This document shows, piece by piece, positions 1 to 38,868 of a stretch of 38,868 bases of DNA. The position numbers and the translations under genes are program-made. Each line of letters starts with the position of its first letter. Within the stretch, counting starts at the first letter, position 1. Under the pieces are notes generated by a model. The model searched no databases, was not told the DNA's origin, and was given only the letters and a program-made list of their open reading frames with translations. The DNA comes from Acidobacteriota bacterium (GTDB lineage: Bacteria > Acidobacteriota > CAIWXX01), in NCBI GenBank assembly GCA_016191015.1, contig JACPPM010000200.1, forward strand, positions 85,954 through 124,821, read 5' to 3'.

Positions 1-634
1 CGTACTCGTTGACCTTGCGGGTCAGCAGATCGCCGGCGTCGGGGAAGCCTTCGTTGGACTGCATGAGGACCTGGTAGCCCCAGCTCGTGGGATCGCCCCC
101 GCCGAGCGCAGCCAGATCGACCGCGCCGGAGATCGTCCGGCCGGCGCCCTTGGTCCTACCCGGAACGAGCACCGCCGCGGCCATCGCGCCGGCCTTCGTC
201 GTCACCTCGGTTTGCACGCGCGACGGTCCCTGCGGCGAAAGGATCACGCACTTGTCCCAGGCATCCGCGGCTGCGAACGTCACGTTGAGCCCCGGAAGGC
301 CGGTCGTGAAGCCGCTCCCCACCTTGTGGTCGGTGTCAATGAAAATGAATGCCATCTGCACGGCGAACCCGCCACCCATGCGCCACGGATCCTCGAGGGT
401 CGAATTCACCGTAACATCGAAATTGGCCTTGTCTCCGCTGACGGTCATCTTGAATTCGGTCAGATCGAATGAACCGGGCTTGTACACGGTATCGGTCGGG
501 TACGTGTAAGCGCCCGGACCGTTGTCGTCTCCGGTGGGATCTTTGAACGCGACCTCCTGTGCGGCAGCCGTTGCCGCGAACATTGCGGCCGCCGCGATGC
601 CCGGAGCCGCATTGCGCAATAACCATTTCCTCAT
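1..634 (-). CDS. Secreted glucodextranase C-terminal-like protein (partial)
   Basis: This reading frame opens at ATG 634 and runs off the left edge of the window, so the C-terminus is missing. A good Shine-Dalgarno (AAAGGAG) lies 7 nt upstream. Residues 1-25 form a Sec signal peptide (MRKW, then an Ala-rich core, cleavage after AAAQ). The mature part begins with a DPTGDDNGPG-type acidic turn and a beta-rich stretch with FDLTEFKM, typical of the glucodextranase C-terminal (GLDC, DOMON-like) carbohydrate-binding fold. It is the last visible gene of the maltodextrin operon, 26 nt after malG. A role in binding alpha-glucans at the cell surface is inferred from the fold and the context. The family call is by pattern recognition only. 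The full length and any C-terminal anchor cannot be seen. Confidence 0.7.
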   Translation of the reverse strand, partial: MRKWLLRNAAPGIAAAAMFAATAAAQEVAFKDPTGDDNGPGAYTYPTDTVYKPGSFDLTEFKMTVSGDKANFDVTVNSTLEDPWRMGGGFAVQMAFIFIDTDHKVGSGFTTGLPGLNVTFAAADAWDKCVILSPQGPSRVQTEVTTKAGAMAAAVLVPGRTKGAGRTISGAVDLAALGGGDPTSWGYQVLMQSNEGFPDAGDLLTRKVNEY

Positions 635-660
635 CGAATGCTCCTTTCTCGAGCGAAAAA

Positions 661-1545
661 TCAGCCTTTGACTCCACCGGCCGTCAGGCCGGAAACCAGG
701 TATTTTTGCAGAAACAGGAAAAGAATGACGACCGGGATCGACACGATGATCGATCCGGCCGCGAAGTAGCCCCATTGTTGCTGAAACCCGCCGACGAAGA
801 ACCGGAGGCCGACGGGGCCAGTGTACAAGGACTCCTTGTCCATGATCGTAGCGGCGATGATGAATTCGTTCCAGGCGGTCATGAAGGAGAACAAAGCCGT
901 AATGGCGATGGCCGGCTTGGCGAGCGGCAAAACGATTCGCCAGAAGATCACTCTCGTCGACGCGCCGTCGATCACGGCGGCTTCTTCGAGCTCCTTCGGA
1001 ATCGTGTCGATATAGCCCTTCAGCATCCAGACACAGAACGGGATCGATGTAGTGGCGTAGACGAGCATGAGTCCGAAGCGGTTGGAACCGAGTCCGAGCC
1101 ACTTGACGAGGATGATGTAGAGCGGAACGAGCATGAGTGTGCCGGGAAACATCTGGGAGACGAGGAAAGACATCATCCCGGCGCGCCGTCCCGGGAATCG
1201 GAAGCGCGAGAAGGCGTAGGCGGCGGTGCAGGCAAGGAAGACACCGAGCACCGTTGTTCCGGCTGCGATGATCGCGCTGTTCAGCATCCACGAGGCGAAC
1301 GGCTGGTCGGTCATGACCGACGTGAAGTTTGACATCGACCAGACTTTGGGCCACGGAAGCACGGCGCGCAGCCTGTCGTAGAAGGTCGGGTCAGAGGGCA
1401 AGTCGGCGATTGCGAGGTTCTGGTTGCCCGAGAAGGCGATCGTGACGACCCAGAGGATCGGATACACGGTGAACAGTGTCATGGCAATGAGAATGGAGTG
1501 AAGAGGCCCATGCCTGGGCTCACCGATGCCGCGCTTCGTTGCCAT
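661..1545 (-). CDS. malG: Maltodextrin ABC transporter permease, MalG type
   Basis: Inner-membrane permease of 294 residues, normal length for MalG-type subunits. It has six predicted membrane segments. The cytoplasmic EAA loop is at about residues 187-205 (EEAAVIDGAS followed by LPLAKPA) and docks to the MalK-type ATPase. It pairs with the MalF-type subunit encoded 4 nt upstream, so translation is probably coupled; no strong separate ribosome site is visible. Together with MalE, MalF and MalK it would import maltose or maltodextrins released by the amylase at the head of the operon. The exact sugar is inferred from that amylase. Related CUT1 importers for other oligosaccharides share this architecture. 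Confidence 0.9.
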   Translation of the reverse strand: MATKRGIGEPRHGPLHSILIAMTLFTVYPILWVVTIAFSGNQNLAIADLPSDPTFYDRLRAVLPWPKVWSMSNFTSVMTDQPFASWMLNSAIIAAGTTVLGVFLACTAAYAFSRFRFPGRRAGMMSFLVSQMFPGTLMLVPLYIILVKWLGLGSNRFGLMLVYATTSIPFCVWMLKGYIDTIPKELEEAAVIDGASTRVIFWRIVLPLAKPAIAITALFSFMTAWNEFIIAATIMDKESLYTGPVGLRFFVGGFQQQWGYFAAGSIIVSIPVVILFLFLQKYLVSGLTAGGVKG

Positions 1546-1549
1546 CAGG

Positions 1550-3490
1550 TTAGATCGCCTCCGTTGCGCGAGTCACGCGGTTTTGTACGGTGGCGTACAC
1601 GATCAGGATGGCGAAGATCACGGTCGAGTAGGCGGCGGCGTACCCGTAGCGGTACTCCTGGAACGCGAATCTGTATGCTTGTGTGATCAGAATTTCTGTC
1701 GAGGACCCGGGCTCACCGGCGCTGACGAGGTAGATGATGTTGAACTGGTTGAAGGTCCAGACGACCGAGAGGATGATGGCCGGGATCAGCGCCGGTTTGA
1801 TCGAAGGGAGCGTGATCGCTTTGAACTGCTGCCACCGGCTCGCGCCGTCCACCACCGCGGCCTCGTAAAGCTCAGCCGGGATCGATTGCAAAGCCCCGAG
1901 CGAGACGACCATCATGAATGGGAAGCTGAGCCATCCGTTGGTAGCCAGGTTCGTCAGGAACGATGTCGTCGGGCTGTCGAACCAGGAGATCGCGCTGCCC
2001 CCGAGCATTTCCATGACCTGATTGATAACCCCGAATTGCCGGTGGAACATCCCTTTCCAGATCAGGGCCGTAATGTAGTTCGGCATGGCCCATGGCAGAA
2101 TGAGCAGGACGCGATAGATGGGGCGGAGGGCGAGCCCCTTTGTGTTCAGGATCAGAGCCAGGGCCAAGCCCACCGTGACGCCGATCGTCACATTCGAGAT
2201 GGTCCAGATGATCGTGATGTAGAACGTCCAGTAGAAGTTCTTGTAGTTAAAGAGCAGCTGACCGCCCGCCGACCGGCCCGCGACGTTGAAATCGCCGAGG
2301 ATATCAGTGTAATTCTTGATCCCGCTCCACGTCTCGGCGATCGACTTGTCGGTGTTGTAAATGTTGGCGTCGGTGAAGGACAGTGCGATCCCGTAGAAAA
2401 ACGGGAAGAAGACAAGCACGATCATGCCGATCATCGCCGGCAGGATGTAGTAGTACGAGCTCCGGTTGCGGAAGAGGGTCAGGCCGATATTCGAGGCGGC
2501 CCCGAAGCCGATGAACGCGAGGATGCCGAGAGAAAGAAGTCCGACAGCGACGATCGCTTTCTTCACCTCGCTGGCCGAGGCCGCGAGCTCGCCGGCCAGT
2601 TTCGCTTCGTCGATCGTTCCGTCCGCCCGGATCAAGCCGCGCGGGTGCCTGAATGAGTCGGCGTCCCAGGCGGCGGCGGAGATGGTGGTGTCGAGCGAGC
2701 TGGCTGCCAGAAGGGCGGTCGTTCGATGCGCGAGACGATCCACTTGCGCGGCGACCGAAGATTCGATCGCGCGCCGGTGCGTCTCCAGTGCGTGCAGGGC
2801 CTGGCGGCCATAGCCGGCAATCGCGACCACAAGAAGCACCGCGGATATGGCCGCGAGCAGCCATCGCCGCCCCTCGCGAATCACGAAGTTCGACAGCAAG
2901 GCGAAGAGCAGGACAGCTCCAGCCCACCACCACACGGCGGAGCGCGGTGACACGACGGCACCGTCGTCCCGGCCGGGCCTGGTCTCGACCTGCACCATCC
3001 CGACCACGGCTCCGTCTCTCTCGATCGGTGCAGCCAGCATGATACCCCCCGCCGCGAGCCGCTCGATCTCGATCTCGTCTTTCCGTGCGCTCCCCTCCTC
3101 CCGATTCGTCTCGACCGCGGCGCGCAGGCGTTGACCGCGGTCGTAGATCGACTTCTCGTCGCGCGAGAGCCGGCGCGGGGCCGATAGGTCTCCGGTATCC
3201 GACGCCGCGGTTGAGGCCTCGAGCGAGATCCCGTCGAACGCGATGACACGCACGGAGGCCAGTGTTGGATCCGAGAACCCGCCGACAATCCCGCGAACAG
3301 GATCACCGGCGCCACCAGCCTTCTCCACGGCCTCGGTCAGGGCCCTCAGCGTCACGACCGCACTGCGCTGCGCAGCGAACTGGGAGCCCGCGGCGACCGC
3401 CTGCGAGAGCAGGTAGTAACAAATCCAGATTCCGACTGCGGCCGCCACGAAAAGCCCCACCTGGAATCGGCGCGTGTGCGCTGGAATCAT
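1550..3490 (-). CDS. malF: Maltodextrin ABC permease, MalF type, with N-terminal sensor-like extension
   Basis: The permease core occupies about residues 345-646, with an EAA loop at about 543-563 (YEAAVVDGAS, then TLPSIKP). In front of it is an unusual ~330-residue extension. A membrane helix (11-30) is followed by an extracytoplasmic Cache-like segment (about 35-180, ending APIERDGAVVGMVQVE), two more helices (185-226), a second soluble segment (230-308) and another helix (311-330). The frame stays open up to 3577. I chose ATG 3490 because GGAGGGG lies 7 nt before it and the upstream codons would translate a 7-bp repeat array. A direct sensory role for the extension is inference. E. coli MalF also has a large periplasmic domain, but placed between helices of the transport core. 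Confidence 0.87.
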   Translation of the reverse strand: MIPAHTRRFQVGLFVAAAVGIWICYYLLSQAVAAGSQFAAQRSAVVTLRALTEAVEKAGGAGDPVRGIVGGFSDPTLASVRVIAFDGISLEASTAASDTGDLSAPRRLSRDEKSIYDRGQRLRAAVETNREEGSARKDEIEIERLAAGGIMLAAPIERDGAVVGMVQVETRPGRDDGAVVSPRSAVWWWAGAVLLFALLSNFVIREGRRWLLAAISAVLLVVAIAGYGRQALHALETHRRAIESSVAAQVDRLAHRTTALLAASSLDTTISAAAWDADSFRHPRGLIRADGTIDEAKLAGELAASASEVKKAIVAVGLLSLGILAFIGFGAASNIGLTLFRNRSSYYYILPAMIGMIVLVFFPFFYGIALSFTDANIYNTDKSIAETWSGIKNYTDILGDFNVAGRSAGGQLLFNYKNFYWTFYITIIWTISNVTIGVTVGLALALILNTKGLALRPIYRVLLILPWAMPNYITALIWKGMFHRQFGVINQVMEMLGGSAISWFDSPTTSFLTNLATNGWLSFPFMMVVSLGALQSIPAELYEAAVVDGASRWQQFKAITLPSIKPALIPAIILSVVWTFNQFNIIYLVSAGEPGSSTEILITQAYRFAFQEYRYGYAAAYSTVIFAILIVYATVQNRVTRATEAI

Positions 3491-3525
3491 GCCCCGGCCC
3501 CTCCACCACACACGCCATAACATTC

Positions 3526-3553
3526 TTGAACTTTGAACTTTGAACTTTGAACT
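3526..3553. repeat. Heptanucleotide array (TTGAACT)x4
   Basis: Four perfect tandem copies of TTGAACT lie in the 214-nt gap between malE and malF, 36 nt before the chosen malF start. The period is 7 bp, as in arrays near 15.07, 15.27, 17.10 and 10.18 kb. On the minus strand it would translate as SSKFKVQSS-like peptide if the upstream malF start were used, an artefact seen when such arrays abut a gene. The rest of the gap shows nothing else I can name. Confidence 0.9.
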
Positions 3554-3704
3554 TCCCTCGGCGGCGGATGATCGCATCTCCCGAGCGACATCAGATCACT
3601 CTGCTGCGGTGCGAACGCCGGAGGCACAGAGACACCCAGGACGGTGCTCGATCGTGTCCGTGCGTTCCCGCTGCGACTCATATCCAACCTTGGAGCGGGG
3701 CCGG

Positions 3705-4928
3705 TCAGGGTTTCTTTCTGAGCGCTGCTACCTTGGCTTCGAGCTCTTTCTGAGCCAGGTCGAGCGCAGCCTTCGGCAGGGCGGTCTTGTGTGTGATCGT
3801 GTTCATTGCCGTCGTCGCGGGCGACCAGACCATCGTCATCTCGGGTAGATTCGGCATCGGGATCGCGACCTCAACCTGTTTCCGGAACGCCGAGAGAACT
3901 GGATCTCCGGCCACCTGTGCGTCGTTGTATACGGCCTTGTTCGCCGGCGTCTGGCGGCCTTCAACGGCCATGATTTTGGCCGACGGCAGATCGGTGAGAT
4001 ACATCGCGAAATCGTAGGCCTGGTCCTTGTGCTTCGATGGCCCTGCGACATAGACGCCTTCGACGGTCATCCACGGCCGCATCGGCTTTCCTCCGGCCTC
4101 ATCGATGGTCGGAAGCGGCGCCAATCCGTAGTTGATGTTTTTCGCGATCTCGCCGAGGAACCACGGACCTGAAAACACGATGCCGGCCTTGCCTTCATTG
4201 AAAAGAGACGTGATCAGCGCGGTCGACGGCTCGGCCGGCATGAACCCGCCGACATCGAACCATTTGACGAGAAGCTCGATGGACTTCACGTTCTCCGGAG
4301 CGTTCAGGACCGGCTTCGGTCCGGGATCAAACACCCTCCCGCCGAAGGCGTTCATCAAGGCGGCGTGATAATAGAAATCGGCGTACCAGTATGCGAGTCC
4401 GAACTTGCCGGTGGTGCGGTCGGTGAGCTTCTTCGCGAGCGTGACAAGCTCCCCCGAGGTCTTCGGCGGCGTCTGGACGATCGCCTTGTTGTAGATCATC
4501 GTGATGACCTTGTAGTTGAGAGGCAGACCGTAGACGGATCCGCGATAGGTCATTGCCTCCATGGTCGTCGGGAGAAACCGATCCTTCGTCGCCTTGTCCA
4601 GAAAGAAGTCGATCGGCTCGACCGTGTTCCCGGCTTCGATCCAGCCACCGAGCCGGTCCTGAGCGTAGATGAAGATGTCCGGGCCCTTGCCGCGCGGCAC
4701 TGCCGCCGAGATCTTGTCGGCGAAGGCGTCGTAGGGGACGGCGAGCGTTGTCACCTTGACGCCGCTCGATGCCTTCTCCGCGTTGTACGCCGCCACGACC
4801 TTTTCGATGGCCGCCTTTTCACCCGCCCGGTAGGCGTGCCAGACGACAATCTCCGTCGGCTGAGCGACGGCGAAACGCGAAAAAAGAAAAATGACTGCGA
4901 TGAACCCCAATTTTTTCGACGTGCGCAT
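3705..4928 (-). CDS. malE: Maltodextrin-binding protein, MalE type (SBP family 1)
   Basis: Extracytoplasmic solute-binding protein of 407 residues. ATG 4928 is chosen because AAGGAG lies 8 nt upstream and the product then starts with a clean signal peptide (MRTSKK, a hydrophobic core, cleavage near FAVAQ). No lipobox Cys is seen, which suggests a free periplasmic protein. The mature N-terminus (EIVVWHAYRAGEKAAIEKV) is the hallmark start of family 1 binding proteins. The later GLPLNYKVITMIYNK segment fits MalE-like oligosaccharide binders. The gene starts 16 nt after malK ends. It would deliver maltodextrins to MalF/MalG; the substrate is inferred from the neighbouring amylase. Confidence 0.9.
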   Translation of the reverse strand: MRTSKKLGFIAVIFLFSRFAVAQPTEIVVWHAYRAGEKAAIEKVVAAYNAEKASSGVKVTTLAVPYDAFADKISAAVPRGKGPDIFIYAQDRLGGWIEAGNTVEPIDFFLDKATKDRFLPTTMEAMTYRGSVYGLPLNYKVITMIYNKAIVQTPPKTSGELVTLAKKLTDRTTGKFGLAYWYADFYYHAALMNAFGGRVFDPGPKPVLNAPENVKSIELLVKWFDVGGFMPAEPSTALITSLFNEGKAGIVFSGPWFLGEIAKNINYGLAPLPTIDEAGGKPMRPWMTVEGVYVAGPSKHKDQAYDFAMYLTDLPSAKIMAVEGRQTPANKAVYNDAQVAGDPVLSAFRKQVEVAIPMPNLPEMTMVWSPATTAMNTITHKTALPKAALDLAQKELEAKVAALRKKP

Positions 4929-4944
4929 ATCAGATCTCCTTATA

Positions 4945-6039
4945 TCAGTTGGCCAGTCGATTTTCGGTCGTCGCATCGAAGAGATGCAACGCCTCCAGCT
5001 CGATGACCAGATCGAGTGATTGCCCGATCTCGGGCGCGCGGTGAGGGTCGAGCTTGGCGACGAGCAGGTCGTCGCCGATGCGACCGTGGACGAGGACTTC
5101 GTGGCCGAGCGGCTCGACGATCTCCGCCTCGACCGTGATCGGCGCCGTTTCGCCTCGCGCCGGTTTCCCGGAATCGATAATATTCTCCGGCCGCAGCCCC
5201 GCGACCACCTTCTTGCCGGCCCACCGGCTGCTCGTCTCGTGCATCTTTCGTGGCAGCGGGATCCGGAATTTCGACGCCGACAGATTGGTGCCGCCTTCCC
5301 CCACCGTCGCCTGCACGAAATTCATCGGCGGGGTTCCGATGAAATTGGCGACGAACAGGTTCGCCGGACGCTCGTAGACCTCGAGCGGCGTGCCGACCTG
5401 CTGCAGCTTCCCGTCTTTCATGACGGCGATGCGGTGCCCCATCGTCATCGCTTCGACCTGATCGTGGGTGACGTAAACCGATGTCGTCTTCAGCCGGTGG
5501 TGCAGCTTCGTGATCTCGGCCCGCATCTGAACGCGCAGCTTGGCGTCAAGGTTCGACAACGGCTCGTCGAAGAGAAACACTGCCGGCTTGCGCACGATGG
5601 CGCGCCCGAGCGCCACGCGCTGGCGCTGGCCCCCGGAGAGCTGCTTGGGCTTCCGGTCCAGCAACTGCGAGATGCCGAGGATCCCCGCGGCATCGTTGAC
5701 CAGCAGGTTGATCTCAGAGGGGGGCGTCTTGCGGATCTTGAGGCCGAACTCGAGGTTTTCGCGCACCGACATATGCGGGTACAAGGCGTAGTTCTGAAAA
5801 ACCATCGCGATGTCCCGGTCCTTGGGCGCCAGATTGTTTACGACCCGCTCGCCGATCGACACCGTGCCGTCGGAGATCTCCTCGAGTCCCGCGATCATCC
5901 GCAGGGCCGTCGACTTCCCACACCCCGAAGGCCCGACAAGGACCATGAATTCGTGATCACGAACCTCAAGGTCGAGTCCTTCGATCACAGAGACGTCCCC
6001 GTACCGTTTGCAGACCCCATTGAATGTCACGCGCGCCAT
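4945..6039 (-). CDS. malK: Sugar ABC transporter ATPase, MalK/UgpC type
   Basis: Cytoplasmic ATPase of 364 residues, the standard length for MalK/UgpC/MsmX. Visible motifs are Walker A GPSGCGKST (36-44), a Q-loop in FQNYALYPHM, signature LSGGQ (134-138), Walker B FLFDEP (155-160) and the H-loop VTHDQ (His192). A C-terminal TOBE regulatory region follows (GTPLEVYERPANLFVANFIG and onward). It powers the MalF/MalG permease. It sits 37 nt downstream of the amylase and 16 nt upstream of malE in the same operon. UgpC-type ATPases can serve several importers, but only one permease pair is encoded here. Confidence 0.92.
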   Translation of the reverse strand: MARVTFNGVCKRYGDVSVIEGLDLEVRDHEFMVLVGPSGCGKSTALRMIAGLEEISDGTVSIGERVVNNLAPKDRDIAMVFQNYALYPHMSVRENLEFGLKIRKTPPSEINLLVNDAAGILGISQLLDRKPKQLSGGQRQRVALGRAIVRKPAVFLFDEPLSNLDAKLRVQMRAEITKLHHRLKTTSVYVTHDQVEAMTMGHRIAVMKDGKLQQVGTPLEVYERPANLFVANFIGTPPMNFVQATVGEGGTNLSASKFRIPLPRKMHETSSRWAGKKVVAGLRPENIIDSGKPARGETAPITVEAEIVEPLGHEVLVHGRIGDDLLVAKLDPHRAPEIGQSLDLVIELEALHLFDATTENRLAN

Positions 6040-6076
6040 CGCACTCTCCGTTCGCGCTCAGGGCCTTTCGTGGCCA

Positions 6077-7606
6077 CTATTTCCCGGGAACAGCGCATAT
6101 TGACGCTGCTCCCGCCTCAACGGTTACACGTATCATACTACTCTCCGATGCAACCTGCGCACCGCTCCAGAGATCCTTCACCTGCGCCTTTTCCCATTCT
6201 TCCGGAGCGGCAAACTCGACCATGGCGGGAGTCTTCCCGCGGTTCACCGCCACAACAACCGCGTCTTTCGCCGCAGCGTCGCGGCGCAGGAAGACCAGGA
6301 CGTCACCATCGGTCGCAATCGCCGTGTGAGCCCCGCGGGAAAGCGCCGGGTGTGCACGCCTGATCGCAATCAGGCGGCGATAGTCGTCGCGTAACGCTTC
6401 ATCGCGCGTTTGTCCGGCGCCGGGCTTCACCGCCTTCTCGCCCCACGGCATGTCGCTCCGGTTGTCGGGCCAGTCTCCACCCTTCCGGCCAACCTCCTCG
6501 CCATAGTAAACGACCGGGATCCCGACGGTCGTGAATTCGAGGACGGCGGCGAGGCGGAAGAGCTTGAGATCGCCGTTCAGGAGCGACAAGGCGCCCGGCA
6601 CATCGTGGGACGACAGGAAGTGCGCCACGTGGTAGCCGGACCTCGTCGCTTGGCGGCTCTCGAGGTAACGCTCGAACGCGATTGTGCGGCCGCGCCCGAG
6701 CAGGAAGCCGATTGCGCTTCCCTGGAAGCCAAAATCGATACCGGCGTCGATTTCGTCGCCGGCAAACCACGGATCGAGCACTTTCGGATCGCCACCCCAG
6801 ACTTCGCCGAGAAGGAAGAAGTCCTTCCCGAGCTGATCGCGTACGCGCCGGCGATGTTCCTGCCAGAATTCGTGAGTGACGTGCTTGAGCGTGTCGAGCC
6901 GGAATCCGTCGACCCCGGACCGCTTGGCCCAGCCGATCTGCGCGCCAAGCAGAAAATCGGCTACCTCGGAAAGCTCAGTCTTGAAGTCAGGCAATCCGGA
7001 GACGCACGAGGTGAGATCGTCCGCACCGCAGGTCCCGAGCGCCTCCGTGCGGAACCATCCCTTCGTCTTCGGATCGCTCAGATAGTGCGATCCGTAGCCG
7101 GCGTGATTGTAGACGACGTCCAGAAGGACCTTGAGACCCTTCGCATGACAGGCCTCCACGAGCGCCTTAAGATCCGCTTCCGTGCCGAATCGCGGATCGA
7201 GCTGGGTGAAATCGTCGGCCCAGTACCCGTGATAGGCCCAGTCGGGAAACCCGGCGCCGGTCACGAAGCCCTCGACGTTCTTGACGACAGGGGTGATCCA
7301 GATCGCGGTCACGCCGAGGCCGGCGATCTCATCGATCTGCGCGCGGAGTCCCTTGAGATCGCCGCCGTGGAACGCGCCCTTCGCCGCGGGGTCGACCTTG
7401 AGGTTATTCGTGGGATCGCCGTCGGCGAAGCGGTCGACGATGACGAAATAGATGATCGCGTCGGACCAGGCGGCTGAGGAGGGGAGTGGTTGCGCCAGGG
7501 CGCGGGACGCGGACAGAAACTGGAGCGCGGCGGCCACCCACACGGACGCGAAGCTCCACCGCCCACGGTGATCCAGCCACCCGCGCGATGAACCCCAGGT
7601 CCCCAT
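6077..7606 (-). CDS. Secreted alpha-amylase, GH13
   Basis: Glycoside hydrolase family 13 enzyme of 509 residues that cleaves alpha-1,4 glucans. All four family regions are present: I DVVYNHAG, II GFRLDTLKH (nucleophile Asp238), III LLGEVWGG (acid/base Glu268) and IV FLSSHD (Asp335). The N-terminus carries Arg residues, a hydrophobic stretch and SRALAQ, which fits a Sec signal peptide. The frame is open to 7705, but a near-consensus promoter at 7702-7730 predicts transcription start near 7695, so the in-frame ATG 7606 is preferred. It is the first gene of the operon and feeds malto-oligosaccharides to the importer. A cyclomaltodextrinase-like or maltogenic specificity cannot be excluded. Confidence 0.9.
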   Translation of the reverse strand: MGTWGSSRGWLDHRGRWSFASVWVAAALQFLSASRALAQPLPSSAAWSDAIIYFVIVDRFADGDPTNNLKVDPAAKGAFHGGDLKGLRAQIDEIAGLGVTAIWITPVVKNVEGFVTGAGFPDWAYHGYWADDFTQLDPRFGTEADLKALVEACHAKGLKVLLDVVYNHAGYGSHYLSDPKTKGWFRTEALGTCGADDLTSCVSGLPDFKTELSEVADFLLGAQIGWAKRSGVDGFRLDTLKHVTHEFWQEHRRRVRDQLGKDFFLLGEVWGGDPKVLDPWFAGDEIDAGIDFGFQGSAIGFLLGRGRTIAFERYLESRQATRSGYHVAHFLSSHDVPGALSLLNGDLKLFRLAAVLEFTTVGIPVVYYGEEVGRKGGDWPDNRSDMPWGEKAVKPGAGQTRDEALRDDYRRLIAIRRAHPALSRGAHTAIATDGDVLVFLRRDAAAKDAVVVAVNRGKTPAMVEFAAPEEWEKAQVKDLWSGAQVASESSMIRVTVEAGAASICAVPGK

Positions 7607-7701
7607 GCAGCACCAACCTCTGAATTCGAACGCCCAACTGTGCAGCCGCACGCTGCTCGAGTCCGCCGGCGTCCCGCCAGACGCCGGTCCCTGAGGCGCA
7701 C

Positions 7702-7730
7702 ACAATACGAAGCTCCGACTCGCGTGTCAA
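7702..7730 (-). promoter_or_regulatory. Promoter of the amylase-malKEFG operon
   Basis: On the minus strand, TTGACA (7730-7725) and TATTGT (7707-7702) are separated by exactly 17 nt. The -35 is a perfect match and the -10 matches 4 of 6. The predicted start is near 7695, upstream of ATG 7606. Confidence 0.7.
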
Positions 7731-7895
7731 ATCCGGCTGACGCCTACCGCCGAGACGCGCCCTATCTCAGATCTACGATGACGACAGTGGAGCTTGGTGA
7801 GAAGCCGATCGAGATGATTCGTCATGAGTCCGACGAGGCATTCAGGGCGCCTCCGAGGCGTCCCCACCGCGGCGCCGCGTTGGGGACTTGCGGAA

Positions 7896-7925
7896 TTCGA
7901 TGGAACCGCGATGGCCGTGTATAAT
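7896..7925 (+). promoter_or_regulatory. Possible promoter of the first propeller gene
   Basis: A perfect TATAAT lies at 7920-7925, about 30 nt before the start codon. The -35 (TTCGAT at 7896-7901, 18-nt spacing) is poor. Confidence 0.45.
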
Positions 7926-7955
7926 CTGCCTATCAGAGACCAAGGAGGGGCAATC

Positions 7956-9320
7956 ATGAGGCAGATCGGGGTACTCCTGCTTTTGACGGCTTTCATCCCG
8001 GGATTCGCATCGGGTGCGGCCGAGTGGGCCAAAGAGTTTGGCGGCGCCACGCTGGATGAGACGGTGACGACGGTGCTGCAGACGGAAGACGGCGGCTTCA
8101 TCGCGGGTGGAAATGTTTTTGACGAGAAAGCGGACAGGAACTATGCCCTCGTGATCAAGCTGGACGCCTCGGGCACGATCCTCTGGCAGAAGAGATACTC
8201 ATCCAAAACACTGGCCGTATTCGTCACGGTCGTCCTGCCTGCGCCCGACGGGGGCTACCTGGTTGTCGCATGGGCATTTGATGCGAAGAACGAAGACCTC
8301 AGCTACGGGTTTCTCATGAAGATCGATGCCAACGGAAAGCAGAAGTGGCAGAAGAGGTACAGTCCTCCGAATGCGAGCGGGATCTTCTACACGGCGCGGG
8401 AGACACCCGATGGCGGGTACATCGCTACCGGCTTCCTGCAAGAACCGATCGGTTCGGAGAAGTCAGCCGGTTGGATCGTGAAGGTCGACGGGGCGGGCGC
8501 GGTCCAGTGGCAGAGGCGGTACAGCACGACGCATGGATGCGGGCTGTTCTATGCCGAGCAGACCAGCGACGGAGGGTACATCGCCGCGGGGGCGATCACG
8601 GTCTCCTCAACCACCGGCGATGGCGACGCCTGGATCGTCAGATTGGGCTCATCGGGAGAATTGGTCTGGCAGAAGAGGTATGGCTCGAAACTCACCGGCG
8701 ATGGCCTGCTGACAGTGCGGCAGACCGCCGACGGCGGGTACGTGGCCGCCGGTTACTATGCGGATGATGGGGAGGACAGCTCAGCCGCATGGATTGTCAA
8801 GCTCGATGCGGCCGGGACCGTGAAATGGCAGAAGGCCTGCGGCGGGAAGTACTACGACTACAACTTTTTCGTCGACCCGACCACGGACGGCGGATACGTT
8901 ACCTCGGGATTGACCGGTCTGACGGCAGAATCGCTGAACGCCTCGATCATGAGATTCGACGCGGCCGGTACGCTCCTCTGGCGGCGGACCTTGAAAGGCG
9001 GGTTCCAAGGGCTCGCATTCACCGTCAGGCAAACCCCGGACGGCGGCTACGTTTCGGGGTGCTACGCGACAGCGAGCGAAGATGATTCGAACGGAATCGT
9101 GCTCAAGCTGAATTCATCAGGCAACATCTCGACAGCCTGCGGATCGCTCCTCGGCACCGATAAGCTCACGGTCAGCAACACGAGCACCAAGGCGCTGAAC
9201 ACCACGGGGACGACGACCAACACGAGCGCATCCCTGGCGACGACCGATTTCAAACCGTACAGCTCAAAGGCCACGACGAAAACGTTGTGCGAGTCGATGG
9301 ATCTCGAGTATCTAGAATGA
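7956..9320 (+). CDS. Secreted seven-bladed beta-propeller protein A
   Basis: The product has 454 residues. ATG 7956 follows AAGGAGGGG at 7 nt and opens a signal peptide (MRQIGVLLLL, cleavage after FASGA). Seven repeats of about 50 residues follow, each with a DGG[YF][IVL] strand and an AW-I-V-KLD-GTILWQKRY-like strand, the pattern of a seven-bladed propeller. After the last blade comes a C-terminal module with two Cys separated by 49 residues, rich in Thr and Ser. No membrane anchor or catalytic motif is visible. Propellers B and C at 10.2-12.8 kb share the same blade count and the same Cys-to-Cys module. The function is unknown; an extracellular binding or scaffold role is only a guess. Confidence 0.85.
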   Translation: MRQIGVLLLLTAFIPGFASGAAEWAKEFGGATLDETVTTVLQTEDGGFIAGGNVFDEKADRNYALVIKLDASGTILWQKRYSSKTLAVFVTVVLPAPDGGYLVVAWAFDAKNEDLSYGFLMKIDANGKQKWQKRYSPPNASGIFYTARETPDGGYIATGFLQEPIGSEKSAGWIVKVDGAGAVQWQRRYSTTHGCGLFYAEQTSDGGYIAAGAITVSSTTGDGDAWIVRLGSSGELVWQKRYGSKLTGDGLLTVRQTADGGYVAAGYYADDGEDSSAAWIVKLDAAGTVKWQKACGGKYYDYNFFVDPTTDGGYVTSGLTGLTAESLNASIMRFDAAGTLLWRRTLKGGFQGLAFTVRQTPDGGYVSGCYATASEDDSNGIVLKLNSSGNISTACGSLLGTDKLTVSNTSTKALNTTGTTTNTSASLATTDFKPYSSKATTKTLCESMDLEYLE

Positions 9321-10051
9321 GCGCGCGCGGCCGGGCCGGCGGTGCAGGTCTCACCGTCGAGGGAATCATCCTCGAGCTCGAACGGCGAAAGCATCCGGAG
9401 GCGCTCGAAGGGATGGCCCGATACGGGATCGATGTGACGAGGGCGTACGGGATCGCGATGCCGTGCCTGCGCGAGATCGCCAAGCGCGCGGGACGCGATC
9501 ATGCGCTGGCGGAAAGGTTGTGGAAGACGGGACTGCGCGAGGCGCGGATCGTCGCGGCGATGGTCGACGATCCTCGCGCCGTGACGGGCAAGCAGATGGA
9601 GCGGTGGGTGAAGGATTTCGACTCCTGGGATGTCTGCGACGGAGCCTGCCTCCATCTCCTGTCGCGCGCCGGGCCCGCCTGGGAGAAGGCCTCCGAGTGG
9701 AGCGGGCGGACGGCCGAGTATCAGAAACGGGCCGGCTTCGTGCTGATGGCACAGCTCGCTGTCCATGACAAGAAAGCAGCGGACGAGCGATTTCTCGCTT
9801 TCCTACCCATCATCCGGCGTGAATCGGGCGACGCGCGCAATTTCGTGAAGAAGGCTGTCAACTGGGCTCTGCGACAGATCGGGAAACGGAGCTTGTCGCT
9901 CAACAGAGCCGCGATCCGGACCGCACGCGAGATTGCGCAGATCGATTCGCAGGCCGCTCGCTGGGTGGCCGCCGATGGCATCCGCGAGCTCACCGGCGCC
10001 GAGGTTCAGCGAAGGTTGCGAGCCAAGGAAACGAAGCGGACGAGGCGCTGA
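9317..10051 (+). CDS. AlkD-like DNA alkylation repair protein
   Basis: The product has 244 residues, all-helical, of the AlkD / DNA alkylation repair (HEAT-like) family. These glycosylases remove cationic alkylated bases such as 3-methyladenine and 7-methylguanine. The conserved block WVKDFDSWDVCDG (about residues 97-109) contains the aromatic and acidic residues used for catalysis. A further conserved stretch is RNFVKKAVNWALRQIG. The start ATG 9317 overlaps the stop of propeller A as ATGA, so translation is probably coupled. The in-frame ATG at 9287 lies inside the propeller gene and is less likely. Why a cytoplasmic repair enzyme is coupled to a secreted propeller is not obvious; it may be chance. 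Confidence 0.88.
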   Translation: MSARGRAGGAGLTVEGIILELERRKHPEALEGMARYGIDVTRAYGIAMPCLREIAKRAGRDHALAERLWKTGLREARIVAAMVDDPRAVTGKQMERWVKDFDSWDVCDGACLHLLSRAGPAWEKASEWSGRTAEYQKRAGFVLMAQLAVHDKKAADERFLAFLPIIRRESGDARNFVKKAVNWALRQIGKRSLSLNRAAIRTAREIAQIDSQAARWVAADGIRELTGAEVQRRLRAKETKRTRR

Positions 10052-10174
10052 CCCGGACTGCTCACCGGCTCAGTGAACTGCTGCCGTTGAAGGCAACGCG
10101 CTTGGCGGTCGGTTGAAATGGCCGAATACCGTCCCACAAATCCTCTTCACTCCGAAGTGACCGATCCCCCTCTT

Positions 10175-10192
10175 GGCTAACGGCTAACGGCT
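10175..10192. repeat. Heptanucleotide array (GGCTAAC)x2.5
   Basis: GGCTAAC-GGCTAAC-GGCT. The stop codon of propeller B (minus-strand TAG, 10186-10184) and its last codon lie inside the array, so the array has set the end of the gene. The 132-nt convergent gap 10052-10183 also has two small hairpins (CGTTG-AAGG-CAACG near 10090, TCACT-CCGA-AGTGA at 10147-10160) without T-runs. Confidence 0.85.
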
Positions 10193-11479
10193 CCCCCCAC
10201 CCTCCATCGCCCCCGCACACGGCGACCAACTCACCGCTTCCCATGTCGCCATCAACCCCGTCGCCTTGACGTAGGCCGGCGCCGCTTGATCGGTGACGGT
10301 CGGGTCGCCATCGGTGAGGGTCACCTCCAGTGGCGTGGCCATGAAGGCGGATGCTCGGAACAGGTCGGAGCATGTTCCTACCTCACCCGATGATGTCATC
10401 CGGACGAGCAGGCCGTCTTCCCCTGCACCCTCACCCATCGTCCAAATGTGACCACCGAGAAGGAAGCCACCGCTCGGGAGCGGCCGCGACGAGTAGAACT
10501 TGGACTCGCGCTCCTCACTCACCAGCTTGCGCTGCCAGACAATCTCCCCGCTCGCGTCGATGCGCATGCAGGAGGCGCGGTCGCTCCTGGTCCACCAGTA
10601 CTGGTAGCCGATGGAGCCGGCCACGAGGAGCTCCCCCCCGACGTCCGGCTGAATCCCGGTGAAAACGAGGTGAGGCTCTTCTGCCTGAGCGCTCTCGTAT
10701 TGCATGGCCCACGCGAGCTGTCCGGCAGTGTCGAGTCTCACAATTGCCCCATCACCAACCAACAAGAAGTCCCCGTCGGGCGTTTCGCAGGCATCGCGGA
10801 TTCCCAGGTTGCCAAGGTTCTTGATCCATATCAATTCACCATCCCCGGTGGTCCTCGCGCATGTGTCCCCACTTGCGAACAGGTACCCGCCGTCACTTGC
10901 AGCCACAAGTGCCGTGGTCCCGTAGTACTCGTTGACTGGGATTGAGTATGATCGTTGCCAGAGGACATCTCCTGATGGTCCGAGTCTCAGAATCGAGGAA
11001 CCGGCAGAGATCGCATATCCACCTGACGGGATCGGCACCAAACGGCCAGGGTGTGCCTTGGTGTCGTACGATCTCCTCCACAGGGGTCGGCCCGATTCCT
11101 CGACGTGGACGAGCCACGTCCCCCGCTGATACCCCATCGACTGAGTGGAGCCGGCGGCGATGTAGCCACCATCGTCGGCAGGCATCACCCAGAGCAGCCG
11201 GTCGGTGCCCGAGCCGCCGAAGATTCTCTTCCAGACGAAGTTGCCATCGGCGTCGAGCTTGGCCAGCAGTCCGTCATCACCATCGTGATCCCAGTAGCTT
11301 CCCGTGCCACCGGCGAGAATCGTGCCACCGTCGCTGGCAGCCAGCGCGCAGTAGATTCGCGTGTACCGCCATGCATCCAGAAGACGGATCCCGAGCGTCT
11401 CCCCCGCTGAGGCCGTATCGATCGATGCTATTCCGCACGAGACCGCAAGAACTGCCGTCGCAAGGATTCCAATTTTCAT
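10184..11479 (-). CDS. Secreted seven-bladed beta-propeller protein B
   Basis: The product has 431 residues. It begins with a signal peptide (MKIGILATAV, then cleavage near TASAG). Seven degenerate DGG-type blade signatures follow (SDGGTILAG, DDGGYIAAG, PSGGYAIS, SDGGYLFAS, PDGDFLLVG, DVGGELLVAG, PSGGFLLGG), with W-strand partners such as GDVLWQRSYS. The C-terminal module again has two Cys, here 50 residues apart. The start lies 6 nt after propeller C's stop, with GAGGAG overlapping that gene's last codons, so B and C form an operon. The last residues (GGGSR) are encoded partly by a GGCTAAC repeat. The function is unknown. Confidence 0.83.
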   Translation of the reverse strand: MKIGILATAVLAVSCGIASIDTASAGETLGIRLLDAWRYTRIYCALAASDGGTILAGGTGSYWDHDGDDGLLAKLDADGNFVWKRIFGGSGTDRLLWVMPADDGGYIAAGSTQSMGYQRGTWLVHVEESGRPLWRRSYDTKAHPGRLVPIPSGGYAISAGSSILRLGPSGDVLWQRSYSIPVNEYYGTTALVAASDGGYLFASGDTCARTTGDGELIWIKNLGNLGIRDACETPDGDFLLVGDGAIVRLDTAGQLAWAMQYESAQAEEPHLVFTGIQPDVGGELLVAGSIGYQYWWTRSDRASCMRIDASGEIVWQRKLVSEERESKFYSSRPLPSGGFLLGGHIWTMGEGAGEDGLLVRMTSSGEVGTCSDLFRASAFMATPLEVTLTDGDPTVTDQAAPAYVKATGLMATWEAVSWSPCAGAMEGGGSR

Positions 11480-11485
11480 GGCCGC

Positions 11486-12796
11486 TCACTCCTCACCAGT
11501 TTCGCAAAGGTCGATGACGAGAAGCCCCGCTTTCCAAACGGTCGTCACCGGTGTCGTGACGACGAGCGACTTTTCGGCATAGGAGGGGGTCACCGGGACA
11601 CTCATCACTTTGAGATCTTCCCGTGTCACCGCAAAGTCCTGGACGAGATCTGGACAACTGCTGATCGATCCGTCTGCGGCGAGCTGTAGCACGACGATGT
11701 TTGATTCCAGCTCCAAATGGAAATCGGCCTTTCGCCGGGAGATCGAGAAGAACATCCCTCCCGCACTGCCGGGTTCGAGGGTGACCCCATTGGCATCGTT
11801 CTGTCCCGAGTACCGCGCCCGGTATTCCCTGCCCCACAGGAACTGACCCGCCGCATCCACCGAGATGATGGAGGGTGTGGAGCCGCCGATACGAACACTG
11901 CCATCCACACTTTCGAACAAGCCGGTGTCCCAACTCGCCATGGTGAAGCCCTCATAGGAGTAGCTCCACTGCACATCCCCCTTGCCGTTCACCTTCGTGA
12001 GCACCGCCGCGTAGTCAGGGTTAGAGCCCACCAAGAGATACCCGCCATCTGCGAGTGCCAGGAGTCTCCCGAATCTCCCATAGCCGAGCTCCTGGCTCTT
12101 GTACCTGCGTGCCCATTCGATCACGCCTGCAGAATCGAGTTTCACGATCGTTCCCGCCCTGGCTCCCTCAAGAAGCAGAACCAACCCGCCATCGGGGGTG
12201 AGCCGGAAATCCTCTATGCTCTCGATGTACGCGTCATCGAGCGCGTACGTCTTCGCCCAGACTGCGGCTCCATCCGCGTCCAAGCGGACGACGGTTCCGA
12301 AGCTCGCGACAAGAAAGCCGCCTCCCGGTAGCTCTCGGACGATCGGCTCCGACCACGCGTCCCATTCGCCAGGCTTCGCGAATGCGAACGTCCGTTGCCA
12401 GAGAACGCTGCCGTCAGAGTCGAACTGGACCGCCCAGAGATCGCCGGTGCTCGGCGATGGATAGTGCGTTCCCACCGCCAGGTACCCTCCGTCTCCCGTC
12501 TGGAGCACGTCTTCGAACACATCCCACCACCTGCCTCCGAGCATCTTCTGCCATTGGACTTTTCCATCGGCCCTCAACTTCACGATGAGCCCATCCGTCT
12601 TGTTCGCGCCGAACGACGGTACTCTTCCGACGACCACGCACCCACCGTCTGACGTGGGTGCGCTCCTCGCCCCACTGACAAAATAGCCCCAGTGCCCGAG
12701 AACTTTCGCCCAGGTATCCTGGGACCGAGCGGCGACGGGACCCAGGCAAACCAAGGTAGCCACGACAGATACGATTCGGATTCGGGCTGTCATCAA
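11486..12796 (-). CDS. Secreted seven-bladed beta-propeller protein C
   Basis: The product has 436 residues. GGAGGG precedes tandem ATG codons at 12796/12793. A signal peptide (MMTARIRIVSVVATLVCLG, cleavage near AARSQ) is followed by seven DGG-type blades (SDGGCVVVG, GDGGYLAVG, PGGGFLVAS, PDGGLVLLL, ADGGYLLVG, VDGSVRIGG, SAGGMFFS). Strands of the type KLRADGKVQWQKMLGG lie between them. The C-terminal module has Cys residues 49 apart (SSCPDL to IDLCE). It is first in the C-B pair and downstream of the membrane glycosyltransferase by 49 nt. The function is unknown. Confidence 0.83.
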   Translation of the reverse strand: MMTARIRIVSVVATLVCLGPVAARSQDTWAKVLGHWGYFVSGARSAPTSDGGCVVVGRVPSFGANKTDGLIVKLRADGKVQWQKMLGGRWWDVFEDVLQTGDGGYLAVGTHYPSPSTGDLWAVQFDSDGSVLWQRTFAFAKPGEWDAWSEPIVRELPGGGFLVASFGTVVRLDADGAAVWAKTYALDDAYIESIEDFRLTPDGGLVLLLEGARAGTIVKLDSAGVIEWARRYKSQELGYGRFGRLLALADGGYLLVGSNPDYAAVLTKVNGKGDVQWSYSYEGFTMASWDTGLFESVDGSVRIGGSTPSIISVDAAGQFLWGREYRARYSGQNDANGVTLEPGSAGGMFFSISRRKADFHLELESNIVVLQLAADGSISSCPDLVQDFAVTREDLKVMSVPVTPSYAEKSLVVTTPVTTVWKAGLLVIDLCETGEE

Positions 12797-12845
12797 TTTC
12801 CCTCCAACAACCAGTATCCCCTGAGGCCCGATTCCTTTGCTTCGA

Positions 12846-14315
12846 TCAGCGGTAGAACAGATACAAGGTCATTTCGCGCGTCCAGCTCCTGAAGAAGTGT
12901 CCATCCAAGGCGTACGATTCTGAACGCAGCGGTGTGAAGCCGGCGGCCTCGAAATCGGCCGGATAGATGTCGAACCACTTGCCGTATGAGTCGTCCCAGA
13001 AGACGAGCGTCCCGGGGCGCGTCGCGCGCAGGATCGCGAGATTGCGATCGCGCCTGTCCCAGAACAGCCGGTACGACTTCGTGATGCCTCGATCATCGTC
13101 CGGATCGCGGGGTGCGGAAAACACGCCTTCGATCCATGGGTCGTAGTCGAGCGCGACCGGCATGTACTGATGGCTCCAGATCATGCGCGTGAAGGGGCGA
13201 GGGTGTGCCGTGAACCATGAGGCCATTTCGTCGATCGCGCGAGGATCACGAGGGAAGGGAATCCGGTCGACGTAACGCAGGGCGTAGAGACCGGAGAGAA
13301 GGAGGGCGGCGGAGGCGAGCGCGAGGCGAATGATTCGCGGAAGACGGGCCAGCCATCCCGAGATCGTGTTCCAGCCGATGAGCGTGATCAGGGCTGTGGC
13401 AGGGGCGACGCAGACGAAGTAGCGCGCGTAGCCCGCTTCGTTAAAGATCGCGAACGCACGCATGATCGAATGGAGGAGAAAGAGGCAGAGGAACGAGGAT
13501 GTCATCGTGCCGTGTGTTCGCCGTCGGAGCAGGAGGACCAGACCGAGGGCGAAGGGGACGAGCATCAGAGCGCCGATCACGTCCGGCATCTTCAGCGCGT
13601 AGCTCCAGATCGGCCCCGTCCCGTACAGTCCCTGCGTCTTCCAGTCTGGCGGCCAATCGGTGAGAATCCAGAGAGGATCGCCTGTGATGACCAGTGCCGC
13701 CAGCCACCAGGCAGCCATGCCGGTGGCCAGGAGTAACGTGATAGGAATCCGGCGCCACCACGGCCGCGCGGCGCGCCGGTCGAGGAGCACCCAGATCCCC
13801 CACAGGACTCCGAGGAAAAGTCCGTCGGGTCGCACAAGAATCATCGTGCCCGCCACGAGCATCCCGGCCGCAACCCGGCCGCCGAGATGCAACCTGAGCG
13901 CGACGACGAAGATCAGCGCAAAGAGTGGCTCAGTGAGTGTGTCGGCGCAGAGCAGCAGAAACGATGGTTGGAGGAAGAGGATCGGAATGATGAGGGCGGC
14001 GTTGTCGAGCTTGATTTCGCGCGCCAGCCGCCAGGTCTGCCATGCCGTGGCCACACAGACGGCAACCGTGAAGAGCTTCGCCGCCTTGAGCCCAAGCACC
14101 GCGGGAAAGGCATAGAGGAAGGTGAAAAGCGGCCGTCCCCAGACACTGACGAAAAGCGGCGGGTGCGCCCAGGCCCAGCGCGACTGGAGGAAATGCTGCC
14201 CGCCATCCTGCATGTAGCTGTCCGGGTAGAGGAAGGCCATCGCGATGCCGGCGATGCCGAAGGCAAAACACCAGATAAGTGCGGCGGGCTCCCGAGCGGA
14301 CAGGCTATTTACCAC
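12846..14315 (-). CDS. GT-C family membrane glycosyltransferase (PMT/ArnT-like)
   Basis: Integral membrane protein of 489 residues with about ten to eleven hydrophobic helices and a C-terminal extracytoplasmic domain from about residue 370 (PFPRDPRAID onward). An acidic motif in the first outer loop (YPDSYMQDGGQHF, about residues 30-42) is where GT-C enzymes keep their catalytic Asp. Such enzymes move sugars from polyprenyl-phosphate carriers to lipid or protein acceptors on the outer face of the membrane. The start is GTG 14315, overlapping the vapC stop by 11 nt; no clear ribosome site is seen, so a later start is possible. Neither acceptor nor sugar can be read from the sequence. The adjacent secreted propellers are possible acceptors only by proximity. 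Confidence 0.75.
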   Translation of the reverse strand: MVNSLSAREPAALIWCFAFGIAGIAMAFLYPDSYMQDGGQHFLQSRWAWAHPPLFVSVWGRPLFTFLYAFPAVLGLKAAKLFTVAVCVATAWQTWRLAREIKLDNAALIIPILFLQPSFLLLCADTLTEPLFALIFVVALRLHLGGRVAAGMLVAGTMILVRPDGLFLGVLWGIWVLLDRRAARPWWRRIPITLLLATGMAAWWLAALVITGDPLWILTDWPPDWKTQGLYGTGPIWSYALKMPDVIGALMLVPFALGLVLLLRRRTHGTMTSSFLCLFLLHSIMRAFAIFNEAGYARYFVCVAPATALITLIGWNTISGWLARLPRIIRLALASAALLLSGLYALRYVDRIPFPRDPRAIDEMASWFTAHPRPFTRMIWSHQYMPVALDYDPWIEGVFSAPRDPDDDRGITKSYRLFWDRRDRNLAILRATRPGTLVFWDDSYGKWFDIYPADFEAAGFTPLRSESYALDGHFFRSWTREMTLYLFYR

Positions 14316-14742
14316 CAGCGAGCGGGTTCAGCCAGCGCAGGCCAGGGAACCGTGCGAAGTCCCCGTCCGAGCTGCAGAGCTCAAGGCCGTGCTCGATCGC
14401 GAGCGCCGCGAGGTGCGCATCCGTCACGAGTCTCGACTGACTGCCGGGGCCGCGCAGGAGGGTACCGAGGATTTCCGGGTGACGCTGGGTCGGTTCCGGT
14501 ATCCAGACCGAGTCGTTCCCCAACCACGCCTCGACCTGCTCCCATGCATTGCCCACAGGCTCCGGCCTTTCGAAGATGCGAGGGTTCGAGACGATCCGCA
14601 CGAACGCCAGAAGCGAATCCCACGGTAGACCCACGCGAGGCCCGCCGTTCAGGCGGCCATCCAACCAGCTCTGTGCGGCTTCGTGCTGCGGAAAACTCGG
14701 TGAATGCGCGTAGATGAGCAGGTTGGCGTCAACGAGAATCAC
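14305..14742 (-). CDS. vapC: PIN-domain toxin, VapC family
   Basis: PIN ribonuclease of 145 residues. Acidic residues expected at the metal site are Asp5 ([11 protein letters not shown]), Asp108 ([10 protein letters not shown]) and Asp126/Asp128 (SSDGDFARF). The second acidic position falls in WDSLLAFVR, where this subfamily commonly lacks the usual Glu. VapC toxins typically cut tRNA or rRNA; the target here is unknown. GTG 14742 overlaps the antitoxin stop as GTGA, the usual vapBC coupling. Confidence 0.9.
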
Positions 14743-14987
14743 TTGTGTGATTCACCTTCAGCCACCGCCAACACCTCAGCGACGTCATCGACATTCCCGA
14801 CCAGGCATCGTCCAAGCGAGACCGACCGGGTCTTGAAGGGATGAGTCGGCGCGGGCGGTTCCTCCATGGCCAATAAACCACGACGCAGCGCATCATTCAC
14901 CGTCCCCTTCAGGCCGCTCCGACGCCGCGCTTGCACGCGCTTCAACAGCGCGGCCACGTCGTCATCGAGTGTCAGTGTCGTTCTCAT
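14739..14987 (-). CDS. vapB: VapB-type ribbon-helix-helix antitoxin
   Basis: Antitoxin of 82 residues. The N-terminus [18 protein letters not shown], followed by [13 protein letters not shown], is a ribbon-helix-helix DNA-binding fold. The Pro-rich remainder ([15 protein letters not shown]) would wrap the PIN toxin. It should repress its own promoter; an inverted repeat GCATCA/TGATGC overlaps that promoter. The stop overlaps the toxin start by 4 nt. Confidence 0.9.
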
Positions 14988-15023
14988 GCATCAAAGCATA
15001 GAGGATATGATGTCATGATGCAA
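14988..15023 (-). promoter_or_regulatory. vapBC promoter and probable operator
   Basis: On the minus strand TTGCAT (15023-15018) and TATGCT (15000-14995) are spaced by 17 nt. The predicted transcription start falls at or within 1-2 nt of the vapB ATG (14987), so the mRNA may be leaderless. The inverted repeat GCATCA (14988-14993) / TGATGC (15016-15021) spans the promoter and would suit binding by the VapBC complex. Confidence 0.5.
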
Positions 15024-15036
15024 GCAAGGCACACAC

Positions 15037-15329
15037 GCCCAAATCCGCGGCTAAGCCGCGGATTTGGGCAATTCAAAATTCAAAATTAAAAAACCGGAAA
15101 CTGCTCGGTCAATCGCCGGGCACGGCGTGCTCGGGTCGCTTATGAAAGCCGTCCCACACACGAGTCGACAAGGTCAAGCATCTCTTGACAGAAAGAGATC
15201 TCGACCGCTTCGGTGCCACGACGAGCGTTGCATCTGCGCTAGGCCCGTCACTCACGCTTCCCCCGCTTTTGCATTTTTAATTTTGCATTTCTAATTCCTG
15301 AATCCGCGCGTCTTACGCGCGGATTCAGG
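15037..15329. repeat. Hairpin-bounded palindromic mini-element
   Basis: The 293-nt unit fills most of the gap between vapB and ettA. The left end is a perfect 15-bp stem with a TAA loop (15037-15051 / 15055-15069). The right end is a perfect 15-bp stem with a CTT loop (15297-15311 / 15315-15329). Both stems share the core AATCCGCG at the same offset. Just inside each hairpin are 7-bp-phased A/T arrays in inverted orientation: AATTCAA-AATTCAA-AATTAAA at 15070-15090 and TTTTGCA-TTTTTAA-TTTTGCA-TTTCTAA at 15267-15294. The GC-rich centre (about 15094-15266) has no convincing gene. The symmetry suggests a non-autonomous mobile or REP-like element; no target-site duplication is evident. Confidence 0.75.
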
Positions 15330-15339
15330 ACACGCTGTT

Positions 15340-17013
15340 TCAAGCTCTCTTGAGGCTCCGGTATTTGACCCGGTGCGGCGTGTCGGCGGCGGCGCCGAGG
15401 CGTCTTCTGCGATCGGCCTCGTAGTCGGCGAAGTTGCCTTCGAAAAGCGTCACCTGGCTCTCACCCTCGAATGCGAGGATGTGCGTCGCCACGCGGTCGA
15501 GGAACCAGCGGTCGTGGCTGACGACGATCGCGCTGCCGGCGAATGATTCGATCGCCTCCTCGAGCGCACGCAGTGTGTTCACGTCGAGATCGTTGGTGGG
15601 CTCGTCCAACATCAGGACGTTGGCGCCTTCTTTGAGCATCTTCGCGAGCAGCACGCGGTTGCGCTCGCCGCCCGAGAGCGCCCCGACTTTCTTCTGCTGA
15701 TCCGGGCCGAGGAAGTTGAAGCTCGCCACGTACGCGCGCGAGCTCATCTTCCGCGTGCCAAGCGTGATCGTCTCCTCACCGCCCGAGATCTCCTCCCACA
15801 CGCTTTTGTCGGCATCGAGTGTTGTGCGAAGCTGCTCGACATAGGCGAGCTTCACCGTCTGCCCCACCTTGAGCTCGCCGCCGTCAGGCTGCTCCTGTCC
15901 GGCAATCATCTTCAGCAGCGTCGTCTTTCCCGCGCCGTTCGGTCCGATGACTCCGACGATGCTGCCGGGCGGGATCATCACGGTGAAACCGTCGAGCAGC
16001 AGATGATCGCCGTACGCCTTCGTGACACCCTTGGACTCGATCACAACATCGCCAAGACGCGGTCCGGGTGGGATGTAGATCTCGAGCTCCTCACGGCGCT
16101 CTTCGAGCTCCTGGCTGAGCAGTTTTTCATAGGCGTTGACGCGTGCCTTCCCCTTGGCCTGACGCGCCTTCGGTGACATGCGAATCCATTCGAGCTCGCG
16201 CTCGAGAGTCTTCTGCCGCTTCGTCTCGGTTTTCTCCTCGAGCGCGAGGCGCGCCTGCTTCTGTTCGAGCCAGGATGAGTAATTGCCCTTCCACGGGATG
16301 CCGTGGCCCCGGTCCAGCTCGAGAATCCACCCGGCCACATTGTCCAGGAAATAGCGATCGTGCGTTACGGCGATGACCGTGCCCTTGTATTCCTGCAAAT
16401 GCCGCTCGAGCCACAGCACCGATTCCGCGTCGAGGTGGTTCGTGGGCTCGTCGAGAAGCAGGATGTCCGGCTCGGTCAGGAGCAGCCTGCAGAGCGCGAC
16501 GCGGCGGCGTTCACCCCCCGACAGCACCGATACCGCCGTCTCGCCAGGAGGACATCGCAACGCATCCATGGCCAGCTCTAAACGGCTGTCCAGATTCCAT
16601 CCGTCGTGTTTCTCGATCTGCTCCTGCAACTCACCCTGCTCGGCCACAAGCGCGTCGATGTTCGCGTCAGGATCGCCGAACTTGTTCGTCACTGCCTCGT
16701 AGCGCGCGAGCATGTCCACGAGCGGTTGCACGGCTTCCTCGACAACCTGGCGAACTGTTTTGTTCGCGTCCAGCTCGGGTTCCTGATCCAACATCCCGAC
16801 CGTGTACCCTTTCGAGAGCATGGTCTCGCCCAGATAGCCCGTGTCCTTGCCGGCCATGATGCGGAGCAGCGTGCTCTTCCCGGCGCCGTTCAGCCCCAAC
16901 ACGCCGATCTTTGCACCATAGAAAAACGACAGCGATATGTCGCGGATAACTTCGCGGTTCGGCGGAAATACCCGCCGCACCCCCACCATCGAATAGATGA
17001 TCTGCTCACTCAT
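15340..17013 (-). CDS. ettA: ABC-F translation factor EttA
   Basis: The protein has 557 residues, close to the usual EttA length, and two ABC domains without membrane helices. Domain 1 has Walker A GLNGAGKST (40-48), signature LSGGE (164-168) and LLLDEPTNHLD. Domain 2 has Walker A GPNGAGKTT (about 357-365) and a second LSGGE with MLDEPTNDLD. The charged linker (RELEWIRMSPKARQAKGKAR region, about 272-291) is the P-site tRNA interaction motif of this family. EttA binds the ribosomal E site and gates early elongation according to ADP/ATP. ATG 17013 follows AAGGGGGA; the in-frame ATG at 17034 lacks a site. It is a housekeeping gene outside the defence island. Confidence 0.92.
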   Translation of the reverse strand: MSEQIIYSMVGVRRVFPPNREVIRDISLSFFYGAKIGVLGLNGAGKSTLLRIMAGKDTGYLGETMLSKGYTVGMLDQEPELDANKTVRQVVEEAVQPLVDMLARYEAVTNKFGDPDANIDALVAEQGELQEQIEKHDGWNLDSRLELAMDALRCPPGETAVSVLSGGERRRVALCRLLLTEPDILLLDEPTNHLDAESVLWLERHLQEYKGTVIAVTHDRYFLDNVAGWILELDRGHGIPWKGNYSSWLEQKQARLALEEKTETKRQKTLERELEWIRMSPKARQAKGKARVNAYEKLLSQELEERREELEIYIPPGPRLGDVVIESKGVTKAYGDHLLLDGFTVMIPPGSIVGVIGPNGAGKTTLLKMIAGQEQPDGGELKVGQTVKLAYVEQLRTTLDADKSVWEEISGGEETITLGTRKMSSRAYVASFNFLGPDQQKKVGALSGGERNRVLLAKMLKEGANVLMLDEPTNDLDVNTLRALEEAIESFAGSAIVVSHDRWFLDRVATHILAFEGESQVTLFEGNFADYEADRRRRLGAAADTPHRVKYRSLKRA

Positions 17014-17099
17014 CGGTCCAGTCCCCCTTGCCAACGGCCGAACAAGATAACACGCATCCCCGATGATGAGAAGCGCGAGGTCCGCTGGGCCGGGCGCTA

Positions 17100-17204
17100 T
17101 TAGCTGTTAGCCTTTAGCCATTAGCCTCCTGACATGGTTAGCCACCATGAGACAACAGCCTAATGCACATAGGCAAAAGGTGACAAATCCCTAATGGCTA
17201 ATGT
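17100..17204. repeat. Inverted pair of heptanucleotide arrays
   Basis: TTAGCTG-TTAGCCT-TTAGCCA-TTAGCCT (17100-17127) faces the inverse pair CTAATGG-CTAATGT (17191-17204), leaving a 63-nt spacer that contains one more GTTAGCC. The layout mirrors the 15-kb element without the terminal hairpins. It sits in the 404-nt divergent gap between ettA and the flotillin gene. The remainder of that gap holds a plus-strand promoter candidate and nothing else I recognise. Confidence 0.7.
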
Positions 17205-17215
17205 CTCGCGGTGGC

Positions 17216-17243
17216 TTGACACGCCCCTCGCCGGTGCTAAGGT
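17216..17243 (+). promoter_or_regulatory. Possible promoter of the flotillin gene
   Basis: A perfect TTGACA (17216-17221), then 16 nt, then TAAGGT (17238-17243). The -10 is weak. It would give a leader of about 170 nt before GTG 17418. Confidence 0.4.
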
Positions 17244-17417
17244 AGGCATGAAGAGCACGAAGATGTCACCCACGCTTCCATAGAGAAATCTAGGGGTTAT
17301 CCGTAACCCATAGATCGGGCGGCGGGTCGGCGGCGCGTACAAGCGCGCGCGGCGATTTCCGCACACTCGTCGGCTCCGAGCCGCCCACGGAACATTTTTC
17401 CTTCAGGAGGAGAACAC

Positions 17418-19457
17418 GTGTTCCAATCGGGGATGGCCGGTATCGGCCTACTGATCCTCATTGCGTTCGTCATCGTCGTTCGTTCGCTTCACCGGATCGG
17501 CCCGACCGAAGTCGGGCTCGTCACCAAGAAGTACGCGCGGGGCAAGCTCAGCGACGACAGCCCGATCGCCTTCAATGGCGAGGCTGGCTACCAGGCCGAG
17601 CTTCTCATGCCGGGGCTTCGATGGAAGTTCTGGCCTGTCTTCGCCGTCCAGAAGTTCCCGTGGGTCCAGGTCCCGGCTGGCGAGATCGGCGTCGTCATCG
17701 CGCAGCTCGGGCACCCGCTGCCGATCGGTGCAAAATCGGCGCAGTACAAAGCCGAGTTCGGGAATTTCACGAACCTGCGCCTCTTCGTCGGCCACGGCGG
17801 CGAAAAGGGCGTGCAGCGGCCGGTCCTGCCTCCGGGCACCCTGGCCCCGATCCATCCCGTTGCGTTTCTCGTCATCACGAAAACCGCCGTGTACGGCATC
17901 CCGGTCAGTCCGGATCTTCATAAGGTCGCCGACAGCCAGAAATTGCACCCGAGTCATTTCGGCCTGCAGGCGGCACAGCTCGAAGTCCTGCGGATCCAAC
18001 CGCGTCCGACCGAGAGCGGCGAAGTGCTCGATATGATCGGCACCGTGACGGCCTATGAAGGCCAGCCGGTCGGGGATGGCGATATCGCCAGCCGGATCGG
18101 TGGCTTTACCGACATTCATGCGCTCGAGGAGCAGGGCGCGCCTAACTCGAAAATGATCGAAGCCGTGATCACGAGCAAGAACAATCTGCACAACAACTAT
18201 CAGGACTTCCAGGCGTTTCTGGATCACGGTGGGCGGATCGGCCTGCAGCACGACCCGCTGCTCTACGGCGCATATACACTGAACCCGTTCCTGGTCGGTG
18301 TCGAGCTTGTTCCGATGCTGGTCGTGCAGCAGGGCGAGGTCGCCGTGGTCAAGGCCTACACGGGGCTTCCGACACAGGACACGTCGGGTGCCGAATTCAA
18401 GTTCGGTTCGCTTGTGAGGCCAGGTCACCGCGGCATCTGGGAAGAACCGCTGCGGACAGGCAAGTACCCGATCAACCCGCGCTGCTACCAGGCCGAGATC
18501 GTCCCGACGTCGATCCTCACGCTCAACTGGGCCGACGCCGTCTCGCAGGCGCACAACCTCGACCGCAACTTGAGCCAGATCATCGCCAAGTCTCGCGAGG
18601 GGTTCGTGTTCAAGATCGATCTACAGGTGCAGATCCACGTTCCCGACACGCAGGCGCCGAAGGTCATCTCGATTGTCGGCACGATGTCTAATCTGGTTAA
18701 TGAAGTCTTGCAGGCCGCGGTCGGCAACCACTTCCGCGACAAGCTGCAGGCGATGGAGGCGGTGGCGTTCATCGAGCGCCGCCAGGAGGTGCAGAGGCAG
18801 GCGTACGAGCACGTCCGCGACCAGCTCGAACAGTACCGCGTCGACACGCGCGGCGTGTACATCCAGGATGTGATCCTGCCCGAGGAGCTTGTGCGTATCC
18901 TGCGCGAACGCGAAATCGCGAAGCAGCAGATCGAGACGTTCGAGCGGATGCGACAGGCTGAGCAAAAGCGCATCGAGATGGAGCAGGCCAAGGGCACGGC
19001 CGACATGCAGGCAGATCTGGCGAAGTCGCAGGTCGGCGTCACGATCGAACAGAGCCACGCCGAAGCGCGCAAGGCGCAGGCGCAAGGTGAAGCGGCTTAT
19101 ATCGAGCGAATGGGCCAGGCCAAGGGCACGGCGCGCACCTCCGAAGCGCTGGGCGAAGCCGACTACATCGAGAAAACCGGCGTCGCGAAGGGTGCCGAGG
19201 TGCGTTCGGTAGGCCTCGCCCGCGCCGAAAGTTTCGAGAAACAGCGCGAAGCGCTCGGCAGCCAGGCCACCGCCCTCCTGAATCTCGCCGAGGCCCTCGG
19301 CCGCGTCGTCGGCGAGATCAAAGTGCCCGTGATGCCGCAAACCCTGATCACCGGAGGCGACGGGACATCGGTCCTGAACGGCGTCGGCGCCGCCTTGATG
19401 TCGTATCTGAAAAACGGGACGGCGCTGCAGGAGGGGGAAGACAACACCCAATCCTGA
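17418..19457 (+). CDS. Flotillin-like SPFH/band 7 membrane protein
   Basis: The product has 679 residues. GTG 17418 is preceded by AGGAGGAG. One N-terminal membrane helix (MAGIGLLILIAFVIVV, about 6-21) is followed by band-7/SPFH segments (RIGPTEVGLV near 27-36; MLVVQQGEVAVV near 295-306). A long charged coiled coil then follows (about 485-630; EREIAKQQIETFERMRQAEQ, then Ala/Gln/Glu repeats such as AQGEAAYIERMGQAKG). The C-terminus is AEALGRVVGEIKVPVMPQ. Flotillins scaffold ordered membrane microdomains and oligomerise through the coiled coil. The gene ends in a terminator. A diverged copy of its 3' end reappears at 29736-29838, on the far side of the first defence genes, in the same orientation. 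Confidence 0.9.
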   Translation: MFQSGMAGIGLLILIAFVIVVRSLHRIGPTEVGLVTKKYARGKLSDDSPIAFNGEAGYQAELLMPGLRWKFWPVFAVQKFPWVQVPAGEIGVVIAQLGHPLPIGAKSAQYKAEFGNFTNLRLFVGHGGEKGVQRPVLPPGTLAPIHPVAFLVITKTAVYGIPVSPDLHKVADSQKLHPSHFGLQAAQLEVLRIQPRPTESGEVLDMIGTVTAYEGQPVGDGDIASRIGGFTDIHALEEQGAPNSKMIEAVITSKNNLHNNYQDFQAFLDHGGRIGLQHDPLLYGAYTLNPFLVGVELVPMLVVQQGEVAVVKAYTGLPTQDTSGAEFKFGSLVRPGHRGIWEEPLRTGKYPINPRCYQAEIVPTSILTLNWADAVSQAHNLDRNLSQIIAKSREGFVFKIDLQVQIHVPDTQAPKVISIVGTMSNLVNEVLQAAVGNHFRDKLQAMEAVAFIERRQEVQRQAYEHVRDQLEQYRVDTRGVYIQDVILPEELVRILREREIAKQQIETFERMRQAEQKRIEMEQAKGTADMQADLAKSQVGVTIEQSHAEARKAQAQGEAAYIERMGQAKGTARTSEALGEADYIEKTGVAKGAEVRSVGLARAESFEKQREALGSQATALLNLAEALGRVVGEIKVPVMPQTLITGGDGTSVLNGVGAALMSYLKNGTALQEGEDNTQS

Positions 19458-19464
19458 CTGCGGG

Positions 19465-19496
19465 ACGGGGCGGCTCCTTGCCGCCCCGTGTTTCTA
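19465..19496 (+). terminator. Rho-independent terminator after the flotillin gene
   Basis: A perfect 10-bp GC stem ACGGGGCGGC / GCCGCCCCGT (19465-19474 / 19480-19489) with a 5-nt loop, followed by a short T-rich tail (GTTTCT). It begins 8 nt after the stop codon. Confidence 0.75.
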
Positions 19497-19505
19497 GCGC
19501 CCTCG

Positions 19506-19560
19506 GGCACCATCACTCGACTGGTGCCATAGCTCAGCAAGGCGCCTGTCGTGCTATGAT
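19506..19560 (+). promoter_or_regulatory. Candidate operator and promoter of the ATPase-PIN-NACHT operon
   Basis: Inverted repeat GGCACCA / TGGTGCC (19506-19512 / 19522-19528, 9-nt spacer) lies just ahead of a good -10 box TATGAT (19555-19560). No convincing -35 is seen, which would be compatible with an activator or with control at the inverted repeat. ATG of the ATPase is 29 nt downstream of the -10. Confidence 0.35.
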
Positions 19561-19588
19561 GAATCGGCAATGACGCCCGAGTAACGGC

Positions 19589-20974
19589 ATGATAACTCGC
19601 CTGCGCATCCAGAATTTCAAAGCCTGGAAAGATACGCAATCCATCCGATTGGCGCCGATAACGGTCTTCTTCGGTGCGAACAGCGCAGGCAAGACTAGTC
19701 TCCATCAGCTCTTGTTGATGCTCAAACAGACCGCGCAGTCGTCGGATCGCCAGCGAGTTCTTCACCCGGGTGGCGATCAGAGCATCGTCGATCTCGGCAC
19801 GGTACAGGATCTCGTTTTCGCACATCAAGGGACTGCCCGAATAGAGTTCGAGATCGAGTGGAGCCTGAATGCGGAGCTCCGAGTGAAGGACACCCTAGCT
19901 GAGACCGAATACCGGGGCGAAAGGATGAGCTTTGCAGCTAAGATAGCCCCTCGTGACGGCAAGCTTCCCTCGCTTGTGGTTGAAAACATGCGCTATCAGC
20001 TCGGTGTCGCAGCCGAGGGTGGCCTTGCAGTGCAGATGATCGAGCAACCTAATTTTCCTGGGAGGTATGAGATTGCGTGCGACGGTCCCCCGCTGGTTCG
20101 GCAGCGTGGTCGCGCATGGCCGCTACCCGCCCCCATTCGGTTCTATGGGTTCCCGGATGAAGTAAGGGCGTATTTCCAGAACGCGGACTTCGTCGCCGAT
20201 CTGACTCTCGCCTTCGAACAAATGCTGAGCGGACTGCATTACCTCGGACCCCTTAGAGAATACCCGCGACGCACGTACATGTGGTCTGGCGAAAGGCCCG
20301 AGCACGTGGGAACGCGCGGTGCGAGCGCCGTCGAGGCGCTCCTTGCGGCACGCGATAGGTTTCTCAACCGTCGGCCAAAGGCCAAGAAGGAGCCCTTTGA
20401 ACGTGTGGTTGCGCGCTGGCTCAAAGCGATGGGGCTCATTGAGGAGTTTGAGGTCCACCGAGTAGCCCCCCATTTGAAGGAGTACGAGGTCAGGGTTCGT
20501 ACGGCTGGTAGCCCACACATGGTGAGCCTTATGGATGTGGGGTTTGGCGTCTCACAGGTTCTGCCCGTCTTGGTCGAGTGTTTCTATGTTCCAAGTGGGG
20601 CAACGATCATCTTTGAGCAACCCGAAATTCATCTACACCCGCGCGTCCAGGCAAAGCTCGCCGATCTCTTCATTGAAGCGATTCACATGCGCGAAGCCGG
20701 CAAGAGCCGGGGTGTCCAGTTGATCATCGAGAGTCATTCGGAGCATTTCCTTCGCCGTCTTCAGCTCGGGATCGCCGAGGAGAAACTCAAACCAGAGGAG
20801 GCTGCACTCTACTTCTGCGAACCGGGATCGGAGGGATCACGGATTCATGAGCTGCAACTTGATCTTTTCGGCAACATTGATAATTGGCCGGATTCTTTCT
20901 TTGGGGATGAGCTCGGGGATCTCGCGGCAATGAACGATGCGGCTATGCAGCGATCGGAGCGCACTCGCAGTTGA
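19589..20974 (+). CDS. OLD/AAA_15-type ABC ATPase with DUF3696-like C-terminus
   Basis: The ATPase has 461 residues and opens with MITRLRIQNFKAW, the classic start of RecF/OLD/AAA_15 ATPases. Walker A is GANSAGKT (29-36), the signature-like segment is DVGFGVSQVLPVL (about 316-328), Walker B is IIFEQPEIHLHP (340-351) and the H-loop is ESHSEHFL (381-388). The tail FGNIDNWPDSFFGD (about 430-443) resembles the DUF3696 end of such proteins. No TOPRIM nuclease is fused; the effector is probably the PIN protein whose TTG start overlaps this stop by 4 nt. Comparable ATPase plus nuclease pairs (OLD, Gabija, PARIS) sense phage and unleash a toxin. The sensing role here is inferred. Confidence 0.85.
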   Translation: MITRLRIQNFKAWKDTQSIRLAPITVFFGANSAGKTSLHQLLLMLKQTAQSSDRQRVLHPGGDQSIVDLGTVQDLVFAHQGTARIEFEIEWSLNAELRVKDTLAETEYRGERMSFAAKIAPRDGKLPSLVVENMRYQLGVAAEGGLAVQMIEQPNFPGRYEIACDGPPLVRQRGRAWPLPAPIRFYGFPDEVRAYFQNADFVADLTLAFEQMLSGLHYLGPLREYPRRTYMWSGERPEHVGTRGASAVEALLAARDRFLNRRPKAKKEPFERVVARWLKAMGLIEEFEVHRVAPHLKEYEVRVRTAGSPHMVSLMDVGFGVSQVLPVLVECFYVPSGATIIFEQPEIHLHPRVQAKLADLFIEAIHMREAGKSRGVQLIIESHSEHFLRRLQLGIAEEKLKPEEAALYFCEPGSEGSRIHELQLDLFGNIDNWPDSFFGDELGDLAAMNDAAMQRSERTRS

Positions 20975-21501
20975 CTAGCACGCCGTCGCCATGCCTGGTC
21001 GATACCAATGTTCCGTTAGCAGCCATAGGCCGGGCAACTGCGGAGTCACGGTGTCAGCGTGCATGTGCGATGGCCATTCGAGAGGTGATGACGAGAGGCC
21101 ACCTCGTTCTCGACGCTCACTACATCATCATCAAAGAGTACCGCAGCAACCTCTTCACCACGGGTCAGCCCACTCTGGCTTCGAGCTTTCTCAAGTGGGT
21201 TCTGACGAACCATACGAACAAGGAAAGATGCTCATTGGTTTCTCTCACGCCGAAGCCGGGTGCATCACACGAATTCGCGGAATTCCCCTGCCACCCGGAG
21301 CTGGATAAGTTCGATCCTTCCGACCGCGTCTTTGTTGCCGTTGCAGCAACCCACCCTGACAGGCCACCGATCCTCGAAGCCACCGACAGCAAGTGGTGGG
21401 GTTGGAGAGAAGCGCTGCGGGCTAGCGGGATCCGAGTCGTCTTCCTGTGTCCGGAAGAGGTCTCTGAGCGCTCCCGTCGCAAAGCGAGGCGACGCAGATG
21501 A
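20971..21501 (+). CDS. PIN-like nuclease paired with the ATPase
   Basis: The protein has 176 residues. The start is TTG 20971, overlapping the ATPase stop (TTGA). PIN-type acidic positions are Asp11 (CLVDTNVP), Asp48 and Glu56 (LDAHYIIIKEY), Asp118 (PSDRVFVAVA) and Asp139 (ATDSKWW), a complete set for a metal-dependent ribonuclease. The tail is strongly basic (RSRRKARRRR), suggesting nucleic-acid binding. It is longer than a VapC (about 130-145) and has no adjacent ribbon-helix-helix antitoxin, so the upstream ATPase is its likely controller. The NACHT gene follows after 21 nt, so all three may be one transcript. Confidence 0.75.
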   Translation: MTSTPSPCLVDTNVPLAAIGRATAESRCQRACAMAIREVMTRGHLVLDAHYIIIKEYRSNLFTTGQPTLASSFLKWVLTNHTNKERCSLVSLTPKPGASHEFAEFPCHPELDKFDPSDRVFVAVAATHPDRPPILEATDSKWWGWREALRASGIRVVFLCPEEVSERSRRKARRRR

Positions 21502-21522
21502 TCGGGTGAGGAGTAGAGCCTG

Positions 21523-24500
21523 GTGAGCACAACGCGTTATCCGTGGACCCGATTCTGGATTCCGCGCGGAGACATCGTGCACTTCGACGACGGCGGGTAC
21601 TTCTCCGATCCGGTGGTCGGGGTCGGGCAGTACCTGCACGAGAATGCCAGGATGCTCGCCTCTCTGCGAGATTGCCCCTGCCTCGTTCTCCTCGGGGAAG
21701 GTGGCGCAGGGAAGACGGATGAGATGAGCATGCTCCGCGAGCAGATCCATTCGGCTGGCTCAGGGGAGAAAGTCCTGTTCCGAGATCTGGGTACTTACGG
21801 CTCCGAGGATCAACTGCACGCCGATTTGTTTGGTTCAGATGTCTTCCGAGAGTGGACCAGAGGGACCGACCGGCTCGTCCTATTCCTTGACAGCCTGGAT
21901 GAAGCCTTCTTGGAGTTCAACACGGTTGCCGAGCTCATCAAGAGGGGCTTGAGGGATGCCCCTGTGAACCGGCTCAGCATTCGGATCGCCTGCCGAAATG
22001 TCTGTTGGCCCGAGAGTCTTTCGGCTTACTTCACGGGGTGCTTTGGGCCGGAGAACGTCGGGACCTACGCACTGGCTCCTCTTCGGCGAGTTGACGTCAA
22101 ACGAGCCATTGAGGAGGAGGGACTCGACGGTGATGCGTTTCTGGCTGCCGTCGCCGCCACCGAGGCACAGGCCTTCGCCATTAACCCGTCGACACTCCGG
22201 ATGCTGATCGGAGTTTTCAAGAACAAGGGTGGATTGCCCAGGAGAAAATCGGACCTGTATGAACAAGGACTGAAGCATCTCTGTGAGCCGAGCGATGAAA
22301 GACGGGAACGCCAACGCGGTCCGGCGTTGAGCGCGACCGAGATGCTTGATGTCGCCGCCCATATCGCAGCCATGACCATTCTGACCGGCCGTCCGTCCAT
22401 CTACGATGGCCACGAGTGGGACGCTCCGGTACGGTGCGTATCCCTGTCCTCACTCGGTGTCGCGGGCCCCGCGGCCGCGGGCTCCGAGCAGATTGCGAGC
22501 GAACAGAACATCCAAATGACTTTGCGGAATACCGGGCTGTTCACGAGCGAGGGGCCCAACCAATACAAGTTCTCGCATCGCACCTATCAGGAGTATCTGG
22601 CGGCGAGGTTCCTTGCACGGGCGAACCTCTCGCCGCAACAGCTTGACAGCCTACTCTTCCACCCTGAAGGTAAACCGCGCCAGCTCATTCCGCAGCTTCG
22701 CGAAGTGGCGGCATGGATCGGCGTTCTCAACCCGGGCTTTTTTGAACGGGTCTTCCAATCTGAACCGGAGACGGTGTTGCTGTGTGACTCCTCTGTCCTC
22801 GATGGAGATATCAAGGCGCGTGTCGTGAACGAGCTTCTGGTGAAGATCGAGCGGGGCGATCTGCCAGAGGAGCTGACTGAATCCCTCTCCGAGCATTTCC
22901 ACAAGCTGCGCTATCCGGGTCTTGCAGAGCAAGTCTCCAAAGTAATGCTCGACACGGAAAGAAACTGGCGCGTGCGCCTGATCGCCATGGACATCGTTGC
23001 GGAGTGCGGACTGCGGGACTTGGCCGGCATGGTGGCGCGCTTGGCGCTGGACCAGACACTTGACATGCAACTCCGCACACAAGCCGCGCTGACGGTCGAA
23101 CGGCTTCGAGACGATGATGCGTGCCAGATGCTCAGGCCGCTCGCGTTAGGACTCGCCGGTGAAGATCCAGACGATGAGCTCCGAGGATGCGGCCTTAATG
23201 CCACATGGCCAGAACATCTGACCGTGCGAGAGCTGTTCAATAGCCTGACGCCACCGAAGAAGAGGCACTATGTAGGGACCTACTCCGTGTTCCTCCATAA
23301 AACGGGAATGCTGTCAGGTTTGGACGATGACGGGCTTCGGATCGCGATGCGTTGGGCAGGCTCACAGTTGCCTCCGGGCGAATCAACTCACGCCCTTGAC
23401 CAGATCGTCGTGCTGTTGGCCAAGCGAGCCTGGACTAACATGAATGATCCGGTCGTCCTCGAGAATCTGGCACTGCTCGCCATTCGGCACTCTATGGAAC
23501 AATTGCCTCTGTTCGGCACGGGCTCGCAGGAGGATGAAATCCTGTCTCCGGATCCCTACGAGGTTACTTCGCAGATGATCCAACATGATACAGAGCGCCG
23601 TCGAAAGCTCATCACCGGAGTCGTGCAGTGCGCAGTTGGCATCGCAGACATCAGAGCCTTGAGCATCAACCCGACGCCACTCTGTCTCACAGACGACTTC
23701 CCGTGGTTGGTCCAGGAGGCACTTGAGGCGGACGGAGTGACTGCCGAAGTGTGGAGTGAGCTGGCTCGCATGGCCTTCGACATCAATGACCCGGATCACG
23801 TGTCAATCTGGGTGGTCGCGCGCGATAAGTCTGCGGCATTGGCATCCGCGATGCCTTGGCCGGTGTCGGTTGATCTATCGAGCCAGGCGGCGCGGGCGGG
23901 ACGTAATCGCCTCGAAGACCTGCGGCAGCGGGAGCAACGGCAGAGGTCAATGCGAGAATCGCTTCCTCCGCGAGGACAACGTGTCAAGGAACTGGCGACC
24001 CTCTGTCGCGGCGGGGCCGTGGAGTTGTTTTGGAGGCTCGCCGCCGAGATGTCCGCCGCCGGCGAGAGCCCGTGGACATCAATCACTCTGGATCTGACGA
24101 GCACCCCCGGATGGAAAGAGGCGGATCAACCCACGCGAGAGAGCATTCGAGAAGCGGCACGAAGGTATCTTGGTGACGCTGTGCTCGATCCGAACGCCTA
24201 CCTGGGAAGTGGACAGATCCGTCTTTCCGACCTCGCCCCACCCCAGGCCGCTCTTCTTCTGCTCGATGAGAATCCGCGCTCACTGGATGATTTGGACAAA
24301 CAGAGGTGGAGAGTCCTATCCCCGTGCGTCTTGGCGGCACTGGATGGCATCCCTTCCCACAACGCCGAGGCCGCTCGCCGAGTCCTGGCGCTAGCCTGGA
24401 ACAAGGTACCTGACGAAGCACGGACAACCACACGCCTGCTCATCGCCAGACGAGCCGCACAATCCTACCTCCCAACCATCTTGTCACTTCTCGGCCCGGT

Positions 24501-25599
24501 CGCGGATGAGGAGTTTCTCATCGGTCTGCTCGGCGAGCTGAAGGAGAACCCTTCAGCTTGGATGGCGTTCGGAGACATCCTCGGATGGCTGATAGACCAG
24601 AAGGCCCCCGGCGCTTTGCAGCACGCCGAGGGCCTGGTTCGTACACCCGTCGCGATCGATTTGCTCGAGCGGGATTGCTCGATCGAAGCCGGTACCGCAC
24701 TGATGCTCTATGGTCCCGATGCGGGTTGGAGGGTCATGTGGCCTGCTCTCTCAGTTGATCCAACCTGGGGAAAGGAAGTCTTGGAGAGAGTGGCTGACAA
24801 GGCGGATGACAGAGACATCGTGGTCGAAGAAAGACTTTCCGATGATTCCGTGGGACTGCTGCTTTCGTGGCTCGTCAGGGAGAATTCGCCGGAGACGGAC
24901 GACGAACCCCAAGGTGCGTTCGTCGCCACTCAAGAGTGGGGGGTACGGGAATGGCGCAACCGGTTGGTCTGCCACCTGCGAGACCGTGGCACTCGATCGT
25001 CCTGCGCCGCAATCGAGCGTCTGTGCAGTGAATACCCGGCAATCGAGTGGCTGAGAGCAGTGCTTGCGGCAGCGAACGAGAATCTTCGCAGCAATTCATG
25101 GGCTCCACCAACTCCTGCGCATATCTTGGCGCTGGTCGAGAGCTCCAGGCGACGTTACGTCACAAGCGGAAGCCAGCTCCTCGATTTGATCTGCGAGAGC
25201 CTTGAACGCCTGGCAATGACGCTGCACGGAGAGACGCCAGCCGTACGCTTTCTCTGGGAAAACGCGGAGACATCAACACCCAGACCGGTGATTGAGAACA
25301 AGCTCTCTGATTACGTCGCAATTCACCTGAGAGATGATCTGCAGGGCGAGGTTGTCGTGAATCGCGAGGTAGAAGTGAGGGCTCCGCTTCGGTCAGTTGA
25401 AGGGGCAGGCCAAGAGACTGACATTCATGTGACCGCACGCCTCACTCGCGACTCCTGGGCGCCAACCGATATCCTGAGTGCGATCGTCGAGGTCAAGGGC
25501 TGCTGGAACCCAGACGTGCGCCACGCGATGAAGACGCAACTCGTCGGCAGGTACGTGCATGAGAACCCCTCCCCATTCGGGCTCTATCTGGTCGGTTGA
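21523..25599 (+). CDS. NACHT-type STAND NTPase with C-terminal PD-(D/E)XK nuclease (interrupted)
   Basis: The product has 1358 residues. GTG 21523 follows GTGAGGAG. The P-loop is GEGGAGKT (58-65), Walker B is LVLFLDSLDEA (118-128), and the NACHT-linked motif FSHRTYQEYLAARF is at 350-363. A long helical, HEAT-like middle (about 380-1230) would be the sensor. The C-terminus is a restriction-type fold: Asp1300 in TDIHV, then Glu1323-x-Lys1325 in IVEVKG, then QLVGRYV and GLYLVG. The frame then stops at TGA 25597. In this nuclease family YLVG is normally followed by Trp, and 55 further open codons downstream continue the domain. So the gene carries a late nonsense change, a sequencing error or readthrough. 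An anti-phage role is inferred from the architecture and neighbours. Confidence 0.85.
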   Translation: MSTTRYPWTRFWIPRGDIVHFDDGGYFSDPVVGVGQYLHENARMLASLRDCPCLVLLGEGGAGKTDEMSMLREQIHSAGSGEKVLFRDLGTYGSEDQLHADLFGSDVFREWTRGTDRLVLFLDSLDEAFLEFNTVAELIKRGLRDAPVNRLSIRIACRNVCWPESLSAYFTGCFGPENVGTYALAPLRRVDVKRAIEEEGLDGDAFLAAVAATEAQAFAINPSTLRMLIGVFKNKGGLPRRKSDLYEQGLKHLCEPSDERRERQRGPALSATEMLDVAAHIAAMTILTGRPSIYDGHEWDAPVRCVSLSSLGVAGPAAAGSEQIASEQNIQMTLRNTGLFTSEGPNQYKFSHRTYQEYLAARFLARANLSPQQLDSLLFHPEGKPRQLIPQLREVAAWIGVLNPGFFERVFQSEPETVLLCDSSVLDGDIKARVVNELLVKIERGDLPEELTESLSEHFHKLRYPGLAEQVSKVMLDTERNWRVRLIAMDIVAECGLRDLAGMVARLALDQTLDMQLRTQAALTVERLRDDDACQMLRPLALGLAGEDPDDELRGCGLNATWPEHLTVRELFNSLTPPKKRHYVGTYSVFLHKTGMLSGLDDDGLRIAMRWAGSQLPPGESTHALDQIVVLLAKRAWTNMNDPVVLENLALLAIRHSMEQLPLFGTGSQEDEILSPDPYEVTSQMIQHDTERRRKLITGVVQCAVGIADIRALSINPTPLCLTDDFPWLVQEALEADGVTAEVWSELARMAFDINDPDHVSIWVVARDKSAALASAMPWPVSVDLSSQAARAGRNRLEDLRQREQRQRSMRESLPPRGQRVKELATLCRGGAVELFWRLAAEMSAAGESPWTSITLDLTSTPGWKEADQPTRESIREAARRYLGDAVLDPNAYLGSGQIRLSDLAPPQAALLLLDENPRSLDDLDKQRWRVLSPCVLAALDGIPSHNAEAARRVLALAWNKVPDEARTTTRLLIARRAAQSYLPTILSLLGPVADEEFLIGLLGELKENPSAWMAFGDILGWLIDQKAPGALQHAEGLVRTPVAIDLLERDCSIEAGTALMLYGPDAGWRVMWPALSVDPTWGKEVLERVADKADDRDIVVEERLSDDSVGLLLSWLVRENSPETDDEPQGAFVATQEWGVREWRNRLVCHLRDRGTRSSCAAIERLCSEYPAIEWLRAVLAAANENLRSNSWAPPTPAHILALVESSRRRYVTSGSQLLDLICESLERLAMTLHGETPAVRFLWENAETSTPRPVIENKLSDYVAIHLRDDLQGEVVVNREVEVRAPLRSVEGAGQETDIHVTARLTRDSWAPTDILSAIVEVKGCWNPDVRHAMKTQLVGRYVHENPSPFGLYLVG

Positions 25600-25767
25600 T
25601 GCGGATGCGGCGCCTGGGATGCGAATGACAGTAGAAGAGACCGCGTTCCGTGGACCTCCATGAAAGAAGCCCAATGCGAGCTGGAATCCCAGGCACTCGA
25701 GCTGACCAGGACCCTCCGACCCCACGGAGAGGTGAGAGCACGCGTTCTCGACTGCGGGCTGCGGTAG
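25600..25767 (+). pseudogene. Severed C-terminal tail of the NACHT-nuclease protein
   Basis: In frame with the preceding gene, the 55 codons after TGA 25597-25599 are open to TAG 25765-25767. They encode a tail with CGCGAWDANDSRRD, a helical segment MKEAQCELESQALEL and VRARVLDCGLR. With Trp at the TGA, the order W-x-x-C-x-x-W-D followed by D-RR matches what I know of this nuclease family's end. No start codon with a ribosome site is seen for independent expression. The remaining 126 nt to 25893 hold only a weak hairpin (TGGCCG-CAGC-CGGCCA, 25825-25840) between converging genes. Confidence 0.75.
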
Positions 25768-25893
25768 GAGGGAGAGACAAAGTCAAGCCCACCAGGGACT
25801 TGGCATGATCGATCGATGCGAATGTGGCCGCAGCCGGCCAGCCCCTTTGCACAGAATCCGCCCACACGGGGAAGCACGGCGGGGTCGTTCGCC

Positions 25894-26154
25894 TCACTCC
25901 AGCAGGTCACGAACGACAAGCTGCCCATTTCTTAGACGGCGCTTTCTCTTCACGTCGAATTGCATCCAAACCGTCCCATTGCGTTTCTTTGCTTCATGAA
26001 TGGTTTCGATCAGCTCTCTGTCCACATCGAACTCGATAAGGCATCTGTCCCCTGGACGTTGCCCCTTTAAACATACTCTAATAACCTTCTGTTCACCCCC
26101 TGGGGTTGCCTCCGTCTCCACAATCGTAACCGGCAATTCAACGCGCTTGGCCAT
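25894..26154 (-). CDS. Small hypothetical protein, partner of the HD-STAND gene
   Basis: The product has 86 residues. ATG 26154 is preceded by GGAGGAG, a strong site, so it is likely translated. The predicted secondary structure is beta-rich at both ends (VELPVTIVETEA; TVWMQFDVKRKRRLRNGQLVVRDLLE) with a helix in the middle (RELIETIHEAKKRN). The charge is mixed and the tail basic. There is no signal peptide or membrane segment, and I do not recognise the family. It lies 76 nt downstream of the 1141-residue HD-STAND gene on the same strand, so an accessory or regulator role for that protein is the simplest guess. Confidence 0.7.
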   Translation of the reverse strand: MAKRVELPVTIVETEATPGGEQKVIRVCLKGQRPGDRCLIEFDVDRELIETIHEAKKRNGTVWMQFDVKRKRRLRNGQLVVRDLLE

Positions 26155-26230
26155 TATCTCCTCCTACGCAAACTGGACGTGTCGTTGTCTAAACGATCCC
26201 TCGGATGTCAGGTCCTCATTTCGAACTTTT

Positions 26231-29200
26231 CTAGTTTCCCTCCTTTCCGCCCGTCCATTCGCGGGCCTCCTTGCGCAGGTAGTTTCCCAACTTCGCCACG
26301 ATCCCGATGACCTCATTGATCTGCGCTCTTAGATTGGGTCCCTCAAAGACGGGATCTCGCGCGGCCTCAAATGGGTATGGCTTTAGCCAATCATTAATTG
26401 CGGCTTGCGCAGCCGCGATGATTTCGTGGAACTGCCGTTCTGGATTCTCGCGAAATGCGCGGACCGTGGCAGCGTATGCAATTGCCGGCGAGCATGAGGC
26501 ATAAAATCGTGAAAGGACTTCTCCAGGACGAAGCGATCGTCGGGCTCTCTGCCATAAGTATTGGATCTCATGAGCGGACCGCACAGTCATTTGGGTGATC
26601 GACCCGAACGGATCGCCTCCAAGGCCACTAATGACCCTCCAACAGCCTTGGATTGCTCGACCGTGTCCGTTCGCACAATCACCGAGTGCTTGGGCCATCG
26701 TCGCGTAACCGTCCAGGGGAGGCGGCGCCCCTTCCTCGATCATTCGCCTGCATGCCTCAACCGCACGCCTACGGTGGAAGAGCCCTTTCTTCACAAATTC
26801 CAGGCCACAACGGAAGTGCTCAATGAATGCCGTGCGATCCGTCGTCAGAACCTCGCTATCACGCCATTGCCGATAAAACTCGCCGTGGAATCGTTGAATC
26901 ATCCAGACGGCAAGCCAGTAATCCTTCGTCGCCTCGTCCACGGCTGCGCTTTCGATCCAGGTCAGCTCCTCATCCCAGCAGGCCTCCCAGCCGTCGATAC
27001 ATTTTGCCAGAGCGTGGACTCTTTCATACTCGCGCGTGTAATAGTCGGCATACATCATGATGCGGTTGTGCCTCCGCATGAACCACCATTTGGCCGGAAT
27101 CGCGTGAGCGGCCGTGAAATAGTGGTCAATTCGCGATCCATCTTCATGAAACCGAAGGGCAAACCGAAGTTGTTCCTCTGCGTGGTTTTCGTTTACGGGA
27201 GGGAGAAAGTAGCCCAGATAGTTTATGGAATGGGAGGCAAGGTAGGCAGCCATTCCCAAGTGCTCCGGCCTGACAGCAGCTTGAGCGCGCGATACTGTCT
27301 CATAGAGTTCTGCGTGCGGCTGGATTCGACTTACACCTTGGGCACTCCTGTCAAATGCGCCAGTATGCTGCAACCATTGCAACGCGCGGTAAGAACGAAG
27401 AAGCGCGTCAAGTGTGCTTCGGCGAATGCGCAAGTATGCTTCGTTCGCAACATCCAGAAACGGAGATACGCCACGCTTCTCTCCGCATAGGCTCCAAATC
27501 AGAAACACGTACACCCACGGTGGCTGCTCGATGAGTACAGGGCCAAGCTCGAACTCCGAATGTCCTCCGGCGATCTCCCTGAGGATCGTCAGCGCCGAAA
27601 GGGCGTCCTGTAGGTAGTCATGATCAAACCGCACGCGGTCCTGCACCGGGCGAATCATCTCTGGACCTGCTCGATCGAGGAGGCCTGGCGGTGCCTCCGT
27701 CGCGGGGATCCATCGTTCTCCTTTTGTGCGGTAGGCAAATTGCGAAAGTTCCTCGCGAACACTGGGGCGCAACATTCGCAGCCTTTCCTGCACGAACTGC
27801 TCAGGTTGAATGGAGAAATGGCCCTCACGAAAAGCTTCGACGACCTGGATGTCCGGCCTCGTTTCGAGATATGGCCAGTCATCAGCCACTTCGGAGCGGC
27901 ACGCGAGCACAAGCACAGCATCGTCCGGCACCTTGACCCGCGAGAGTTCCTCCTTCCAGTACTCGGCGTTTCGCTGAGCGAGAGTGTGATCAAAGTGGTC
28001 CACCAAGAATAGCCTGCCCGATTTCTCCGGTGATTTTCTCGTGCTCAGGTCCAGTTCCCGTGCATCACGTGGAATGAATTCGATGTGAAAGGCAGACCAG
28101 GATCGAGGTGCGTTGGCGGCCAAGTTACGCAGTAACGTCGACTTACCTACGCCACCGGCGCCCACCAGAAGGTAGACCGTCCCCCGGCGTAGGTTACAGT
28201 CCGTCACGAGCCCCGCTGCCGTCACTCGCAGGAGCGTCTCACCGAGCTGACAGCTCTGAGGCGTGAGGACTCCGTCCGCTCCAATGAATACTCTGGCACC
28301 CCTTTCGCGATTCTCCACGACGACGGCGCCAGCTGGCTCAAAGCTCACCTCCTTCGATCGGTGAACCGAAAGAAAGCGGCATACCCATTCAGGATCGTGT
28401 TTGCCGACTTGGAGCCGCACGGTGCACTCAAGATCCCGCCGAGGAGCTGGCGACGGAGCGATGAGATGGTAACGTGCCTCCCAGCGGATATCCGGCATTC
28501 GGTCAATCCTCAGGACTCCCGCCAGCCGACGATTCCGCCGGATCAGGTCACGCTCCAACATCTCACGGGCTCGTTCGAGCTGATACTCCCTCACGATAGG
28601 ATCCAGGAGCGGTGTCAGTGCAACGCCATACCTGATTTCGAGATCTGCGCTGGGCCCGAGACATACAGAAGGAGTCCCAATGAGACTTACGTCCGAGTAC
28701 TTGTGTTTGGGCTCGCCCTTCTCCCACAGGAGACTGGCATCGATGCGTTCGCGGCTCCACTCCTGTGCCTCGTCGACAAGGTGGAGCAGAAAGGATACCG
28801 GATCGTGGCGAAGTGAGATTCCGAACCACTCGTCTTTGGAGGAAACCAGGTACTGAAAGTTATGGCTGGCGCAGGCGAGCGCAGCAGTCCTGAGAACCGC
28901 ACCCGTGAAACTGCGTTCCGAAGGGGCGCTCAGATCCGCCTCGTTCGCCCGATCCCAGAGTAAGAACGCGGCGGTGAGTGCATGGTCTGGTTGATCAAGC
29001 TGTCTCCGAAGCGCGTCACTCGAAAGAATCGGCACCTTCCGCCTCCGCTCCTCGTCAGTGGCATAAAGGCCCGCTCTCCAGGCGAACAAGGGCGCCAGAG
29101 GGGCGTCTTTCCCGTAGGTCATCGTCATCCCAGGAACAGAAGTGTCTACGTACGGGAAATCTTGGACCACCTGCCGGGCGAAGCTGAGTGAAAAGTGATG

Positions 29201-29656
29201 GAACTGAATGGGATACCCGATGTCATGGAAGTGAGCGGCGAGAAACCAAACGCGATTGAGAAACACCATCGCATCGCCATCATGACCCGTCCGCCGAGCC
29301 AGGTCGGCGCCAAGTGGCTGGAAGTAGCTCGTCGAATTCAAGATGAAGTAACCGAGGAGGAAGTCGTGAATGGTATGTCGCAGGTGGTCGCGCTGTTCTT
29401 GAACCAGCGCGTTCACCACACCCTCCGACTCGAGCATTCTGGTAAAGAGGAAGTCAGCCAACTCCGCATCGTCAGGGTCATCAAGGGCATCCACAAGGCG
29501 CAAGGAATAGTGGCGATACATTGATTCGACGCTCGCCGCCGTGTTGGCATCCGCCAACGCGGAAAGGATTACGTCTTTCAGCCACACGTCTCCACCCAGC
29601 CGGGCAATCCCCTGCAAGAGAAGCGTCAAACTCGGATCGGTCGTGGAGACGTCCAT
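26231..29656 (-). CDS. HD-domain / STAND P-loop NTPase fusion
   Basis: The product has 1141 residues. The N-terminal third carries an HD metal-hydrolase pattern: His91/His94/His97 (DHLRHTIHD), the paired HFHDIGYP (His144-Asp145), ASHNFQYL (His265) and LLHLVDEAQEW (Asp295). The centre is a P-loop NTPase with Walker A GAGGVGKS (499-506) and a Walker B-like strand LFLVDHFDH (about 549-557). The C-terminal half is helical, without clear repeats I can assign, and would be the sensor. The layout effector-NTPase-sensor matches STAND immune proteins, with an HD hydrolase as the putative effector (nucleotide or nucleic-acid phosphohydrolase). No strong ribosome site is seen before ATG 29656. Function is inferred; I know no named system with this order. 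Confidence 0.75.
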   Translation of the reverse strand: MDVSTTDPSLTLLLQGIARLGGDVWLKDVILSALADANTAASVESMYRHYSLRLVDALDDPDDAELADFLFTRMLESEGVVNALVQEQRDHLRHTIHDFLLGYFILNSTSYFQPLGADLARRTGHDGDAMVFLNRVWFLAAHFHDIGYPIQFHHFSLSFARQVVQDFPYVDTSVPGMTMTYGKDAPLAPLFAWRAGLYATDEERRRKVPILSSDALRRQLDQPDHALTAAFLLWDRANEADLSAPSERSFTGAVLRTAALACASHNFQYLVSSKDEWFGISLRHDPVSFLLHLVDEAQEWSRERIDASLLWEKGEPKHKYSDVSLIGTPSVCLGPSADLEIRYGVALTPLLDPIVREYQLERAREMLERDLIRRNRRLAGVLRIDRMPDIRWEARYHLIAPSPAPRRDLECTVRLQVGKHDPEWVCRFLSVHRSKEVSFEPAGAVVVENRERGARVFIGADGVLTPQSCQLGETLLRVTAAGLVTDCNLRRGTVYLLVGAGGVGKSTLLRNLAANAPRSWSAFHIEFIPRDARELDLSTRKSPEKSGRLFLVDHFDHTLAQRNAEYWKEELSRVKVPDDAVLVLACRSEVADDWPYLETRPDIQVVEAFREGHFSIQPEQFVQERLRMLRPSVREELSQFAYRTKGERWIPATEAPPGLLDRAGPEMIRPVQDRVRFDHDYLQDALSALTILREIAGGHSEFELGPVLIEQPPWVYVFLIWSLCGEKRGVSPFLDVANEAYLRIRRSTLDALLRSYRALQWLQHTGAFDRSAQGVSRIQPHAELYETVSRAQAAVRPEHLGMAAYLASHSINYLGYFLPPVNENHAEEQLRFALRFHEDGSRIDHYFTAAHAIPAKWWFMRRHNRIMMYADYYTREYERVHALAKCIDGWEACWDEELTWIESAAVDEATKDYWLAVWMIQRFHGEFYRQWRDSEVLTTDRTAFIEHFRCGLEFVKKGLFHRRRAVEACRRMIEEGAPPPLDGYATMAQALGDCANGHGRAIQGCWRVISGLGGDPFGSITQMTVRSAHEIQYLWQRARRSLRPGEVLSRFYASCSPAIAYAATVRAFRENPERQFHEIIAAAQAAINDWLKPYPFEAARDPVFEGPNLRAQINEVIGIVAKLGNYLRKEAREWTGGKEGN

Positions 29657-29693
29657 GAGTGTTCGCGGTTGACATCAAGCTACCAGAGAACCA

Positions 29694-30014
29694 CTACGAA
29701 CGCAACGAAAAGAGTCCGGCAGCCCGGCACGCACTGCGGAAGCGCTGGGCCGAGTCGTCGGCGAGATCAAGGTCCCCGTGATGCCGCAATCCCTGATCAC
29801 GGGCGCCGACGGGACATCGGCGCTGGAAGGCGCCCTCCTCCGCGGACAGCAGAAAGATCTCGGCCGACTTGGGCTTCTGATCAAGCGCACTGATCGCATC
29901 TGTGAACCGCCTACCGACCGATCGGGACTCCTCGGCGATTGTCCGAAGTAACTCAGCACGGGGAGGTTCATCAATAACCAGAATGTAGCCGGAGTACGCC
30001 TGTGCAGATGTCAT
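29694..30014 (-). CDS. Truncated or chimeric ORF downstream of the PIN gene
   Basis: The frame encodes 106 residues. It has a strong ribosome site (GGGGAGG, 5 nt before ATG 30014) and follows the PIN gene by 18 nt, so it is probably translated as the last gene of the hsd operon. Residues 1 to about 60 look like a genuine protein (YILVIDEPPRAELLRTIAEE, then helices to SAEEGAF). From about residue 60 the frame is antisense to the flotillin remnant, giving a low-complexity basic tail. It therefore looks like a gene whose 3' end was replaced at a recombination junction. It could be a partner of the PIN protein; I do not recognise its family. Confidence 0.5.
   Translation of the reverse strand: MTSAQAYSGYILVIDEPPRAELLRTIAEESRSVGRRFTDAISALDQKPKSAEIFLLSAEEGAFQRRCPVGARDQGLRHHGDLDLADDSAQRFRSACRAAGLFSLRS
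29736..29838 (+). pseudogene. Remnant of a flotillin gene 3' end
   Basis: Read in frame on the plus strand this encodes AEALGRVVGEIKVPVMPQ, then SLITGADGTSALEGA, matching the C-terminus of the intact flotillin (19287-19389). Over 79 central bases I count 10 differences, mostly at third codon positions, so the fragment came from a homologous gene that diverged under protein-level selection rather than from a fresh copy. It has no start and no upstream coding part. The rest of the 376-nt gap between the HD-STAND start (29656) and the PIN stop (30033) holds the chimeric ORF at 29694-30014 and nothing else recognisable. Confidence 0.85.
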
Positions 30015-30032
30015 GGTGCCTCCCCGATTGTG

Positions 30033-30437
30033 TCAGGGAATGATCTGAAATCTCTGATGCCCGTTAAGCCGGTAGACGGTGAAGTCGGTACGCTCCACAG
30101 TGAAGATCTGATCTAGACCCTCGCGCTCGGCTACACAGACGAGCGTCGCATCGGCCAGATCCATCTGGCGGTCGTTGTACTTCTGCATGAGCTCTCGAAT
30201 TCGCTGGTTGTCGTGTTCGGCAACTTGAAGAAACGTGATCCGGACTTCTTCCGCGAAATCCCACAGGCGTTCGGGGCCGTTGGGAGCATCGTGTAAGAGA
30301 TACATGGCCTCGGTGAAGGCGGGCCAAACCGTCGCCAGCGGCTCGTCGATAGTCTTGAATGCCTCGGCACACGCAGCGTGATGCTGATCATCGCGATCGA
30401 GAAGAGCAACCAGCGGGCCGGCGTCCACTAGAATCAT
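30033..30437 (-). CDS. PIN-domain protein at the end of the hsd operon
   Basis: The product has 134 residues and VapC-like length. Acidic positions are Asp5 (MILVDAGPLVALLD), Glu43 (AFTEAMYLL), Asp93/Asp96 (MDLADATLVCVAE) and Glu115/Asp118 (FTVERTDF), a complete PIN metal site. ATG 30437 overlaps the hsdR stop as ATGA, so translation is coupled to the restriction subunit. No antitoxin lies upstream; the only candidate is the truncated ORF just downstream. It may be a VapC toxin captured by the operon or an added ribonuclease effector; context favours the second only weakly. Confidence 0.82.
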   Translation of the reverse strand: MILVDAGPLVALLDRDDQHHAACAEAFKTIDEPLATVWPAFTEAMYLLHDAPNGPERLWDFAEEVRITFLQVAEHDNQRIRELMQKYNDRQMDLADATLVCVAEREGLDQIFTVERTDFTVYRLNGHQRFQIIP

Positions 30438-33400
30438 TGGCGCCGCCTTTTTCGGAGTATCTCTGCGATCTTTTTGGCGCCGCCCTCAGAACGCTTGGGA
30501 TCCCCCCCCTCGACGGATCCGATGAGGTGTGCCACCGCATCGTATGGCCTGCGCTCCGGTTCACTTTCCCCTGCGCGCGTGCGGGTATCCACAGAAGTCC
30601 TGAACCGCTCAAACAGCCAATCTCCGAAGAACTTGCCGAACTGTGGATCGTCGGTAACTCGCTTGTAGAACTTGAAGTTCGTATCCACCATGTCCTGGAG
30701 CCGATCGCTTACGACATGATCAAAGGCAAGGCGCGCATTCTCAGGGGTATTCACACGCACGCTCTGCATCAGGGCTTCATCCGCGGTCAGCCGGTCTTCG
30801 AGCTCATGGATGAAAACCTTGTCTTCCTCAGTGAAATCGGTTCCAAATCGCTCGTTGAGCTCTCTGACAATCTTCGACAGAGCTTCCAGATCTTCTTCGC
30901 TCTTGCCATGGCGGATCTCGCTGCCGATGGGCGGGATTTCATTCAGTCCCCGCTCGAGTGTGATGCGGCCGGAATGGGTCTGTTGAATCCGGTATGACTC
31001 GATATCGATCTTGCTCTGGATCTCCCGCGGAAGCTGCCCGCGCTCAACAGGCAAGTAGCGCCGTAGAAGCCTCGCAAAGACATAAAGCTTCTCCAGGCCG
31101 GGATCGGTGAACGTCAGGATCTGTGAGAGGAAGGCATAGAGGCGCACGTAGTCGTCGAGCGCCCCGCGGAAATCCGCTCGCTCCTCCTCCGAGAGCGCGC
31201 CGACGCGCTCGACGGTCGGGGCCAGCACTGCGTAAAGCTGGTCCTGTTGCGCACCAGGTCGAAAGTAGACCTTCGCGAATGCGTCCAAGTCGCCCGCATC
31301 GAAAACGTCGAATTCTCCCAACCGATGTTCAAGGTCGTACAATTTGTTGGGGTCCGTCGCTTCCGAAAGAAGAGTCTTCTCGTAGTACGGTTCGAACGCC
31401 CTCTGAATCTCCTCGGCCTCGTTGGCAAAATCCAACACGATCGTCTCACCCTTTGCCGGATACACGCGATTGAGCCGTGACAGCGTCTGTACTGCGTGCA
31501 CGCCACCGAGCTTCTTGTCGACGTACATCGTATGGAGAAGCGGCTCATCGAAGCCTGTCTGAAATTTCTCCGCGACAACCAGAAATCGGAACTCCGCGCG
31601 GCGAAAGGCGGCCGCAGTCTGGGTCTCGGGCAGGGTGTTCATTCCGGTCTCGGTGAAGTCCGCCCCTCCGTCACGCACAGTCCCGGAGAATCCCACGAGT
31701 GCCCTATAGGGACAGTTCCTTTCCTTCAAATAGGCGTCGAGGGCGAGCTTGTAGCGCACCGCATGGAGGCGTGAACGTGTGACGATCATTGCCTTTGCGT
31801 GTCCCCCGATCCGATGGACGACCCGCTCGCGGAAGTGCTCAACGATGATTTCGACCTTCTTCCGAATGGGATGTTCGTGAAGATCGACGAAAGACCGTAG
31901 GAGGTAGCTCGCCTTGTTCCTATCGTAGTGTGGGTCATCCTTGATCGTCTTGAGCAGGCGCCAGTAGGTCTTGTACGTCGTGTAGTTCTCCAACACATCG
32001 AGGATGAACCGTTCCTCGATAGCTTGTCGCATGCTATAGAGGCTGAAGGCTTCGAACTTCCCGTCGGGCCGCGGCGTCCCAAAGAGCTCCAGGGTCTTGC
32101 CCTTCGGCGTCGCCGTGAAAGCGAAGAAGCTCACGTTCGGGAGAGGTCCTCGTTTGCGCATCTCCGCCTCAACCCGATCCTCGATGTCTTCTTCCACTGC
32201 TCCGTCGACCGCCTCCGCCTCTTCGAGGCTCGAGACCGTGAGCACGCTCTTCAGGCTCTTCGTGCTCTCCCCGCTCTGCGAGGAGTGCGCTTCGTCCACA
32301 ATCACCGCGAATCGGTTCGTGGGGAGCTCCTGGATCTGATTCGCGATCACCGGGAACTTCTGGAGGGTCGTGACGATGATCGTCTTGCCGGCCTCGAGGG
32401 CCTCTTTGAGCTGGTGGCTTGTCTTGTCGATGTTCTCCACGAGGCCGGAGGTCTGCTCGAACTGACGAATCGTGCGCTGGAGCTGCCTGTCGAGAACCCT
32501 TCGATCCGTGATGACGATGATCGAGTCGAAGACGCGGCGATCGTGGGCATCGTGGAGCACCGAGAGCCGGTGTGCCAGCCACCCGATCGAATTGGACTTG
32601 CCGCTGCCGGCCGAGTGTTGAATCAGGTAGTGCTGCCCTGGGCCCCGTTCGCGCGCATCGCGGACAAGCCGGCGGACGGCATCGAGCTGGTGATAGCGTG
32701 GGAAGATCAGTTTCGATCTTCCCGTTCTTCTCCCGTTCTCATCCTCTTCCTCGACCTCGTGGATGAAGTGCTGCAGCAGCTCGAGAATGCTGTCTCGTGC
32801 CCAGATCCTGTCCCAGAGATACGCGGTCGCGTAGCCGCGTTGAGTCGGAGGGACGGGCGGATTGCCGGCTCCACCGAACTTGCCCTGATTGAAAGGCAGG
32901 AATCTTGTCGTCGGTCCTTCCAGGTGCGTCGTTACATACACCAAGTCCGGATCGACAGCGAAGTGCACCAGGCATCGTCGGAAAGCCAAGAGCGGTTCTC
33001 TCGGATCTCGGTCGAAGCGATACTGTTGAATCGCGTCCTCGACCGTCTGGCCGGTGAGCGGATTCTTCAGCTCGGCGGTGAAAATCGGAATGCCGTTCAG
33101 GAAGAGGACGACATCGAGGCGGTTCTCGTTCTTCTGGCTGTAACGAAGCTGCCGGACGACCGCAAAGAGGTTCGCCTGGTAGAGTTTCTGGAGAGGTTCG
33201 TTCAGGCCGCTCGAGGGGCGGAAGTACGCAAGCATGAACTTGCACCCAGCGTCCTTGACGCCTGTGCGCAGGACATCGAGCGCCCCGCGTCTCTCGATTT
33301 CGCGGGAGAGACGTTTGAGGAAGCGATCCTTGACCTCTGCGCCGTAGTGATGGCCGAGCTTCTCCCATTCCCTGGGCTGCGTGGCGTTGACGAATCCGAG

Positions 33401-33604
33401 AACGTCGGCGGGGATCAGGCAGAGGGCACGGTCATAGTCTTCCGGACGCCGCCTGCGATAGCCGCCGGGCTCCGGGCCATCGCCATACGGCGCCACTGGT
33501 TCGTGCACGACCCAGGCTTGCCCCGCGCACTCATCAGGGCCACGTGCAAGCAACGCACACTCGATTGCTTCTTCGAAGCTGCGTTCCGAGATCTCCGGAC
33601 TCAC
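30434..33604 (-). CDS. hsdR: Type I restriction endonuclease subunit R
   Basis: HsdR of 1056 residues, normal length. The N-terminal nuclease has Asp164 and Glu178-Leu-Lys180 (LDVVLFLNG, then FTAELKN). The helicase motor has Walker A SAGSGKS (331-337), DEAH (437-440) in VIVDEAHSSQSGE, and motif III FTATPKG. It translocates DNA and cleaves remotely when HsdM/HsdS find unmethylated sites. GTG 33604 overlaps the hsdS stop as GTGA and its own stop overlaps the PIN start. No frame breaks are seen, so the system looks intact. Confidence 0.95.
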   Translation of the reverse strand: MSPEISERSFEEAIECALLARGPDECAGQAWVVHEPVAPYGDGPEPGGYRRRRPEDYDRALCLIPADVLGFVNATQPREWEKLGHHYGAEVKDRFLKRLSREIERRGALDVLRTGVKDAGCKFMLAYFRPSSGLNEPLQKLYQANLFAVVRQLRYSQKNENRLDVVLFLNGIPIFTAELKNPLTGQTVEDAIQQYRFDRDPREPLLAFRRCLVHFAVDPDLVYVTTHLEGPTTRFLPFNQGKFGGAGNPPVPPTQRGYATAYLWDRIWARDSILELLQHFIHEVEEEDENGRRTGRSKLIFPRYHQLDAVRRLVRDARERGPGQHYLIQHSAGSGKSNSIGWLAHRLSVLHDAHDRRVFDSIIVITDRRVLDRQLQRTIRQFEQTSGLVENIDKTSHQLKEALEAGKTIIVTTLQKFPVIANQIQELPTNRFAVIVDEAHSSQSGESTKSLKSVLTVSSLEEAEAVDGAVEEDIEDRVEAEMRKRGPLPNVSFFAFTATPKGKTLELFGTPRPDGKFEAFSLYSMRQAIEERFILDVLENYTTYKTYWRLLKTIKDDPHYDRNKASYLLRSFVDLHEHPIRKKVEIIVEHFRERVVHRIGGHAKAMIVTRSRLHAVRYKLALDAYLKERNCPYRALVGFSGTVRDGGADFTETGMNTLPETQTAAAFRRAEFRFLVVAEKFQTGFDEPLLHTMYVDKKLGGVHAVQTLSRLNRVYPAKGETIVLDFANEAEEIQRAFEPYYEKTLLSEATDPNKLYDLEHRLGEFDVFDAGDLDAFAKVYFRPGAQQDQLYAVLAPTVERVGALSEEERADFRGALDDYVRLYAFLSQILTFTDPGLEKLYVFARLLRRYLPVERGQLPREIQSKIDIESYRIQQTHSGRITLERGLNEIPPIGSEIRHGKSEEDLEALSKIVRELNERFGTDFTEEDKVFIHELEDRLTADEALMQSVRVNTPENARLAFDHVVSDRLQDMVDTNFKFYKRVTDDPQFGKFFGDWLFERFRTSVDTRTRAGESEPERRPYDAVAHLIGSVEGGDPKRSEGGAKKIAEILRKRRRQ

Positions 33605-35838
33605 GCAACTTCCTCCCGCACGTCGATCTTCCCTGTCACTCCGGCGGAAATCAGCGCGGTGCGGTACACCTTGAGGCGATCAATGGCCTCGTGGACTTTG
33701 GAGATCAACGCGTCGAACTTGGATACTTCGCAATCGATCTTGTTCACCATGGCTTGTTGCTCTGGAAGCGGCATGATCAGAACGCGCAGATTCCTGATGT
33801 CATCGAGTCCCAGTCCCTGCTTGGTACCACCATACAGCGCCGTCGCAAATTGCGACTGCCCCACGGAAGAGAGCAGGCAATAAGCAAGCCATCGAGAGTG
33901 TGTCAAATCGGCGCGAGGCCGCACGAGAGCCAAATGTTGATTGACGTAAGCTATTGCCATTTCTTGGGGGACGACTCCCACCGCACCAATAAGTGCTGTG
34001 ATCGATATCAAGACATCCCCCGCTACCACTCTTGTCCTCTGGCCCTCCGCGCCGTCTGGCGGCACAACTCGTTGGATGTCAGACAAATCGAGATCTATCG
34101 ACCCCGACCTGAGATTGCCAATTTGTAGGAAAACGCTCCCCTGGTCTGCGTAGAACTCAGCCCATCCCCGAGAACCGCTCGTAATGAATGAAGCCACGTT
34201 CTTGATACGGAGCACATCCCAATGCGCCGGGATCCTCCCCAGCCACTCGACTCCCGAATCCTTCATCGGGACGTTCGGGTCGAGGCCCTTGGTGACAGCG
34301 TCTGTGATCAGTGTAGTACGCTTCTGCTGAAGCAGCTCGATCAGCCGCTCCTTCTTGGCAATCAGCGCGTCGATCTTCGTGGTCTGGCGAGTGAGGAACG
34401 TTGCGATGGCCTGCTGTTGCTCATAGGAGGGCAATGGGAGCGAAACGTCAGCCATATCGCTCTGGGTCAGCTTGTCGCGTGTACTGCCGTCTATGAACAC
34501 CCCGTACTCCACACAATTGAGAGCGCTCGCCAGGAATTCACCGAAAATACCTTGTCTGGGGCGCAGCACATGTATGTGGTTGTTGACCCAGATCTTCCCA
34601 GTCACACAATAGGCAACCGTCTTATGAGGTTCCAGGAAAGGCGCGCCGTCCTCGCCCAAGAGCACGAGCTCCTCGTCAAAGATCCATCGATCGATGTGGT
34701 CGACTACGCCACCGGCGCCCCAGTAAGGGTAGTCCCCTTGCATCATACTTCTCTCCTGAGAATTCAAGGGGACCCGCTTGCCATCGAGGCAAGAGACGAG
34801 ATGGCGGACCCTCTTCACACCCCAATGGTTCGGGATTTCTCCCATCCACGGGACGTCTGAGTGCTTGTATGAAGGATATGGCTTGAGTCCTGACGATAGC
34901 GTGGAAGTTGGTTCCCTCTTCGCGGGTGTCCATGACCCGTCATCAATCCATGCTGTACCAAGCTCTTGCTTACCAGTCAGAGCCTCGATCAAAGGCCACA
35001 GGAACCCTCTGATGGCTTCCCCAACCGCGCTGAAGTCGCGCGGCGCGCGCGTGAGGCCGTTCCTTTCAAGGTATGCCCGCCACTGGTCAGCTCTTCCGCG
35101 GTTGGCGAAGAAGGCTGGCGAGAGACCGGGTGGCAGCGATCCTGGCAGGTCTGTGTTGCGCCGTTCGAAAGTCGCGGCGATGGCACGCGAAAGGGTCGCG
35201 CTGTCGAATGTGAACACCTTGGAGAGAACGAACAGGTCGTAGAAGTCTTTCAGTCGGCTGTTTGCCTCGCCGAGGTGGACCATCGCATGAAGCTTTTCGG
35301 CGACGACGGCTTCGCGCGGGTAAGCTCGGATGCGAGGGGCAGGGCCGCCCAGCATGGTCGGAAAGTCAACATCCTGCGGCCCGGGAACGACATCGTTGCC
35401 GAACCCAATGTCCACCTGCAGTGAGATCATGGCGCGTTCTAAGTGGGCTTCGATACGAAGGCGAACTCCCAGGTATTCAGCACTGTCGCGGATCTTCTCA
35501 GCCTCGATGGTGTCCGAAAGAAAACGAAGAGCGTCGTCCGGGACATCGATCGAACAGATCTCGCGGAAGCACTTCGCCATCGCCGCGGGATCGGGCGCTC
35601 CATGACCGAGAAGGTCAAGGTCGCGAGTCGAGCGATACGCATCCCCACCCCAGACCGTGTACAGCATTGCCCCCTTGAGCACGAATTGATCTCGGTACGT
35701 TGATCGCGACAGCCGGTAGAGCAGCCGCTCTGCCGTGTATCGCTGCATAACCAGTTGGAAGTCCTCCTGCCGCTCCCGGGCGCGGTTGAGAAGCCTCGCG
35801 TGGATGGAGGCGGCCAGGTTGCGCGGGGTCTCTCTCAC
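33601..35838 (-). CDS. hsdS: AbiEii-type nucleotidyltransferase toxin fused to type I specificity subunit HsdS
   Basis: The product has 745 residues. Residues 1 to about 303 are an AbiEii/AbiGii nucleotidyltransferase: LKGAMLYTVWGG, then STRDLDLL with the catalytic Asp pair (73, 75), AEKLHAM (180-186) and RLKDFYDL (195-202), ending in a WIDDGSW motif. After a short linker, SSGLKPYPSYKHS at about 315 opens a full HsdS. TRD1 runs to about 465, the central helices (LPLPSYEQQQAIATFL, 467-482) follow, TRD2 begins at a second KDSGVEWLGRIP (526-536), and the distal helices carry LPEQQAMVNKI. No ATG, GTG or TTG suited to a separate hsdS start lies in the linker; the first in-frame ATG is inside WMGEIP. 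GTG 35838 overlaps the abiEi stop. AbiEii toxins modify tRNA or consume GTP; tethering one to HsdS is unusual. Confidence 0.88.
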   Translation of the reverse strand: MRETPRNLAASIHARLLNRARERQEDFQLVMQRYTAERLLYRLSRSTYRDQFVLKGAMLYTVWGGDAYRSTRDLDLLGHGAPDPAAMAKCFREICSIDVPDDALRFLSDTIEAEKIRDSAEYLGVRLRIEAHLERAMISLQVDIGFGNDVVPGPQDVDFPTMLGGPAPRIRAYPREAVVAEKLHAMVHLGEANSRLKDFYDLFVLSKVFTFDSATLSRAIAATFERRNTDLPGSLPPGLSPAFFANRGRADQWRAYLERNGLTRAPRDFSAVGEAIRGFLWPLIEALTGKQELGTAWIDDGSWTPAKREPTSTLSSGLKPYPSYKHSDVPWMGEIPNHWGVKRVRHLVSCLDGKRVPLNSQERSMMQGDYPYWGAGGVVDHIDRWIFDEELVLLGEDGAPFLEPHKTVAYCVTGKIWVNNHIHVLRPRQGIFGEFLASALNCVEYGVFIDGSTRDKLTQSDMADVSLPLPSYEQQQAIATFLTRQTTKIDALIAKKERLIELLQQKRTTLITDAVTKGLDPNVPMKDSGVEWLGRIPAHWDVLRIKNVASFITSGSRGWAEFYADQGSVFLQIGNLRSGSIDLDLSDIQRVVPPDGAEGQRTRVVAGDVLISITALIGAVGVVPQEMAIAYVNQHLALVRPRADLTHSRWLAYCLLSSVGQSQFATALYGGTKQGLGLDDIRNLRVLIMPLPEQQAMVNKIDCEVSKFDALISKVHEAIDRLKVYRTALISAGVTGKIDVREEVA

Positions 35839-36503
35839 GATACCATCGCCTCAATGTAAGGACGGATCACGCTAAGAATCCGACAGACCTCCGCCGCGCG
35901 CGAGATCTCGTCCACAGTGGCTCGTCTCGTCCGAAGCACGTCTCGTAGGGCTTCAAGGGCAACGTCCAGGCCGACTTTGTTTCTGTATCGAAAGCAGTCG
36001 ACGACAGTTCGCGCAGGGGATGTTATGCGGCACGTCACCCCTTCGATGTCCCGAGCGAGTACACCATATCGCAGCATCGGTCCCGAGAACCGGATAACTC
36101 GAATCGGCAGCTCACTCAGCCGAGGCTTGCGGGCCTTCCGATCAAGCGCGATCCAGACGTCCTTCGACACCTGTGTACCTATGCGGTGCACGTGCAGCGC
36201 CGTGAGCAGGCAGATGATCGCACCCGGCACACGCTTGCTGACCATCGCGACCGTCTCGTGCTCGCTCGGCGCGAGGTTCCGCCGCCGATATAGTCCACGC
36301 CCGATCCGGTCGACCTCCCCTCGTGCGATCATCATGCGCAGGCGGCCGGTCGGAATGCCGGCCTCCTGCAGATCTCGTGGTCGGAACAGCCCGGGCAGCC
36401 TCCGAGACCAGGCCCGGAGTTTCGCGGCGGCACCCAGTTTCATGAGAGGCATGTTAGCAGAATACGTCGGCATTTGGAAGCAAGTGCCGACATTTTCGGT
36501 CAC
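35835..36503 (-). CDS. abiEi: AbiEi-family antitoxin / transcriptional regulator
   Basis: The product has 222 residues from GTG 36503, which overlaps the hsdM stop as GTGA. An N-terminal winged helix (LFRPRDLQEAGIPTGRLRMMIARGEVDRIGRGLYRR) is typical of AbiEi antitoxins. The C-terminal part (ITSPARTVVDCFRYRNKVG) is the usual antitoxin domain. An internal start at ATG 36452 (MPLMKLG) would skip 17 residues and lies just past an inverted repeat, so two starts are possible. AbiEi represses its own promoter and neutralises AbiEii; here the toxin is the N-terminal half of the next gene product. Confidence 0.85.
   Translation of the reverse strand: MTENVGTCFQMPTYSANMPLMKLGAAAKLRAWSRRLPGLFRPRDLQEAGIPTGRLRMMIARGEVDRIGRGLYRRRNLAPSEHETVAMVSKRVPGAIICLLTALHVHRIGTQVSKDVWIALDRKARKPRLSELPIRVIRFSGPMLRYGVLARDIEGVTCRITSPARTVVDCFRYRNKVGLDVALEALRDVLRTRRATVDEISRAAEVCRILSVIRPYIEAMVS
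36465..36492. promoter_or_regulatory. Inverted repeat, candidate AbiEi operator
   Basis: CGTCGGCA (36465-36472) and TGCCGACA (36485-36492) are 7-of-8 inverted arms whose centres are 20 bp apart, two helical turns. They lie inside the first codons of abiEi and upstream of the alternative start ATG 36452. A weak -10 (TATTCT on the minus strand, 36464-36459) follows. AbiEi proteins bind inverted repeats at their own promoters, so an internal promoter is plausible. Confidence 0.4.
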
Positions 36504-38590
36504 TTCACCTCACGCCCGTTGCTTTCCGTGATATCCCCCAGCATTTGCATGATCTCCTGCTCGATAGCCCGAATCTCGGCTTCGATCTCTCCGAGTGGTC
36601 GTGGCGGTTGATACTTGTAGAAGTATCGATTGAAGTTGATTTCGTAACCCACCTTCCCCACCTTACCGTCTTTGTGATCTCGAGCTCCCGTGTCGATCCA
36701 GGCGTCCGGAACATGCGGCTTGACCTCGCGTTCAAAGAATGCGTCGACACTTTCGGTGAGCGGCACGCTTTCCGTGTCCCGGAGATCGGAATCGGGCTCG
36801 GGATTGCCCTCCTCGTCGCGGCAGATTTCGGCCGCCTCATCCCTCTCGGCGAGGGCGGCCGATACCGCCTTTCGCAGGGTCGCAGTGAGCTTGATCCCTG
36901 ACCGTTTCTCGGCATCTCCCAAAGCCTTGAGGAACTCGGCGCAGTCTCTGAAGAGCACTGTTGGCAACGTGCGTAGAAGGGCTCGAATTTCCTCCTGCCG
37001 GTCGCGGCCACCTGATTCTTGCTTCGCACGCACCTTCGCATCCTTCTTCTTGCTGATGGCAAGGTTCTGGAAAGCACTCTGCTCTTCGAGTCGCGTCATC
37101 CGTTCCGGTGTTGCTTGGAAGTTGAGTCGCAGCGGTCGCTCCACAGTGATCTTGCGATAACCGAAATGCGTCGTTGGGAAGATCTTGCAGTGCTCACCTT
37201 CCCTGAAATCTCTCAGCAGCCGCAAGATCTCGGCTGCCCTCTCGGGTGGGACCTCACGTCGCTTGTCCCCGAGGCTCTTCCGCATTTGCGTCCAGAACGA
37301 CGAAGCGTCAACAAGAAGCACCTTGCCGCGTCGCTCGGGTGTCTTTCGGTTGGTCAAGACCCAAACATACGTGGCGATGCCTGTGTTGTAGAAGAGCTGC
37401 TCGGGCAGCGACACCAGAGCTTCCAGCCAATCGTTCTCCAGAACCCAGCGTCTGATCTCGCTTTCGCCGCTACCGGCGTCGCCTGTGAAGAGAGGTGATC
37501 CGTTCATGATGATGGCAACGCGCGATCCTTCCTCGCCCTTGGGAATCACGTGCGAGAGCATATGTTGAAGGAAGAGGAGCTGTCCGTCGCTGATCCTCGG
37601 AAGGCTCACACCAAATCGCCCTGCGTCACCGCGTTCATACTCGGCGCGGACATCGTCCTCGTCGCGTTTCCAGTCCTTGCCGTAAGGCGGATTAGCGATG
37701 AGGTAATTGAAACGACGGTTGGGGTGACGATCGTTCGAGAGCGTACTGCCGAAGGCGATGTTCTCCGCGTCGCGTCCCGTTGGATCCTTGAGAAAGAGGT
37801 CAGATTTGCAAATCGCCCAAGTTTCTGGGTTGACCTCCTGCCCAAAGAGATGGACATCCGCCTTCGGGCTGATCGCCGGTTGTATCACATCGCCCCCGTT
37901 CACCCGCCTGCCCAGAAGGATGTGCTCCTTGGCGATCATGAGCATCCCGCCCGAGCCACAGCAGGGGTCGTAAACCGTCAGCACCGCTCCTGCTTTCCGG
38001 ATGCGCCGTTCGTCGCCAGCGAGCAGAAGATCGACCATGAGATGCACCACGTCTCGTGGCGTGAAGTGCTCACCTGGGTTCTCGTTCAGCGCCTCGTTGA
38101 ACTTCCGGATCAGCTCTTCGAAGATTGTGCCCATCGTCGGATTGTCGACACCATCAGGATGGAGATCGACGTTCTTGAAACGCTCCAGGACCTTGAAAAG
38201 AAGCCCAGCCTCCGCCAGCTTGTTGATCGTGTTGTCGAAGTCGAACTTCTCGAGCACCTCCCGCATGTTCGAGTTGAACCCGCTGATGTAGTTACGGAGA
38301 TTGTGCGCGATGTTGGGCGCATCGGCGAGGAGCTTTTCAAAATCGTACCGAGACGTGTTGTAGAAGGCATACCCGGAAGCCTTGCAGAGCTGATCGTGCG
38401 GGTTTTCGAGCTTGCCTTTGAGATCGGCGTTCCGTTTGAGCACCTTCTCCTTGGTCGGTTTCAGCACGCAGTCAATCCGGCGAAGCACGGTCAGTGGCAG
38501 AATCACATCTTGATACTTGCCCCGCTTGAACGTATCGCGAATCAGATCGGCCACACCCCAGATGAAGCCCACGATCTGACTATGGTTCAT
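36500..38590 (-). CDS. hsdM: Type I DNA methyltransferase subunit M
   Basis: The product has 696 residues, with N-terminal helices (GFIWGVADLIRDTFKRGKYQ), then an N6-adenine methyltransferase domain. SAM-binding motif I is DPCCGSGGM (208-216) and catalytic motif IV is NPPYG (300-304). An extended C-terminus (about 490-696) with a charged central segment may contact HsdS. It is longer than many HsdM proteins (about 500-530) but the long form is common. ATG 38590 follows AAAGGA by 8 nt. It is first in the operon and protects self DNA together with HsdS. Confidence 0.94.
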   Translation of the reverse strand: MNHSQIVGFIWGVADLIRDTFKRGKYQDVILPLTVLRRIDCVLKPTKEKVLKRNADLKGKLENPHDQLCKASGYAFYNTSRYDFEKLLADAPNIAHNLRNYISGFNSNMREVLEKFDFDNTINKLAEAGLLFKVLERFKNVDLHPDGVDNPTMGTIFEELIRKFNEALNENPGEHFTPRDVVHLMVDLLLAGDERRIRKAGAVLTVYDPCCGSGGMLMIAKEHILLGRRVNGGDVIQPAISPKADVHLFGQEVNPETWAICKSDLFLKDPTGRDAENIAFGSTLSNDRHPNRRFNYLIANPPYGKDWKRDEDDVRAEYERGDAGRFGVSLPRISDGQLLFLQHMLSHVIPKGEEGSRVAIIMNGSPLFTGDAGSGESEIRRWVLENDWLEALVSLPEQLFYNTGIATYVWVLTNRKTPERRGKVLLVDASSFWTQMRKSLGDKRREVPPERAAEILRLLRDFREGEHCKIFPTTHFGYRKITVERPLRLNFQATPERMTRLEEQSAFQNLAISKKKDAKVRAKQESGGRDRQEEIRALLRTLPTVLFRDCAEFLKALGDAEKRSGIKLTATLRKAVSAALAERDEAAEICRDEEGNPEPDSDLRDTESVPLTESVDAFFEREVKPHVPDAWIDTGARDHKDGKVGKVGYEINFNRYFYKYQPPRPLGEIEAEIRAIEQEIMQMLGDITESNGREVK

Positions 38591-38868
38591 CGATTCGTCC
38601 TTTGTGTTCGGGCCGCCGTCGTGGGAGTCGCCGATTGCACCGAAGCTGCTCGACGTGGCTGCTCAATCATGTTCTTGGCAGAGTATGGTTTCCCGGAATG
38701 TGAGTCAAGGGGTGCCGGGGGGCGCAGCAAGGCTACGGCAAAGTCCCGGAAACCGCAGATTTCACAGATTGACTCGCAGATGTCGCCGATTGCTTCGCGC
38801 CGACCCGAGAGTGAGGAGCAAGTTGCTCGTCGGTTGAATGCTGGAAGTATCTGCGTAATCTGCGCGGA
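38591..38868. repeat. Upstream region of hsdM with an inverted nonamer-phased repeat pair
   Basis: The first 150 nt upstream of hsdM show no clear promoter. From about 38752 a phased array CCGCAGATT-TCACAGATT and a further CGCAGAT faces the inverse copy TATCTGCG-TAATCTGCG at 38848-38865. The same GCAGATT word thus brackets a short spacer, the architecture of the heptamer pairs at 15 and 17 kb but with a 9-bp period. The right end is cut by the window edge. No gene is convincing here. Confidence 0.6.

What the first reader, a model, noticed from the sequence alone, without database searches (positions are those of the whole stretch)
21523..25767. In-frame TGA at a conserved Trp position splits the nuclease domain of a NACHT protein
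Seen: after GLYLVG comes TGA, then 55 open in-frame codons encoding CGCGAWDANDSRRD and ending VRARVLDCGLR. Known: nuclease domains of this type commonly read YLVG-W-F-x-C-x-x-W-D. A TGG to TGA change fits exactly. Options are a recent nonsense mutation disabling an autotoxic gene, stop-codon readthrough, or a sequence error. UGA recoding genome-wide is unlikely because other genes here end in TGA.
Basis: partly seen in the sequence, partly recalled or inferred. Interest (0 to 1): 0.75.

Follow-up and report, generated by a model that had tools for sequence, protein, structure and literature searches.

The report
Defence gene broken by stop codon
A large bacterial immune-type (NACHT/STAND) gene has one in-frame TGA stop where its relatives carry tryptophan, cutting off the last 56 residues of its DNA-cutting domain; this is most likely an ordinary, recent loss-of-function mutation rather than a new way of reading the code.

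Summary
An ORF (21523-25599, 1358 aa) ends at TGA 25597-25599, and 55 open in-frame codons follow to TAG at 25765. Of 83 relatives from many phyla, none stops at this site: 69 have Trp (always TGG), 7 Tyr, 3 Phe, 2 Cys, 1 His, 1 Leu. The 55-codon tail matches the family C-terminus (z = 10.9 against shuffles). Modelled with the stop as Trp, the domain folds confidently as a PD-(D/E)XK nuclease. The stop falls inside a core strand and removes the last long helix and the last strand; the catalytic D, ExK and Q lie upstream. The gene belongs to a NACHT/STAND family related to, but below the NCBIfam cut-offs of, the antiphage proteins EruA and HyoA, and sits in a defence island. Genome-wide UGA recoding is refuted. 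Selenocysteine was a real rival because the host has SelA and SelB, but there is no SECIS-type hairpin and almost no Cys homologues. The +4U context and a normal tRNA-Trp argue against efficient readthrough. Best reading: a recent single nonsense mutation inactivating a costly nuclease. About 16% of assessable relatives are broken elsewhere in the gene. A base-call or mixed-population artefact cannot be excluded without reads.

The parts
21523..25599 (+). Truncated NACHT/STAND-type NTPase gene with C-terminal PD-(D/E)XK nuclease (1358 aa, GTG start)
   Evidence: ORF; collinear with 13 intact relatives over its whole length at about 30% identity; NCBIfam EruA 1.1e-63 and HyoA 3.4e-49, both below cut-off
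21694..21717 (+). P-loop GEGGAGKT (residues 58-65)
   Evidence: G58, G61, G63, K64 invariant in the 14-row alignment
21886..21903 (+). Walker B-type motif LDSLDE (residues 122-127)
   Evidence: L122, D123, D126, E127 invariant
25126..25764 (+). PD-(D/E)XK nuclease domain as modelled, stop read as Trp
   Evidence: AlphaFold2 mean pLDDT 90.2, pTM 0.88; BamHI Z 9.5, Can2, McrC, PaqCI, EcoT38I
25420..25497 (+). Catalytic D (25420-25422), E (25489-25491) and K (25495-25497), all upstream of the stop
   Evidence: D99, E122, K124 (and Q138) invariant in 72 relatives
25597..25599 (+). In-frame TGA at the conserved Trp position (model residue 158, end of strand 151-158)
25598..25610 (+). Perfect tandem hexamer GATGCG GATGCG G covering the last two bases of the stop and the neighbouring Cys codon
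   Evidence: One of 17 period-6 tandem repeats in the window
25600..25764 (+). Severed 55-codon tail of the nuclease domain
   Evidence: Homologous to the C-termini of 83 relatives; last helix and strand of the model
25765..25767 (+). TAG, the ancestral end of the gene
   Evidence: Tail length agrees with relatives

Best explanation
This is a single-protein NACHT/STAND antiphage-type sensor, with a STAND NTPase near the N-terminus, a long repeat-like middle and a C-terminal PD-(D/E)XK nuclease, in an Acidobacteriota defence island. One recent nonsense change at a conserved Trp codon truncates the nuclease domain at a core beta-strand. Shown here: the stop, the homology of the severed tail, the predicted fold, and the absence of other lesions. 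Inferred: the intact protein senses infection through the NTPase and repeat part and fires the nuclease; the truncated protein does not fold or work as a nuclease; the loss was tolerated or favoured because such an effector is costly or self-toxic. The change is too recent for the tail to have decayed.
For: Trp (TGG) in 69 of 83 relatives and no stop in any. Tail homologous and in frame. Stop removes the last long helix and last strand of a confidently modelled PD-(D/E)XK fold; the truncated form models worse (pLDDT 83.6 and pTM 0.78 against 90.2 and 0.88). UGA is an ordinary stop in this genome: RF2 present, 83 ABC-ATPase domains without an internal TGA, most window genes end in TGA, only tRNA-Trp CCA with a 5-bp anticodon stem. 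UGA-U is a low-readthrough context (PMC5289835). Twelve independent relatives of 73 assessable are disrupted elsewhere in the gene, so loss is common in the family. Tail not measurably relaxed, so the event is recent.
Against: Only one sequence of the allele exists here, and no reads. The conserved tail is equally expected if the tail were still translated. No expression or phage data. Self-toxicity and antiphage activity of this gene are inferred from relatives and context. Part of the family's apparent breakage may be assembly error.
Confidence: 0.8

Rival explanations
1. The TGA is a consensus or assembly artefact, or a minority variant in a mixed sample, and the organism's gene is intact.
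For: Draft genome in 349 contigs, no reads available. A single substitution in an otherwise perfect frame and an undecayed tail are just what an error would look like. A plasmid record in the same family is broken by what look like single-base assembly gaps relative to an intact sister record. A local tandem hexamer lies at the site.
Against: The rest of the window's large genes are open, and 83 ABC-ATPase domains of the genome hold one in-frame stop in all, so the consensus is generally good. Substitution errors in consensus sequence are rare (general knowledge), and the adjacent unusual Cys codon would need a second error.
Confidence: 0.12
2. The UGA is read through as Trp or another residue by a near-cognate tRNA at low frequency, keeping a small dose of full-length nuclease.
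For: Tail shows no relaxed constraint (ranks 51 and 33 of 84) and GC3 equal to the body.
Against: +4U is a low-readthrough context (PMC5289835). tRNA-Trp has a canonical 5-bp anticodon stem, not the 4-bp form that reads UGA (PMC13092985). No UCA-anticodon tRNA found. No relative has a stop here, so there is no conserved recoding site.
Confidence: 0.05
3. The truncated protein is a functional variant: the NTPase and repeat part without an active nuclease acts as a regulator, decoy or dominant-negative partner.
For: All NTPase and repeat-region motifs and the whole 1358-codon frame are intact. A second STAND-type ATPase gene lies next to it.
Against: No relative in the set ends near this point, so the form is not recurrent, and nothing shows that it is maintained.
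Confidence: 0.02
4. The UGA encodes selenocysteine, giving a UxxC motif (U-C-G-C).
For: The host encodes SelA (502 bits) and SelB (344 bits), both over their cut-offs. The local sequence would be U-C-G-C, and two relatives have Cys at this column.
Against: The downstream RNA is no more stable than shuffles and fails a lax SECIS criterion that 80% of all TGAs in the window pass. Trp, not Cys, is the family residue (69 against 2 of 83). No tRNA-Sec found, though the tRNA set is incomplete. A redox residue has no evident role in a PD-(D/E)XK nuclease.
Confidence: 0.01

Closest known systems
EruA (NCBIfam NF058535, NACHT domain-containing antiphage protein)
   Same: Similarity over residues 45-809 (E 1.1e-63); similar length (model 1318 positions); all 14 family members scanned match
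   Different: 215.9 bits against a cut-off of 1000, so not an EruA; the best-scoring match does not include the C-terminal nuclease part; window copy truncated
HyoA (NCBIfam NF058534, NACHT domain-containing antiphage protein)
   Same: Similarity over residues 179-587 (E 3.4e-49); all 14 members match
   Different: 167.5 bits against a cut-off of 1200, so not a HyoA
PD-(D/E)XK nucleases (BamHI, McrC, Can2/Card1, PaqCI)
   Same: Predicted fold of the C-terminal domain (Z 9.5 to 7) and invariant D, ExK, Q
   Different: Fused to a STAND NTPase; under 17% sequence identity; no activity shown
Ordinary bacterial pseudogenes of defence genes
   Same: Single nonsense lesion in an otherwise intact frame; other family members broken independently
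   Different: Nothing distinctive except that it looks young and the lesion falls at a near-invariant Trp

Membership tests
NACHT/STAND NTPase proteins | P-loop and Walker B motifs conserved | tested here: met
   G58, G61, G63, K64 and D123, D126, E127 invariant among 14 members
NACHT/STAND NTPase proteins | Match to a curated NACHT or nSTAND profile | tested here: inconclusive
   Window: nSTAND_NTPase5 E 0.04, below cut-off. Relatives: NACHT in 3 of 14, AAA_16 in 8 of 14
EruA / HyoA equivalogs (NCBIfam) | Score above the curated cut-off | tested here: not met
   215.9 of 1000 and 167.5 of 1200 bits
PD-(D/E)XK nucleases | D ... ExK catalytic signature | tested here: met
   D99, E122, K124 invariant in 72 relatives
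PD-(D/E)XK nucleases | Restriction-endonuclease-like fold | tested here: met
   Predicted model only; BamHI Z 9.5 over 162 residues and nearly all top rows are PD-(D/E)XK enzymes; Foldseek alone was weak (best E 2.3e-3, not a nuclease)
PD-(D/E)XK nucleases | DNA cleavage | not testable with these tools
   Needs an assay
Organisms that read UGA as Trp (code 4 type) | UGA inside conserved genes genome-wide, RF2 lost, UCA-anticodon tRNA-Trp | tested here: not met
   No TGA in 83 ABC-ATPase domains, prfB present at 480.7 bits, only tRNA-Trp CCA found, genes end in TGA
Bacterial selenoproteins | Host Sec machinery | tested here: inconclusive
   SelA and SelB present; tRNA-Sec not found in an incomplete tRNA set
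Bacterial selenoproteins | SECIS hairpin just downstream of the UGA | tested here: not met
   Fails a lax hairpin criterion recalled from the bSECISearch model; z -0.56 to 1.68. The bSECISearch program itself was not run, and a few atypical SECIS elements are known
Bacterial selenoproteins | Cys homologues at the Sec position | tested here: not met
   2 of 83 Cys, 69 of 83 Trp

The most novel reading that the evidence does not exclude
The UGA is a maintained, conditionally read-through codon that keeps the nuclease part of a suicide-type immune protein at low dose, releasing full-length protein when termination weakens, for example during phage takeover.
Probability: 0.03. Interest if true: 0.75.

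Novelty: new member of a known kind. Interest (0 to 1): 0.17.

Why it matters
On the best reading it is one more broken copy of a costly immune gene. Its use is as a well-documented example: an intact 1358-codon frame with a single nonsense change that cuts into the effector domain. The family survey suggests that loss of these NACHT-nuclease genes is frequent (about one in six assessable relatives), which would bear on how long autotoxic defence genes survive. If the UGA were read through, it would be a new way of dosing an immune effector.

Tried and rejected
A first genome-contig scan with the window protein alone and a viral-contig scan found nothing; an alignment query was needed. A nucleotide search of plasmids gave no match, so no close relative was found to date the mutation. 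Genome-wide recoding was tested and rejected. A selenocysteine reading was prompted by finding SelA and SelB, then rejected on SECIS and homologue evidence; the molybdopterin oxidoreductases of the host gave no Sec-UGA positive control. Relaxed constraint in the tail was tested and not seen. PADLOC models do not name the window gene, and only single relatives gave weak hits. No solved structure matches by sequence. The paper searches found no antiphage description of EruA or HyoA. An HsdR control in the same phylum gave four matches with in-frame stops among roughly 150 listed; it counts stops only, not frameshifts, so it is not a full control for the family's breakage rate.

Full report
Observation. 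The window is bases 85954-124821 of a 124.8 kb contig of a 6.43 Mb draft genome in 349 contigs. It is probably Acidobacteriota: a same-phylum genome (G253) has a 55,667-base contig with the same match as a record deposited as a Thermoanaerobaculia MAG. The host's order is held with only two genomes, and the other one lacks the gene.

Homologues. A profile of five sequences brought in 80 loci from GTDB genomes, and three more came from plasmids. They span cyanobacteria, Nitrospira, planctomycetes, actinomycetes, Paenibacillus, Chloroflexi, proteobacteria and even an archaeal bin. Every one continues past YLVG, mostly for 50-60 residues. At the column of the stop: Trp 69 (all TGG), Tyr 7, Phe 3, Cys 2, His 1, Leu 1, no stop. 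The window tail scores far above its own shuffles (58.5 against -46.9, sd 9.6; 0 of 5000 reach it) and is closest to a Phycisphaerales protein (L045), sharing PW..M.EA..EL..QA..L and VLDC.LR.

What the protein is. Over its whole length the protein aligns collinearly with 13 intact relatives at about 30% identity, with an invariant P-loop and LDSLDE. Pfam recognises it poorly (nSTAND5 E 0.04; NACHT in 3 of 14 members). NCBIfam places it near the NACHT antiphage proteins EruA (1.1e-63) and HyoA (3.4e-49), but far under their cut-offs. The C-terminal domain, modelled with the stop read as Trp, has mean pLDDT 90.2 and pTM 0.88. Its best structural matches are PD-(D/E)XK enzymes: BamHI Z 9.5 over 162 residues, then Can2, McrC, PaqCI, EcoT38I, FokI; Foldseek alone was weak. 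The invariant D, ExK and Q lie before the stop. The stop is at model residue 158, the end of strand 151-158; lost are helices 169-173 and 179-197 and strand 202-209. The truncated form models worse (pLDDT 83.6, pTM 0.78). That it cannot work is an inference.

Surroundings. The gene starts 22 bases after a PIN-like HEC-03A gene that overlaps an AAA-ATPase HEC-03B gene, with an SPFH/Band 7 gene before them, all on the + strand. Convergent to it lie a second STAND-type ATPase gene, a PIN gene, and a type I restriction cluster with AbiE genes. This is a defence island.

Is UGA read here? Genome-wide recoding is excluded: RF2 is present, none of 83 ABC-ATPase domains holds a TGA, most genes in the window end in TGA, and the only tRNA-Trp found is CCA with a normal 5-bp anticodon stem, unlike the 4-bp variant shown to read UGA in E. 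coli (PMC13092985). The base after the stop is U, a context of low readthrough (PMC5289835). Selenocysteine deserved a test because SelA and SelB are encoded. No tRNA-Sec was found, though the tRNA set is incomplete. The downstream RNA is no more stable than shuffles, and it fails a lax SECIS criterion that 80% of all TGAs in the window pass (the criterion is recalled from the bSECISearch model, and that program was not run). Almost all selenoproteins have many Cys homologues (PMC12013277); here 2 of 83 have Cys.

How old is it? The tail is no more diverged than expected from the upstream part (rank 51 of 84 from the most diverged; profile score rank 33 of 84), and its GC3 equals the body's. 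With no second lesion in the frame, either the mutation is recent or the tail is still translated; one sequence cannot tell these apart. The stop and the neighbouring Cys codon (Phe or Tyr in 79 of 83 relatives) both lie in a perfect tandem hexamer, GATGCGGATGCGG at 25598-25610, one of 17 such repeats in 38.9 kb. One templated or slippage event could have made both changes; this is a post hoc inference and weak.

Family context. Among 74 relatives with enough upstream sequence, 13 loci (12 independent of 73; L016 and L017 are the same sequence in two bins) are disrupted: frameshifts (L034, L036, L038, L060, L064, L070, L078), in-frame stops (L014 TAG, L033 TAA, L034 TGA), a large internal deletion (L016/L017), an insertion (L078), and N-terminal truncations (L014, L033, L082, L088). 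None is at the Trp codon. Some may be assembly errors: a Bradyrhizobium record broken in this gene differs from an intact sister mainly by single-base gaps, and L082 and L088 could be variant architectures. Repeated loss fits a costly or self-toxic effector, but no matched control for frameshifts was run; the HsdR control counts stops only.

Verdict. An ordinary, probably recent nonsense mutation in a NACHT/STAND-PD-(D/E)XK defence gene (0.80), with a sequencing or population artefact (0.12), readthrough (0.05), functional truncation (0.02) and selenocysteine (0.01) as rivals.

Noticed in passing
33601-35838 (-): One 745-aa ORF matches a whole AbiEii toxin (1-304) followed by a whole type I restriction specificity subunit HsdS (318-743), with AbiEi and HsdM genes next to it. 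Of 1560 plasmid records with a match, none covers both halves; the junction reads open. An apparent toxin-specificity subunit fusion worth its own look.
   Followed up: partly
17418-21501 (+): Band 7/SPFH protein gene, then an AAA-ATPase and PIN-like pair matching PADLOC HEC-03B and HEC-03A, ending 22 bases before the NACHT gene; they may be one operon.
   Followed up: no
26231-29656 (-): A second large STAND-type ATPase gene (1141 aa), convergent with the broken one, with its NTPase domain starting near residue 487.
   Followed up: no
L034, L036, L038, L060, L064, L070, L078, L014, L033, L016/L017, L082, L088: Relatives of this gene are often disrupted (frameshifts, stops, deletions, one insertion), also in isolate genomes such as Singulisphaera acidiphila DSM 18658.
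   Followed up: partly
host genome G000, contigs C21 and C336: The host encodes SelA and SelB but no tRNA-Sec was found, and no in-frame TGA turned up in its molybdopterin oxidoreductases.
   Followed up: partly
L016 and L017: The same internally deleted gene appears in a bacterial bin (Desulfobacteraceae Eth-SRB1) and an archaeal bin (Ca. Argoarchaeum) with the same isolate prefix, with identical C-terminal sequence over the stretch printed; likely a binning mix-up.
   Followed up: no

Follow-up and report, generated by a model that had tools for sequence, protein, structure and literature searches.

The window, the whole stretch of 38,868 nucleotides analyzed here, carries on its minus strand a type I restriction-modification (R-M) operon with a complete AbiE toxin-antitoxin pair inserted between the methyltransferase and specificity genes (Table 1). 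We favor, with somewhat better than even confidence, the reading that this AbiE pair is a built-in module forming an internal sub-operon that is autoregulated by AbiEi. The type I R-M gene set is represented in one operon by hsdM, an hsdS part with two target recognition domains (TRDs), and hsdR with its motor and nuclease domains. In keeping with the AbiE organization, abiEi, encoding an N-terminal winged helix-turn-helix (wHTH) and a C-terminal antitoxin domain, is located directly 5' of abiEii. The genes are ordered hsdM, abiEi, the abiEii::hsdS open reading frame (ORF), hsdR and a PIN-domain gene, and consecutive frames of the operon share 4 nt, including those of abiEi and the fusion ORF as well as the fusion ORF and hsdR. 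The position of abiEi between hsdM and hsdS had been proposed from the sequence beforehand and is borne out by this order.

Table 1. Coordinates of the operon features in the window and the evidence for each
Feature	Position	Strand	Evidence
hsdM, type I methyltransferase subunit, 696 aa	36500-38590	-	Pfam HsdM_N and N6_Mtase; PADLOC MTase_I PDLC03029, E 1e-270
Palindrome GTCGGCA-N12-TGCCGAC, predicted AbiEi operator	36466-36491	no strand	Short gap from the hsdM stop to the likely abiEi start
abiEi, antitoxin/wHTH regulator	35835-36452	-	Pfam AbiEi_4, 7.4e-11; PADLOC AbiEi, 1.5e-68
abiEii::hsdS fusion ORF, GTG start, 745 aa	33601-35838	-	Pfam and PADLOC matches; AlphaFold2 model
AbiEii nucleotidyltransferase part, residues 1-305	34924-35838	-	Alignment of 23 homologues; PDB relative AbiGII 9hlo
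Linker, residues 306-317	34888-34923	-	pLDDT < 50 at 307-317; codon scan: no stop, no in-frame start
HsdS part, residues 318-745	33604-34887	-	PADLOC Specificity_I; Foldseek 1yf2, 7vs4, 5ybb
hsdR, restriction subunit, 1056 aa	30434-33604	-	Pfam HSDR_N, SWI2_SNF2, T1R_D3-like

The PIN-domain (VapC-like) gene at the end of the operon (30033-30437, minus strand) overlaps the hsdR stop by 4 nt and is a second toxin-like gene; a VapB antitoxin was not evident upstream of it. Directly 3' of the R-M operon, 26231-29656 (minus strand) encodes a protein of 1141 aa with a weak mid-protein match to STAND NTPases and an N-terminal HD-like stretch, possibly a further defense gene. On the plus strand an AAA_15/DUF3696 ATPase (19589-20974) and a Band 7/SPFH protein (17418-19457) are encoded in tandem 5' of an ORF of 1358 aa (21523-25599), and this region may be a defense island.

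Recurrence of the embedded pair and its predicted operator

Related loci were collected with an HsdM scan, which yielded 80 loci that were subsequently annotated with HMMs. In 45 loci, AbiEi and AbiEii were present 3' of hsdM, and 38 of these had hsdS on the contig as well. The synteny hsdM-(x)-abiEi-abiEii-hsdS(-hsdR) was observed in about 40 related type I operons distributed over the Acidobacteriota, Planctomycetota, Chloroflexota, Gemmatimonadota, Cyanobacteria, Pseudomonadota and Myxococcota. Together with the 4-nt overlaps and a conserved predicted operator, these syntenic loci strongly support the claim of the original prediction that a toxin-antitoxin pair is wired into the type I operon. 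In L098, the usual pair between hsdM and hsdS is joined by another abiEi and a partial abiEii (5288-6417), which are located between hsdS and hsdR.

The predicted operator between hsdM and abiEi is a palindrome with the consensus AAATGTCGGCAC...GTGCCGACATTT and a spacer of N12/13. Its arms matched at 14/14 positions in 24 of 57 loci and at 13/14 or better in 36 of 57, and none of 1140 mononucleotide shuffles reached at least 13/14. All 28 exact copies in 1.30 Mb of related loci were located 46-288 nt upstream of an AbiEi domain, and the best match in 17 AbiE-free R-M loci was 12/14, with none at 13/14. Standalone abiE loci carried variants in which both arms changed together, e.g. GTCGGTA/TACCGAC. 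The window contains a single copy (0 expected by chance), which begins ~10 nt past the hsdM stop. Since the AbiEi of Streptococcus autorepresses its promoter via inverted repeats (Dy 2014, PMC3985639), it is reasonable to infer that AbiEi would bind this palindrome. A sigma70-like -35 element and spacer coincide with the palindrome in homologues, as in TTGACT-N18-TACAAT of L157; the -10 element of the window is weak, which we count against our preferred explanation. Two perfect palindromes ~60-80 nt apart preceded abiEi in L085, L111 and L146, an arrangement that would suit cooperative binding. No such palindrome was found 5' of hsdM, where the best match was 12/14, so that AbiEi control over the whole operon is not suggested.

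The position of the palindrome also bears on the start of abiEi, which was chosen from the window sequence and the homologues. The GTG at 36503 that opens the longest ORF is probably not the start because the palindrome lies under it, while the ATG codons at 36452 and 36443 follow the palindrome and one of them is probably the real start. The gene itself was correctly recognized in the original prediction, but its extent to 36503 is probably too long. The abiEi ATG of L101, L113, L116 and L157 is found only a few nt past the -10-like box that follows the palindrome, and this proximity suggests a leaderless antitoxin mRNA.

According to the model we prefer, HsdM would be made from the upstream part of the operon, outside AbiEi control, and AbiEi would bind the hsdM/abiEi palindrome with its wHTH and repress an internal promoter for abiEi, abiEii, hsdS and hsdR. 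Since the frames overlap from abiEii through hsdS to hsdR, a repressor at the palindrome would set toxin, HsdS and HsdR jointly; AbiEi would then be both the antitoxin to AbiEii and a brake on restriction that adjusts the dose of toxin, HsdS and nuclease together. Restriction would be expressed only alongside its antitoxin-regulator, and loss of the operon would leave the longer-lived toxin without antitoxin, thereby favoring retention of the R-M operon. AbiE is known to stabilize plasmids (Dy 2014, PMC3985639). The most likely benefit would be addiction combined with dosage control.

Comparison of distance matrices from 23 operons gave a Mantel r of 0.75 for AbiEi-AbiEii and 0.94 for HsdM-HsdR, a moderate value of 0.49 (p 0.0005) for HsdM-AbiEii and a non-significant 0.17 for HsdM-AbiEi. 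On the AbiEii tree, the labels embedded and standalone required ~12 changes compared to 29 when shuffled, with some of the "standalone" loci having short flanks and possibly being embedded as well. The modest covariation with HsdM and the ~12 changes indicate that inheritance of the abiE pair is not strictly tied to that of the R-M genes, which also counts against our preferred explanation. The pair has entered or been exchanged in the hsdM/hsdS slot several times, yet it stays clustered there.

The fused gene and its split relatives

The fusion frame is open throughout its 745 codons. PADLOC AbiEii (PDLC02312, profile positions 1-298 of 299) matched residues 1-304 and Specificity_I (PDLC03072, profile positions 3-442 of 448) residues 318-743, and both halves are complete because these profiles were matched end to end, as anticipated by the claim that AbiEii shares one frame with a complete two-TRD HsdS. 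Pfam AbiEii matched residues 38-272 (2.3e-44) and Pfam Methylase_S two stretches. The AbiEii motifs that had been named beforehand (DLD 73-75 and RLKDFYDL 195-202) are present, and the catalytic positions KGA 55-57, RxTxDLD 69-75, K182 and KDxxD 197-201 are intact. These catalytic residues are conserved in the 23 aligned AbiEii homologues, among which nucleotidyltransferase motifs I-IV are invariant or nearly so, as is characteristic of AbiE; the second position of motif I is A across this aligned subfamily rather than G/S. The AlphaFold2 model (mean pLDDT 81.4) contains two confident folded domains joined by a linker that is predicted to be disordered. Its HsdS half displays two TRDs and two long coiled-coil helices (472-517 and 691-735), and Foldseek related this C-terminal half to type I S subunits (1yf2, E 4e-20, as well as 7vs4 and 5ybb); H. 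pylori nucleotidyltransferases (4ok0, 4o8s) were returned at lower significance, and a sequence profile of the N-terminal half found AbiGII (9hlo). Each half of the fusion may still be working.

Among the relatives, split genes are the rule. AbiEii ends in GGPWR* in G293 and G263, where HsdS starts in an overlapping ATGA; the overlap is GTGA in G321; HsdS starts a few nt from the AbiEii stop in G391 and G205, and in G049 an in-frame stop is followed by a GTG a few codons later. Of 42 surveyed abiEii-hsdS loci with both genes on the same strand, 28 were directly adjacent pairs (conserved HsdS start region at most 130 nt from the AbiEii stop), all 28 of which had a start codon at -5 to +15 nt from the abiEii stop and 18 a 4-nt overlap. 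One surveyed locus, L085 from a planctomycete of the Phycisphaerae, was a fusion, and the whole genome (G396) confirmed it, with query positions 7-745 covered and no stops. Its linker is unlike that of the window, an in-frame ATG is retained at the HsdS start, and a single indel separates it from an ATGA overlap. Since the AbiEii parts of the window and L085 belong to different supported clades of the AbiEii tree, the two fusions most likely arose independently, and each could return to separate genes by a small change. The predicted fusion of AbiEii to HsdS is true of the window sequence, but the homologues are nearly all split; the suggested search for an N-terminal AbiEii on HsdS homologues recovered L085, but not a shared linker.

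No third fusion was found by full-length tblastn over ~1,600 genomes from five phyla, with only a few candidates scored per genome. The fusion protein as query against genome contigs found no related locus, and no plasmid or phage record covered 80% of it. Several candidates were discarded: the open frame of G341 (reported as 1079) is not a fusion, as its hsdS is frameshifted; G1446 (1178) was likewise rejected; and the match of residues 4-382 in a fecal "Bacteriophage sp." represents read-through of stops behind a standalone abiE pair. The in-frame fusion is probably a rare, recent variant and not a separately selected sensor.

A chance loss of the stop and start between two coupled genes, tolerated but adding nothing to what the split parents do, and perhaps with one half weakened, is a serious contender, though we place it below even probability. 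The frequency of two fusions per ~43 operons, their separate AbiEii clades and unlike linkers, and the ATG still present at the HsdS start of L085 agree with such an accident, but both halves are complete with their catalytic and TRD features intact, and neither exhibits visible decay. This reading overlaps with our preferred explanation, the sole difference being whether tethering is useful. Under the model of an AbiEi-autoregulated sub-operon, translational coupling of the overlapping genes in split operons would keep toxin and HsdS near 1:1, and the loss of the junction stop and start in the window would make this ratio exact and tether the toxin to HsdS and the methylase by a flexible linker.

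Role of AbiEi, reality of the junction and restraint of the toxin

Six of the annotated operons (L086, L116, L120, L128, L129 and L132) carry AbiEi directly before hsdS and lack AbiEii, most of them with the palindrome, which is matched at 13-14/14 in L086, L116, L128 and L129. In these operons abiEi may be kept as a restriction regulator, and they speak for a reading in which AbiEi is mainly a restriction control protein, similar to the C proteins of type II systems, and AbiEii a dispensable passenger. We regard this as unlikely overall, because both genes are kept in ~40 operons, the motifs are intact in the 23 aligned AbiEii proteins and the covariation between AbiEi and AbiEii is strong. 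Moreover, AbiEii without AbiEi was not seen among the annotated operons, the asymmetry that a toxin-antitoxin pair should show.

At the junction, the codon scan revealed no stop and no in-frame ATG, GTG or TTG between codons 283 (TTG) and 332 (ATG), in agreement with the earlier statement that the linker holds no plausible start codon; an ATG at 34933-34931 is out of frame. The fusion of the window is known from one draft contig, a point against our preferred explanation, and an indel error could have merged two overlapping genes, given that the 6.4-Mb source genome is a draft of 349 contigs and that overlapping split genes prevail among the relatives. Editing a single base of the Trp303 codon would recreate a 4-nt (ATGA) overlap, and the HsdS start restored in this way would precede the conserved PYP by 17 codons, the spacing seen in G321, G049 and G205. 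However, the same edit would destroy Trp303 of AbiEii, which is invariant in the 23 homologues, and the Trp-Thr tail recurs in G071. Most other single edits would place the AbiEii stop ~35 codons past Trp303, within hsdS, which resembles none of the examined relatives. We therefore consider a sequence error rather improbable and the fusion of the window probably genuine.

The original prediction further proposed that toxicity is tied to assembly of the M2S or R2M2S complex, so that the fused toxin would stay silent as long as HsdS is in a complex with HsdM (and HsdR) and would be freed by a phage anti-restriction protein or loss of the methylase, as for PrrC in EcoprrI. The tethering of toxin and HsdS in one chain, the PrrC precedent of a toxin restrained by an R-M system (PMC12707154, PMC3710099) and the general coupling hypothesis of Makarova 2012 (PMC3506569) are in line with such a guard, but the linker is predicted to be disordered in the AlphaFold2 model, which does not indicate a fixed interface, nearly all relatives are unfused, and, like the window, every observed operon with AbiEii also has a dedicated antitoxin, AbiEi. 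In addition, two relic loci retain the toxin with AbiEi after loss of the R-M genes: in G049 (L047) hsdM codons 1-125, ~20 hsdS codons and a piece of hsdR surround an intact abiE pair with its operator, and in G023 (L048) only the start of hsdS is left of the R-M genes next to an intact pair. The toxin thus persists at these loci without a working R-M complex. Because the pair and operator of G049 are intact among fragmentary hsdM, hsdS and hsdR, the R-M complex is probably not the restraint of the toxin in relatives, and the proposed link to complex assembly found no support here, with no feature of the fusion suggesting it; nor does the PrrC-like pattern of Hsd restraint in place of an own antitoxin apply. 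We judge the guard quite improbable. The same low probability is assigned to AbiEii being a true methylase subunit carried on M2S or R2M2S, dosed by AbiEi and with its toxin activity or target access following the assembly state; if true, the fusion would act as a combined toxin and sensor signaling that the R-M system has failed.

Comparison with known systems

In the open-access literature, no description was found of AbiE inside type I R-M operons, of the palindromic operator between hsdM and abiEi, or of an AbiEii-HsdS fusion. In the operons described here, a complete toxin-antitoxin pair with a conserved predicted operator recurs as an internal part of type I R-M systems in many phyla and is coupled to the DNA-specificity gene. 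A long-discussed link between restriction and programmed dormancy thereby becomes testable, the questions being whether restriction, too, is under antitoxin control and whether the toxin forces cells to keep the operon.

Type I loci with toxin or toxin-antitoxin genes have been described before, the nearest precedents being PrrC in EcoprrI (PMC12707154, PMC3710099) and DarTG2 embedded between hsdS and hsdR (PMC12255303); other toxin-like domains in type I loci were noted by Makarova et al. 2012 (PMC3506569). According to the latter study, the toxins of immunity loci come without typical antitoxins, a statement that neither the embedded DarTG2 nor the present AbiE pairs fit.

With the type IV AbiE system (Dy et al. 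2014, PMC3985639) the pair shares its bicistronic abiEi-abiEii organization, the wHTH antitoxin, the DUF1814/COG2253 nucleotidyltransferase motifs and inverted repeats 5' of abiEi. In contrast to that system, it sits inside a type I R-M operon, its palindrome is different, its toxin is translationally coupled or fused to HsdS, and its motif I is hGA instead of the published consensus hG[G/S]. The DarTG2 of the RRDM island (PMC12255303) is likewise a complete toxin-antitoxin module inside an hsdM-hsdS-hsdR operon with a local repressor. However, DarTG2 occupies the slot between hsdS and hsdR and its repressor, RptR, is a separate protein, whereas AbiE lies between hsdM and hsdS, regulation probably falls to AbiEi itself, and the toxin directly adjoins HsdS or is fused to it. 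PrrC of EcoprrI has in common with the present operons that a translation-targeting toxin gene resides inside an hsd locus, in that case of type IC, but it is held by the Hsd proteins without a separate antitoxin, while AbiEi is present here and relic pairs persist without Hsd proteins. Finally, the fusion protein shares two TRDs, two long helices and the C-terminal repeat with ordinary type I HsdS subunits (1yf2, 5ybb), from which it differs by the N-terminal AbiEii extension of 305 residues.
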